Assembly: GCA_902775605.1 (NCBI GenBank)
Contig: CACYNE010000035.1
Location: 1 to 47,850, forward strand
Direction: 5' to 3'
Source of the DNA: an uncultured Prevotellaceae bacterium
GTDB lineage: Bacteria > Bacteroidota > Bacteroidia > Bacteroidales > Bacteroidaceae
Length of the DNA: 47,850 nucleotides
Shown: one piece after another, positions 1 to 47,850 of the stretch
Layout: the number at the start of each line of letters is the position of its first letter
Position numbering within the stretch: position 1 is the stretch's first letter
Position numbers and translations under genes: made by a program
The notes under the pieces: model-generated
The model's input: only the letters and a program-made list of their open reading frames with translations
Databases searched by the model: none
Told to the model about the DNA's origin: nothing

Positions 1-65
1 GAGAAGTTAAGCCCGCTTGCGCCGATGGTACTGCAATGCAATGCGGGAGAGTAGGAGGCCGCCAT
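1..65 (+). rRNA. rrf: 5S ribosomal RNA, 3' part (truncated by window edge)
   Basis: The first bases match the conserved 3' half of bacterial 5S rRNA: the segment reading gagaagttaagcccgc, then gccgatggtactgcaatgc, then the closing strand ending near gccgccat. The 5' half lies outside the window. A strong hairpin terminator follows directly, as expected at the end of an rRNA operon. The exact 3' end is uncertain by a few bases. Confidence 0.93.
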
Positions 66-76
66 CTTTTCTTTAG

Positions 77-118
77 AGAAGCCCTGAGTCAGCAATGACC
101 CAGGGCTTCTTTCGTTTG
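77..118 (+). terminator. Rho-independent terminator after the 5S gene
   Basis: Ten-base arms agaagccctg (77-86) and cagggcttct (101-110) are perfectly complementary and are followed by tttcgttt. The hairpin sits just after the 5S rRNA end, so it probably ends the rRNA operon. Confidence 0.85.
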
Positions 119-361
119 CTTCTGCAGGTCACTCAGGCATTTATAAAATATTGTGTTACATGTGTCACTTCTAATCTGATATGTAAAAAAAGCTGCTACA
201 ATATTTGTGTTCTTTTGTAGATAATTCAGGGGCTATTCGTTGCTCTTCTTGATTCGTGAAAACCATCTCTTTTGTGTTCGTAAATTCGCTTTAATGTAGG
301 TATAAGTTTTAATAAAACAAAAAAATATTGGTCTTTCGCATGAGTTACTGATTTATATGAG
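119..361. other. A/T-rich intergenic spacer, no gene seen
   Basis: This stretch between the rRNA terminator and the promoter of the next gene is A/T-rich. No convincing coding frame, tRNA or repeat was found; the minus-strand frame over 226-465 has no family features and overlaps the promoter and start of the lipoprotein gene at 411. Confidence 0.6.
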
Positions 362-369
362 TATCTTTG
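362..369 (+). promoter_or_regulatory. Bacteroidota -7 promoter box TATCTTTG
   Basis: TATCTTTG matches the Bacteroidota -7 consensus TAnnTTTG and lies 41 bases before the ATG at 411. A -33 TTTG is not obvious. It probably drives the lipoprotein operon that starts at 411. Confidence 0.75.
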
Positions 370-410
370 CATCATAATTGGCGAATCAACAAAATATTTA
401 GTATATAAGA

Positions 411-2096
411 ATGAAAAAAAATGCAATGTTTTTTGTGTCGCTGGCCGCTGCTGCCGTGCTGACATCTTGTTCGGGTAAATTAGGTGCCCTTTCAGCTGAA
501 AACTTTAATGTAACACCAAATCCTCTTGAATCAGAAGCAGGAAAGGTATCGGCTACCATTAATGGTATGTTCCCTGAGAAATATATGAAGAAGAAGGCTG
601 TGGTGAAGGTAACCCCACAGCTGCGATTCCAGACAGCTCAAGGTGAGCGTTTCGTAAATGGTGAGAGCGCCCTGTTCCAGGGTGAGAAGGTGCTGGGCAA
701 TAATCAGACCATCTCATATCTCGTTGGTGGTCGTTATTCAATGAAGGCCAATTTCAACTATGAGCCTGCTATGCAGGAGAGTGAGCTCTACCTGACCTTC
801 GATGCCAAGGTAGGTAAGAAGAAGGTTGAGGTGCCTGCTGTGAAGGTGGCCAACGGTGTTGTTTCTACCTCTGAACTCTGCAAGCGTACCATGGTATCTG
901 CTACTGCTTCATTGGCAGAAGATGGTTTCCAGCGTGTGTCTCAGCAGAAGCAGGAGGCAAACATTAAGTTCTTGATTGGTCAGGCACAGCTGCGTAAGAG
1001 CGAGTTGCAGAACAATTCTGTTCAGGAGTTCGTTCGTTTGTTGGGTGACATCGTTAAGAATCAGGAAACAATGGTTCTTGACAATGTAGAGGTTTCAGCT
1101 TATGCTTCTCCCGATGGTGGCTTTATGCTTAACGATCGTCTGGCTAACCAGCGTCAGGATGTGACAAACACTTTCCTGGCTGGTGAGATGAAGAAAAAGA
1201 ACCTTGATGCTCCTGTTGACGTGAAATATACTGCCGAGGACTGGGAAGGTTTCCAGGAACTGGTTGCTGCCAGTGATATTCAGGACAAGGATGTGATTCT
1301 TCGTGTTCTGTCTATGTATCAGGACCCCGAAGAGCGTGAACAGCAGATTAAGAATATCTCTGCTGCTTTCCGTGACTTGACCGATGGTATCCTGCCTCAG
1401 TTGCGCCGTTCTCGCATGATTATCAATTATGAATTGATTGGTCGTGACGACGAGCAGATCCTGGAGCAGATGAAGACTGATGCTACCAAGCTGAGTCTTG
1501 AGGAGATTCTTTATGGTGCTACGCTCTATGAGGATAACGCTGGTGCCAAGGCTGCATACGAGAAGGCTACACAGTTGTATCCCAAGGATGCCCGCGCATT
1601 TAATAACCTGGCTACTTTGGCCTATGCAAATGGCAACTATGCTGAAGCTAAAAAGTGGGCAATGTCTGCATTGGTAATTGACAAGAACCAGCCGGAGGCT
1701 AATGCCAATATGGGCTTGCTGGCTCTGAAGGATGGTGATATGGAAGCTGCAGAGAGCTATATTGCCAAGGCTGCTAATGCTAATGGTATTGGTGAGATTA
1801 TGGGTAACTTGCATCTGGCTCAGGGTAAGTATGCTCAGGCTGAGCAGGACTTCGCTCGTGTACAGTCTAACTCTGCTGCCCTTGCACAGATTCTGAACAA
1901 GGATTATCAGGCTGCTGCTAACACGCTGAAGGCTGTGAAGAATGCAGATGCAACCACAGACTATCTGCGTGCTATCCTCTATGCCCGTACAGGCAATACT
2001 GTTGAAGCAGCCAATGCTATGAAGCAGGCTGTTGCGAAGGATTCCTCACTGGCCGACTACGCTGCCAAGGATCTGGAACTGAAGAAGGTGAAGTAA
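411..2096 (+). CDS. TPR-containing lipoprotein with an OmpA-like region
   Basis: The 561-residue product begins with a lipoprotein signal peptide (hydrophobic stretch, lipobox VLTSC, Cys20), so it is probably anchored in the envelope. Around residues 225-260 the pattern VEVSAYASPDGG followed by LNDRLANQR resembles the OmpA C-terminal fold, in which AYASPEG and a later arginine contact peptidoglycan. Residues about 370-555 form several TPR-like helical repeats, for example DARAFNNLATLAYANGNYAE. This suggests a scaffold linking envelope proteins to the cell wall. The start is supported by the -7 box at 362-369 and an A-rich leader. The thioredoxin-fold gene follows after 18 bases and is probably co-transcribed. 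The exact role is unknown. Confidence 0.85.
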   Translation: MKKNAMFFVSLAAAAVLTSCSGKLGALSAENFNVTPNPLESEAGKVSATINGMFPEKYMKKKAVVKVTPQLRFQTAQGERFVNGESALFQGEKVLGNNQTISYLVGGRYSMKANFNYEPAMQESELYLTFDAKVGKKKVEVPAVKVANGVVSTSELCKRTMVSATASLAEDGFQRVSQQKQEANIKFLIGQAQLRKSELQNNSVQEFVRLLGDIVKNQETMVLDNVEVSAYASPDGGFMLNDRLANQRQDVTNTFLAGEMKKKNLDAPVDVKYTAEDWEGFQELVAASDIQDKDVILRVLSMYQDPEEREQQIKNISAAFRDLTDGILPQLRRSRMIINYELIGRDDEQILEQMKTDATKLSLEEILYGATLYEDNAGAKAAYEKATQLYPKDARAFNNLATLAYANGNYAEAKKWAMSALVIDKNQPEANANMGLLALKDGDMEAAESYIAKAANANGIGEIMGNLHLAQGKYAQAEQDFARVQSNSAALAQILNKDYQAAANTLKAVKNADATTDYLRAILYARTGNTVEAANAMKQAVAKDSSLADYAAKDLELKKVK

Positions 2097-2114
2097 GTAA
2101 TAAAGACGGGTGTA

Positions 2115-3131
2115 ATGAAAAACCCCTTCACTTTTCATCATTTATCAATAATTCTATTCTTCCTCTTCGGCCTGATGTCTTGTGGCGAGTCCAGTAAAGA
2201 CTTCAGGCTGGAGGGGAAATTCAAGAATATCAATCAAGGCGAATTCTATATTTACGACCTTGAGACGGGCAGAAAGGATACCATTGGATTGAAGGATGGA
2301 CAGTTTTCCTACACCATTCCGATGGCAGATACCACTGTCCTTACTTTGCTTTTCCCTAATTATTCTGAGATGCCCATCTTTGTTCAGCCTGGTGCTCGTG
2401 TAAAGATGGAAGGCGATGTGTCTCATTTGAAAGAGACAAAGGTGACTGGCTCTGAGGATAACGAGCTGATGACCGCTTTCAGACTTGAGACAGCTGAACT
2501 GATGCCTCCTAAGGTTATCAAGAAGGCAGAACAGTTTATCCAGGAGCATCCGCAGTCACCTATTAGTTTTTATTTGCTGCGCCGCTACTTCCTCCAGTCT
2601 GTTGAGGTGGACTATGCGCGTGCCTATCAGTTGTGTTCTAAGATGCTGAAGGCTCGTCCTACCTATCTCCCCCTTCTGCAGTTGCACAAACGACTGACCA
2701 CATTGTCTGCGTATAAAACCAGTGGCACCCTGCCTCATTTCTCTGCCAAGGATACCAACGGCAAGGCCGTTAGTGACAGTTTACTGAAGAACAAGGTTAA
2801 TGTGATTGCTGTATGGTCATCATGGAATCAGGACTCTCAGACGATACTCCGTAAGTTGCGCCAGTTGCAGAAAGACCATCCAAAGGATCTCAGTGTCATC
2901 AGTATCAGTATGGACGTCTCGAAAGACGAAGGTGCCCGTGCCATGAGATTTGATAGCATTCAGTGGCCAATCATCTGTGATGGACTGTTGTGGGAGTCGC
3001 CTGTTGTATCTCAGTTGGGAATCTCTTTTGTGCCCGATAATATCGTTATTGACCAAAAGCGAAAGATAGTGGCCCGTTCATTGCGAGGTGAGCAGCTTCG
3101 TGAGAAGATAGAGTCGCTGTTGAAAGAGTAA
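2115..3131 (+). CDS. DUF4369/thioredoxin-fold lipoprotein without the CxxC active site
   Basis: The 338-residue protein starts with a lipoprotein signal (lipobox GLMSC, Cys23). Residues about 28-110 look like the DUF4369 beta domain that precedes TlpA/AhpC-type thioredoxin folds in Bacteroidota ([18 protein letters not shown]). Residues about 203-338 form the thioredoxin fold ([15 protein letters not shown], then [13 protein letters not shown]). Where TlpA/ResA proteins have WxxWCxxC, this one reads WSSWNQDS at 234-241, so both redox cysteines are replaced by Asn238 and Ser241. Disulfide chemistry is therefore unlikely, and a binding or structural role is inferred. It sits 18 bases after the TPR lipoprotein and 5 bases before the yifB-like gene. 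Confidence 0.85.
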
Positions 3132-3136
3132 CGTTT

Positions 3137-4684
3137 ATGTTAGTAAAGACACATTGTGCCGCTGTGATGGGTCTTGAGGCTGTGGCTGTGACCATTGAGG
3201 TGAACATCGCCCGTGGTACCATGCTCCACATGTCTGGCCTTGCTGACACTGCTGTTCGTGAGAGTATTGACCGTATCCGTGCCGCCCTTAGTAATATTGG
3301 CTATAAGTATCCCTTGGCCGACATCACCATCAATATGGCTCCTGCCGATATCCGTAAAGAAGGTAGTGGGTATGACCTGCCCCTAGCTATCGCCATTATG
3401 GCTGCCAACGGAAAGATAACCTGTGATGGCTTGGAGGATTATATGTTGGTGGGTGAGTTGGGCTTGGATGGCAGATTGCTGCCTATCCGTGGCGCTTTGC
3501 CCGTAGCCATTAAGGCCCGAGCAGAGAAATATAAAGGTCTTATTGTGCCAAGCCAGAATGTGCGTGAGGCTGCTGTGGTCAATAACCTTGAGGTCTATGG
3601 CATGGACTCTTTGTATGATGTCATCAAGTTCTTTAATGACGGTCCGCTGTTTGGTCCTACCATTATCGATACCAGAAAGGAGTTCTACGACCAGCAAGCA
3701 CAATTTGAATTTGATTTCGCTGATGTGCGTGGTCAGGAGAGTGTGAAGCGTGCCCTTGAGGTGGCTGCCGCTGGCGGTCATAACCTGATTATGATTGGTC
3801 CGCCGGGCAGCGGAAAATCCATGATGGCCAAGCGCTTGCCCAGTATTCTGCCGCCATTGTCGCTCAGCGAGAGCTTAGAAACCACGCAGATTCACTCTGT
3901 TGCCGGTAAACTCAGTCGTGATACCAGCCTGATTAGTCAGCGTCCCTTTCGTTCGCCCCATCATACGGTGTCACAGGTAGCCCTCGTTGGTGGTGGTAAC
4001 AACCCTCAGCCCGGTGAGATATCGTTGGCCCATAATGGTGTGCTTTTCCTTGACGAGTTGCCAGAATTCAACCGTTCTGTGCTCGAGGTTCTGCGACAGC
4101 CCTTGGAAGACCGTACAATCACCATCAGTCGCGCCAAGTACAATGTGCAATACCCCTGCTCATTTATGTTCATTGCATCGATGAATCCCTGTCCTTGTGG
4201 TTACTATGGTGATCCTACACACCATTGCGTCTGCACGCCAGGTCAGATTCAGCGTTATATGAACAAGATTTCAGGTCCTTTACTCGATCGTATCGACATC
4301 CACTGTGAGATACAGGCAGTTCCTTTCTCGGAACTCAGTAAGATGCAGCCTGGCGAACCTTCTTCATCCATTCGTGAGCGCGTCATTGCGGCCCGAAAGA
4401 TTCAGGAAGAGCGTTTCAAGCCCTTTAAGGGCATCCACTGCAATGCCATGATGAGTGAGAAGATGCTTCATGACTTTGCTGTCCTTGACGAACAGTCGCT
4501 AGACCTCCTTCGTATGGCGATGGAACGATTGAAACTCTCTGCCCGTGCCTATAGCCGCATCCTCAAGGTAGCCCGCACCATCGCCGATCTGGCAGGTTCA
4601 GAGAATATCCAGCCTATGCATATAGCTGAAGCCATCGGATATAGAAATCTCGATAGAGGCGATTGGGCAGAAAGAGGTGCCTAA
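3137..4684 (+). CDS. yifB: YifB/ComM family magnesium chelatase-like AAA+ ATPase
   Basis: The 515-residue product has the full YifB/ComM layout. An N-terminal ChlI (S5/Lon-like) domain covers about residues 20-140. The AAA+ module has Walker A GPPGSGKS near 221-228 and Walker [10 protein letters not shown] near 302-310. The cysteine pattern [15 protein letters not shown] follows, then a C-terminal magnesium-chelatase-type helical domain. In other bacteria ComM is a helicase that promotes branch migration during natural transformation; the role in Bacteroidota is not established. The length is normal for the family. The ATG lies 5 bases after the upstream stop, so translation is probably coupled. 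Confidence 0.96.
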
Positions 4685-4742
4685 GCAGTGTAATCTTTAT
4701 CTATTATAGTGATATTTTACAATTAACTAAATACCTCCTTTT

Positions 4743-5801
4743 ATGAAAAAAACATTCTTTTTACGAACGATTATTTGCGGAGCATTTTATCTTTTTTCAT
4801 CTTTTTCTATTAATGCTCAAAGCGAGATTCCTTTCACCAACAAGGTGATATATACAAAAACGGGTAATATTAGCGGTGTAAGATTAGTTTCTCTTATGCC
4901 GGCCCCTATTACAAATGAGTATCAAGAGATAAGTTCTATTGCTTCTAATCGTGGGGAATTTATTGACATCAACAAAGCCAACAAAGTATTATTATATGAT
5001 GGCTCCTTTAATGACAATACGTTAGATATTGCTGAATCATTTATGTATAAGACAAAAACCATACAAATTGATTTTAGTAATAAAGAAAATAAGAATGAGG
5101 TAACTGGAGTTGATCCAAACGAATACCTTGGAAGTGATGGCACATATATTGATATATACAATAATACAATCGTCAGTTTGGGCAATCAATTATGGGAGGA
5201 ATCTGAAGACGCTCTGGATTATGCAAAGCGTTGTTACGAATATGTGGCATCACATTATAACTATATTCATGGCAGTTGGCGTACACTTGCAGAAATCATT
5301 CAAGCAGGAGGAGGTGAATGCGGTGATTTCACAACATTGTTTGTTAATCTGATGAGGTACAAGGGCATTCCTGCGCGTCATAATATGGGAGTATGGAAAG
5401 ACGGAGGCTACCATGTATGGCCAGATTTTTACCATGAAGATTACGGATGGGTTCCTGTCGATCCTACCTTTAAGAATTCTAATCCTAATGCAGATTTCTT
5501 TGGAAGATATGATGGAAACCTAATCATATTATCACAGGGATTGACTTCATTTACATTATCAAATTTTGATCTTCATGATGTTCCTCTGCAAACCTTCTAT
5601 TATTTGTATCGGTATCAGAGTGGAGCTGGTGGTATCTTTGGCAATCACCAGACGAGCAAAGATTATCAAGTGAATGCCATCACAGATTTAAGAACAAATG
5701 ACGAGGAAATGACAATCACATATAATTTAAATGGAATAAAACTGATGAATCCTAGTCATGGCATAAACATCATCAATGGAAAAAAGTTTTTCATAAAATA
5801 G
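4743..5801 (+). CDS. Secreted transglutaminase-like (papain-fold) protein with T9SS-type tail
   Basis: The 352-residue protein has a signal peptide ending near NAQ (residues 1-26). The transglutaminase-like core carries a complete Cys-His-Asp triad: Cys193 in GGGECGDF, His224 in GGYHVWPDFY and Asp240 in WVPVDPTF. This predicts a protease or peptide-crosslinking type fold acting outside the cytoplasm; the substrate is unknown. The last residues, YNLNGIKLMN then GINIINGKKFFIK, resemble a type A T9SS sorting tail, so export by T9SS is likely. The gene and its 3' neighbour are visibly richer in A/T than the flanking yifB and HAD genes, which hints at acquisition. No TAnnTTTG box was found directly upstream. 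Confidence 0.87.
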   Translation: MKKTFFLRTIICGAFYLFSSFSINAQSEIPFTNKVIYTKTGNISGVRLVSLMPAPITNEYQEISSIASNRGEFIDINKANKVLLYDGSFNDNTLDIAESFMYKTKTIQIDFSNKENKNEVTGVDPNEYLGSDGTYIDIYNNTIVSLGNQLWEESEDALDYAKRCYEYVASHYNYIHGSWRTLAEIIQAGGGECGDFTTLFVNLMRYKGIPARHNMGVWKDGGYHVWPDFYHEDYGWVPVDPTFKNSNPNADFFGRYDGNLIILSQGLTSFTLSNFDLHDVPLQTFYYLYRYQSGAGGIFGNHQTSKDYQVNAITDLRTNDEEMTITYNLNGIKLMNPSHGINIINGKKFFIK

Positions 5802-5841
5802 TCAGACAGGTTTGGACGTACAACAGAAAACCCGGCCTAAA

Positions 5842-7743
5842 ATGAATTCATATTCGAAGTCTTTTGGCTATAATATCTTTTCAGTGGGTGGTGTGATTAT
5901 TGCATCAATCCCTGTCTCGGTATGTGCGTCTTACGCCGTGAATTCAAGCTATTTATGGATGGTACTTATAATGGTGTACTATTTCCTATTATTGGCTTTC
6001 GGCTATTGGGTCCGCAATAATAAAGAATCGCTTATTATTGATCAGTCAGGAATTACATTGAAGGGGCTGTTTGGTGATTCTAAATCCATATCGTGGAGTG
6101 ATGTGGGAGGATACCGTTGTGTAACGAAAGGTTTCGGTAAGAGTAAAAAGCATGGTATAGGAATAGTGGAAGCTAATTATAATTCCAATGTTATTCTTCC
6201 TGAAGACTATGACAAAGGTCCGTATATTATGTTCATAGAAACTGCTTTAGGGAACATAGCTGGCAGCAAGGATGCCATTATGTTGGCTTTGCAAAACGGC
6301 ATTGACTGCTACGTAAACCATAGGAATATAATAACACATGACTTCGTTGATGATGAAGAAAGGTTGAATCTGTGGGAAATTGGCAATGGCATACTATTGA
6401 TATTATTTGCGTTCATGTGTGTCTATATTAATTATCAATACGAAAGCGTTCATTCGGAATTATATGGAGAATTAATAAAATACTCATTGATAGCAGGAGG
6501 AAATTTTTCAAGTATCTCTTCATCCGAACCTGGGGAATTTTTTTTCATTGGGATGGGTGTCATCATGGTGCTTTTTTTTCCAAGATTCTTGGTTAATAGC
6601 CAGTTCAAAGGCGCAATTTGCTGTTTGGTGATATCGTTAATATTGCTGTTCACAGGATACAACCTGACTATTCCAGAACGAAAAATGTTATCAGAAAATT
6701 GCCGTGATTTAGCCTTTCAGCATGCAGATACCATAACAACCGTTGTAGATTATACTAGCTCAGGAGGAAGAAGTGGCTACCATACGTTTTTCCACATGGA
6801 ATACGATAGCACCGTCTATCGCGTCCAAACAGACTACGTGAAAAACGCTACCAAAGGCATGCCAATGTCTGTTGTCGTTCAGAAGGGTTCATTGAATATA
6901 CCTGTCATTACAATGGTGGAAATAGGAGGCAAGGACTTTCATTGGAAGCGGAACTTCATCGGTGACGTTTACAACAATTTGGCCTATCAGTATGCTGAAG
7001 ATGGCGATTTGCATCGTGCATTGGAGACCATTGAAAAGGCTATAACCATAGACTCAACAATAGCAAACTACTACGACAGCAAGGGAGAGTTCCTTCTTCG
7101 TAACGGCGACAATAATGGAGCTGTACGCATGTGGATGAAATTCGTCACCCTTGATCCGTATTTTGTAAATGACAATAATAGTTGGCTGCAGAATCAACTC
7201 ATGAATCTTGGTTTGATTTCAATTCCCAGACAGAAAGTAACTACACCTATTAATAATACAAAGGAAAATCCCAGGGAATCAGAAATCCTTTGGGATACTG
7301 AAAACAGAGCTTCAAAATGGATTGAAGAGCAAATTATCATCAACAATAGGAATCTGGGGCGTTGGACTGTTTTAGAGAGTTCTTCTGTTGATCCCATCAT
7401 CAGCACCACCAACTATGAAAAGATAAAAGCTGCTCCAAAATACGGCATGATGTTAGCCTACCAGACACGTCCGGCCCGAGTCCTCATCTTAGTTGGCGAA
7501 AGAAATGGAAATAATCCAGGAGTATATATATCTGTTGATCCACCAATGGATAAAGAGGTGAAAGTATGGTTTGGTCAACGGCAAAAGTTCTTCCATCCCA
7601 TTCGATGCAATGATATCCATGGCGTTTACGAACTGAATGAGAGTGAAAGCCGTCAGTTCATTTTGAATGCCCAAAAAACAAACGATTTGACATTTGTCAG
7701 TGTGCGTAAAGGTACGCATGTAGTTATTGTACATAGCTTCTAA
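5842..7743 (+). CDS. Multi-pass membrane protein with TPR region, function unknown
   Basis: The predicted 633-residue protein has about five hydrophobic segments in its first 290 residues. Next comes a DUF3592-like beta region (TTVVDYTSSGG to VVVQKGSLN), then one or two TPR units (AYQYAEDGDLHRALETIEKA). The C-terminal part (about 500-633) has no recognised domain. I chose the ATG at 5842; the frame extends back to a TTG at 5812, but those ten residues are charged and precede a better start. The gene is A/T-rich like its 5' neighbour, only 40 bases away, and the pair probably forms one unit. The function cannot be stated. Confidence 0.75.
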   Translation: MNSYSKSFGYNIFSVGGVIIASIPVSVCASYAVNSSYLWMVLIMVYYFLLLAFGYWVRNNKESLIIDQSGITLKGLFGDSKSISWSDVGGYRCVTKGFGKSKKHGIGIVEANYNSNVILPEDYDKGPYIMFIETALGNIAGSKDAIMLALQNGIDCYVNHRNIITHDFVDDEERLNLWEIGNGILLILFAFMCVYINYQYESVHSELYGELIKYSLIAGGNFSSISSSEPGEFFFIGMGVIMVLFFPRFLVNSQFKGAICCLVISLILLFTGYNLTIPERKMLSENCRDLAFQHADTITTVVDYTSSGGRSGYHTFFHMEYDSTVYRVQTDYVKNATKGMPMSVVVQKGSLNIPVITMVEIGGKDFHWKRNFIGDVYNNLAYQYAEDGDLHRALETIEKAITIDSTIANYYDSKGEFLLRNGDNNGAVRMWMKFVTLDPYFVNDNNSWLQNQLMNLGLISIPRQKVTTPINNTKENPRESEILWDTENRASKWIEEQIIINNRNLGRWTVLESSSVDPIISTTNYEKIKAAPKYGMMLAYQTRPARVLILVGERNGNNPGVYISVDPPMDKEVKVWFGQRQKFFHPIRCNDIHGVYELNESESRQFILNAQKTNDLTFVSVRKGTHVVIVHSF

Positions 7744-7770
7744 TCATTTTATCATTTAAACTATAGTAAC

Positions 7771-8847
7771 ATGAAAAAACAACTAATCCTAATGATGCTC
7801 GCCGTAATCTTTGCTTGCGGTGCATGCGTATTTACATCGTGTAGCAAAGATGATTCTGACAGTCCTGTCAAGAAGGAGTACTTCCAACTGTGGAACAAGT
7901 GTGAGGCTTTGACAGCCCTGCAGGAGTATGTGGAGGATGTAACCAACCCACAGTCACCCAACTATATCAATGAGGAAGACCGCATTGCCACTTTTGACAT
8001 GGATGGCACCTTTCTTGCGGAGCTCTATCCTAGTTATTTTGAATATAATCTGCTAGAATACCGTGTGCTGGAGGATCCTTCCTATTGTGACAAGGCTCCA
8101 GATGATGTGCATGAGGCTGCGCAGAACATTCGTAATTTTGTTCGCTTTGGAACGGCACTGCCAGATCATTTCGATATGATTCATGCACGTGCTGCTGCCA
8201 AGGCCTACTCGGGAATGACCCTCGCAGAATATCATGCTTATGTACAAGCCTATGCTGCCAAGCCGGCCAATGGCTTCGCTGGTATGACCTATGGCCAAGG
8301 CTTTTATAAGCCTATGCTGGAGGTGTTTGACTATCTGAAGGACAATGGCTTCACCTATTATGTTGTCTCTGGTACCGACCGCTTCGCATGCCGTGCTTTG
8401 GTAGAGCCACTTGGCATCGCACCAAACAGGGTGATTGGCATGGATGTGAAACTTATGTCGAGCAGTCAAGGCGAGGAGGCTGGCGTCAACTACACCATGG
8501 GCCGTGAAGAGGATTTGGTTCGCACTGATGAACTGATCATCAAAAACATCAAGACCAATAAGGTGTTGCAGATTAGTCAGGAGATAGGCAAGATACCTGT
8601 ACTGTCGTTTGGTAATAGTACTGGCGACTGCGCGATGCATAACTATTGCCTGAGCAATACGAAACACCGCACGGCAGCCTTCATGCTTATCGCCGATGAC
8701 GAAGACCGTGACCATGCTAATCGTGAAAAGGCGCTTAACCTGGCAAAGAAATGGCGTGAAGCTGGCTATCATGTCATCTCAATGCGAGATGACTTCCGAA
8801 CCATCTATGGGCCGGATGTGGTGAAAAAAGAATTTATCTTCGATTAA
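7771..8847 (+). CDS. HAD-superfamily phosphatase-like lipoprotein
   Basis: The 358-residue product carries a lipoprotein signal (lipobox VFTSC, Cys24). It has the HAD motifs in order: motif I FDMDGT with nucleophile Asp75 and Asp77; motif II in YVVSGTDR; a basic segment around LIIKNIKTNK; and motif III/IV in SFGNSTGD. The helical cap between motifs I and II is large. These features fit a phosphoserine-phosphatase-like phosphohydrolase anchored in the periplasm or outer membrane; the substrate is unknown. A strong hairpin terminator follows its stop codon. Base composition returns to that of the housekeeping genes here. Confidence 0.9.
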   Translation: MKKQLILMMLAVIFACGACVFTSCSKDDSDSPVKKEYFQLWNKCEALTALQEYVEDVTNPQSPNYINEEDRIATFDMDGTFLAELYPSYFEYNLLEYRVLEDPSYCDKAPDDVHEAAQNIRNFVRFGTALPDHFDMIHARAAAKAYSGMTLAEYHAYVQAYAAKPANGFAGMTYGQGFYKPMLEVFDYLKDNGFTYYVVSGTDRFACRALVEPLGIAPNRVIGMDVKLMSSSQGEEAGVNYTMGREEDLVRTDELIIKNIKTNKVLQISQEIGKIPVLSFGNSTGDCAMHNYCLSNTKHRTAAFMLIADDEDRDHANREKALNLAKKWREAGYHVISMRDDFRTIYGPDVVKKEFIFD

Positions 8848-8890
8848 ACGAAAAGAGGTTGCTCAATTAATGAGCAACCTCTTTTTCGTT
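8847..8890. terminator. Hairpin terminator after the HAD lipoprotein gene
   Basis: A near-perfect inverted repeat runs from aacgaaaagaggttgctca to tgagcaacctctttttcgtt with a five-base loop. It has A-rich and T-rich flanks, so it can work in both directions. It closes the plus-strand unit. Confidence 0.85.
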
Positions 8891-8893
8891 ACA

Positions 8894-8923
8894 ATTTCTT
8901 GCTGTTGGCAAGTGCCGCGAGCG
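8894..8923. repeat. Direct repeat copy 1 (duplicated tRNA-Leu 3' end plus flank)
   Basis: This 30-bp segment is identical to 8943-8972, 49 bp away. The second copy spans the last 11 bases of tRNA-Leu plus 19 bp beyond its 3' end. This copy is detached from any tRNA body. Confidence 0.9.
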
Positions 8924-8942
8924 AACATTCGCCCTTTGCGTC

Positions 8943-8972
8943 ATTTCTTGCTGTTGGCAAGTGCCGCGAGCG
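8943..8972. repeat. Direct repeat copy 2 (overlaps the tRNA-Leu 3' end)
   Basis: This is the second copy of the 30-bp repeat at 8894-8923. It includes positions 8962-8972 of the tRNA gene and a small hairpin, cttgc/gcaag around tgttg, just past the tRNA 3' end. Confidence 0.9.
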
Positions 8973-9046
8973 GGACTCGAACCCGCACAACCATTTCTGG
9001 TCAAGGGATTTTAAGTCCCTCGTGTCTACCATTCCACCATCGCGGC
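8962..9046 (-). tRNA. tRNA-Leu (anticodon TAA)
   Basis: Read on the minus strand, the 85-base gene starts gccgcgatggtgg and ends gagtcccgctcgcggca. It has matching 7-bp acceptor strands, the class II long variable arm near gaccagaaatggtt, a T-arm ggttcgagtcc, and an anticodon stem gggac/tccc around ttaaaa with anticodon TAA. CCA is not encoded. A Bacteroidota promoter box lies 20 bases upstream. Confidence 0.97.
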
Positions 9047-9066
9047 AGTTGTAAGCTAAGCGGATG

Positions 9067-9074
9067 CAAAGGTA
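9067..9074 (-). promoter_or_regulatory. -7 box TACCTTTG for tRNA-Leu
   Basis: The plus strand caaaggta reads TACCTTTG on the minus strand, a perfect TAnnTTTG match, ending 20 bases before the tRNA-Leu 5' end. Confidence 0.8.
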
Positions 9075-9117
9075 ATGCTATTTCTCGGAATATCCAAGAC
9101 TTTTCATTACTTTTTTA

Positions 9118-9696
9118 TCAGTTGTGTACAACAAGTCGCCCATCAACGTTGTTATATGCAACATAGCGATACTGAATCAGCATCTTGTCGCCATCATGGC
9201 CATTCCTTACGACATAGCCATCGTCATTGTCCTGATTATAGACGCGCTTGCATTTGCTGCACTCCAGATAACGTCCATTGTCAGTCCAGTGGAGTTCGTA
9301 TTTAGGCATTCCGTACTCTTCCAGGCAATTCGGGCATTGCAGGTCGAACGCCTTGAGACCGAATGAGTTGGAGTGACCGATGATAAGTCCCTTGCCGGCT
9401 CCCATACTGTTGTATGACAGTTTTTCATTGCCAATGGCCGTGTTCATCACCAAGTCCAGGTCTGATGCCTCCCATGAACCTTGGTTAGGTGTTAGTTTCA
9501 GATGAGTGACACCTTTCTCCTGATAGGGCTTGACGATGCAGAAGATGCCGGGACTACCTGCGGCACGTGTCAAGGCGCTGCTTGGGTAGAGGTTTGTGAA
9601 GAACACGAAACTCACGGGGTAGTATGTGTTGTATTTGTTCTCAACACTACATGCCATGAGCAGGCCACATAGTAATATGGCAATTCGTTTCCTCAT
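9118..9696 (-). CDS. Lipoprotein with four-cysteine, Rieske-fold-like metal site
   Basis: The 192-residue product has a lipoprotein signal (LLMAC, Cys16). Two cysteine pairs lie in CPNC (121, 124) and CSKC (146, 149), and the surrounding pattern resembles the Rieske beta fold: GLIIGHSNSFGLKAFDLQ before the first pair, LECSKCKRVYN at the second, and RYVAYNNVDGRLVV at the end. True Rieske centres use two Cys and two His; here all four ligands appear to be Cys, so bound zinc is more likely than a 2Fe-2S cluster. That assignment is inference from pattern only. The start codon overlaps the argH stop by four bases, so the two genes are co-transcribed. Confidence 0.7.
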   Translation of the reverse strand: MRKRIAILLCGLLMACSVENKYNTYYPVSFVFFTNLYPSSALTRAAGSPGIFCIVKPYQEKGVTHLKLTPNQGSWEASDLDLVMNTAIGNEKLSYNSMGAGKGLIIGHSNSFGLKAFDLQCPNCLEEYGMPKYELHWTDNGRYLECSKCKRVYNQDNDDGYVVRNGHDGDKMLIQYRYVAYNNVDGRLVVHN

Positions 9697-11033
9697 GAAT
9701 TCAGGAGTTTCTTCTCAGCCTGTTCCACACGCTCGAATCCAAATCCGTTGAGTGTCTGCTGCATCAGTGCAGCAATCTGGTCATTCATCAGATTACCGAT
9801 AGACCCCTCGTGGGTGTGGTGGATGTCCTTGCAGGGCGTGAACTTTCCTGCCTCGATGTCGAGTCCCACTTTCTTATAGGCATCGCGGAACGGCATGCCG
9901 TTGGCAGCCAAGCGGTTCACCTCTTCTACAGAGAACATTGGGTCGTAGCGTGGGTCATCGAGAATATGATCGTTTACCTCGATACGATTGATGATATAGG
10001 CTGTCATGCGCAGACAGTCGAGCAACTCGTCGAAAGCAGGCAGGAATACCTCCTTGATAATCTGCAAGTCGCGGAAATAACCCACAGGCAGGTTGTTCAT
10101 CATCAGCGTAATCTGCTGGGGCAGGCTCTGCAGCTTGTTTGATTTTGAACGGATGAGCTCGAAGACATCGGGATTCTTCTTGTGAGGCATGATGCTTGAC
10201 CCTGTGGTGCATTCCTTCGGCAGTTTTACAAAACCGAAGTTCTGACAGTTGAACATACAGGCGTCGAATGCCAACTTGGCCATGGTACCTGCGATGGTAG
10301 CCATGGCAAAGCCTACGTTACGCTCCATCTTGCCTCGGCCCATCTGTGCATATACCACATTATAGTCCATGGTGTCGAAGCCCAGCAGGTCAGTAGTCAT
10401 CTGACGGTTCAGAGGGAATGACGAGCCATAGCCGGCAGCCGAACCCAGCGGGTTGCGGTTGGTCATCTTGTAAGCTGCCTGAAGAAAGAGCATGTCGTCG
10501 GCCAGTGACTCGGCATAGGCACCAAACCACAGTCCGAACGAAGAGGGCATGGCCACCTGCAGATGGGTGTAGCCAGGCATCAGCACATCCTTATACTGAT
10601 TGCTCTTGGCAATAAGCTGGTCGAAGAGGTCTTTGACAGCCTCGGCCACCAGCTGCAACTGATGACGTGTGAAGAGCTTCAGGTCCACTAACACCTGGTC
10701 ATTGCGAGAACGGCCAGAGTGGATTTTCTTACCCATGTCACCCAACTTGCGGGTGAGCATCAGTTCCACCTGTGAGTGGACATCCTCGATGCCATCCTCG
10801 ATGACGAACTCACCGCGTTGTGTCAGTTCGTAGATGTTTCTCAACTCGCTGAGCAACACAGGCAGTTCGTCCTTGCCCAGCAGTCCGATACTCTCGAGCA
10901 TGGTGATGTGAGCCATCGAGCCCAGCACGTCGTAAGGCGCCAGGTAGAGGTCCATCTCGCGGTCTCTGCCTACGGTGAAACGCTCTATCTCGCTGTTTAT
11001 CTCAAAGTCTTTCTCCCAGAGTTTACTTGCCAT
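9693..11033 (-). CDS. argH: Argininosuccinate lyase
   Basis: ArgH splits argininosuccinate into arginine and fumarate, the last step of arginine synthesis. The 446-residue protein has the fumarase/aspartase superfamily signature GSSIMPHKKNPD near residues 277-288, plus early family motifs such as HSGRSRNDQV and GYTHLQVAMP. Length is normal. On the minus strand it follows the SRPBCC gene after 69 bases that hold a tandem repeat, and it overlaps the downstream lipoprotein start by four bases. The leader is A-rich with no clear Shine-Dalgarno site, as is usual in this phylum. No separate promoter box was found, so it may be read from the pyrE promoter. Confidence 0.97.
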   Translation of the reverse strand: MASKLWEKDFEINSEIERFTVGRDREMDLYLAPYDVLGSMAHITMLESIGLLGKDELPVLLSELRNIYELTQRGEFVIEDGIEDVHSQVELMLTRKLGDMGKKIHSGRSRNDQVLVDLKLFTRHQLQLVAEAVKDLFDQLIAKSNQYKDVLMPGYTHLQVAMPSSFGLWFGAYAESLADDMLFLQAAYKMTNRNPLGSAAGYGSSFPLNRQMTTDLLGFDTMDYNVVYAQMGRGKMERNVGFAMATIAGTMAKLAFDACMFNCQNFGFVKLPKECTTGSSIMPHKKNPDVFELIRSKSNKLQSLPQQITLMMNNLPVGYFRDLQIIKEVFLPAFDELLDCLRMTAYIINRIEVNDHILDDPRYDPMFSVEEVNRLAANGMPFRDAYKKVGLDIEAGKFTPCKDIHHTHEGSIGNLMNDQIAALMQQTLNGFGFERVEQAEKKLLNS

Positions 11034-11063
11034 TTTTTTTCTTGTTTTTTATGGGTTTAATGG

Positions 11064-11099
11064 AACCTATGGGTCCTATAAGACCTATGCGACCTATAG
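11064..11099. repeat. Tandem 9-bp repeat, four degenerate copies (consensus gacctataa)
   Basis: The units aacctatgg, gtcctataa, gacctatgc and gacctatag lie end to end in the gap between argH and the SRPBCC gene. The same 9-mer family recurs at 32694-32723 before rpsB. Confidence 0.85.
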
Positions 11100-11102
11100 G
11101 GG

Positions 11103-11516
11103 TTATTCGTAAGGAACTAAGGCCAGCGCATCGGCAATCTTCTCTACGCCGTCCTGAATAGGACCGTTCACCATGGCAGCCAGCATAAAAGGAATGTCGG
11201 CTTTTACCGTTATCTTCATCTTCGAGGTGGTCTCGTTGACGGGGAGCACCTGAATCCAAAGATTGAAAGGCATGGGCGACTGTGTGGTCTCGAACTTGAC
11301 GCACTTAGGCTCTTCACGCTCTACAATCTTCAGGGTAATCTGTCCTACAGGAGCCACATTGATGCTCACAGAGTCGTGGTCGAACGAGAAATCCTGAACC
11401 TTGTCGGCAGGTACGCGGTCGCGAACACGCTCCAGATTGCTCAGGTCGCTGATGTTACGATAGACAGCTTCCTGTGAATAAGGAATCTGCTTGATGCTAC
11501 TTTCAAATTTCTTCAT
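11103..11516 (-). CDS. SRPBCC (START-like) family protein
   Basis: The 137-residue protein begins MKKFESSIKQIPYSQEAVY and matches the small SRPBCC helix-grip fold found beside pyrE in Bacteroidota: beta strands such as ISDLSNLERV and VKFETTQSPMPFNLWIQV, then a long C-terminal helix (MAAMVNGPIQDGVEKIADAL pattern). Such folds bind hydrophobic ligands; no ligand can be inferred here. I chose the start at 11516 because the longer frame (to 11561) runs into pyrE. It lies 11 bases after pyrE and is probably co-transcribed with it. Confidence 0.82.
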   Translation of the reverse strand: MKKFESSIKQIPYSQEAVYRNISDLSNLERVRDRVPADKVQDFSFDHDSVSINVAPVGQITLKIVEREEPKCVKFETTQSPMPFNLWIQVLPVNETTSKMKITVKADIPFMLAAMVNGPIQDGVEKIADALALVPYE

Positions 11517-11527
11517 AAGGCACTCGT

Positions 11528-12157
11528 TTATACACCCCAGACGCTTGGGTCTTTTCTCCATTCAGCCAGTACGGCCTTCTCTTCTTCCTTGATATAGCCC
11601 GTCTCTGCGGCCTGCTCGATGACAGCATCATAGTTGCTCAGGGTGACGAGCTTCACGCCAGCCTCGCGGAAAGCCTCTTCGGCTACGGGGAAACCATAGG
11701 TGAACGATGCCACCATGCCGATGACCTCGACACCATATTCACGCAGGGCTGCTACAGCCTTCAGACTGCTGCCGCCAGTGGAAATCAGATCCTCAACAAC
11801 GATGACCTTTGAGCCCTTCTTAATCTCACCTTCCACCTGATTGCCCATGCCGTGATCTTTCGGCTTCGGACGGACGTAGCAGTAGGGGAGTCCCAGTTCC
11901 TCAGCCACCAGCACACCCTGTGCAATGGCACCCGTGGCTACGCCAGCGACGGCTTCTGCTTCGGGGAACTGCTCCTGGATGACGTGGCAGAGCTCCAGTT
12001 TTACAAAAGAACGCAAACTGGGGTGTCCCAGTGTCTTGCGGTTGTCTGTATAAATAGGTGATTTCCAGCCGCTGGCCCAAGTGAATGGGTCGTTGGGTTG
12101 CAACTTGATGGCTTTGATGTCCATCAGTTTCTGAGCGAATTGTTTCTTGATATCCAT
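11528..12157 (-). CDS. pyrE: Orotate phosphoribosyltransferase
   Basis: PyrE transfers phosphoribose from PRPP to orotate, giving OMP in pyrimidine synthesis. The 209-residue protein has the PRPP-binding loop VVEDLISTGGSS near residues 118-130, the N-terminal FTWASGWKSPIYTDNR orotate-side motif, and the mobile-loop RPKPKDHG segment. Length is normal. It has its own promoter box 23 bases upstream (12180-12187), preceded by a palindrome at 12207-12220. It starts the unit pyrE, SRPBCC protein, argH, zinc lipoprotein. Confidence 0.97.
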   Translation of the reverse strand: MDIKKQFAQKLMDIKAIKLQPNDPFTWASGWKSPIYTDNRKTLGHPSLRSFVKLELCHVIQEQFPEAEAVAGVATGAIAQGVLVAEELGLPYCYVRPKPKDHGMGNQVEGEIKKGSKVIVVEDLISTGGSSLKAVAALREYGVEVIGMVASFTYGFPVAEEAFREAGVKLVTLSNYDAVIEQAAETGYIKEEEKAVLAEWRKDPSVWGV

Positions 12158-12179
12158 AACGTTACGTTTATTTTGCCTG

Positions 12180-12187
12180 CAAAGGTA
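12180..12187 (-). promoter_or_regulatory. -7 box TACCTTTG for pyrE
   Basis: The minus strand reads TACCTTTG, 23 bases before the pyrE ATG. A TTTG about 20 bases further upstream can serve as the -33 element; it lies inside the palindrome at 12207-12220. Confidence 0.8.
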
Positions 12188-12200
12188 CGAATAAGTGAGA

Positions 12201-12227
12201 GAAAAACCAAATATATTTGGGTTTTTC
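12201..12227. terminator. A/T hairpin between comF and pyrE: terminator or operator
   Basis: A perfect 14-bp palindrome, ccaaatatatttgg (12207-12220), is flanked by an A-run on one side and a T-run on the other. It could be the terminator of prmC-recX-comF about 75 bases after the comF stop. It also overlaps the likely -33 element of pyrE, so it could be a repressor site. Confidence 0.55.
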
Positions 12228-12300
12228 CGAAAGGAAGTACTTTAGACGAAGTCAAAGGAATGAAAATATAATGAATTATGAATAATGACTGGTTAATTAT

Positions 12301-13005
12301 TTACTCTTTCGTATAACCAATGGACAGCACGCTGATACGTACACCTTCTGCCTTGGCTAATTCCTGAGCGCAGGAAATGATGGTGGCTCCTGTGGTGACG
12401 ACATCGTCAATCAAGAGTAGATGTTTACCTTTGATCTTCTCTGCTTTCACCAATTGGAAGGCGTCTCTTACGTTGATACGACGTTCCATGGCCGTCTGAT
12501 GCGTCTGACTTTTTGTGAAGTGGGTTCTTTCTACCACATCATTATAGACAGGAATACCCGTTTCCATGCTGATGCCTCTTGCCACCTGATAACTTTGGTT
12601 ATAGCCACGCATCCAGTTTCTTTTCTTTGTGATGGGCAGGGGAACGATGGCATCAATATCATCGAAAAAGCCGTAGGGCTGATGGCGCTCCACCATGATC
12701 TGCCCGATGAGCTCGCCCTGTTCCTTTTGGTCGTGGTATTTGATGTCGTATATCAAATGACTGGGAGCGGCGTGGGGAATGAAGAAAAACCAGGCAGAAG
12801 CCTTCTCTATAGGAAACTGTCCCCAGAACAGCCGTGCCATCCAGTTGTCATAGGGGGATTCGCAGAATGGTGTGACAGGCAGTTCTTTCTCACATCTGGC
12901 ACAGAGTAGTGACTCTTCGGCATCCAGTCGAGTGCCGCAGATGGCGCACCATCTTGGTGAAATCAGGTCGAGCAGATCACTCAGCAAACTCGTCTTCCTC
13001 TTCAT
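12301..13005 (-). CDS. comF: ComF family phosphoribosyltransferase-like protein
   Basis: The 234-residue protein has an N-terminal zinc ribbon (Cys20, Cys23, Cys35, Cys38 in CAICG and CARC) followed by a phosphoribosyltransferase fold with PRPP loop LLLIDDVVTTGAT near residue 195-207. This is the standard ComF/GntX layout. Its relatives take part in DNA uptake in competent bacteria; here that role is only suggested. The start overlaps the end of recX by 29 bases, so recX and comF are translated from one message with prmC. Confidence 0.93.
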   Translation of the reverse strand: MKRKTSLLSDLLDLISPRWCAICGTRLDAEESLLCARCEKELPVTPFCESPYDNWMARLFWGQFPIEKASAWFFFIPHAAPSHLIYDIKYHDQKEQGELIGQIMVERHQPYGFFDDIDAIVPLPITKKRNWMRGYNQSYQVARGISMETGIPVYNDVVERTHFTKSQTHQTAMERRINVRDAFQLVKAEKIKGKHLLLIDDVVTTGATIISCAQELAKAEGVRISVLSIGYTKE

Positions 13006-13471
13006 CCGTCACGTCGATACATTGTTTGATGATGTCCATTGTAAAGCCACGGCTCAGTGCATACTTGATGAGTTTCATGGTGGCCTCATATTCACTCTTG
13101 GCACGGATGCCTTTGCGTTTCAGTTTCAGCATGGGGCGCAGAATCTTCAGATACTCCTCATCATCCACTTCGTCAAGCAATGGCTTGCTGATGTGTTCGT
13201 CAATACGCTTCATCCACAGTGCCTGTTCCACCTTGCGTCGCCCCCATTTGCTATAGCGTATCTTGTCATAGATAAAGGCGCGGGCAAAGCGTTCATCATC
13301 CACATATCTTTCTTCTACCAGCCGTTGCATCACCTCTGCCTGCTCTTCTTCGCTGACGCCCCACTGTCGCATCTTCTCCAGCATCTCCTGTTGACAATGC
13401 TCGCTGCGGGCGCATAGGTCTGTGAGCTTCTGATAGGCTTGCAGGCCAGTTAGTTCCTTCTTTATTACCAT
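12977..13471 (-). CDS. recX: Regulatory protein RecX
   Basis: RecX binds RecA filaments and dampens recombination and the SOS response in other bacteria. The 164-residue, highly charged, helical product has the three-helix repeats typical of the family, for example EEYLKILRP near the middle and RYSKWGRRKVEQALWMKRI, with the conserved ERYVDDERFARAFI segment. Length is normal. It overlaps prmC by 7 bases upstream and comF by 29 bases downstream. Confidence 0.93.
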   Translation of the reverse strand: MVIKKELTGLQAYQKLTDLCARSEHCQQEMLEKMRQWGVSEEEQAEVMQRLVEERYVDDERFARAFIYDKIRYSKWGRRKVEQALWMKRIDEHISKPLLDEVDDEEYLKILRPMLKLKRKGIRAKSEYEATMKLIKYALSRGFTMDIIKQCIDVTDEEEDEFAE

Positions 13472-14334
13472 GATTTTGTGAATCTTTGTTTACCAAACTG
13501 GTCTTCTCTTATCTCTGTATGCGCAAAGCCTTCTTGGCGGAGCATTGCTTCCATCTCGTTGACATACAGAGGATTGATTTCGAAATAAAGTTCGCCGTCA
13601 GGAGTCAGTGCCTGCTTGGCATAGCGGGCGATGGCGCGATAGAACAATAAAGGATTGTCATCGGGAACGAAGAGGGCCAGTTCTGGTTCATGCTCCAGCA
13701 CATTACGTTCCATTGCAGCGCGTTCTTTGTCGCATATGTAGGGCGGATTGCTGACGATGATGTCAAACTGAGAAGTAGAAGGGATGTTGAGTGCATCCAC
13801 CTTCTCGAACGACACGTGAACATGGGTACGTTTGGCGTTCTCAGAGGCTATGCGCAGTGCGTTGTCAGAGATGTCCCAGGCAGTCACCTGTGCATGGGGA
13901 ATATCGGCAGCCAGCGTGCAGGCGATGCATCCGCTACCCGTGCCGATGTCGAGAATATCACTTTCCTCTTTCTTGCATCCCTTAGGTTGCAGGCATCCTT
14001 CGGCCGATTGCTTCTTTCCTCTTTCCTCAATAATCCATTGGCACAGCTCGTAGGTTTCAGGTCTGGGAATCAGGACACCCGGCTCCACATGAAAGGTCCT
14101 GCCGCCAAACTCCGCCTCGCCCAATACATACTGTACGGGCTCCTGTTGAAGTAGTCGTTTGGCAATTTCCTCTAAGAGTTTTTGGTCATCTGTGGATAAT
14201 TGTGTATCTTTGCCGATGAAAAGGTCTGCTGTCATGAGTCCGAAGCGCACCTCGTACACCAACCGTGCGATAGCCTTTGCCTCGCCCTCATCATAGACCT
14301 GCGTCAACTGGCGCCATAATTCCTGATATGTCAT
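13465..14334 (-). CDS. prmC: Release factor glutamine methyltransferase PrmC
   Basis: PrmC methylates the glutamine of the GGQ motif in release factors. The 289-residue protein has the N-terminal helical domain, the SAM-binding motif DIGTGSGC near residue 127-134 and the catalytic NPPY near residue 196. A segment of about 20 residues just before the SAM motif (GKKQSAEGC, then QPKGCKKEES) looks like an insert; its DNA holds direct repeats. The ATG lies only four bases from the -7 box, so the transcript may be leaderless. The gene heads prmC-recX-comF and is divergent from ribD. Confidence 0.95.
   Translation of the reverse strand: MTYQELWRQLTQVYDEGEAKAIARLVYEVRFGLMTADLFIGKDTQLSTDDQKLLEEIAKRLLQQEPVQYVLGEAEFGGRTFHVEPGVLIPRPETYELCQWIIEERGKKQSAEGCLQPKGCKKEESDILDIGTGSGCIACTLAADIPHAQVTAWDISDNALRIASENAKRTHVHVSFEKVDALNIPSTSQFDIIVSNPPYICDKERAAMERNVLEHEPELALFVPDDNPLLFYRAIARYAKQALTPDGELYFEINPLYVNEMEAMLRQEGFAHTEIREDQFGKQRFTKSW
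13961..14024. repeat. Low-complexity insert in prmC flanked by an 11-bp direct repeat
   Basis: The 11-mer ctttcctcttt occurs at 13961-13971 and 14014-14024, and gcatcc occurs at 13975-13980 and 13993-13998 between them. The region encodes the extra residues before the SAM-binding motif of PrmC. Confidence 0.75.
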
Positions 14335-14338
14335 AGTG

Positions 14339-14346
14339 CAAAGGTA
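14339..14346 (-). promoter_or_regulatory. -7 box TACCTTTG for prmC
   Basis: The minus strand reads TACCTTTG with the final G only four bases before the A of the prmC start codon. The expected transcription start therefore falls on or next to the ATG. Confidence 0.75.
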
Positions 14347-14388
14347 CTAAAAAGTAAAAAGGTAAAAAAGTAAATAGATAAAAAAATA

Positions 14389-15309
14389 ATGAACGAGGAC
14401 GAAAAATATATGTATCGCTGCCTTCAGCTGGCGCAGAACGGACAGCAGAACGCGAAGCCCAACCCCATGGTGGGTGCTGTGATTGTGGCTCAGGGACGAA
14501 TCATTGGCGAGGGTTACCATGTGCGTTGTGGTCAGGGACATGCTGAGGTGAATGCCTTCGCCTCAGTGAGTGTTGAGGATGAGAAGCTATTGGGCGAAGC
14601 CACGATGTATGTGTCGTTGGAGCCCTGCTCACACCATGGCAAGACGCCTCCTTGTGCCGACCTGATTATTAAGAAAGGCGTGAAGCGCGTGGTGGTGGGA
14701 TGTGTTGACGAGTTTGCTGAGGTGCAGGGTAGGGGCATCCGGAAATTGCGCGATGCCGGTATCGAGGTGACGGTAGGCGTGCTTGAGGATGAGTGCAAGG
14801 CATTGAACCGTCGCTTCTTCACTTTTCACCGTTTGCAGCGTCCATATATTATACTGAAATGGGCCCAGACAGCCAATGGCTTTATGGATGACCATGGTCA
14901 GGCCTTGGCCATCTCGTCGCCTTTCACTCAGATGCTTAGTCATAAACTTCGTGCCGAGGAAGATGCTATTCTTGTGGGACGTGTGACAGAAGAACGCGAG
15001 CATCCGCAGCTCACTGTGCGCCAGTGGGTAGGCCCCAATCCCAAACGGCTGGTCATAGACCATCAACATCCGTTGAACTTGGAGTCGCTACATGCTCATA
15101 ATATCCAATCGCTCATTGTTGAGGGTGGACGAAAGACGCTTGATGCCTTCTTGGCACAAGGCTTATGGGATGAGATCCGCGTGGAGACAAATCTGGGACT
15201 GACGGTTACGGGTGGAACGCGTGTGCCACACCTGCCAGCCAATGTAGATGTGGTCTCCTCTAATAGCTATGGCGAGAATGTGATAGTGGTATATCGGATT
15301 CGGAAATGA
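14389..15309 (+). CDS. ribD: Bifunctional riboflavin enzyme RibD (deaminase/reductase), short
   Basis: RibD deaminates and then reduces the pyrimidine intermediate in riboflavin synthesis. Residues 1-145 hold the deaminase with zinc motif HAEVNAF and EPCSHHGKTPPCADL. Residues about 147-306 hold the reductase (RPYIILKWAQTANGFM, DAILVGRVT, SLIVEGG, LWDEIRV). At 306 residues it is shorter than usual (about 340-370). The shortage seems to lie between RLVIDHQHPLN and LESLHAHNIQSLIVEGG, where relatives have several tens more residues. The flanking motifs are intact, so activity is plausible but not certain. It is divergent from prmC, and no TAnnTTTG box was seen for it. Confidence 0.92.
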   Translation: MNEDEKYMYRCLQLAQNGQQNAKPNPMVGAVIVAQGRIIGEGYHVRCGQGHAEVNAFASVSVEDEKLLGEATMYVSLEPCSHHGKTPPCADLIIKKGVKRVVVGCVDEFAEVQGRGIRKLRDAGIEVTVGVLEDECKALNRRFFTFHRLQRPYIILKWAQTANGFMDDHGQALAISSPFTQMLSHKLRAEEDAILVGRVTEEREHPQLTVRQWVGPNPKRLVIDHQHPLNLESLHAHNIQSLIVEGGRKTLDAFLAQGLWDEIRVETNLGLTVTGGTRVPHLPANVDVVSSNSYGENVIVVYRIRK

Positions 15310-15339
15310 GGTCTTGATTTCTCAGAATGAAGTCGGGAT

Positions 15340-15394
15340 TACCTCCGATTTACCTCCGAAGTACCTCCGATGTACCTCCGATTTAAGTCCGACT
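15340..15394. repeat. Tandem 11-bp repeat, five copies (consensus tacctccgatt)
   Basis: Five units lie end to end: tacctccgatt, tacctccgaag, tacctccgatg, tacctccgatt and the diverged taagtccgact. They fill the gap between the convergent ribD and RNase H-like genes, ending one base before the RNase H stop codon. No terminator hairpin was seen there. Confidence 0.92.
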
Positions 15395-15395
15395 C

Positions 15396-15857
15396 TTATT
15401 TTCGGCCAAAATCGGCGGGAACCTCGCCCCACTTTGACGTTTCCCACTTGATGATTGGGTTGCGGAAATGATGCGTGCGCAACCAATTTTCAGCACGCTG
15501 AATAATCTGGTAGAGCTGCTCCGTTTGCGGAGTACGCTCTAATTTTGTTTTGCATTGGCGTTTGTTCACCCACAGGATAGCGTTATAAGAATCGCTGTAG
15601 ATGGTTTTGTCGTGCAATCCTTTCTGCCAGCAAAGTGCTAAGGCATGGACAATAGCCAGAAATTCGCCAATGTTGTTGGTGCCCTTGACGGGGCCGAAAT
15701 GGAACACCTGAGCACCCGTTTGCAAGTCGATGGCCTGATACTCCATGGGACCAGGGTTTCCGCTGCATGCAGCATCCACGGCCCACGCGTCTGCCCTTAC
15801 CTCAAGGGGCAAGGGCAGCACGGTGTCGTGTCTATAATCAGGAGGATTCTGTATCAT
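15396..15857 (-). CDS. Ribonuclease H-like protein
   Basis: The 153-residue protein has the RNase HI catalytic set: Asp28 in VDAACSGNPG, Glu65 in NNIGEFLAI, Asp89 in IYSDS and Asp149 in PADFGRK. The first part, residues 1-22, is an extension before the usual start of the fold. The family cuts RNA in RNA-DNA hybrids. The C-terminal helix is short, and the protein ends just after the last Asp. It lies 33 bases downstream of argS on the same strand and is probably read with it. The convergent ribD gene is separated from it by the 11-bp repeats. Confidence 0.88.
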   Translation of the reverse strand: MIQNPPDYRHDTVLPLPLEVRADAWAVDAACSGNPGPMEYQAIDLQTGAQVFHFGPVKGTNNIGEFLAIVHALALCWQKGLHDKTIYSDSYNAILWVNKRQCKTKLERTPQTEQLYQIIQRAENWLRTHHFRNPIIKWETSKWGEVPADFGRK

Positions 15858-15890
15858 CGTTATTGCTTGTTGCTATGACATAGCAGCATA

Positions 15891-17678
15891 TTACATACGC
15901 TCAGGTACTTCGATGCCCAGCAGACCCATACCGTTCTTGATAATCTTGGCGACGTTCTTTGCCAGCATCAAGCGCACGGCTTTCTTCTGCTCATCAGGTT
16001 CGTTGAGGATAGAGAAGTCGTGGTAGAACTGGTTGAACACCTTTGTCAACTCATAGCAGTAGTTGGCAATGCCAGAGGGACTGTAGTCCTTGCCGGCCTG
16101 CTCAACGGCTGCACCAAACTCACTCATCTTCTGGATGAGCTCGATTTCCTTGCCAGAGAGACTAGATATATTAGAAATACTAGAGGGACTTGACAGGGCG
16201 GCAGACTTTCTTAGGATGCTGCGGATACGAGCATAGGTGTATTGGATGAAAGGACCGGTGTTGCCGTTAAAGTCGATACTCTCCTCTGGGTTGAACAGCA
16301 TATTCTTGCGGGCATCAACCTTCAGGATGAAGTACTTCAGGGCGCCCATACCCACAATGCGGGCAATTTCGCGACGCTCTTCTTCGGTCATATCATCAAA
16401 CTTACCCAGTTCCATTGAGGTCTTGTAGGCATCTTCTACCATCAGCTCCATCAGATCGTCTGCGTCAACCACAGTTCCCTCGCGGCTCTTCATCTTACCG
16501 TTAGGCAGTTCCACCATACCGTAAGAGAAGTGAACGAGTTCTTTACCCCACTTGAAGCCCAGACGGTCGAGCAGGATAGAGAGCACCTGGAAATGGTAGT
16601 TCTGCTCGTTGCCTACAACATAGATCATCTTGTCGATGGGATAATCCTGGAAACGCATCTCGGCAGTACCGATGTCCTGTGTCATATATACAGAGGTGCC
16701 GTCAGAACGGAGCAGCAACTTCTGGTCGAGTCCCTCGTTGGTCAGGTCAGCCCAAACCGAGTTGTCCTCGTGACGCTCGAAAAGTCCCTTTGCAAGTCCT
16801 TCCTCCACCTTGGCCTTTCCCTTGAGGTAGGTCTGGCTCTCGTAATAGATCTTGTCGAAGCCGACGCCCATCTTCTTGTAGGTCTCGTCGAAACCGGCAT
16901 ATACCCAGTTGTTCATCTTTTCCCACAGGGCACGCACCTCGGGGTCGTTGTTCTCCCATTTCACCAGCATCTCGTGAGCCTCCTTGATGAGTGGAGCCTC
17001 TTGCTTGGCTTTCTCCTCGTCCATTCCCTGGGCAACGAGTTCCTTGATTTCTTCACGATAGTGCTTGTCGAAAGCCACGTAATAGTCGCCAATCAGGTGG
17101 TCGCCCTTCTTGCCAGAGCTTTCGGGTGTCTCACCATTGCCATACTTCAGCCAGGCGAGCATGGACTTACAGATATGAATACCGCGATCGTTCACGATAT
17201 TGGTCTTGACCACCTTGTTGCCATTGGCCTCCATAATCTGAGCCAGCGACCAACCCAGCAGGTTGTTGCGTACGTGGCCCAAGTGCAGAGGTTTGTTGGT
17301 GTTGGGTGAAGAATATTCAATCATGACGAGAGGCGATTCTTCTGTGGCCAGCTTCATGCCGAAGTGGTCATCCTTGTCCATGGCCTGCAGCAGTTCCAGC
17401 CAAGCGCCTTCGCCAATGCTCAGGTTCAGGAAGCCCTTTACAACATTGAACTTTTCAACGGCCGAACAGTTATCGACCAGATACTGACCAATCTCCTGAG
17501 CCGTTTGCTCGGGTGATTTCTTGGCGGCCTTCACAAATGGGAATACCACCAGCGTCAGGTTACCCTCAAACTCGCTGCGTGTCTTCTGCAGCTGCAGCAT
17601 CTTTTCGCTTGCCTCCATGCCGTAGAGAGCCTTCACGGCCTGTCCTGCGGCTTGACTTATCAGTGTCTCGATATTCAT
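15891..17678 (-). CDS. argS: Arginyl-tRNA synthetase
   Basis: ArgS charges tRNA-Arg. The 595-residue protein has the N-terminal Add1-type domain, the class I HIGH motif as HLGH (about 132-135) within SSPNTNKPLHLGHVRNN, the KMSKS counterpart GKMKSREG near residue 394, and the C-terminal DALR anticodon-binding domain. The ATG at 17678 was chosen over the frame start at 17711 because the promoter box at 17709-17716 would lie across the longer start. A serine-rich stretch near the DALR domain (LSSPSSISNISS) is encoded by a degenerate 9-bp tandem repeat. Length is otherwise normal. Confidence 0.97.
   Translation of the reverse strand: MNIETLISQAAGQAVKALYGMEASEKMLQLQKTRSEFEGNLTLVVFPFVKAAKKSPEQTAQEIGQYLVDNCSAVEKFNVVKGFLNLSIGEGAWLELLQAMDKDDHFGMKLATEESPLVMIEYSSPNTNKPLHLGHVRNNLLGWSLAQIMEANGNKVVKTNIVNDRGIHICKSMLAWLKYGNGETPESSGKKGDHLIGDYYVAFDKHYREEIKELVAQGMDEEKAKQEAPLIKEAHEMLVKWENNDPEVRALWEKMNNWVYAGFDETYKKMGVGFDKIYYESQTYLKGKAKVEEGLAKGLFERHEDNSVWADLTNEGLDQKLLLRSDGTSVYMTQDIGTAEMRFQDYPIDKMIYVVGNEQNYHFQVLSILLDRLGFKWGKELVHFSYGMVELPNGKMKSREGTVVDADDLMELMVEDAYKTSMELGKFDDMTEEERREIARIVGMGALKYFILKVDARKNMLFNPEESIDFNGNTGPFIQYTYARIRSILRKSAALSSPSSISNISSLSGKEIELIQKMSEFGAAVEQAGKDYSPSGIANYCYELTKVFNQFYHDFSILNEPDEQKKAVRLMLAKNVAKIIKNGMGLLGIEVPERM
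16161..16196. repeat. Degenerate 9-bp tandem repeat inside argS
   Basis: Four units on the plus strand read actagatat, attagaaat, actagaggg and acttgacag. They are in frame and encode the serine-rich stretch near the start of the anticodon-binding domain. Confidence 0.65.
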
Positions 17679-17708
17679 AATCGCTTGTATATATAATAAT
17701 GTGGGGTG

Positions 17709-17716
17709 CAAAGGTA
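17709..17716 (-). promoter_or_regulatory. -7 box TACCTTTG for argS
   Basis: The minus strand reads TACCTTTG 30 bases before the argS ATG, with TTTGCC about 20 bases further upstream as a -33 element. Both positions fit the Bacteroidota consensus. Confidence 0.82.
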
Positions 17717-17909
17717 CAATTTTTTATTGGAATAGGCAAATAAAACGTCAGTTTTTGCAATTGAACGCCTTTAGGAAGCCAGTCGTTCTGAAAGGAATCA
17801 TTTTATGGAATATATCAAACAGTCAAAATTGTTTATACATGTTGTAAAATAAAACACAAAAAAGTGATAATTTATACTATTTTTATAACTTGAATTAAAC
17901 GAAAAGTAG

Positions 17910-17917
17910 TAATTTTG
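17910..17917 (+). promoter_or_regulatory. -7 box TAATTTTG for the first giant surface protein
   Basis: TAATTTTG lies 50 bases before the ATG at 17968, with TTG 17 bases upstream. The sequence from about 17902 into the leader is nearly the same as at 22490-22540, before the second paralogue. Confidence 0.75.
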
Positions 17918-17967
17918 CGTCCGAATTTTATAATTTTTCGTTTATTATTAAATTTTAAATTAGACTT

Positions 17968-20900
17968 ATGGGTAAAAAGATTTGTTTTTTGTGGGTGTTG
18001 GCAGTAGCGCTGCTCATATCCCCCATTCATGCCCAGACTGTTGCTAAAAGGATGAAAGCAACAGCGGAACGGTTTGTCGCAGATAAGCCGCTGGTGCAGG
18101 AAAAAATGAAAGCCGCAAAGGCTGCCAAGGCAAAAGCTAAAGGCAGGTTCCAGAAATTCGAAAAGGTCAAATCTCCGTTGCAGGCGACAGAATCAACAGG
18201 TGAGGTCGTTGATTCGCATGGCATTATTACGAGTCCTGCCGAGGGTGAGGTGCTGACATTCCTTCGTTCTGGTTACTCCTATTATTCGGCGAATCAGCAG
18301 GTGGCCCTTACAGGACAGAGTGGCACGGTAACTATCGTGGAATGTAGTGATGGTACGATTTATATCAAGGATCCTCTTGCCATGAATCCTGCGGAGACAT
18401 GGGTGAAAGGAACAAAGGAGGGTAATACCATTACTATTCCTGCCAAGCAGCCCCTCTTTTATAGTATTCGTTTGGGTACAACAGCCAGTCTGCGCTGGGG
18501 CCTAAAAACTGAAGGCGGTGATTATGTCGTGGCAGACGACCATGCAGATGCCTTTACCTTCACGATAAATGGAAATACAATCTCTCTGGAGGGCACGTCT
18601 GGTGATGGCTATTTTATGGGTCAGTTCTGGGATGATGACAACAGATTCTCCAATTATGGTGATTATGAAACTGTGTGGAACAAGTTGGTTGTTCCCACTC
18701 ATATTGACGAACTGCCCTATGTACCTTCTTTCTTGGATCTGGCAGACCAGACTTCTTTCACCATTATTAATGCAAACAATGATGATGGCAGTTGGAGGTT
18801 TACCTCTGGTGGCTATGCTCAATATAGCTATAATAGGTATAATGCTGCCGATGACTGGCTGATTACGCCTGCCATCAAGTTGGAGGCTGGTAAGGCCTAT
18901 CGTTTTGCCATTGATACTTGGGCAAGTTTCTGTCCAGAGCGTATTGAGGTGAAGATGGGAACAGACAAGACGGTAGAGGCAATGACAAAGGCTGTTGTGG
19001 ATGCAACTGATGTGACCTGGAAAAGCGATGATGTCCAGACGCTGGAGAATAAACTGATCACAGTTGATGAAGACGGCTACTATTATTTTGGTCTCCATGC
19101 AATTTCCGATCCTGATGAGTATTTCCTCCATGTCAATAACCTCGTTGTGGAGTTTAGTGCAGATTTGAATGGTCCTGACTCCGTTACCAATCTAACCGTT
19201 GTTCCTACAGAGAATAAGTTAGAAGCAACCATTCGCTTTAATGCCCCCACAAAGACTGTAAATGGTGCGGACTTGACGGAGAACCTGACTAAGATTGAGA
19301 TTCTTCGCGATGGTGAAGTGATCACGACCTTGGAAGATGTTGCTCCAGGTGCCGAAATAAGTTATGTTGATGCTGACAACGCTTTGACGATTGGAAGCTA
19401 TGTCTATCAGGTCGTTGCTTACAACGCATCTGGCAAGGGCCTGACCAGTGATGGCGTCACGGCTCATGTCTCTGTTGTCTTTGAGGTGCCTTATGTGGCA
19501 GACTTCTCCCAGAATGGCGTCTTTGATAAGTTCCAGGTGATTGACGCCAATGGCGACCATTCTACTTGGAAGTGGGAGGATACGGCCAAGTTTGCTTATT
19601 ACGAGCATAATGACAATAATGCTGGCGACGATTATCTTGTTTCTCTGCCCATTCATTTGGAAGCAGGTAGGCATTATGTTGTGACAGCGAATGTGAATGC
19701 CTTTGATAGTGACTTTGAAGAATGTTTTGAGGTGGTTCTTGGCAGGGCTGCCTCTGCTTCAAGCCTGACGATGAGGCTGATTGAACCTACTGTTCTCACG
19801 TCAGAGTTTGCTGCAGACTATGAGAATACATTCACGGTTCCAGTCAGTGGAAACTACTATGTTGCCATTCATGCTATCAGCGATAAGGCCAAGTACTTCT
19901 TGGTGGCTCACAGTCTGTCTGTGACCAAGGGTGTCGAGCCTACCGCTCCAGCAGCAGTGTCAGACTTCACTGCCACAGCAGGCGCTCTGGGCTCTCTGGA
20001 GGTTAATCTCGCCTTTACGGCTCCAACGAAGGCTGCTAACGGCAGTGAACTCGAAGATGCCATGACTATTGATGTCTATCGTAATGATATCTTGGTGAAA
20101 ACCCTTGAAAATGTGGCTCCTGGCAGCTCGCTGTCATGGAAGGATGACAATGTAGGCAATGGCAAGACTTATGCTTATCAGGTAGTAGCCTCAAATGTCG
20201 ATGGCGCTGGCGTGAAGAGTGATAAGGTGGACGTGTTTGTAGGTATTGACGTGCCTGCAGCAGTCGAGAACGTTGGTGCAAAAGACCAGAACTCTCATAT
20301 CCTCTTCTCGTGGGATGCTGTTGGCACTACTGGTCCTCGTGGCGGCTATGTGGATCCTGCCCAAGTAACCTATAAGGCATGGACGGTAGGTTTCGAGACC
20401 TATATGTATTGGGAGGTCCCTGTTCTTAAGGAGATGATTGGTGAGGTGACAGGTCAGACCAGCCTTGAAGCGGCCTATAATACTTCGGAGGGTGAGCAGG
20501 GTCTCGAATATTTTGCTATCCAGCCCAACAGTGTGACGGGTGCCGGTGAGGAGACTTACACAAGTTTCTTGGTCGGCAAGCCTTATTCTCTGCCATTCAT
20601 GGAGAGCTTTACCGGTCAGAAACTGCATTACTACTGGTCTTCTGATGCAGCTCTCTTGGTGTCGCAAGAATCTGCCGATAATGATGGCGTGGCGCTCGAG
20701 ATGTTGTCCGAACAGAGAGGTGCAGCCTTTTTTGAGTCGGGTAAGATTAGTATCAAGAATACCGCTAACCCCACACTTATCTTTAACGCGAAAGGCTCGA
20801 ATATCAAGGTCCTGACGGTTTATGGCGCTAAAGACGGCGGTGATTCTGAGGTCTTGCAAGCAGTTCAGTTGACGGGGGCTTATGATACTTATAAAATTTC

Positions 20901-22263
20901 TCTGGATAACCTAAAGGATGCCCAGAACTACGTGCGTTTCAAGTTCGTTGCCCGCTACATGAATCCTTGTACGTTGGACGATGATGGAAATGTTATTGAT
21001 AAAGGTGATTTCGTCACGATAGATGCTATCCGTGTGGTGGACCTCTACGAGCATGACGTGGAGGTGATTGTAAATGCACCTGCCACAGTGGTTGCTGGTG
21101 ACACTGCTCATGTGACGGTTGTTGTGAGAAACAATGCCGATACGGAAGCTACAGGTTATTCGTTGAAGCTGACTGATGATGAGCATGCGATATTTGACCA
21201 GGCTATTGATATTCCTTTGAAGGGCTTCTCTTCTATTGGTATGGATTTGGAACTTCGGACAACAGTGTTCGATGAGGCTACAGATGTGGCTTTGAAAGCA
21301 GAGGTGTTTTACTCCGACGATTTGAACCCCGTTAATAATACCGATGAGGCGGTTATTACAATTGTGGATCCCGCCGTCAGCATACCTACAGATTTTGTGG
21401 CCCAGCAGGTAGGCGATAGTACTGTCACGCTGACATGGACAACTCCGGCTTCCGTTGCTGTTGCTCCTGTGACTGAGAGTTTCGAGGATGGCTTGGCGGG
21501 CTTCACAACGGTGGATGCCGATGCCGATGGCAACGACTGGATCCATCATGTGAATGTAGAAGGTCAGGGTGAAAAATACATGACCAAGACAGGTAATGGC
21601 AGTGTTTACTCCGAGAGCTATATTAATTATGTTGGAGCTGTCAATCCCGATAACTGGCTGATTACGCCTGCCGCTAAGCTGGATGGTGAATTCTCGTTCT
21701 GGGCTTGCGGTCAGGATGAGGACTATGTGGCTGAACACTTTGCTGTTTATGTCTCAACTACCAGCGCTACTGATCCTGCCGCCTTTACGAAGGTTTCTGA
21801 TGAGTTTGTTGCTACTGCTGAAATGAAAGAGTATAAGGTTGATTTGAGTGCATTTGCTGGTCAGAGCGGTTACGTTGCTATTCGTCACTACCATGTCACT
21901 AACCTGTTCTGCCTGGTTGTAGATGATGTGACCTATACTCCTGTAGATCTTGTTCCTGTCAGCTATAATGTCTATGTAGATACTGCTGCGGAAAATACAA
22001 CCACCGAGACTACTGCAGATATTAAGAACTTGTCTGCTGGCAACCACATCTTTGCTGTGACAGCTGTTTTCGCAAATGGTGTTGAGTCTCGACCTGTGAA
22101 GACGACTCTTGAAATAGTGAATGCCATTAATGAAATTGTGAACAGTGGCAAGTCGTTCTCTATCTATACTGTAGATGGCAAGCTCATCAACCGACAGGCA
22201 ACCAGTCTGGATGGTTTGAAAGGCACTTATATCGTCAATAAGAAAAAGATAATTCTGAATTAA
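17968..22263 (+). CDS. Giant multidomain surface protein with cleaved-adhesin-like domains and T9SS tail (paralogue 1)
   Basis: The 1431-residue product has a signal peptide ending at HAQ (residue 23). A basic Ala/Lys-rich segment follows (27-66), then a module with IYIKDPLAMN and TWVKGTKEGNTITIPAKQ (about 129-240). Next come two jelly-roll (choice-of-anchor J-like) units with DDWLITPAIKLEAGK and GDDYLVSLPIHLEAGR, each followed by fibronectin III-like domains. A CARDB-like domain (HDVEVIVNAPATVVAGD) precedes a third jelly-roll domain typical of cleaved adhesins (DNWLITPAAKLDGEF). The end, IYTVDGKLIN to GTYIVNKKKIILN, is a type A T9SS sorting tail. It is probably attached to or released from the surface; the ligand is unknown. 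A clear terminator follows. Confidence 0.88.
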   Translation: MGKKICFLWVLAVALLISPIHAQTVAKRMKATAERFVADKPLVQEKMKAAKAAKAKAKGRFQKFEKVKSPLQATESTGEVVDSHGIITSPAEGEVLTFLRSGYSYYSANQQVALTGQSGTVTIVECSDGTIYIKDPLAMNPAETWVKGTKEGNTITIPAKQPLFYSIRLGTTASLRWGLKTEGGDYVVADDHADAFTFTINGNTISLEGTSGDGYFMGQFWDDDNRFSNYGDYETVWNKLVVPTHIDELPYVPSFLDLADQTSFTIINANNDDGSWRFTSGGYAQYSYNRYNAADDWLITPAIKLEAGKAYRFAIDTWASFCPERIEVKMGTDKTVEAMTKAVVDATDVTWKSDDVQTLENKLITVDEDGYYYFGLHAISDPDEYFLHVNNLVVEFSADLNGPDSVTNLTVVPTENKLEATIRFNAPTKTVNGADLTENLTKIEILRDGEVITTLEDVAPGAEISYVDADNALTIGSYVYQVVAYNASGKGLTSDGVTAHVSVVFEVPYVADFSQNGVFDKFQVIDANGDHSTWKWEDTAKFAYYEHNDNNAGDDYLVSLPIHLEAGRHYVVTANVNAFDSDFEECFEVVLGRAASASSLTMRLIEPTVLTSEFAADYENTFTVPVSGNYYVAIHAISDKAKYFLVAHSLSVTKGVEPTAPAAVSDFTATAGALGSLEVNLAFTAPTKAANGSELEDAMTIDVYRNDILVKTLENVAPGSSLSWKDDNVGNGKTYAYQVVASNVDGAGVKSDKVDVFVGIDVPAAVENVGAKDQNSHILFSWDAVGTTGPRGGYVDPAQVTYKAWTVGFETYMYWEVPVLKEMIGEVTGQTSLEAAYNTSEGEQGLEYFAIQPNSVTGAGEETYTSFLVGKPYSLPFMESFTGQKLHYYWSSDAALLVSQESADNDGVALEMLSEQRGAAFFESGKISIKNTANPTLIFNAKGSNIKVLTVYGAKDGGDSEVLQAVQLTGAYDTYKISLDNLKDAQNYVRFKFVARYMNPCTLDDDGNVIDKGDFVTIDAIRVVDLYEHDVEVIVNAPATVVAGDTAHVTVVVRNNADTEATGYSLKLTDDEHAIFDQAIDIPLKGFSSIGMDLELRTTVFDEATDVALKAEVFYSDDLNPVNNTDEAVITIVDPAVSIPTDFVAQQVGDSTVTLTWTTPASVAVAPVTESFEDGLAGFTTVDADADGNDWIHHVNVEGQGEKYMTKTGNGSVYSESYINYVGAVNPDNWLITPAAKLDGEFSFWACGQDEDYVAEHFAVYVSTTSATDPAAFTKVSDEFVATAEMKEYKVDLSAFAGQSGYVAIRHYHVTNLFCLVVDDVTYTPVDLVPVSYNVYVDTAAENTTTETTADIKNLSAGNHIFAVTAVFANGVESRPVKTTLEIVNAINEIVNSGKSFSIYTVDGKLINRQATSLDGLKGTYIVNKKKIILN

Positions 22264-22282
22264 TTCTGTAAATTCTATCATT

Positions 22283-22322
22283 CAGGGAGCGTAAGTTAAC
22301 TTGCGCTCCCTGTTTGTTTTTT
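22283..22322 (+). terminator. Terminator after giant surface protein 1
   Basis: The arms cagggagcgtaagtt and aacttgcgctccctg are complementary with one G-T pair and are followed by tttgtttttt. This separates the two paralogues into independent units. Confidence 0.9.
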
Positions 22323-22497
22323 CGCCAAAAATCGGTATATTTGGAGGCTTATTGTCCTTTTTCAGACGTTTTTTGGGGCTGTAGTAACAAAAATTTGGTA
22401 TTTTTGTGTAAATGCTTTATTTCTTGATTTAAAACAATTGAAATGCGAAAAAGTGATAAATTATTCGATTTTTGTGCATTTATTTATCAAAAAGTAG

Positions 22498-22505
22498 TAA
22501 ATTTG
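22498..22505 (+). promoter_or_regulatory. -7 box TAAATTTG for the second giant surface protein
   Basis: TAAATTTG lies 51 bases before the ATG at 22556, with TTTG 23 bases upstream. It is embedded in the same conserved leader seen before the first paralogue. Confidence 0.75.
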
Positions 22506-22555
22506 CACCCGAATTTTATAATTTTTCGTTTATTATTAATCTTTTATTAGTACTT

Positions 22556-25500
22556 ATGGGTAAAAAGTTTACTTTATCATTGTTAGTGTTGGCAGCCATG
22601 CTGCTGGCATTACCAATTCAGGCCCAGAATGCTTTTGTTGCCAGGAAGGCTCTTCCTTCTAAGGTGATGAAAGGCATACATGGCCAGGAGTTAAAGAAAG
22701 GCTACACCTTCGCTGCAAAGAATGTGAAGGAAGTGGTTGCTCAAGCTCGTCTGACTGCAGAGCAGAAGGCAGAGATTGATCGTATTGAACTCGCCAAGTT
22801 GTGGGAGAACAACATGGAGCGTATTCAGGATGGCAAATTTAGTCGCTTGGTATGTGCTTCTTTCAACGAAAGCGCACAGTCATTGAAACTTAATGCTCCT
22901 GTTAGCAATCGTTTCAATGCTCCTAAGAAGGCTGAGACAAAAGATGAGCATGGTATCATCACAGAGCCAGGCGAGGGCGTAGTGAAAGTATATACTGTTA
23001 CAGGTAGTGGATATAAGTATAGCGGCCAGGCTACAACACAGGTTGCTCAGAGTGGTACGACTCAGATTATTGAGAGCGAGGATGGTACCGTCTATATTAA
23101 GGATATCGTCTCTACTTATAAAACTGGTGCTTGGGTTAAGGGTACCAAGAATGGTAACACAATTACTGTGCCTGCTAAGCAGCCAATTAATTATAACAGC
23201 GATTATGATGCAACTTTGAGTCCACGCTGGGCTGCAGGTTCTGGTATTTCTAATCCCTCAGCTGCAGATGAAACTGCCGAGAACTTTACCTTTGTTGTAG
23301 ATGAGGCAGCAGGTACTATCTCTCTGCAGGGAACCAGTGAAAACTTGTTTATGGCAGTGTTGTGGGATGATGATGATTCTTATAGCGGTAATGGTGTTTA
23401 TGGCACCGTTTACACCTATGACCACGATTATGCTGCTCCAACCACAGTGACCGTAACTCCTCCCGCAGGTCTGGAGACTGAGACTTGGTATGCTAGTGGT
23501 CATACCTATACCCAAAGCACTGGTCAGGTGGCATTTGAGAGTACTATCAAAGTTGGATTCGATGGTAATGACGTTTATCTGCAGGGTGTGTTCAGCAACT
23601 TCCCCGATGCTTGGATGAAGGGTACTATCAATGGTACAACCGTTACTTTTGCTGGCTTGCAGGTTCAAGGTACTTACGCTTCTACCTATACCATCTATGC
23701 TACTGGTGGTGATAACTCAGGTCTTATTGACTACGTCATGACCTATGATGCAGAAAACAAAGTGCTCAGTTCTGAAAATGCCCTGTTCGCCAATGCAGCA
23801 GTGGATCAAATTTATTATCTGACTTATGTAACCGATTTGACAATCGCTCAGGCTGCTCCTGCTGAGGAGGAAGCTACTACTGCAGCTCCTGTTGATGTTC
23901 TTCCTTATGAAAATGCATTGAATACTGCAGATTTGTTTGGCGAGTTTGGTGTTATTGATAGCAATAAGGACGGTAAGACTTGGACTGTTAATGCGAAGGG
24001 TGCCCAGTACTCTTTTAGTTCTGCTAATGACGGTGATGACTGGCTCGTTTCTCCTGCTATTAAGCTGGAGGCTGGTAAGAGGTATCACTTCGCTATGGAT
24101 GCTGCAGCTGCTGCGGCTAAATATCCTGAGCGTGTGGAGGTGAAGTTGGGCACTGAGCCTAAGGCTTCTGCTTTCACCACAGAAGTTATTCCTGCTACTG
24201 TTATTGACTTCACAGATTTCCAGACTCTTGAAAATGAGGCTGTTGTTGTCGGCGAGACTGGTTATTATCATTTTGGTATTCACGCAATTTCAGATAAAGA
24301 TGAATACAACCTTTATGTGACCAACTTCCTTGTAGAGGCTGGTGTTGATGATGCAGCTCCTGCTGCTGTTACCGACTTTGACGTTGTTGCTACTGCTGGT
24401 AAATTAGAAGCTACTATTAGCTTCAAGGCTCCTGTTCTGACTGCAGGTGGACAAGAACTGGCTTCTATTGATAGTATTAATGTTAAGCGTGATGGTAAGG
24501 CCATTGTATCTCTCAAGAACGTTGTTCCTGGTGCAGATGCTCAGTATGTTGATGCTGCTGAGGATTTGACGATAGGTGCTCACGTTTATCAGGTGATTGC
24601 ATACAATGCAGCAGGTGCTGGCGTGAAGAGTGAAGAGAAGAGCGTGTTCCTCTCTGCTGTTCTGGAAGTTCCTACATCTTTTGATTTGACTCAGCAGAGT
24701 GTCTTCGATTTGTTCCAGGTGATTGATGCAAATGAAGATGATGAGACATGGTCCTGGAGTTCTTCTTATGGTACAAACTATTCTTATAGCGAATCTTTGG
24801 CTGCTGATGACTATCTGGTTGCAGCACCTGTTAAATTTGAAGCAGGTAAGAACTACAAGGTCGTTGTAACTGCAAATGCTGCAAGTACAAGCTATCCCGA
24901 GGCATTCCGCGTGCTTGTTGGTAAGGAGGCTACTGTTGATGGCTTGACTATCCTGGCTGCTGATACCACATGGGTAGAAACGAAGGAACTGGAGGATTAT
25001 GAGAGTGAGTTCACTATTGCTGAAGATGGAACCTACTATGTAGCAATCCAGGCAGTAAGCCCAGCCAACATGTGGCGCCTGAATGTGACTAAACTGTCTA
25101 TTGAGAAGGGTGCTGATCCTAAGGCTCCTGCAGTAGTAGATGAGTACAAGGTTATGTCTGGCGTGAAGGGTGCGAACTGGGCTGTGGTATCATTCAAGGC
25201 TCCTGCTAAGGCAATTGATGGTACTGATCTGACAGAAAATATGTCAATCGATATCCTGCGTGGTGATTCTCTCATTCAGACTTTGGAAGATGTAGCTCCT
25301 GCTGAATTCAAGAGCTATAAGGATGAAGACGTAGAGTCAGGTTTCAATACTTATCAGGTGATTGCTCGCAACTCTTATGGTCCTGGTAAGAAGAGTGATA
25401 AGGTTAAGGTATTCGTTGGTATCGATACACCTGCTGACTTGGCAGGATTGACCGCTACAGACAATGCTACTTCTATTGGCTTCGCATGGGATAAGGTTGG

Positions 25501-27547
25501 CTATACAGGTGTAAATGGTGGCTATGTTGATCCTGCTACTGTTGACTACGAGGTATGGTCACTCAAACTTGCAGAGTCTATGTTTGGATATAGCTTGGAA
25601 TATGACGAGCTGAAGGCCTCTGTTACTGATACAGATAACTATACTCTTGAAGAGAATACCGACGAAGGTGCTCAGGATTACAAGTATTGGGGTGTTCAGC
25701 CTGTTAACAATGCTGGTGTAGGTGGTGCTGCTATTGCATCATTGCTGGTTGGCGCACCTTATGAGTTGCCGCTTGTTGAAGGCTTCGCAGGTAAGTCTTT
25801 CCACTACATTTGGGAATATTCAGATAACGCAGGTGTCTTCGTTTCTGAGGAATCTACCGATGAAGATAACGTTGCCCTGCAGTTGGTTGCATTGGATGAA
25901 CCTGGTACGGTGACCTTTACTTCTGGTAAAGTTAGCCTGAAGAACGTAGCTAATCCTACACTGCTCTTCGATGTGAAATCATCTACAATCTCTAAGATTA
26001 ACGTTATTGGTAGTGTTGCTGGTGCTGAGTTTACGACCATCAAGGCTGACGCTCCTGTTACCTCAGAATACACTACTGTTAAGGTTCCTCTGAACGATCT
26101 GAAGAATGCCCGTTTCGTTCAGGTTGGATTCTCAGCTGATTTTGCAACTCCTACGGTTGAGGATATTGATTGGGAAACCTCTCAGTATGTTTATACTTGG
26201 GGTGATCTGTTGAACATTGACAATATCCGTATTGTTGACCTCTATGAGCATGACCTTGAGGTGGCTCTGAGTGCTCCCGCTTCAGTTGTTGCTGGTAGCG
26301 CTGCTAAGCTGCAGGTGAAGGTCTCTAACAATGCCGAGAATACTGCAAATAACTTCACACTGAATCTGAGCGCAGGCGATAAGGTGGTTGCTAGCACAAT
26401 CGTCAGCGAGCCTCTGAAGGGCTTCTCTTCAGTCAACTATGAGGCTATGTTCCAGACTACAGTCTTTGAAGAGGCTGGTGACGTGACCTTGAAGGCCGAG
26501 ATTGTTTATGACAATGACCTGAATCTTGATAACAATACTGATGAGGCTGTTATTACTGTGAAGGAGTCTACAGCTGCTGCTCCCACAGATCTGGCTGCAC
26601 AGCAGGCTAATGATGGTACAGTTACTCTGTCATGGAATGCTCCTGCTGCTGACGCTGCCCAGGAGATAACGGAGGACTTCGCTTCATATGAGAATGGTGC
26701 AAATGAAACCGGTCTTGTAGGTGATTGGACTCTGATTAACAATAATGGCAAGACTAAGGGTAGCCTGTTCCAAGATCTGCAATTGGCTAACGATGGCTTG
26801 GTTAAGGCTTGGCAGGTGTTCAATCCAACAGCATATGGCATTACGAACCCAGAGTTCAATGGTCCTAACGGATCGCTTGACGAGACATATCTGATCTCTG
26901 GATACAATATTGAAGGTCAGAGCTATCCCGATAATGACGACTGGCTCATCTCACCCGTGTTGCCAGGTGTTGCTCAGGAGATTAGCTTCAGCATTGGTGC
27001 TCTTAGCGTAGAGTATGGTCCTTCAAGCTATGAGGTGCTGGCTTCTTCTACCGATGCTAATGTTGCAAGCTTCACCAAGGTTGCAGAGGCTACTCTCTCT
27101 ACTGCAGGATGGGTTAATGCAACAGCTCAGTTGCCTGAGGGTACGAAGTATTTCGCTATCCGCAATAATACTGCTGGCGATGGCGCCCTGTGTGTTGTCT
27201 TGGGTAATATCAAGTACCAGACGAGTGGCGGTAGCGCTCCTGTAAGCTACAATGTCTATGTTGACCAGGCTGCTGTGGCTAACACTGCTGAGACCACTGC
27301 TGAGCTCAAGGATCTGGCTTCTGGTAACTACGTATTTGCTGTAACCGCTGTTTATGCTAATGGCACGGAGTCTAAGCCTGTAACAGCTACCATCGACGTA
27401 GTGAATGCTATCAACGAGATTCTGAACAGTGGCAAGTCGTTCACCATCTACTCTGTTGACGGTAAGCTCATCAACCGTGAGGCAACCAGCCTGAATGGTC
27501 TGAAGGGTGCTTATATCATCAACAACAAGAAGGTTGTTCTGAAGTAA
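22556..27547 (+). CDS. Giant multidomain surface protein with cleaved-adhesin-like domains and T9SS tail (paralogue 2)
   Basis: The start at 22556 (MGKKFTLSLL) was chosen because the frame start at 22472 lies upstream of the promoter box; it gives 1663 residues. The signal peptide ends near IQAQ (24). The layout matches paralogue 1, but the AWVKGT module occurs twice: at about 189-260, and in variant form at about 300-430 (DVYLQGVFSNFPDAWMKGT). Jelly-roll units follow (GDDWLVSPAIKLEAGKR; ADDYLVAAPVKFEAGK), then fibronectin III-like domains, a CARDB-like domain, a C-terminal jelly roll (NDDWLISPVLPGV) and a T9SS tail (IYSVDGKLIN to IINNKKVVLK). Codons are more uniform than in paralogue 1, suggesting high expression. 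Terminators lie on both sides, so it is a single-gene unit. Confidence 0.88.
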   Translation: MGKKFTLSLLVLAAMLLALPIQAQNAFVARKALPSKVMKGIHGQELKKGYTFAAKNVKEVVAQARLTAEQKAEIDRIELAKLWENNMERIQDGKFSRLVCASFNESAQSLKLNAPVSNRFNAPKKAETKDEHGIITEPGEGVVKVYTVTGSGYKYSGQATTQVAQSGTTQIIESEDGTVYIKDIVSTYKTGAWVKGTKNGNTITVPAKQPINYNSDYDATLSPRWAAGSGISNPSAADETAENFTFVVDEAAGTISLQGTSENLFMAVLWDDDDSYSGNGVYGTVYTYDHDYAAPTTVTVTPPAGLETETWYASGHTYTQSTGQVAFESTIKVGFDGNDVYLQGVFSNFPDAWMKGTINGTTVTFAGLQVQGTYASTYTIYATGGDNSGLIDYVMTYDAENKVLSSENALFANAAVDQIYYLTYVTDLTIAQAAPAEEEATTAAPVDVLPYENALNTADLFGEFGVIDSNKDGKTWTVNAKGAQYSFSSANDGDDWLVSPAIKLEAGKRYHFAMDAAAAAAKYPERVEVKLGTEPKASAFTTEVIPATVIDFTDFQTLENEAVVVGETGYYHFGIHAISDKDEYNLYVTNFLVEAGVDDAAPAAVTDFDVVATAGKLEATISFKAPVLTAGGQELASIDSINVKRDGKAIVSLKNVVPGADAQYVDAAEDLTIGAHVYQVIAYNAAGAGVKSEEKSVFLSAVLEVPTSFDLTQQSVFDLFQVIDANEDDETWSWSSSYGTNYSYSESLAADDYLVAAPVKFEAGKNYKVVVTANAASTSYPEAFRVLVGKEATVDGLTILAADTTWVETKELEDYESEFTIAEDGTYYVAIQAVSPANMWRLNVTKLSIEKGADPKAPAVVDEYKVMSGVKGANWAVVSFKAPAKAIDGTDLTENMSIDILRGDSLIQTLEDVAPAEFKSYKDEDVESGFNTYQVIARNSYGPGKKSDKVKVFVGIDTPADLAGLTATDNATSIGFAWDKVGYTGVNGGYVDPATVDYEVWSLKLAESMFGYSLEYDELKASVTDTDNYTLEENTDEGAQDYKYWGVQPVNNAGVGGAAIASLLVGAPYELPLVEGFAGKSFHYIWEYSDNAGVFVSEESTDEDNVALQLVALDEPGTVTFTSGKVSLKNVANPTLLFDVKSSTISKINVIGSVAGAEFTTIKADAPVTSEYTTVKVPLNDLKNARFVQVGFSADFATPTVEDIDWETSQYVYTWGDLLNIDNIRIVDLYEHDLEVALSAPASVVAGSAAKLQVKVSNNAENTANNFTLNLSAGDKVVASTIVSEPLKGFSSVNYEAMFQTTVFEEAGDVTLKAEIVYDNDLNLDNNTDEAVITVKESTAAAPTDLAAQQANDGTVTLSWNAPAADAAQEITEDFASYENGANETGLVGDWTLINNNGKTKGSLFQDLQLANDGLVKAWQVFNPTAYGITNPEFNGPNGSLDETYLISGYNIEGQSYPDNDDWLISPVLPGVAQEISFSIGALSVEYGPSSYEVLASSTDANVASFTKVAEATLSTAGWVNATAQLPEGTKYFAIRNNTAGDGALCVVLGNIKYQTSGGSAPVSYNVYVDQAAVANTAETTAELKDLASGNYVFAVTAVYANGTESKPVTATIDVVNAINEILNSGKSFTIYSVDGKLINREATSLNGLKGAYIINNKKVVLK

Positions 27548-27570
27548 TCAATCAACACTGATAAAAACTG

Positions 27571-27603
27571 GGGGGCACGAGACTGCTCGTGCCCCCTGTT
27601 TTT
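27571..27603 (+). terminator. Terminator after giant surface protein 2
   Basis: Perfect 11-bp arms gggggcacgag and ctcgtgccccc enclose loop actg and are followed by tgttttt. Confidence 0.92.
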
Positions 27604-27632
27604 CCAAAAACACAGTAATTATATATTAAGGT

Positions 27633-29867
27633 ATGAATAAGAAAGTAACCTTTGCTTTCCTTGCTATCGGATTAACTGTCTTGCAGGCTGCTGCTGCTCC
27701 ACGAACAGCACAGCAGATGAAGCAGGCTGCTGCCAAAGCCATTAATCAGCACCGTTCTTCAAAACGTATGGCACCGCGCACTGATGCGCTAAAAGTGCTG
27801 AAGTCAACCTCAACCTATGAGATTTTGGGTTATGAGAAAGGCGGTTTCGCCGTTGTCTCTGCCGATGACCTGGTACCTGAGGTGCTGGGTGTTTCTACAT
27901 CAGAATACAGTGAGGGTCGTAACTTGAACTTCCAGTGGTGGCTCGATGCTGCCAATGACGTTATCAACTATGCTGTCCAGAACAATATCCAGTTGACAAC
28001 GACCAAGCCCGATCCTGCCATATATCCCACAGAGGTGGGGCCTCTGCTCTCTACCAGGTGGGACCAGGGTACTCCTTATAGTAATATGTGTCCTACGTTC
28101 TCGGGTAGCACCAAGTGCTTGACGGGTTGTGTGGCCACAGCGATGGCTCAGGTGCTGAACTATCATAGGATGCCTGAGCATGGTGAGGGAACCCGTACCA
28201 TCTATTATCCCCATAATAATCACTCTGGTCAGGCAGTTACTGCCACCTTTGGCGAAGACTATTATGACTGGGACAATATGCTTGATGACTATTCGGTGGT
28301 CAATTATAATCAGGAACAGGCTAATGCCGTGGCACTGCTGATGCGTGACTGTGGTGTGGCTGCCGATATGGAATATGGTGGTCCCAGCGAGGGTAGTGGT
28401 GCCTATTCGCAGGATGCTGCCGAGGGCTTGCGAAAGTATTTTGGTTATGGAGAAGCTCAGTGCCTAGAGCGTGATTATTATAACGAAGCCGCTTGGATGG
28501 ACATTGTCTATAGAGAGTTGAGCGAGAATGGACCTCTTTACTATGGTGGTGCAGACCTTTCATACAATGCAGGTCATGCCTTTGTGCTGCATGGTTATCG
28601 CGCTGATGGTAAGGTTTATGTGAACTGGGGCTGGAGTGGTGATGATGATGGTTATTATGACATTGCTCTTTTGAATCCCAGCTATTACAAGTTTAGCTAT
28701 CAGCAGGACATGATTATTGGCGTGAAGAGCAATACCCATAGCCGTTTCCGCTCAGAGAGTGTCACTACTACTACAGAAGGTATGCTGAAACAGATTGTCG
28801 AAGCTCTGGAGGGAGAAGGACAGATTGGCTCGCTTACCGTGAATGGTCCTCTCGGTCTTGATGATTTGAAGTACCTTCGCCATTTGGCAGGCCGTGATTC
28901 TCTGGGAGCAGAAAGTGGAGAACAGGTTCGCACACTGAACCTGACCAACAGTCAGTTGACAGGCAATGCACTTCCTGATAGCATTTTCAAGAACTGTTCT
29001 GCTTTGCAGCGCATCTATTTGCCAGAGACCATCGAACGTATCGGTGCTGAGGCCTTCAGTGGTTGTACGCATCTTTGTGAATTGCGTGTGCCCACCAGAA
29101 CCGTTCCAGAGTTGGGTGGTTCTCGTGTGTTCCAGGATGTGCCATTGAGTTCTTCCATGCTCTATGTCCGTAGTAGTATGAAGACAAAATATCTGAAGAA
29201 GGCTCAATGGAAGAATTTCGGTGAGAAGAATGTTGTTGAGGAAGGTACAAGTATTCAGGTTCGTAATGCCATTCGTAAATATGGTGATGAGAATCCCGAG
29301 TTCTACTATACCATTAGTGGTGATGAGTTACATGGTGAGCCTGAGTTGATATGTGAGGCTACCGCTTCATCGCCTGCCGGTCGCTATCCCATCTATGTAA
29401 AGCGTGGTACCATTGAACGTGAGAATGTGGACTTTGTTGATGGCTTCCTGATTGTTCAGAAGCTTGATGCTACTGCCACCGTTGGTAATTTCACCCGTGA
29501 AGAGGGACAGCCAAATCCGGAGTTTGGTTTCAGTGCCTATGAGGGTCTGGTTTCACTCGATTCAATCCCCGCTTGGCTGGATGCGCCAGTCTTTGTCACC
29601 ACAGCTGATGAGAATTCACCTGCAGGCGAGTATCCCATCATGGTTGAAAGTGCGACAGCCGAGAGCTATAACTTTACTTTTGTTCCAGGTACTTTGACCG
29701 TTACTGTGGCAACTGCTGTCGATGGTATTGAGACCTCGTCAGCTCGTCAGCAGCGTGTGTATTATACGCTTGACGGCAGTAGGGTGGTGGGAACACCCCG
29801 TCCAGGTGTCTATGTGGTTCGCCAGAATGATGGCACCATGAAGAAAGTACAGATAGGTCGCAAGTAA
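27633..29867 (+). CDS. C10 family cysteine protease (streptopain/interpain-like) with LRR and MBG-like domains
   Basis: The 744-residue protein has a signal peptide (about 1-22), then a pro-region of the Spi type (RTAQQMKQAA to GGFAVVSADDLVPEVLG) that normally keeps the protease inactive. The C10 core has catalytic Cys166 in GCVATAMAQV and His315 in AGHAFVLHGY, with VNWGWSGDDDGYYDI after it. Residues about 400-520 contain BspA-like leucine-rich repeats (LPDSIFKNCSALQRIYLPETIERIG). Two MBG-like beta domains follow (YGDENPEFYYTISG; EGQPNPEFGFSAYEG), then a T9SS tail (VYYTLDGSRVVG to GVYVVRQNDG). It is likely an exported virulence- or nutrition-type protease. No own promoter box was seen. Confidence 0.93.
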   Translation: MNKKVTFAFLAIGLTVLQAAAAPRTAQQMKQAAAKAINQHRSSKRMAPRTDALKVLKSTSTYEILGYEKGGFAVVSADDLVPEVLGVSTSEYSEGRNLNFQWWLDAANDVINYAVQNNIQLTTTKPDPAIYPTEVGPLLSTRWDQGTPYSNMCPTFSGSTKCLTGCVATAMAQVLNYHRMPEHGEGTRTIYYPHNNHSGQAVTATFGEDYYDWDNMLDDYSVVNYNQEQANAVALLMRDCGVAADMEYGGPSEGSGAYSQDAAEGLRKYFGYGEAQCLERDYYNEAAWMDIVYRELSENGPLYYGGADLSYNAGHAFVLHGYRADGKVYVNWGWSGDDDGYYDIALLNPSYYKFSYQQDMIIGVKSNTHSRFRSESVTTTTEGMLKQIVEALEGEGQIGSLTVNGPLGLDDLKYLRHLAGRDSLGAESGEQVRTLNLTNSQLTGNALPDSIFKNCSALQRIYLPETIERIGAEAFSGCTHLCELRVPTRTVPELGGSRVFQDVPLSSSMLYVRSSMKTKYLKKAQWKNFGEKNVVEEGTSIQVRNAIRKYGDENPEFYYTISGDELHGEPELICEATASSPAGRYPIYVKRGTIERENVDFVDGFLIVQKLDATATVGNFTREEGQPNPEFGFSAYEGLVSLDSIPAWLDAPVFVTTADENSPAGEYPIMVESATAESYNFTFVPGTLTVTVATAVDGIETSSARQQRVYYTLDGSRVVGTPRPGVYVVRQNDGTMKKVQIGRK

Positions 29868-29885
29868 TATTTGTATAGATAACAG

Positions 29886-29926
29886 AAAAAGACGCAGGAA
29901 CCTCGCGGTTTCTGCGTCTTTTTTGG
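29886..29926 (+). terminator. Terminator after the C10 protease gene
   Basis: The arms aaaaagacgcaggaacc and ggtttctgcgtctttttt pair with one mismatch around loop tcgc and end in a T-run. Confidence 0.88.
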
Positions 29927-29958
29927 ATAAAAATACATGGAGTGTGATTTTTATTTGT

Positions 29959-29966
29959 TACCTTTG
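29959..29966 (+). promoter_or_regulatory. -7 box TACCTTTG for the AWVKGT-module secreted protein
   Basis: TACCTTTG lies 26 bases before the ATG at 29992. It shows that the longer frame beginning at 29923 cannot be the true start. Confidence 0.8.
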
Positions 29967-29991
29967 CAGCCCCAAAATGGAAAATGCAAAA

Positions 29992-31482
29992 ATGAAAAGA
30001 TTTGTTTTATTGATGATGACCCTGATGCTCACGGTAGCATCATGGGCCCAGGATGACGTGGTGGTGACACCACCAACTGATTTGCAGACCGAGGAGTGGC
30101 TGCTTACTGCTCAACGCTATGATCCCACAGAATATACTGTGGAGGCTGTTCAGACCTTGAACATTGGTGTGAAAGGTCAGGACGTGTATGTTCAGGGACT
30201 GAATCTGTATTTGCCAGAGGCATGGGTGAAAGGCACCATGGAGAATGGTCGTGTGACCTTCTCTGCCAACCAGTATTATGGTTCGTTGGCTGACGACGAA
30301 GGCACAAGTTATGAGACCTATTTCGCTGGCTGTGACGAGTCGTGGTTCGATGGCGTTTCAACACTGACTCCCATTGACGTGACCTTTACGGTAAACGAGA
30401 CTGGCGATTGCTGGACCACAGCCACAGTGTTGGTTGTCAATACCCTTACCGATGGTATTGCTGGTTTCGATTATCTGAAGGATGTGGTTCTTTCCAAGCC
30501 TTACGATGTGGTTGCCACACCTCAGGCTCCGACCATTGCTTACTATATGCCTTATGATAACAGTGAAGGCTATGGCGGCGTGTCGCTGGACTTCCCTCCC
30601 CTGGACGTGAATGGTAAGCCGCTGCTGACCAGTAAGCTGAGCTATATTCTATATAAAGATGTGGAGAAGGTAATCTCGCCCATTGTGATTCCTGCGCAAC
30701 AGGAAGATGGTGAATCCTTTGTTGATATGACGGAGATTCCATATAACTATACTGATGGCTATAATATCGAGGCCCATGGCTATGCTGCTTACTTCTATGA
30801 GCCCAGCTCTGCATTCAACCGTATCGGTGTGCAGGCCATCTATCGTGGTGGCAATGAGGAGCGCATGTCGGAAATCAGTTGGTTGAATCTCCAGCCGTAT
30901 GCTGATGAGGCTGTTATCTTCGACTTCAATGCGATGGACAAGGACACGACACCTGTGTCAACCAATTCTTCGAATGCAGGTGACATCACTGAGGACAAGG
31001 TGTTGCAACAAGGGAATGTCACGCTGACCATCTCTCCCTGTGAGGGAGGCAATACGGCCAACCGCTACTGGGTTGATTATAATCTGCAGGCCATTCAGTT
31101 GCGCTTGTATGGTGGAAAACTGACTTTTGAGGTGCCCGCCGATTGCACCATTGAAAAAATATATTTCTATGCTGCCGACTGGAATGACTATAACGAGTTC
31201 GATTGTGGCGAGTTCTCTGATGATCTGGTGTGGACGGGTTCTCACCAGAAGGTTGTGCTTACCATTGATAATAGCAAACCCAATACCAAGTTAAATAAGA
31301 TTGCAGTGGTTGTGAAAGAAGAGAGCACGGGCATCTGTACAACCTATGAACTCCCCGTTGAGACGCTGCAGGTGTTTGACCTCCAGGGACGTCAGCTTCA
31401 GGGAGCTGTCAAAGGTATGGTTATTGAACAGATTCGCATGGCTAACGGTCAGGTGAAAACCATTAAGCGTCTTCGCAAATAA
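29992..31482 (+). CDS. Secreted protein with AWVKGT module and T9SS-type tail
   Basis: Starting at 29992 (MKRFVLLMMT) the product has 496 residues and a signal peptide ending at SWAQ (20). An ATG at 29977 is also possible; the promoter box excludes the frame start at 29923. Residues about 22-175 form the module shared with the giant paralogues: VTPPTDLQTEEW, then QDVYVQGLNLYLPEAWVKGT and GRVTFSANQYYG. The middle part holds beta-rich sequence with no family I recognise. The end, TLQVFDLQGRQLQG to GQVKTIKRLRK, resembles a T9SS sorting tail. It stands alone between a terminator and the rplM promoter. Function is unknown; a carbohydrate- or matrix-binding role would be a guess. Confidence 0.75.
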   Translation: MKRFVLLMMTLMLTVASWAQDDVVVTPPTDLQTEEWLLTAQRYDPTEYTVEAVQTLNIGVKGQDVYVQGLNLYLPEAWVKGTMENGRVTFSANQYYGSLADDEGTSYETYFAGCDESWFDGVSTLTPIDVTFTVNETGDCWTTATVLVVNTLTDGIAGFDYLKDVVLSKPYDVVATPQAPTIAYYMPYDNSEGYGGVSLDFPPLDVNGKPLLTSKLSYILYKDVEKVISPIVIPAQQEDGESFVDMTEIPYNYTDGYNIEAHGYAAYFYEPSSAFNRIGVQAIYRGGNEERMSEISWLNLQPYADEAVIFDFNAMDKDTTPVSTNSSNAGDITEDKVLQQGNVTLTISPCEGGNTANRYWVDYNLQAIQLRLYGGKLTFEVPADCTIEKIYFYAADWNDYNEFDCGEFSDDLVWTGSHQKVVLTIDNSKPNTKLNKIAVVVKEESTGICTTYELPVETLQVFDLQGRQLQGAVKGMVIEQIRMANGQVKTIKRLRK

Positions 31483-31534
31483 GACATGAAATGGCGTTAA
31501 AAATGCTATCGATTGTTAAATAACTATAAAAATT

Positions 31535-31593
31535 GGGCTGCAAAGGTCTGCTGTTGCTTTGTAAAAAGAGAAAAAGCAGTACCTTTGCAGTCC
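31535..31593. promoter_or_regulatory. Inverted repeat enclosing and overlapping the rplM promoter
   Basis: The left arm 31535-31552 (gggctgcaaaggtctgct) and right arm 31575-31593 (agcagtacctttgcagtcc) pair over 17 bases with one mismatch and one extra base. The right arm contains the -7 box. The left arm carries a near-match box facing the other way. Confidence 0.75.
31580..31587 (+). promoter_or_regulatory. -7 box TACCTTTG for rplM-rpsI
   Basis: TACCTTTG with TTTG 18 bases upstream (31558-31561) forms a near-ideal Bacteroidota promoter. It leaves a leader of about 150 bases before rplM. Confidence 0.85.
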
Positions 31594-31594
31594 G

Positions 31595-31741
31595 ATTATT
31601 TGGGGAGAGTCTTAGAATCCCCGCGGGCGTCGTGTAAATAGTGTCTGTCTTTGGCCGGATGGCACGGTTTGTGAATCGGCGTTCAAAATCAAAACTTTAT
31701 AAAGTAAAAAGAACTGTTTTTTAGTAAATTTAAACGAAGAA
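31595..31741 (+). promoter_or_regulatory. Long, partly structured leader of rplM-rpsI
   Basis: The leader has a G/C-rich core with hairpin ggggA/Tcccc (31602-31606, 31618-31622) and further short complementary segments (cgtg/cacg, gccg/cggc), then an A/T-rich run into the rplM start. It may be a ribosomal-protein autoregulatory leader. This is inferred from position and structure only. Confidence 0.45.
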
Positions 31742-32203
31742 ATGAACACTTTAAGTTACAAGACCGTCTCAATTAACAAAGAGACAGCCAAGAAGGAGTG
31801 GGTCGTTATCGATGCTACCGATCAGGTGGTTGGTCGTCTCGCTTCAAAGGTCGCCAAGCTGATCCGCGGTAAGTATAAGCCAAGTTTTACTCCGCACGTT
31901 GATTGTGGTGACAATGTTATTATCATCAATGCCGCAAAGGTGAAGTTCACCGGCAAGAAGGAAACCGATAAGGTTTACACACGTTATACTGGCTATCCCG
32001 GTGGTCAGCGTTTCAACACTCCCGCAGAACTGCGCAAGCGTCCTGATGGAATTGATCGCATCCTCCGTCACGCCGTGAAGGGTATGCTGCCCAAGGGCCC
32101 CCTCGGTCGCAGCCTGCTGAACAACCTCTATATTTATGAGGGAACAGAACACAAGCACGAGGCTCAGCAGCCAAAGGCTATTGATATTAACCAGTATAAA
32201 TAA
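31742..32203 (+). CDS. rplM: 50S ribosomal protein L13
   Basis: The 153-residue product has the L13 landmarks WVVIDATDQVVGRLAS near the start, HVDCGDNVIIINAAKVKFTG, YTRYTGYPGG and the late MLPKGPLGR segment. L13 is an early-assembling large-subunit protein. It is followed after 10 bases by rpsI, the usual rplM-rpsI pair. Confidence 0.98.
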   Translation: MNTLSYKTVSINKETAKKEWVVIDATDQVVGRLASKVAKLIRGKYKPSFTPHVDCGDNVIIINAAKVKFTGKKETDKVYTRYTGYPGGQRFNTPAELRKRPDGIDRILRHAVKGMLPKGPLGRSLLNNLYIYEGTEHKHEAQQPKAIDINQYK

Positions 32204-32213
32204 TAAATAGGAG

Positions 32214-32600
32214 ATGGAAGTAATTAACGCAATCGGTCGTCGTAAGAGCTCAGTGGCTCGCGTTTATCTGTCAGAAGGTACTGGCAAGATCACGATCAAT
32301 AAGAAGGACTTAACCGAATATTTCCCCTCAGCCATTCTGCAGTATGTGGTAAAGCAGCCCCTGAATCTGCTGGAGTGCGCCGAGAAGTATGACATCAAGG
32401 TCAACCTCGACGGTGGTGGTTTCACTGGTCAGAGCCAGGCTCTTCGTTTGGCTATCGCCCGTGCACTTGTCAAGGTTAACGCTGATGATAAGAAGACTCT
32501 GAAGATGCAGGGCTTCCTCACTCGCGACAGCCGTGAGGTAGAGCGTAAGAAGCCAGGTCGTCCCAAGGCACGTCGTCGCTTCCAGTTCAGTAAGCGTTAA
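32214..32600 (+). CDS. rpsI: 30S ribosomal protein S9
   Basis: The 128-residue product has the S9 signature GGGFTGQSQALRLAIARAL and the basic C-terminal tail ending in RRRFQFSKR, which reaches the P-site tRNA in the ribosome. The start GRRKSSVARVYL is typical. It is co-transcribed with rplM. Confidence 0.98.
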   Translation: MEVINAIGRRKSSVARVYLSEGTGKITINKKDLTEYFPSAILQYVVKQPLNLLECAEKYDIKVNLDGGGFTGQSQALRLAIARALVKVNADDKKTLKMQGFLTRDSREVERKKPGRPKARRRFQFSKR

Positions 32601-32655
32601 TATTGGCTGTTGGCTTTTAGCCTCTGGCTATTGGCCACTCCCGATACTGAACGGT

Positions 32656-32670
32656 TTAGTATCTAAACTG
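32656..32670 (+). other. Small palindrome in the rpsI-rpsB gap
   Basis: The bases gtttagtatctaaac (32656-32670) form a perfect 6-bp stem with a three-base loop. No T-run follows, so it is a weak terminator candidate. It could also belong to an rpsB leader. The gap has no clear TAnnTTTG box. Confidence 0.4.
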
Positions 32671-32693
32671 CTGAGACTTATCTGGGTCCATGG

Positions 32694-32723
32694 GACATAT
32701 AGGACGACCTATAAGACCTATAA
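32694..32723. repeat. 9-bp repeat copies before rpsB (consensus gacctataa)
   Basis: The unit gacatatag (32694-32702), a three-base partial unit, and two perfect copies of gacctataa (32706-32723) follow each other. The same unit family occurs at 11064-11099. Confidence 0.85.
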
Positions 32724-32789
32724 TTACTCAGTAGCTGGTCTAACAAAGATTAAAAAGAAAGTAAACAACAAAATTAAAGAATTAAAAAA

Positions 32790-33608
32790 ATGGCAAGAAC
32801 AAATTTTGATATGCTGCTGCAGGCTGGCTGCCACTTTGGTCACCTGAAGCGTAAGTGGAACCCCGCCATGGCTCCCTACATCTACTCTGAGCGTAATGGT
32901 ATTCACATCATCGACCTCCACAAGACCGTTGTTAAGGTTGACGAGGCTGCTGAGGCTCTGAAGAACGTTGCCCGTCAGGGTAAGAAAATCCTCTTCGTAG
33001 GTACTAAGAAACAGACTAAGGAAGTGATTGCCGAGAAGGCAACCAGCGTAAATATGCCTTATGTGATCGAGCGTTGGCCGGGCGGTATGCTCACCAACTT
33101 CCCCACTATCCGCAAGGCAGTGAAGAAGATGGCCAATATCGATAAGCTGATGCAGGACGGTACTTATGGTAACCTGTCAAAGCGTGAGCTGCTGCAGATC
33201 ACCCGTCAGCGCGCCAAGTTGGAGAAGAACCTCGGTTCTATCGCCGACCTGACTCGTCTGCCCAGCGCTCTGTTCGTAGTTGACGTGATGAAGGAGAACA
33301 TTGCCGTTAAGGAGGCTAATCGTCTGGGTATTCCCGTGTTCGGTATCGTTGATACCAACAGCGATCCTAAGAACATCGACTTCGTGATTCCCGCTAACGA
33401 TGACGCAAAGGACAGCGTAGAGGTAATCCTCGGCGCTTGCTGCGCTGCTATCGCTGAGGGTCTCGAGGAGCGCAAGGCTGAGAAGGCTGACGAGAAGGCT
33501 GCTGAGGCTCAGGCTGATGCCGAGGCTGTTGAGGCAAAGCCCAAGCGTGTTCGCAAGACTCGCAAGGAAGAGGCTCCCGCTGAGGAGGCTGCTCCCGCAG
33601 CAGAGTAA
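32790..33608 (+). CDS. rpsB: 30S ribosomal protein S2
   Basis: The 272-residue product shows S2 motifs: LLQAGCHFGHLKRKWNPAMAP, IHIIDLHKTV, VGTKKQ, ERWPGGMLTNF and PVFGIVDTNSDP. The last 45 residues form an Ala/Glu/Lys-rich tail, common in this phylum. The leader just before the ATG is A-rich with no Shine-Dalgarno site. rpsB lies 56 bases before tsf, the standard pair. Confidence 0.98.
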   Translation: MARTNFDMLLQAGCHFGHLKRKWNPAMAPYIYSERNGIHIIDLHKTVVKVDEAAEALKNVARQGKKILFVGTKKQTKEVIAEKATSVNMPYVIERWPGGMLTNFPTIRKAVKKMANIDKLMQDGTYGNLSKRELLQITRQRAKLEKNLGSIADLTRLPSALFVVDVMKENIAVKEANRLGIPVFGIVDTNSDPKNIDFVIPANDDAKDSVEVILGACCAAIAEGLEERKAEKADEKAAEAQADAEAVEAKPKRVRKTRKEEAPAEEAAPAAE

Positions 33609-33664
33609 TCATGTTATAATGACGTGATACCGTAATAACGTAATAACGAAATAAAGAAAAAACA

Positions 33665-34591
33665 ATGGCTATTTCAATTGACGATATCAAGAAGCTTCGC
33701 GCTATGACCGGTGCCGGTCTGGCTGACGTGAAGAAGGCCCTGACTGAGGCTGAAGGTGATTTCGACCGTGCTAAGGAGTTGCTCCGTGAGCGTGGTTTGG
33801 CTATCGCTGCTAAGCGTTCAGATCGTGAGACCTCTAATGGTTGTGTACTGGCTAAGGTGGAGAATGGCTTCGGTGCCATCATCGCCTTGAAGTGCGAGAC
33901 CGACTTCGTGGCTAATGGTGCAGACTTCATCGCCCTGACCAAGAGCATCCTTGATGCTGCTGTGGCCAACAAGTGCAAGACGCTTGACGAGGTGAAGGAA
34001 CTCGACATCAACGGTCAGAAGGCTCAGGACGCTGTTACTCAGCGTTCAGGTATCACCGGTGAGAAGATGGAGCTTGATGGCTACCAGACTCTCGAGGGTG
34101 CTAACATCGAGGCTTACGACCACATGGGTAAGCACACTCTGTGCACCATGGTTCAGACCAACAAGGAGAACAGCGATGCTGGCCACAAGCTGGCTATGCA
34201 GGTAGCTGCCATGAAGCCCGTTGCTCTGAATGCTGAGGCTGTTGATCAGAAGATTCTCGACGAGGAGTACAAGACCGCTGTTGAGAAGACTAAGCTCGAG
34301 CAGGTTGAGAAGTTTGTAGAGATGAAGCTTAAGAAGGCTGGTATCAACCCCAACCTCGTTGACTCTGAGGATCACATCGAGAGCAACATGGCTAAGGGCT
34401 GGCTGACTCAGGAGCAGGCTGATGAGGCTCGCGCACTGAAGGAGGCTGCCAAGGCTGAGGGCGAGGCACAGCTGAAGATGCAGATGATTGAGAACATCGC
34501 AAAGGGACGCGTTCAGAAGTTCCTGAAGGAGAACTGCTTGGTTGACCAGGAGTTCCAGTTCGGCGATAGGCTACTGTTGCTCAGTGGCTGA
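33665..34591 (+). CDS. tsf: Elongation factor Ts with an apparent 3' frameshift
   Basis: EF-Ts reloads EF-Tu with GTP. The open frame of 308 residues starts with the UBA-like domain (IKKLRAMTGAGLADVKKAL) and includes the key segment LKCETDFVAN. The sequence is normal up to QEFQFGD; after that the frame reads RLLLLSG and stops. One added base near 34568 would restore KATVAQWLKAQDKELEIT and so on, to a stop at 34651-34653, giving 329 residues, the family length. The last eight residues in this reading are therefore probably wrong. A sequencing or assembly deletion is the simplest cause, since tsf is essential. Confidence 0.95.
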   Translation: MAISIDDIKKLRAMTGAGLADVKKALTEAEGDFDRAKELLRERGLAIAAKRSDRETSNGCVLAKVENGFGAIIALKCETDFVANGADFIALTKSILDAAVANKCKTLDEVKELDINGQKAQDAVTQRSGITGEKMELDGYQTLEGANIEAYDHMGKHTLCTMVQTNKENSDAGHKLAMQVAAMKPVALNAEAVDQKILDEEYKTAVEKTKLEQVEKFVEMKLKKAGINPNLVDSEDHIESNMAKGWLTQEQADEARALKEAAKAEGEAQLKMQMIENIAKGRVQKFLKENCLVDQEFQFGDRLLLLSG

Positions 34592-34653
34592 AGGCTCAGG
34601 ACAAGGAGCTCGAGATCACTGCTTTCCGTCGCTTTACTCTCGTTGCAGAATAA
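34568..34653 (+). other. tsf: Out-of-frame 3' end of tsf
   Basis: Read one frame off, 34570-34653 encodes 27 residues beginning ATVAQWLKAQ and ending RRFTLVAE before taa, which matches the expected EF-Ts C-terminus. The join sits where gataggct would be expected to read gataaggct. Confidence 0.9.
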
Positions 34654-34677
34654 TTTGCAACAAAAAGTATAAAAATG

Positions 34678-34710
34678 AATCGGCATTGTTTGCACAATGC
34701 CGATTTTTTT
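34678..34710 (+). terminator. Terminator after tsf
   Basis: The arms aatcggcattgt and acaatgccgatt enclose loop ttgc and are followed by a T-run. The loop also supplies the TTTG that can act as the -33 element of the next promoter. Confidence 0.9.
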
Positions 34711-34711
34711 G

Positions 34712-34719
34712 TATCTTTG
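34712..34719 (+). promoter_or_regulatory. -7 box TATCTTTG for the partner-switching operon
   Basis: TATCTTTG lies 29 bases before the ATG at 34749, with TTTG at 34689-34692 inside the tsf terminator. This is the only clear promoter found before 42819 in this direction. Confidence 0.82.
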
Positions 34720-34748
34720 CACCCAAATAGATACCTAATGATAATGAC

Positions 34749-35162
34749 ATGAGAAAGGAAATTCGCATAAAGAACCAGGTTAAGGAGCTTGAACATGTGG
34801 CCCGCTTCGTTGAGGAAATCGGCGAAGAACTAGGGCTTGACATGGAGATGCAAATGAATCTGAATCTGGTGATGGAAGAAATGGTTTCCAACGTCATTTT
34901 CTATGCCTATCCTCGAGAAACGGATGCAACGATAGAGTTGATGGCAGAAAGTGACGGCAAGGAATTGACTTTTGTTCTAAGTGACCAAGGGCGCGCGTTT
35001 GACCCTACTCTGAAAGAAGATGCCGATATGGATATTAACCCCGCCGAGCGTGATTTGGGCGGTATGGGCATCTTTATTGTGAAAAATATTATGAACCAAG
35101 TGACCTATCAGCGTTTGGAAGGCAAGAATCTTCTAACCATGAAAAAAGAGATTAAAGGTTAA
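34749..35162 (+). CDS. RsbW-like serine/threonine kinase or anti-sigma factor (HATPase)
   Basis: The 137-residue product is a stand-alone GHKL ATPase of the RsbW/SpoIIAB type. The N-box lies in NLNLVMEEMVSNVIFYAYP, the G1 box in SDQGRAFDP and the G2 box in GGMGIFIVKNIM. Such proteins phosphorylate a STAS partner and hold a sigma factor or other target. Here the STAS gene is next, 34 bases downstream, so they probably form a kinase-substrate pair. The target it releases is unknown. It is the first gene after the promoter at 34712. Confidence 0.92.
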   Translation: MRKEIRIKNQVKELEHVARFVEEIGEELGLDMEMQMNLNLVMEEMVSNVIFYAYPRETDATIELMAESDGKELTFVLSDQGRAFDPTLKEDADMDINPAERDLGGMGIFIVKNIMNQVTYQRLEGKNLLTMKKEIKG

Positions 35163-35196
35163 TAGGATATAGTGAACAGTTAAGAAATTTACGATT

Positions 35197-35505
35197 ATGA
35201 CACAGATATTGAAAGAAGATGGCAAGACCATCATTAAGACCGGCAGTCGCATTGATACGATTAACGCTCCTCAGTTTGAGAAGGATATTGAACCTGCTAT
35301 TCAGGAAGCCGGTGTCAACTTGGTTATGGACTGTGATGAACTGACATATATGGCCAGCTCGGGTTTGCGTATCATTCAGAAAACCATGCGTGCAGTGATG
35401 ATGAAGCGTGGTACGTTCAAAATGGTTAATGTAAGCCCGGAAATTTATAAGGTGCTGAACATGACGGGCTTCACCAAGTTTATGGCTGTAGAACAAAAAG
35501 CATAA
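35197..35505 (+). CDS. STAS-domain anti-anti-sigma factor-like protein
   Basis: The 102-residue protein is a single STAS domain. The phosphorylation loop is YMASSGLRII, with Ser54 or Ser55 as the site modified by RsbW-type kinases and cleared by RsbU/SpoIIE-type phosphatases. Both kinds of partner are in this operon. Predicted cytoplasmic. It lies between the kinase gene and the histidine kinase gene, which starts 10 bases after its stop. Confidence 0.93.
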   Translation: MTQILKEDGKTIIKTGSRIDTINAPQFEKDIEPAIQEAGVNLVMDCDELTYMASSGLRIIQKTMRAVMMKRGTFKMVNVSPEIYKVLNMTGFTKFMAVEQKA

Positions 35506-35515
35506 AAGCATCTCG

Positions 35516-36433
35516 ATGGCAGACGACATCAACCAACTCCGTGAAGAGCTTCAGCAGCTGCGTGAAGACTATAAGACCTTGGAGCACAACTTCGACATCA
35601 TGTCGGAGGGCTATCAGGAGTCTCTCCTGCTTTATGACAAGCTGGAGGAAACCTATCATGAGTTGGAGGAGACCAATAAGCAGTTGGATGTAGCCCGTCA
35701 GCGCGCAGAAGAGGCTTCACGTATGAAGACCAACTTCATTCAGCAAATCTCCCATGAGATTCGTACGCCTCTGAATATCCTTAATGGCTTTACTCATATC
35801 CTCACTACACCTGGCATGACACTCGATGCCACCACGCAGCAGGAGGTAACCAAAGGCATTGATGATAATACTAATCGCATCACTTCTCTTGTTAATAAAA
35901 TGCTTGAATTGGCCGATGCCAATAGTAGTGTGGAGTTGGAACGCACAGACCATGTACTTGCCGTGCAGATTGCTGCTCAGGCAGCTGATGATAGTCGCAT
36001 AACTGTGGCATCTCACTTGACCTTTGATCTTGATTTGGCCGAAGGGACTGATATGGTTATGCTTCAAACCAATCTGCAACAAGCCACTCGTGCTCTCTCG
36101 CTGTTGCTCGACAATGCGAGGAAGTTTACACAGCCTGCCGAGGCTGCAGTCAACGCTGGTGCCGCAGTGAAGCAAGGGAAGGTCGTTCTGCACCTCATGT
36201 TGCAGGACCAGTTGATGAACTTTGTCGTGGAGGACAATGGTATTGGTGTTCCTGCTGAAGAGGCAGAACATATCTTTGACGAGTTCGTACAACTCGATGA
36301 CTATTATGATGGCACTGGCATTGGTCTTACCGTGGCTCGTAGTATTGCGCGCCGTCTGGGGGGCAATATTGTGCTTGATACTTCTTATTCTGGCGGTGCC
36401 CGTTTTGTCTTTAGTCTGCCAGTGAATGATTGA
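35516..36433 (+). CDS. Soluble sensor histidine kinase
   Basis: The 305-residue product has no signal peptide or membrane segment. Residues 3-70 form a coiled coil rich in Glu, Gln and Leu. The HisKA domain has the H-box FIQQISHEIRTPLN with His80. The HATPase has N-box LLDNARKF, G1 VEDNGIGVP and G2 GTGIGLTVARS. No response regulator or receiver domain is encoded next to it. It may sense through a partner bound to the coiled coil, or feed the partner-switching pair upstream. The operon link is inferred from the 10-base gap. Confidence 0.92.
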   Translation: MADDINQLREELQQLREDYKTLEHNFDIMSEGYQESLLLYDKLEETYHELEETNKQLDVARQRAEEASRMKTNFIQQISHEIRTPLNILNGFTHILTTPGMTLDATTQQEVTKGIDDNTNRITSLVNKMLELADANSSVELERTDHVLAVQIAAQAADDSRITVASHLTFDLDLAEGTDMVMLQTNLQQATRALSLLLDNARKFTQPAEAAVNAGAAVKQGKVVLHLMLQDQLMNFVVEDNGIGVPAEEAEHIFDEFVQLDDYYDGTGIGLTVARSIARRLGGNIVLDTSYSGGARFVFSLPVND

Positions 36434-36494
36434 TTGGGAACAGAAAGAATCTTTTTTAAGGGACCATTAAAACTCAATAATAATATAATCTGTT

Positions 36495-37925
36495 ATGAAA
36501 CCTTTTAAGAAAATCTTAATCTTGTGTGTTGCCTTTGTGCTGATGGCAACAAAAGTGTTGGCTGGTGATATTGTCATCGTCAAGAAACTGAATGGCGTCG
36601 TAAGTTCTGATGCAGGTAATGTGGAAGCCGTTGTGAACGAGGCAGTTTGTACGCTGACTGTAACTCCTGCTGATGGCTTTTTCATCAGTTCTATTACGGC
36701 AGAGAAGACTGTTAGTGGTGATCTTGCTCAAGCGCGTGGTGATGCCCCTTCCATGGATAACTTCCTGACAGTTACTCCTGTAGATGCTAATGCAGATCCC
36801 TGTGGAACAACTACATGGACATTTACAATGCCCGATGGTGAGTATGATGTTGAAGTCGTGGCCGATTTCCAGCAGTGTACCTCTATCAATGGGGCTGTTG
36901 TCACTCTGTCTATACCAGAGACAGGTTATGTCTTCGATGGTCAGGCAAAAGAGCCTCGTGTAGCAAGTGTTATTTTAAGTGGCACTACTATTAGTCCCTC
37001 TAACTATGAAGTCAGCTATAGTGAGAATATCAATGCAGGAACAGCCACTGTTACTGTGACAGGTCTGCGTAACTATACAGGTACAGCCTCTGCAGAGTTT
37101 ACCATTGCTCCCAAATCGTTGTCAGATGATATGATCTGGAGCGAAGGAGAGTGGTTCATTTATGATGGCGAAGCAAAGACATTGGCCGATGGCATGTTTG
37201 GTCTTTATGATGAAGAGACAGAACAAAGTTTGGAATATGATAAAGATTACTCTATTGTCTATGCAAATAATATCAATGTAGGTACAGCTACAGCTACCGT
37301 TACCGGTAATGGCAATTACCAGGGTACGCTTGTTCACAGTTTTGAAATTGTCCGTGAGTTGAATATCAGTTTCTCTGAGACAAACGAATGGGCCACATAC
37401 TATGCCGAAGAGGATTTGGAACTTCCTGAGGAGCTGCGTGCTTATATCGTGACAGGAATAGGTGAGACCTCTGTCTCATTGGAAGAAATCAATTTCATTC
37501 CTAAACATCAGGGCGTCCTGCTGACTCCCGTAGAGGTGGCTCCAGAGGTTATCTTTGCTTTTGCAAACAAAGAACCTTCTATGGAGATTACCGACAACCT
37601 ACTAAAAGGATGTTCTGAGAATACGGCTGTGTCTTCTTTGGCTTCTGATGATACAAGTATCTATGTCCTCTATAATGATGAGTTCGTGAAGGCCACCAAG
37701 GGTAATATCGCTGCCTTCCGTTGCTATCTTGAGGTAAGCTCTGTTGTCGAGGCTTCAGCTCGTTTGGCCATTTCTTTTGGTGACGATACAACAGGTATCC
37801 ATACTCAGCCCACCGTTTCTGACCTCAAACAAAACAACCTTTACGACCTCAGTGGCCGTCGTTTGCAGGTGATGCCCACTGCTAAGGGTCTGTATATTAT
37901 GAATGGAAAAGTCGTTGTCAAGTAA
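36495..37925 (+). CDS. Secreted protein with Ig-like/MBG repeats and T9SS tail
   Basis: The 476-residue protein has a signal peptide ending near VLAG (24). Residues about 25-125 form a beta domain (DIVIVKKLNGVVSSDAG to FTMPDGEYDVEVVADF) that is related to the start of the next gene product. Two Ig-like units follow with YVFDGQAKEP, NINAGTATVTVTG and NINVGTATATVTG. The C-terminal domain ends NLYDLSGRRLQ to GLYIMNGKVVVK, a type A T9SS tail. It probably is a surface or secreted protein. It lies 61 bases after the histidine kinase gene and 23 bases before its paralogue, with no promoter or terminator seen between them. Confidence 0.82.
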   Translation: MKPFKKILILCVAFVLMATKVLAGDIVIVKKLNGVVSSDAGNVEAVVNEAVCTLTVTPADGFFISSITAEKTVSGDLAQARGDAPSMDNFLTVTPVDANADPCGTTTWTFTMPDGEYDVEVVADFQQCTSINGAVVTLSIPETGYVFDGQAKEPRVASVILSGTTISPSNYEVSYSENINAGTATVTVTGLRNYTGTASAEFTIAPKSLSDDMIWSEGEWFIYDGEAKTLADGMFGLYDEETEQSLEYDKDYSIVYANNINVGTATATVTGNGNYQGTLVHSFEIVRELNISFSETNEWATYYAEEDLELPEELRAYIVTGIGETSVSLEEINFIPKHQGVLLTPVEVAPEVIFAFANKEPSMEITDNLLKGCSENTAVSSLASDDTSIYVLYNDEFVKATKGNIAAFRCYLEVSSVVEASARLAISFGDDTTGIHTQPTVSDLKQNNLYDLSGRRLQVMPTAKGLYIMNGKVVVK

Positions 37926-37948
37926 TTATACATTCTGACGGGCGCGGA

Positions 37949-40723
37949 ATGAAATCATTACTGAGACATATCTGTCTGTTATCCCTCGTGCTCCTGTATG
38001 CTTCAGGAGCACGAGCCGATGGCATCATTTCCATTGTTACCCAGCTCGATGGGGTAGGGACAACCGCTGGTGGACAAATCACAGCACAGGTAACCGATGG
38101 CGTCTGTACACTGACAGCAACACCCTGCGATGGCTGTCTTATAACTGCCGACGAAATCAGGGTTCTAAAGGTTGTTGCAGGTGAACAGGCACAAGCCCGT
38201 CATGATGCGCCATACTTGTCGGAACCCATCTCACTGACGCCTGTCTTGGCATACGATCCCATGGCAACGTCCATCTTTTCGTTTGAGATGCCAACTGGTG
38301 AGTTTGATGTGGAAGTTTCCGCCAATTTCCGTGTCTCTACGGTCAAGTCCTATCCCTTGTGGGTGGGTGGTGTTCATGTAAATGGATTTAACAAAGATAA
38401 TATTCTGAATGATAAGAATGCCTCTTTGCGTTTCAATCCATTAACGAACACCCTCTCGCTCTATGGTGCAACTGTAGAGATAGCTGATACCACCGCGTTT
38501 GTTAGAAGCTACCTTGATGAATTGACCGTTGATCTTCATAGTACTAGTTTTCTGTCCTTCACGAACGGGTTCGTGTCAGGTGTGACGGGGCGTTCTGTAC
38601 CTCTTACGTTTGTGACAAATGTAGATGCACCAGGTCAGTTAAGCTGGGAATGTGTCTCTTCCGGCACTTTCTCTCAAGGTTTTAAAGTGATTTATTCATT
38701 CCCCCTTTCTTTGCAAGAATCAGGCCATCTGATTTCTCAGACTCCTGTGAAAGACTATGCCCTGAAGATAGGCGACGTTCAAGTGAACAGCGTCAATAGT
38801 GCGGATGTTTTGAGCGATGGCACGGTGAAGTTTGATGGTAATCATACTTTGGTGCTGACCAATGCCTGTCTTTCTGAAACCATTACGAGCGGTCTTGATA
38901 ACCTGATTGTGTTTCTGATAGGTGATAACGTCATCAATGGTGTGGAAGATCTCATCACATCTACCGTGTCTCAGGCAGGCCTCGTCTTCACCACCAGTCC
39001 TACGACGTCTGGTAAACTGACGTTGAACAAGGCGGGCGGTGAATTCTTCAAAGGCTTTTCAGAGCCAGTGCTCGAGTGGAATCTGGCGTGTCTTACCAGC
39101 CACCCTGACACTATGACGATTGGCGTGCCTGTACCACCGATTATCGATGAGGAAAATCCTACGGAAAATAATAACATCGGTGATAATATTACCGATGGAG
39201 ATGATCTTCAGAATAACCTTATAGGAGGAGTCCTTTTCAATCTGGATGAAGATGGCTATAATGATGATGACGGCATCCCTGGTGTAATCCTCAGTTCCGC
39301 TATTCTTCAGAGTGATGTTGACGAAGCGACAAACTTGGTGCCGGGCTCCAATAGTTTTGCTGAGACATTCTCTGGTCTTGTCTTTATGATACCTCCGGGC
39401 ACGGGAAAGATTCTTCTGACAGTAAAGGTCCGTGAAGATACCCAGTTGGCTGTTCAGATAGGAACCAATGACCCATATATCATCGGCCCCTCTGAGGATT
39501 ATCAGGATTACCAGATTGAGTATGAATGTCTTGATGCTACCTATGTTTATCTCTATTCACTGTTGCCCGAATCGGTAGCAGAATCCCGTGCAGATATCCC
39601 CTTCCGTGGTAAGGTGCTTCATGGCCATGTGAAGGTGACCTCTGTTGGTGCATCCTCCCAGTCAATGGTGAGCGAAAACAGTTATTCCGAGGAGACCAAT
39701 ACTGTTACGAATAAAGTAAAGCTCTTCAGCCTGCCTACTTCAGCCATCACTGCCGATGGCAATGGTGTGGTGCTCTCTACTATCGATGTTGACGATAGTG
39801 CGTCGAACGCCCGTGCTCTCCGTCGTGCCACAACTCAGAAAAAGATTACCGAACTCGCTCCCACTGTGTTTGATGAGTTGGACAAGAGTGCCATTCTCTA
39901 TCTGGACCTCAGCGAAACTGATATTTCTGATTTCACCGTCAATCGCTCCTCTGGCCTGATGAGTGGCTTTGGAAGTAATACCCTTATTTACATGCCAGAG
40001 GCAAATGATGATGGAGGAGATGAGAATGTTGTTCTTGGCGATTCCTGCACCCTTCTTTCCCTCTATGATGATGCTCCCTTCCGTGCACCTCTCGACTTCG
40101 TGGCGGCGCAGGCCACGTTGCATCGCGACATGGCGGCTGGTCAGGTCACCACCATTCTTTTGCCTTTTGCCTTGCCGCAGACCTATGCCGAAACGCTGGG
40201 AGACTCGCTGGGAGACTTCTATACGTTTAACAGAGTTGAAGGGCAGTATGCCGTACTGAATCCCAAACTCACCACTGCGCCTGCTGCCAACATACCCTAT
40301 GTGTTCCAGTCAAAGACCAATGATATGCTCTCTGTGACCAATGCCGCAGTCAAGGCTTCTGGTGCTTCCTCTGTTGCCCAGGGCTTGTTGGTAGGCACCT
40401 ATCAACCTCTTTCATGGGAGTCCGGTCAGAACGATACCTATGTCATTGCCGATACACCTGTCGGTGATCTCACCGATGCGCAGTTTGTTCGTGTCGATGC
40501 CGGCATGTCGTTGCCGTCGTTCAGTGCTTATCTGCGTGTTGATGATGCAACTTCACCCCTTACCCTTGCCATTGATGGTCATATTCCCAATGCTATCAGT
40601 GAGTTGGTGGTGTCTTCTTCGAAGGCAGATGTTCTCTACGACCTCCAAGGTCGTCCACTTCATGATGTTCCGCTTAAGAAAGGTCTTTATCTTTATCATG
40701 GCCGCAAGGTCCTGGTTCAATGA
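37949..40723 (+). CDS. Large secreted protein with T9SS tail, related to the upstream gene at its N-terminus
   Basis: The 924-residue protein has a signal peptide ending near GARA (23). Residues about 24-125 share their pattern with the previous protein (DGIISIVTQLDGV; FEMPTGEFDVEVSANF). The middle carries two similar beta segments (KSYPLWVGGVHVNGFNKDN; KDYALKIGDVQVNSVNSAD) and an Asp/Asn-rich acidic stretch near 400-430 that might bind calcium. The C-terminal part includes TTILLPFALPQTYAETLGD. It ends VLYDLQGRPLHD to KGLYLYHGRKVLVQ, a T9SS tail. The gene is 11 bases from the SpoIIE-type phosphatase gene. Function is unknown. Confidence 0.8.
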   Translation: MKSLLRHICLLSLVLLYASGARADGIISIVTQLDGVGTTAGGQITAQVTDGVCTLTATPCDGCLITADEIRVLKVVAGEQAQARHDAPYLSEPISLTPVLAYDPMATSIFSFEMPTGEFDVEVSANFRVSTVKSYPLWVGGVHVNGFNKDNILNDKNASLRFNPLTNTLSLYGATVEIADTTAFVRSYLDELTVDLHSTSFLSFTNGFVSGVTGRSVPLTFVTNVDAPGQLSWECVSSGTFSQGFKVIYSFPLSLQESGHLISQTPVKDYALKIGDVQVNSVNSADVLSDGTVKFDGNHTLVLTNACLSETITSGLDNLIVFLIGDNVINGVEDLITSTVSQAGLVFTTSPTTSGKLTLNKAGGEFFKGFSEPVLEWNLACLTSHPDTMTIGVPVPPIIDEENPTENNNIGDNITDGDDLQNNLIGGVLFNLDEDGYNDDDGIPGVILSSAILQSDVDEATNLVPGSNSFAETFSGLVFMIPPGTGKILLTVKVREDTQLAVQIGTNDPYIIGPSEDYQDYQIEYECLDATYVYLYSLLPESVAESRADIPFRGKVLHGHVKVTSVGASSQSMVSENSYSEETNTVTNKVKLFSLPTSAITADGNGVVLSTIDVDDSASNARALRRATTQKKITELAPTVFDELDKSAILYLDLSETDISDFTVNRSSGLMSGFGSNTLIYMPEANDDGGDENVVLGDSCTLLSLYDDAPFRAPLDFVAAQATLHRDMAAGQVTTILLPFALPQTYAETLGDSLGDFYTFNRVEGQYAVLNPKLTTAPAANIPYVFQSKTNDMLSVTNAAVKASGASSVAQGLLVGTYQPLSWESGQNDTYVIADTPVGDLTDAQFVRVDAGMSLPSFSAYLRVDDATSPLTLAIDGHIPNAISELVVSSSKADVLYDLQGRPLHDVPLKKGLYLYHGRKVLVQ

Positions 40724-40734
40724 CGTAACATTCC

Positions 40735-42819
40735 ATGAAGCGCATCATCCTGTTCCTCCTCGCCGTTCTGCTTCTATGGCCCTCGCATCCCACAGCAGCC
40801 ACCCCTTTAGGCCGTTGGGTCGCTCGTCATTTCTCTGCTCATGGTGACCACCGTATCAAGAAACTCGAGGCGCAGTTCTATGCCAGTCAGGATACCGATG
40901 ATGTGGACTATCAGCTCCGATGTTTGGATAGCCTGATTGCTGAGTCCAGAAGACAGAAAGCCAGTGTGGTCGAGGTCAATGCCCTGGCCGAGCGTGCCTC
41001 CCTTTTCTATAATTATGACATGAACGACTCCGTGCTCATCGCCGTTCGCCGTGACATGGAGCGTGTCAAGGATTTAGGGCAGTGGCAGGTCTATTATGAG
41101 ATGTGGGGACTTGTGGCCAACACCTACGTCTTTATGGGACAAAACAACATGGGTATTCGCGAGACAAAGGCGATGTTCGACGATGCCAAGCAGCGAGGCG
41201 ATGTGCTGGGTATGGGTCAGGCCAATTGTATCATGGGAACTGCTTATAGCAATCTGCGCAACTTTGACCAAAGTGTCGAGGTGTTTGAGAAATCCCTGGC
41301 CGAGCTGTCCAAGTTAAAGCCGTCCCCCTCGGTCATGCCCGATGTCTATACCTATTATGGCGATGCCCTCGGTGAGATGAAAGACTATGTCAGACTTGGT
41401 GAACTTACCAAGCGTTGGGATGCTTTCCTCAAGCGTTTCTTTGTGGACCATCATCTCGAAGGCACCTCCACTGGCGATCTCTATCTGTCCTATTATTACT
41501 TGGCTTGTGCCCAGGCTGCGATGGGACAGAACCAACTTAGTGCTGCTGCCCAGCATCTGTCTGAGGCTCGCCGCCACATAGCCAATATGGACAATGTGCT
41601 TGGTGGCAAGTGGCTCTACTATTCTGCCCAGCTCAATCTCTTGCGAGGTAATTATGAGCAGGCCCTTCAGGAGAACGCGCAGCGCCTCCAGCTCTCAGAT
41701 ATGAGCGACCGTTCCATGGAGATTATCGTTAAGCAGCAGCGTGCAGAGATCCTTGATAAGATGGGCCGTCATGTTGAGGCCGGTCAGATTTTCCGTACTA
41801 TCTATTTCCTCAACGACTCGCTTAATGCCCAGGAGACCAAGGGACAACTCAACGAGATGAATACCATCTTCCAGGTGGGAGAGAAGGAACTCGAGAACGT
41901 CCGCCTGCAACAAGAGAACGAACGCGCCCAACTTGAAAACGAGCGAGCCCAGTTCCGTTTCATCATCATTGTCATCTCGCTCATCTTCGTTTCCCTGGCG
42001 GTGTTTATCGTCTTCCGCCTCCGTGCCGCCCGCAAACTCAAGCAGGCCCACGAAAAACTATTGGTGGCCTATGACCAGTTGGAGGAGACCACCACAGCCA
42101 AAGAGCGTATTGAAAGCGAACTCCGCATTGCTCGCGACATCCAGATGGGTATGGTGCCCAACACCTTCCCAGAAGACGAAGGGCTGGATATCTATGCCTT
42201 GATGACGCCAGCCAAGGCTGTTGGTGGCGATCTCTACGACTTCTTCATCATCGACGATACCCTCTATTTCTGTTTGGGTGATGTCAGTGGCAAGGGCGTG
42301 CCTGCCTCACTCTTTATGGCCCAAAGCATCCGTTTGTTCCGTGCATTGGCAAAGCAGCAGATGACGCCCGCCGATATTGCCACGCGCCTGAATGCCGAAC
42401 TCTCAGAAAACAATGAGAGTGGCATGTTTGTCACTATGTTTATTGGTGTGGCCAATCTCCATACAGGTCATCTCGACTTCTGTAATGCCGGTCATAACCC
42501 GCCCGTCTTCCGCGGTGAGTTCATTGAGATGGAACCCAACGCCCCCATTGGCTTGTGGCCGGAGCTTGACTATATTGGCGAAAGCATTGACGATATCAAA
42601 GGCGAGCCCCTGTTTATCTATACCGATGGACTCAACGAGGCTGAGAATGCTGCCCAGGAACAGTTTGGCGATGATCATCTGTTGGATGTTATCCGTAGTC
42701 ATCCTTATGAGAGTGCTCGCCAGACCGTAGAACTCCTACAACACGAGGTGGCCGTCCATGTGGCAGGTGCAGAGCCGAGCGACGACCTGACGATGCTCTG
42801 TCTGAAGATTAAGGCATAA
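40735..42819 (+). CDS. Membrane TPR protein with SpoIIE/RsbU-type PP2C phosphatase domain
   Basis: The 694-residue protein has a signal sequence (about 1-23), a long helical TPR region (about 40-380) predicted to lie outside the cytoplasm, one membrane segment near 408-427 (FIIIVISLIFVSLAVFIV), a short coiled coil, and a C-terminal PP2C_SIG domain. The metal-binding acids are in GGDLYDFF, GDVSGKGVPA, YTDGLNEAEN and SDDLTMLC. RsbU/SpoIIE-type enzymes remove phosphate from STAS proteins; the STAS protein at 35197 is the likely substrate. The external TPR region could sense an envelope signal. It closes the operon, with a terminator just after. Confidence 0.93.
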   Translation: MKRIILFLLAVLLLWPSHPTAATPLGRWVARHFSAHGDHRIKKLEAQFYASQDTDDVDYQLRCLDSLIAESRRQKASVVEVNALAERASLFYNYDMNDSVLIAVRRDMERVKDLGQWQVYYEMWGLVANTYVFMGQNNMGIRETKAMFDDAKQRGDVLGMGQANCIMGTAYSNLRNFDQSVEVFEKSLAELSKLKPSPSVMPDVYTYYGDALGEMKDYVRLGELTKRWDAFLKRFFVDHHLEGTSTGDLYLSYYYLACAQAAMGQNQLSAAAQHLSEARRHIANMDNVLGGKWLYYSAQLNLLRGNYEQALQENAQRLQLSDMSDRSMEIIVKQQRAEILDKMGRHVEAGQIFRTIYFLNDSLNAQETKGQLNEMNTIFQVGEKELENVRLQQENERAQLENERAQFRFIIIVISLIFVSLAVFIVFRLRAARKLKQAHEKLLVAYDQLEETTTAKERIESELRIARDIQMGMVPNTFPEDEGLDIYALMTPAKAVGGDLYDFFIIDDTLYFCLGDVSGKGVPASLFMAQSIRLFRALAKQQMTPADIATRLNAELSENNESGMFVTMFIGVANLHTGHLDFCNAGHNPPVFRGEFIEMEPNAPIGLWPELDYIGESIDDIKGEPLFIYTDGLNEAENAAQEQFGDDHLLDVIRSHPYESARQTVELLQHEVAVHVAGAEPSDDLTMLCLKIKA

Positions 42820-42820
42820 A

Positions 42821-42861
42821 AGAAAAGAGACGACCTTGCGAGTCGTCTCTTGTTGTTTCTT
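42821..42861. terminator. Two-way terminator between the phosphatase gene and the minus-strand lipoprotein gene
   Basis: Arms agagacgac (42826-42834) and gtcgtctct (42842-42850) pair around cttgcga, with A-rich flank to the left and T-rich flank to the right. It serves both convergent genes. Confidence 0.85.
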
Positions 42862-43345
42862 AGTAGAGCAGTGTCTGTAGGTCGTCAACCGTCAGTACCA
42901 CCGACACGATATCGCTCGACTTCTTTCCCACGAAAGTGTACATCAGCTCATAGCCCATGTTGGGAATGCACTGCCAAGCCTCCTTCTGTTCCATCGGCAT
43001 GGCTTTCACCATCTCGATGACTTGCCCTTTCAGCGCATCTTTGTCCTTCAGGTTAAACTGCTCTTCGTTCACGGTGAAGTTCAGCAACACCTTGTTGTCA
43101 CGGAATCCCATGCCCAGTGCCGTCATGCCGTCAGTGCTGTAATCGTCCATGTGCTCGTTGTAGTCCTTCAGCAAATCTACCACCTCATCGCTCTCCGGCT
43201 CGCTGTAGGTATTACTGAATGTCTCTGTCATGTCGGCCTTCTCCTCGGCCACCGAGGGCTCGCTCTTGCTGTTGCCACCGCAACTACTCATTGTCAGCAG
43301 CATGGCTCCCATCAAGGCAGCTCCCACAAAAAACTTTCTATTCAT
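42860..43345 (-). CDS. Small lipoprotein, possible DUF4854-like
   Basis: The 161-residue product has a lipoprotein signal (lipobox MSSC, Cys22), an acidic linker (about 28-65), then a compact alpha/beta domain with GFRDNKVLLNFTVNEEQF and MGYELMYTFVGKKSSDIVSVVLT. The pattern recalls DUF4854 lipoproteins, but I hold this weakly. It has its own promoter box 29 bases upstream and faces the partner-switching operon across a shared terminator. Function unknown. Confidence 0.78.
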   Translation of the reverse strand: MNRKFFVGAALMGAMLLTMSSCGGNSKSEPSVAEEKADMTETFSNTYSEPESDEVVDLLKDYNEHMDDYSTDGMTALGMGFRDNKVLLNFTVNEEQFNLKDKDALKGQVIEMVKAMPMEQKEAWQCIPNMGYELMYTFVGKKSSDIVSVVLTVDDLQTLLY

Positions 43346-43373
43346 TTCTCTTCGCTTTTTATTGATTTGACTG

Positions 43374-43381
43374 CAAAATTA
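43374..43381 (-). promoter_or_regulatory. -7 box TAATTTTG for the small lipoprotein gene
   Basis: The plus strand caaaatta reads TAATTTTG on the minus strand, 29 bases before the ATG at 43345. Confidence 0.75.
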
Positions 43382-43425
43382 CAATAAAAAATGGAATGTA
43401 CAACCATTATGCCAAGATTATTTCG

Positions 43426-43433
43426 TATCTTTG
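43426..43433 (+). promoter_or_regulatory. -7 box TATCTTTG for the FAH-porU-porV unit
   Basis: TATCTTTG lies 34 bases before the ATG at 43467. The longer frame starting at 43431 would overlap this box, so it is rejected. Confidence 0.82.
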
Positions 43434-43466
43434 CACATTGTAAGACCAATCAAACAAAACATTGAT

Positions 43467-44084
43467 ATGAAGATATTTGCAGTAGGAATGAACTATGCGC
43501 AGCACAATAAAGAGCTCGATGGTACGTTATATAAACCAGAGGCCCCTGTGATTTTCACCAAGGCCGACTCTGCGCTGCTGAAGGATGGTAAGCCGTTTTT
43601 CATCCCCGACTGGAGTCAGCGGGTGGACTATGAGACCGAACTTGTGGTACGCATCTGCCGATTGGGCAAGGGCATTCCCGCCCGCTTTGCCCATCGTTAT
43701 TACGATGCTGTCACGGTTGGCATTGACTTCACTGCCCGCGACTGGCAGGAGCAGGCCCGTCAGAAGGGACTGCCCTGGGAAATATGCAAGGGCTTCGACG
43801 GTTCAGCCGTCATTGGTCAGTGGGTTGAGAAGGAGAAGTTCCGCGATGTGCAGGCTCTGCAGTTCCACCTAGATATCAACGGCACCACGGTGCAGCAGGG
43901 ATGCACCAGTGACATGCTCTATAAGATTGATGAGCTCATCGCCTACATCTCCACCTACTTCACCTTGAAGACGGGCGACCTGCTCTACACCGGTACTCCC
44001 GTAGGCGTGGGGCCTGTCCATATCGATGACCATCTGGAAGGATGGATAGAAGACCGCAAGGTGCTTGACTTTAATTGCAAATGA
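43467..44084 (+). CDS. Fumarylacetoacetate hydrolase (FAH) family protein
   Basis: The 205-residue protein starts MKIFAVGMNYAQHNKEL and has the FAH/FAHD1 pattern: a first metal ligand in VDYETELVVRI, then GIDFTARDWQ, GKGFDGSAVIG-like spacing (CKGFDGSAVIG), and the closing TGTPVGVGPVH. Such enzymes cleave or decarboxylate acylpyruvates or oxaloacetate; the substrate here is not known. The start follows the promoter at 43426. Its stop overlaps the porU start as ATGA, so porU translation is probably coupled to it. From memory, a FAH-family gene also precedes porU in Porphyromonas gingivalis. Confidence 0.92.
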   Translation: MKIFAVGMNYAQHNKELDGTLYKPEAPVIFTKADSALLKDGKPFFIPDWSQRVDYETELVVRICRLGKGIPARFAHRYYDAVTVGIDFTARDWQEQARQKGLPWEICKGFDGSAVIGQWVEKEKFRDVQALQFHLDINGTTVQQGCTSDMLYKIDELIAYISTYFTLKTGDLLYTGTPVGVGPVHIDDHLEGWIEDRKVLDFNCK

Positions 44085-47000
44085 AGAGACTTTTAACGAT
44101 ATTGCTCGTTGTGATTGGCTGTGTAGGAAATATGGCCGCACAGCGTTTCTTCAACCTCACGGCTGATGAGGTGAAGATAGACTCTGTGCTTCCTTCTTTC
44201 AGTCTGCAGCTGCCGTTAGGTCCCCAATATGCCGACTCCATCTATGAAGTCAGCATTCTTTATCCAGAGTTTATGGAGATGTCGCAGGCTGATGTGGCCC
44301 GCTATCAGGTCATCACGCCAGAACGCCCTGCCTCTCTGCCGCAGATAAGTCAGTATGTCAGTGTGGTGCGCAAGCAGGGAGTGCTCAACATCTCTTTTGT
44401 GCCCATTGTTTTTCGTGAAGGAAAGTATCAGAAGCTGGTCAGCTTTATGCTCGATATTAAAGCCGCTGCCTGCAGTCATTCAAGAAAGCTCAAACCTCAA
44501 ACCTCCAATCTCAAACTATCGTCTCCTCGTTATTCCTCCAAATCCGTCCTTGCCACAGGTCGCTGGGCTAAGATCCGCATCCCCGAGACTGGTGTCTATC
44601 AACTCACTGATGCATTAATCCGCAATGCTGGTTTCACCGACCCTTCGAAGGTGCGCGTCTATGGCTATGGCGGTGCCATGCAACCCGAGAAACTCACTGC
44701 CGACTATCTGGCAGAGACCGACGATTTGAAAGAGGTGCCCACCTGCACTGTTGGTGGTCGTCGTCTGTTCTATGCCGTTGGTCCCGTCAATTGGGAGACA
44801 GCCTCTACGGTGGCCCGCACCCGCAATCCTTATTCCAACTACGGCTATTATTTCCTGACCGAGGCCGATGGCACACCCCTGTCTGTGGACAGTGCTGCCT
44901 TCCGTGCTTCGTTCTATCCCTCGCCCAACGATTATCACGATCTTCACGAGGTGGATGACTATGCGTGGTATCATGGCGGTCGTAACCTTTATGAAGGCAC
45001 TGCCCTGTCCACCAGCACCGCTCGCAACATCACCATGCCCGCTATCCACGAAACCAGTGTCAAGGTTGACATCAATCTCTCGTTTGATAAGATGTTCGAG
45101 GCCACACTGCTTCTTAATGGCACCACGCTGGGTACGCTGAAGCCCAACACCTCGGTGCTCACCCTCAGTGGTGTCCCTCGCGACGGCTTGGCCTTTGCCA
45201 CACAGATGACATGGACCTTCGATTTGCCTGCTGAGGCCATCCATCGCGATAGTCAGAATACCTTCACCCTCCGCCTTAGTTCAGGTTCCGAGGTTCGTCT
45301 TGACTGGCTTTCGTTGCGCTATGGTACTCCTAAGGCAATGCCCGCCCTTACCTCGGCAGAGTGGTCGGTGCCCGAATACCTGTATCAGATTACGAATCAG
45401 AACCACCATGCCGACCCGCAAGTCGACATGGTTATCATCATACCCACCAGTCAGAAGTTCCTGAGTCAGGCCCAACGCCTCAAGACCCTTCACGAGACCT
45501 ACGACAGTTTGCGCGTAAACATCGTGCCTGCCGACGAGCTCTATAACGAGTTTTCTAGCGGCACCCCCGATGCCAATGCCTATCGTCGCTACATGAAGAT
45601 GCTCTACGACAGGGCAGAGACCACTGCCGACCAGCCCCGCTACTTGTTGCTCTTTGGTGACGGAGCATGGGATAACCGCATGCTCACCAGCGACTGGCGC
45701 AATGAGTCGCCTGATGATTTCCTGCTTTGCTATGAGAGTGACAACTCCTTCAGTCAGTTCTATTGTTACGTCAGTGATGATTATTTCTGTCTGCTCGATG
45801 ATGACGAGGGAGGTAAATTCCCACAGGAGGGTATCGATGCTGCCGTCGGTCGCCTGTCGGCCCGCACCCTGGCCGAGGCCACTGCGATGGTCGATAAGAT
45901 TGTGGATTATCGCACCAATAATCATGCCGCCTCTTGGCAGAACACCATCTGCATCCTAGGAGATGACGGCGACCAGAACCGCCACATGTTGGACGCTGAT
46001 TCTGTGGCCAGTGTCGTGGCCAAGAACTATCCCTCTTTCGATTTGAAGAAAATCTATTGGGATGCTTACACCCGTGAGGTCACCTCTACAGGCAATCGCT
46101 ATCCCGAGGTTGAGCAGTTGGTGCGCCAGCAGATGCAGCGTGGTGCCTTGGTGATGAACTACTCTGGTCACGGATCCGTTTATGTCATGTCTCACGAGCA
46201 GGCTATCAAGAAGGAATACTTCTCTGAGCGCATGTCGATGAACCTTCCCCTGTGGGTCACCGCTTCGTGTGATATCATGCCCTTCGATGGCCAGGAGGAG
46301 AACTTTGGTGAGTTGGCCATGTATAATGACTATGGCGGCGCAGTTGCATTCTTTGGCACTACCCGCACCGTTTATGCCAATTATAACTGTCTGCTTAACA
46401 AAGCCTTCATGAAGTTGGTGCTCAGCACCGATGCCAATGGCCGTCGTCTCACCATGGGCGAGGCTGTGATGCAGGCCAAGAACTCTTTTACGTCGAGCTA
46501 TACGGAGATGGAGCGCATCAATAAGGTTCACTACACTCTCCTTGGCGACCCCGCCTTGATGCTGGCCATGCCCACTGTGCAGGCCGTGGTCGATAGCATT
46601 AACGGACAGCCTGCTACAGGTGCTCTTCAGCAGCTCAAGGCCGGTTCGGTGGTCACCGTCAAGGGACATATTGATGGCCATCCTGATTTCAATGGCTTGG
46701 CCACCCTTATCGTGCGTGATCGAGAAGAGACCGTCACATGTCGTCGTAATGATCACAATATTGATGTGGCGTTCACTTATAAGGACCGTCCCGCCACTAT
46801 CTATACCGGTCGCGACAGTGTGAGAAACGGACAGTTCACTTTCCAGTTCTCCGTACCTCAGGATATCAGTTACTCCGATCAGTCGGGGCTGATCCTTGTC
46901 TATGCCATTAGTAATGACAAGGCGCTCGAGGCTCATGGCATCAACAGCTCGTTCCATCTCTCTGGTTCAGTCGATTCGCCCAACGATGGCATCGGTCCCT

Positions 47001-47650
47001 CTATCTATTGTTATATGAACAGCGAGCACTTCATGAATGGTGGCACCGTCAATGCTACACCGTATTTCTATGCCGAGCTGTCCGACAAGGATGGTATCAA
47101 CGTGGCAGGCGGTGGCATTGGCCACGATCTTGAACTCATCATCGATGGCGACATGAACATGGCCTACAACCTCAACGATGCGTTCCAGTATGACTTCGGT
47201 GACTTCCGTACGGGTAGGGTAGGCTATACGCTTCCCACACTCACCGAGGGCACTCATAAACTGCTGTTCCGTGCATGGGATATGCTGAACAATTCATCAA
47301 CGGCTGAACTGCAGTTCACCGTTGATGCCCGTCAGACACCTTTGCTTCAGAGCGTTATCTGTACCAAGAATCCTGCCACCACCTCAACGCAGTTCCTGAT
47401 TACCCACGATCGCACGGGCAGTCAGATGGACATCGAACTTGAGATATTCGATGCTTCGGGTCGCAAACTGTGGGGCCGTACGGAAACGGGCATTCCCACC
47501 GACCAGACCTACACCATCGACTGGGACCTGACCACCAGCAGTGGCAGTCGCCTGCGCACTGGTGTCTATCTCTATCGTGTTCTCATCAGCAGTAATGGCA
47601 GCAGTCAGGCTTCTCAGGCTAAGAAATTAATTGTGTTGGGCAATAATTAA
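44081..47650 (+). CDS. porU: Type IX secretion system sortase PorU
   Basis: PorU is the outer-membrane gingipain-like (C25) enzyme that cuts T9SS sorting tails and attaches cargo to lipopolysaccharide. The 1189-residue protein has a signal peptide (about 1-20), a long N-terminal region, and a C25 catalytic core with His697 in NYSGHGS and Cys730 in VTASCDIMPFD. The 33-residue spacing matches gingipains. An Ig-like part and a C-terminal T9SS-type tail follow (IFDASGRKLWG to GVYLYRVLISSNG). A 7-bp tandem repeat encodes KPQTSNLK near residue 140. It is followed by porV. Confidence 0.95.
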   Translation: MKRLLTILLVVIGCVGNMAAQRFFNLTADEVKIDSVLPSFSLQLPLGPQYADSIYEVSILYPEFMEMSQADVARYQVITPERPASLPQISQYVSVVRKQGVLNISFVPIVFREGKYQKLVSFMLDIKAAACSHSRKLKPQTSNLKLSSPRYSSKSVLATGRWAKIRIPETGVYQLTDALIRNAGFTDPSKVRVYGYGGAMQPEKLTADYLAETDDLKEVPTCTVGGRRLFYAVGPVNWETASTVARTRNPYSNYGYYFLTEADGTPLSVDSAAFRASFYPSPNDYHDLHEVDDYAWYHGGRNLYEGTALSTSTARNITMPAIHETSVKVDINLSFDKMFEATLLLNGTTLGTLKPNTSVLTLSGVPRDGLAFATQMTWTFDLPAEAIHRDSQNTFTLRLSSGSEVRLDWLSLRYGTPKAMPALTSAEWSVPEYLYQITNQNHHADPQVDMVIIIPTSQKFLSQAQRLKTLHETYDSLRVNIVPADELYNEFSSGTPDANAYRRYMKMLYDRAETTADQPRYLLLFGDGAWDNRMLTSDWRNESPDDFLLCYESDNSFSQFYCYVSDDYFCLLDDDEGGKFPQEGIDAAVGRLSARTLAEATAMVDKIVDYRTNNHAASWQNTICILGDDGDQNRHMLDADSVASVVAKNYPSFDLKKIYWDAYTREVTSTGNRYPEVEQLVRQQMQRGALVMNYSGHGSVYVMSHEQAIKKEYFSERMSMNLPLWVTASCDIMPFDGQEENFGELAMYNDYGGAVAFFGTTRTVYANYNCLLNKAFMKLVLSTDANGRRLTMGEAVMQAKNSFTSSYTEMERINKVHYTLLGDPALMLAMPTVQAVVDSINGQPATGALQQLKAGSVVTVKGHIDGHPDFNGLATLIVRDREETVTCRRNDHNIDVAFTYKDRPATIYTGRDSVRNGQFTFQFSVPQDISYSDQSGLILVYAISNDKALEAHGINSSFHLSGSVDSPNDGIGPSIYCYMNSEHFMNGGTVNATPYFYAELSDKDGINVAGGGIGHDLELIIDGDMNMAYNLNDAFQYDFGDFRTGRVGYTLPTLTEGTHKLLFRAWDMLNNSSTAELQFTVDARQTPLLQSVICTKNPATTSTQFLITHDRTGSQMDIELEIFDASGRKLWGRTETGIPTDQTYTIDWDLTTSSGSRLRTGVYLYRVLISSNGSSQASQAKKLIVLGNN
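44489..44516. repeat. 7-bp tandem repeat within porU (consensus ctcaaac)
   Basis: Four units, ctcaaac, ctcaaac, ctccaat and ctcaaac, lie end to end. They encode part of the linker between the first beta region and the SVLATGRWAKIRI segment of PorU. Confidence 0.8.
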
Positions 47651-47674
47651 GCCCTTCTTCCGTTTATATAATCG

Positions 47675-47850
47675 ATGAAACGAATGAAATATAAAATAGG
47701 TATGGCCCTTGGCCTGTGGCTGGGTGCTGTATTAGGCGTAAGTGCCGATGACTACAAAACCAACACGTTCAACCCCGTTGAACATGCTGTCATTTCTCAG
47801 ACCATTGCCCCCGATGCTCGTTCGGCAGGTATGGGTGATGTGGGTGCTGC
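47675..47850 (+). CDS. porV: Type IX secretion outer-membrane protein PorV, 5' part
   Basis: The visible 58 codons encode MKRMKYKIGMALG, a signal peptide ending near VSA, then FNPVEHAVISQTIAPDARSAG followed by MGDVG. This ISQTIAPDARSAGMGDVG pattern is the recognised start of PorV, the FadL-like barrel that passes cargo to PorU. It starts 24 bases after the porU stop, and the rest lies beyond the window. A second in-frame ATG is at 47684. Confidence 0.93.
   Translation, partial: MKRMKYKIGMALGLWLGAVLGVSADDYKTNTFNPVEHAVISQTIAPDARSAGMGDVGA

Follow-up and report, generated by a model that had tools for sequence, protein, structure and literature searches.

Partner-switching modules are also found without a sigma factor, and the outputs of such modules are often unknown. 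The RsbU-RsbV-RsbW and SpoIIE-SpoIIAA-SpoIIAB systems of Bacillus are built from a GHKL serine kinase, a STAS protein and a PP2C phosphatase, and the locus described here has the same components with their canonical residues. It differs from the Bacillus systems in that no sigma factor was found beside the cassette, the phosphatase carries a TPR sensor with a predicted periplasmic location, a gene encoding a coil almost always follows, and surface cargo genes often lie downstream. In the SiaABCD system of Pseudomonas aeruginosa, unphosphorylated SiaC was reported to bind conserved motifs on the stalk of SiaD (PMC8457831). As far as that source describes it, SiaABCD resembles the present locus in lacking a sigma factor and in combining a phosphatase, a kinase and a switch protein with an adjacent effector whose stalk is a coiled coil. 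Its effector is a diguanylate cyclase, whereas the protein encoded here is a histidine kinase (HK), an ATPase-type protein, a coil or a PP2C phosphatase, so that the attached domain is variable or absent. In HmpUVW of Nostoc punctiforme, which is tied to hormogonium development, the STAS protein is the output and acts on an undefined effector (PMC6495340, PMC8256260). The U, V and W set and the STAS output are shared with our locus, but HmpUVW is cyanobacterial, and T9SS cargo and a coil gene go unmentioned in the passages of those papers that describe it. Partner-switch control of the housekeeping sigma factor has been described in Chlamydia (PMC8256260).

Within the Bacteroidota, an rsbU-rsbV-rsbW cluster was reported earlier in the marine flavobacterium MS024-2A, where genes for a PAS-domain protein and for an adenylate cyclase lie upstream and the rsb genes were modelled as controlling sigma-24 (PMC2668756). 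Compared by description only, this cluster has the same three parts, and the passages devoted to it include neither a coil gene nor T9SS cargo. The sequence-only reading of the present locus had known of no described system with this set of genes; RsbU, RsbV and RsbW genes as such had already been reported in that flavobacterium (PMC2668756).

The window analysed here is a 47,850-nt stretch of DNA from an uncultured Prevotellaceae bacterium, and its relevant features are listed in Table 1. ORF, hairpin and motif scans bore out the six genes, the promoter, the terminator and the intergenic gaps (34, 10, 61, 23 and 11 nt, in order) that had been read from the sequence. The TTG of the promoter sits within the stem of the terminator after tsf, and together with the −7 box it has what we take to be the Bacteroidota promoter form. 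A separate promoter scan used the E. coli consensus and was little informative for this DNA. The TAnnTTTG box was absent from the 61 nt that separate the HK gene from the gene of the first secreted protein (SecA), and a single transcript covering all six window genes is predicted.

Table 1. Features of the partner-switching locus in the window.
Feature	Position	Strand	Length	Characteristics
Promoter, overlapping the tsf terminator hairpin (34677-34706)	34677..34719	+		TTG at 34690; −7 box TATCTTTG at 34712-34719
RsbW/SpoIIAB-like GHKL serine kinase	34749..35162	+	137 aa	Pfam PF13581 (HATPase_c_2), 6e-23
STAS switch protein	35197..35505	+	102 aa	Pfam PF01740, 9e-17; phospho-acceptor-type loop MASSGLR
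Soluble histidine kinase	35516..36433	+	305 aa	Pfam HisKA 4e-14, HATPase_c 8e-19; HEIRTP box and HATPase motifs intact
Conserved coil motif, N-terminus of HK gene (proposed docking segment)	35516..35686	+		NFDIMSEGYQESLLLYDKLEET
Secreted protein SecA	36495..37925	+	476 aa	Signal-like N-terminus (hydropathy only), SecN domain, short T9SS-type CTD
Secreted protein SecB	37949..40723	+	924 aa	Signal-like N-terminus, SecN domain, short T9SS-type CTD
RsbU-like phosphatase	40735..42819	+	694 aa	Pfam PF07228 (SpoIIE) 1e-44; TPR_8 0.001 (weak)
Terminator-like hairpin, closes unit	42825..42851	both (.)		Hairpin scan
PorU sortase	44075..47650

The RsbU/RsbW/STAS set was complete as previously claimed, with canonical residues in all three proteins according to Pfam searches, alignment and motif counts. 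Residues E43, E44, N48, D79, G81, G104, G105 and G107 of RsbW were invariant in an 11-row alignment, and the nearest PDB entries were RsbW and SpoIIAB (RsbW 6m36, E 4e-4). The STAS protein scored 73 bits against TIGR00377, over the cut-off of the model. RsbU consists of a signal-like segment, a TPR region, a hydrophobic transmembrane segment from residue 407, a linker and a SpoIIE/PP2C domain (residues 507-692) with the metal-site motifs GGDLYD, GDVSGKG and SDDLT. The external TPR region proposed for the phosphatase was upheld as a predicted periplasmic TPR sensor. From the canonical residues we infer that RsbW phosphorylates the STAS protein and that RsbU reverses this reaction.

The window was compared with its best 80 relatives (81 loci in all), whose titles were nearly all Prevotella(ceae) or Bacteroidales. 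Among these relatives, RsbU-RsbW-STAS-"HK" recurred at several chromosomal sites. The presence of the cassette in the window is not due to chance, as these 80 further loci show. Its carriers include the cultured isolates Prevotella sp. ne3005 (L118) and tf2-5 (L142). RsbU was directly upstream of RsbW in 67/81 loci, an order from which the window differs, and the two formed a single ORF in L117 and in the distant L048. STAS followed RsbW in 80/81 loci and the coil gene followed STAS in 77/81 (76 by script and the fused L117); the exceptions were L071, L092, L106 and L125, the last two of which break off within STAS. The EE..N box of RsbW was kept in all 81 loci, and the SSGLR loop in 79 of the 80 having STAS (STGLR in L119). 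The RsbU motifs GGD, GDVSGKG and DD were kept in 67, 68 and 69 of 69 loci, respectively.

These proteins could form a canonical switch, in which RsbW would be an anti-sigma factor acting on one of two RpoD-like sigma factors or on an ECF sigma factor, unphosphorylated STAS would free the sigma factor, and the coil/HK gene would be accessory. The genome does encode two RpoD-like sigma factors elsewhere (287 and 290 aa), the PDB entries closest to RsbW are RsbW/SpoIIAB proteins, and precedents exist in the accounts of the Chlamydia housekeeping sigma factor (PMC8256260) and of the flavobacterial sigma-24 model (PMC2668756). However, domain scans of 28 ORFs (9 distinct ORFs and 19 more, a subset of those in the window) detected no sigma-factor domain, which agrees with the earlier statement that no sigma factor is nearby. 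Twelve unique promoters of secreted genes had a majority consensus (TTGGTTATTTC...TATCTTTG) close to that of 50 other promoters (TTGG..ATTTC...TA.CTTTG), which gives no support to a promoter type peculiar to the secreted genes. This likeness counts against a sigma target and also against the model favoured below. The pattern TTG[GC]NNNTNTC, chosen post hoc and counted over promoters that include several near-copies, occurred in 10/12 secreted-gene promoters and 17/50 others, so that a weak difference between the two groups is possible and speaks in favour of a sigma switch. Such a switch would leave the near-constant coil gene after STAS unexplained, and we consider it unlikely.

The two secreted proteins share a SecN domain (42% identity over 132 N-terminal columns), and no Pfam family was found for either. 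Curated CTD models (TIGR04183, Pfam) gave no match for SecA, SecB or six relatives, and T9SS membership was therefore judged by the motifs of Prevotella intermedia. The short C-terminal signal described in that species has 43 to 55 aa; it contains a GI-type cleavage motif, motifs B (Y..G) and D (GxY), and basic residues at the very end (PMC11969387). SecA and SecB carry motifs B, D and E and a cleavage-type GI or AI 40-55 aa from the end, and in both the short CTD comprises 43 aa, from GI (SecA) or AI (SecB) to the C-terminus. Among 49 complete Sec proteins, 41 had CTD motifs and 39 a GI-type site. The signal is similar to that of the P. intermedia cargo as described in that source, but here it is borne by large SecN proteins of rumen Prevotella that are linked to a partner switch. 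SecA was modelled (mean pLDDT 85) as a predicted rod of beta domains; in Foldseek searches the model resembled only weakly some beta rods of several domains, SbsB and protocadherins among them (best E 6e-5, with a TM of about 0.1-0.2). The model of SecB was poor (mean pLDDT 68). A second T9SS-type cargo cluster lies upstream within the window. Of the secretion machinery itself, the PorU sortase is encoded in the window (44075-47650).

Surface-protein genes followed the cassette in 41/70 judgeable loci, the window included, and T9SS-type cargo downstream of the partner switch is a recurrent association, which supports this part of the sequence-only reading. In the other judgeable loci they were absent or lay farther away. 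The finding that would have told against the sequence-only reading, namely related genomes that lack the secreted genes or carry unrelated ones in their place, was made in part. Four relatives with the cassette at this site had no secreted genes, FAH-porU coming next and PorU being the next large ORF, and in further relatives the cassette was followed by a strand switch (11 loci) or by other genes (8 loci). In 7 of the 70 loci no ORF of at least 300 aa was present within 1 kb, including L124, which has Sec genes farther on. The single transcription unit predicted for the window was not a general rule. Among 41 loci with a measurable gap before the secreted gene, 20 looked operonic and 21 had a gap of at least 198 nt, with a promoter-like box just upstream of the gene in 19 of the 21.

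The proximity might be incidental if the cassette and the surface genes are both accessory genes that are shuffled among common insertion sites without any regulatory link. Consistent with this, the cassette occupies several unrelated sites, many surface genes are preceded by a promoter-like box of their own or are located elsewhere, and the window holds the other T9SS-type cargo cluster upstream. Of the 22 genomes having both SecN and RsbW, only 5 have the two within about 15 kb of each other. Moreover, 19 genomes lacking a close RsbW were searched, and tsf-FAH-porU occurred without the cassette in 7 of them (G002, G003, G008, G019, G020, G026 and G030); FAH alone followed tsf in G010 and G017, and the remaining 10 had something else there or ended. 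A functional link to porU as the reason for the position of the cassette was rejected, because of these seven genomes and because other cassette clades sit elsewhere; the place beside porU is an insertion site. Against purely incidental proximity, a short CTD was present on the first same-strand ORF (at least 300 aa, within 1 kb) after the cassette in 30/44 complete cases compared with 5/320 unrelated ORFs by the same pattern, although the loci are related and the draws not independent. With a slightly wider pattern the count was still 30/44, and the background was 5 or 6 of 320 depending on the pattern. The association also recurs at several sites, and in one genome RsbU lies beside three Sec genes while RsbW is on a different contig. 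We regard incidental proximity as distinctly improbable; that the circuit controls surface proteins is a plausible hypothesis.

The gene following STAS varied greatly, and its coil did not. The phospho-accepting histidine was kept in 20 of the 79 loci having the HK gene; it was missing, with ATPase motifs retained, in 46, while the gene was reduced to a membrane helix and the coil in 10 and cut in 3. The view of the histidine kinase as an essential part of the circuit was not supported, because the gene lacks the phospho-histidine or the entire kinase in 56/79 loci. A phosphorelay, in which STAS or RsbW would modulate the soluble histidine kinase and, through an unlinked response regulator, the surface genes, agrees with the intact phospho-accepting His (HEIRTP) and N, G1 and G2 boxes in the window, but is highly doubtful given the 46 loci without the histidine and the 10 without the whole kinase that keep the cassette, and given that no response regulator was found among the scanned ORFs neighbouring the window kinase.

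The coil motif was found in 78/78 loci with a readable region and was retained across the HK, histidine-less, coil-only and PP2C versions, the last being a more distant cassette in another genome, where the coil precedes a PP2C phosphatase. A coil profile matched 9 of 60 genomes, all of them among the 10 whose RsbW match had an E of 1e-40 or better; the 50 others gave no match. The coil gene was missing in L071, and G015 has RsbU-RsbW-STAS without the coil; locus L176 has RsbU, STAS, the coil and a secreted gene without RsbW alongside. By analogy with SiaC and SiaD, the STAS protein (or RsbW) most likely docks on the coil. A PDB search with the coil profile returned no SiaD-type chain, the top matches being repeat artefacts; homology to SiaD is unsupported, and the comparison is therefore one of analogy only. 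Coiled coils may also be conserved for dimerisation, which counts against docking.

We favour, with a probability of roughly 0.5, a model in which rumen Prevotella carry a partner-switching cassette that works independently of a sigma factor, STAS docking on the coil and T9SS surface proteins being the likely end point. Sequence comparison establishes the gene set and its conservation, the constancy of the coil and the T9SS-type tails; phosphorylation, docking on the coil and surface-protein control are inferences. The predicted periplasmic TPR region of RsbU would sense the state of the envelope and turn on the PP2C domain, which would dephosphorylate STAS, and RsbW would re-phosphorylate STAS with ATP. 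In one phospho-state, the STAS protein would dock on the conserved coil at the N-terminus of the protein encoded by the next gene and alter that protein's activity or assembly. This target would be a histidine kinase in the window, an ATPase-type protein without phospho-histidine or a bare membrane-anchored coil in sister lineages, and a PP2C phosphatase in the more distant cassette. The likely end point would be deployment of large T9SS-exported surface proteins, whose genes lie in the cassette unit, behind their own adjacent promoter, or elsewhere. More tentatively, the coil may be a portable docking tag by which one STAS protein controls any fused output. The output would then have been exchanged (histidine kinase, ATPase without phospho-histidine, PP2C) and in one lineage deleted, with a membrane coil remaining as a scaffold for the switch. 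In rumen Prevotella the switch would then set the production or export of a variable family of giant surface proteins of the T9SS type.

From the comparison of many genomes, a short coil motif encoded beside the STAS gene emerges as the one specific candidate contact. Natural variants are available in which the attached enzyme is intact, without the phospho-histidine, replaced or gone. The comparison further connects a signalling switch with the T9SS surface proteins of rumen bacteria.

The sequence-only reading had proposed one partner-switching operon of six genes, with gaps of 34, 10, 61, 23 and 11 bases, around two T9SS-type cargo genes. All six ORFs were found, tightly packed with these gaps, and both the promoter and the terminator that it had placed at the ends of the unit were recovered. 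Domain searches (Pfam, NCBIfam) assigned HATPase_c_2 (RsbW/SpoIIAB type), STAS, HisKA plus HATPase, and SpoIIE to four ORFs, with the canonical residues kept, but could not place the secreted pair, SecA and SecB, in any family with confidence. No sigma-factor domain was present in the 28 window ORFs scanned, as had been claimed for the neighbourhood. Downstream of the unit are a small opposite-strand ORF, an FAH-family hydrolase gene and the T9SS sortase gene porU. The short tsf ORF upstream probably results from a frame change towards its 3' end, for which a sequencing error may be responsible.

Features of the window locus
Feature	Position	Observation
Second T9SS-type cargo cluster, upstream of the unit	17968-31482	1431-aa cleaved-adhesin and 1691-aa CARDB proteins, CTD-like tails; also C10 protease with MBG domains
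tsf ORF	33665-34591	308 aa (331-336 aa in most mapped relatives); only the first 301-303 residues alignable
-7 box	34712	TATCTTTG; directly 3' of the tsf terminator, TTG inside the terminator stem
Six-gene unit	34749-42819	
Coil gene (histidine kinase)	35516-36433	
Terminator hairpin	42825-42851	Ends the six-gene unit

The sequences themselves establish the gene set and how well it is conserved, the canonical residues, the constant coil and the T9SS-type tails. As is known for the protein families involved, RsbW would phosphorylate a serine of the STAS protein, and the PP2C phosphatase would dephosphorylate it. The TPR region of RsbU, predicted to be periplasmic from a signal segment and membrane helix judged by eye and crude hydropathy only, would sense the envelope. 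The STAS switch protein may dock on an N-terminal coil encoded by the next gene (the coil gene), and the surface proteins would be the end point of the switch.

Relatives were sought with a profile made from an 11-row RsbW alignment and run against 84,980 species genomes. The scan gave 228 relatives, of which the best 80, with the window, made 81 mapped loci. The titles of these best 80 of 228 name Prevotella, Prevotellaceae or Bacteroidales (one, L096, reads 'uncultured bacterium' only), and many name goat, sheep, deer, yak, buffalo or rumen; our label 'rumen Prevotella' is based on these titles. Across the 81 loci, the gene immediately upstream of RsbW was RsbU in 67 and tsf in 5, and the remaining nine had a different gene there; STAS came next after RsbW in 80, and the coil gene next after STAS in 77. 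RsbU and RsbW form a single ORF in one of the nine (L117) and in the more distant L048. Among the maps, the window alone was seen to have its sole RsbU after the secreted genes. When 20 chosen genomes were searched for the non-catalytic part of RsbU, 19 gave matches and G128 none. The best copy lay near RsbW on its contig in 14 genomes and on a different contig in G140 and G013; G166, G025 and G116 had distant copies only (33% or less), and in G116 the C-terminal part of RsbU precedes RsbW at a contig end (L068). The cassette occupies several sites: the tsf / FAH-porU interval, or downstream of a 295-aa-type gene, a 248/257-aa pair or a 333-aa gene. Because tsf, FAH and porU are contiguous without the cassette in 7 of 19 searched genomes lacking a close RsbW, its place beside porU is an insertion site, and a functional meaning of this proximity was rejected. 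The window's own genome also carries another, distant RsbW (39%) and another STAS, separated by a 598-aa ORF (L049, G000:C6).

SecA and SecB share an N-terminal domain (SecN; 20-row alignment), carried in their own genome by these two genes only. Their tails agree with the short T9SS CTD described for P. intermedia: a cleavage motif of GI or AI type lies 43 residues before the C-terminus, and motif B, a GxY motif D and a terminal basic residue near the end are present as well. One fixed short-CTD pattern matched 41 of the 49 Sec-family ORFs that are complete and none of 148 core-gene ORFs. Of 320 unrelated ORFs at least 300 aa long it matched 5, three of which belong to the window. A count by position was added because Sec-family membership could partly depend on the tail itself: the tail was present in 30 of the 44 complete ORFs that have at least 300 aa and lie on the same strand within 1 kb after the cassette, these loci being mutually related and not independent draws. 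Of the remaining 14, 8 are unrelated ORFs and 4 are PorU; L085 has a degenerate tail and L136 a dockerin-like one. Dockerin-like tails replace the CTD in L125 (both Sec proteins), L136 and L176; one L125 protein matched Dockerin_1 at 8.5e-8 and the remaining tails were judged by eye. Short T9SS-type CTDs were present in many rumen Prevotella proteins (secreted genes of L064-L143), although a 2025 paper names P. intermedia as the only species reported with both long and short CTDs.

Sec genes followed the cassette in 41 of the 81 loci: the 30 with tails, L085, L136, 7 with contig-cut Sec-like ORFs, L118 (a second RsbU, then Sec) and L124 (Sec farther downstream, by reading gene maps). In 29 loci the cassette was followed otherwise (4 FAH-porU, 11 opposite strand, 8 other, 6 with nothing large within 1 kb), and 11 were too short to judge, among them L125 with Sec genes upstream. 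Triplets of a long-leader protein, a SecA-type and a SecB-type protein adjoin the cassette in L066, L071, L084 and L085 and lie away from it in L151, L156, L157 and L159; in L156, RsbU directly precedes the triplet and RsbW is on another contig.

The gap between coil gene and secreted gene was measured in 41 loci (the Sec loci without L071 and with L125). It was at most 92 nt, with no TAnnTTTG box, in 20 loci and 198 nt or more in 21, of which 19 had such a box no more than about 165 nt before the start and two (L124, L142) had none in that range. About 0.07 boxes per 165 nt are expected at the window rate (41 on two strands of 47,850 nt). As judged from these gaps and boxes, co-transcription is lineage-dependent: the single operon of the sequence-only reading agrees with the short gaps but not with the long, mostly boxed ones. 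A sigma factor is a main alternative target of the switch, and two RpoD-like genes exist in the genome. Since the boxes of secreted genes look like the ones in front of other genes, nothing at their promoters points to a special sigma factor; a weak difference is possible in a post hoc motif, TTG[GC]NNNTNTC.

Linkage of cassette and surface genes might also be incidental, another main alternative. Among 200 genus genomes, many of them incomplete, RsbW (70% identity or more) was found in 37 and SecN (E 1e-10 or better, with a model built from cassette-linked loci only) in 28. The two occurred together in 22 genomes; 6 had SecN without RsbW, and 15 had RsbW without SecN (Fisher p 2e-14; phylogeny uncontrolled). 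Only 5 of the 22 genomes with both have them within about 15 kb of each other.

The third main alternative, a phosphorelay through the coil gene, is argued against by coil-gene versions without the histidine. In 79 of the mapped loci a match was obtained for the gene that follows STAS. The phospho-acceptor box HE[ILMV]R[TN]P was present in 20; 46 were box-less proteins of about 305 aa that keep the ATPase motifs (G1 and GxGL patterns in 46/46, N-box in 37/46 by a wide pattern), mostly with an N-terminal hydrophobic segment; 10 were reduced to a hydrophobic helix and coil of 111-115 aa; and 3 were cut by contig ends. On a joined RsbW and STAS tree these classes needed two changes, compared with 27.6 in shuffles. 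The group that holds the window (22 rows, SH-aLRT 99) consists of L071 and rows that bear the histidine, and the coil-only rows form a group nested among those without the histidine; the tree is quick and its root insecure, 2 of 4 long outgroup rows lying inside the ingroup, one in the window's group.

The coil motif, approximately NFDxxGxGYEQALLxFDKM, matched in 76 of the 79 loci; L083 and L108 keep a variant in which one position is Asn, and in L125 the region is missing. A 26-row coil profile, which favours close kin as it was built from cassette loci, matched 9 genomes out of 60. Each of the nine belongs to the 10 genomes whose RsbW reaches E 1e-40 or better, and the remaining 50 gave no match. 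Of the 11 places where the profile matched, nine adjoin RsbW. In G025, one coil is fused to a PP2C domain and flanked by two STAS genes; the chain there, U-W-STAS-[coil+PP2C]-STAS2 with U for RsbU and W for RsbW (L180 / L047, G025:C4), suggests a two-step partner-switch cascade. One copy in G018 reads U-STAS-coil-secreted protein, with RsbW not alongside; around another, a coil-histidine kinase, no cassette gene was seen in the 2 kb in view. The STAS-coil pair is thus more constant than the kinase, which suggests that the coil is the part touched by the switch. The exceptions to STAS-coil pairing are G015 (U-W-STAS without coil) and L071. Docking of the switch protein on the coil would resemble that of unphosphorylated SiaC on the SiaD stalk, described in PMC8457831, but the coil profile, compared with PDB chains, detected no sequence homology between the cassette coil and the SiaD stalk coil.

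A three-part switch in Bacteroidota is not new, because rsbU, rsbV and rsbW, with a proposed sigma-24 target, are reported from a marine flavobacterium (PMC2668756). Titles and abstract openings yielded no description of a SpoIIE/STAS/RsbU system like this in Prevotella, Bacteroides or Bacteroidetes. In mostly open-access literature, weak evidence of novelty, we found no paper joining partner switching with type IX secretion and no description of a coil gene and surface cargo beside the switch. The arrangement is real, conserved and made of known parts. What makes it most interesting is the coil, which outlives the loss of the kinase, rather than the kinase itself.
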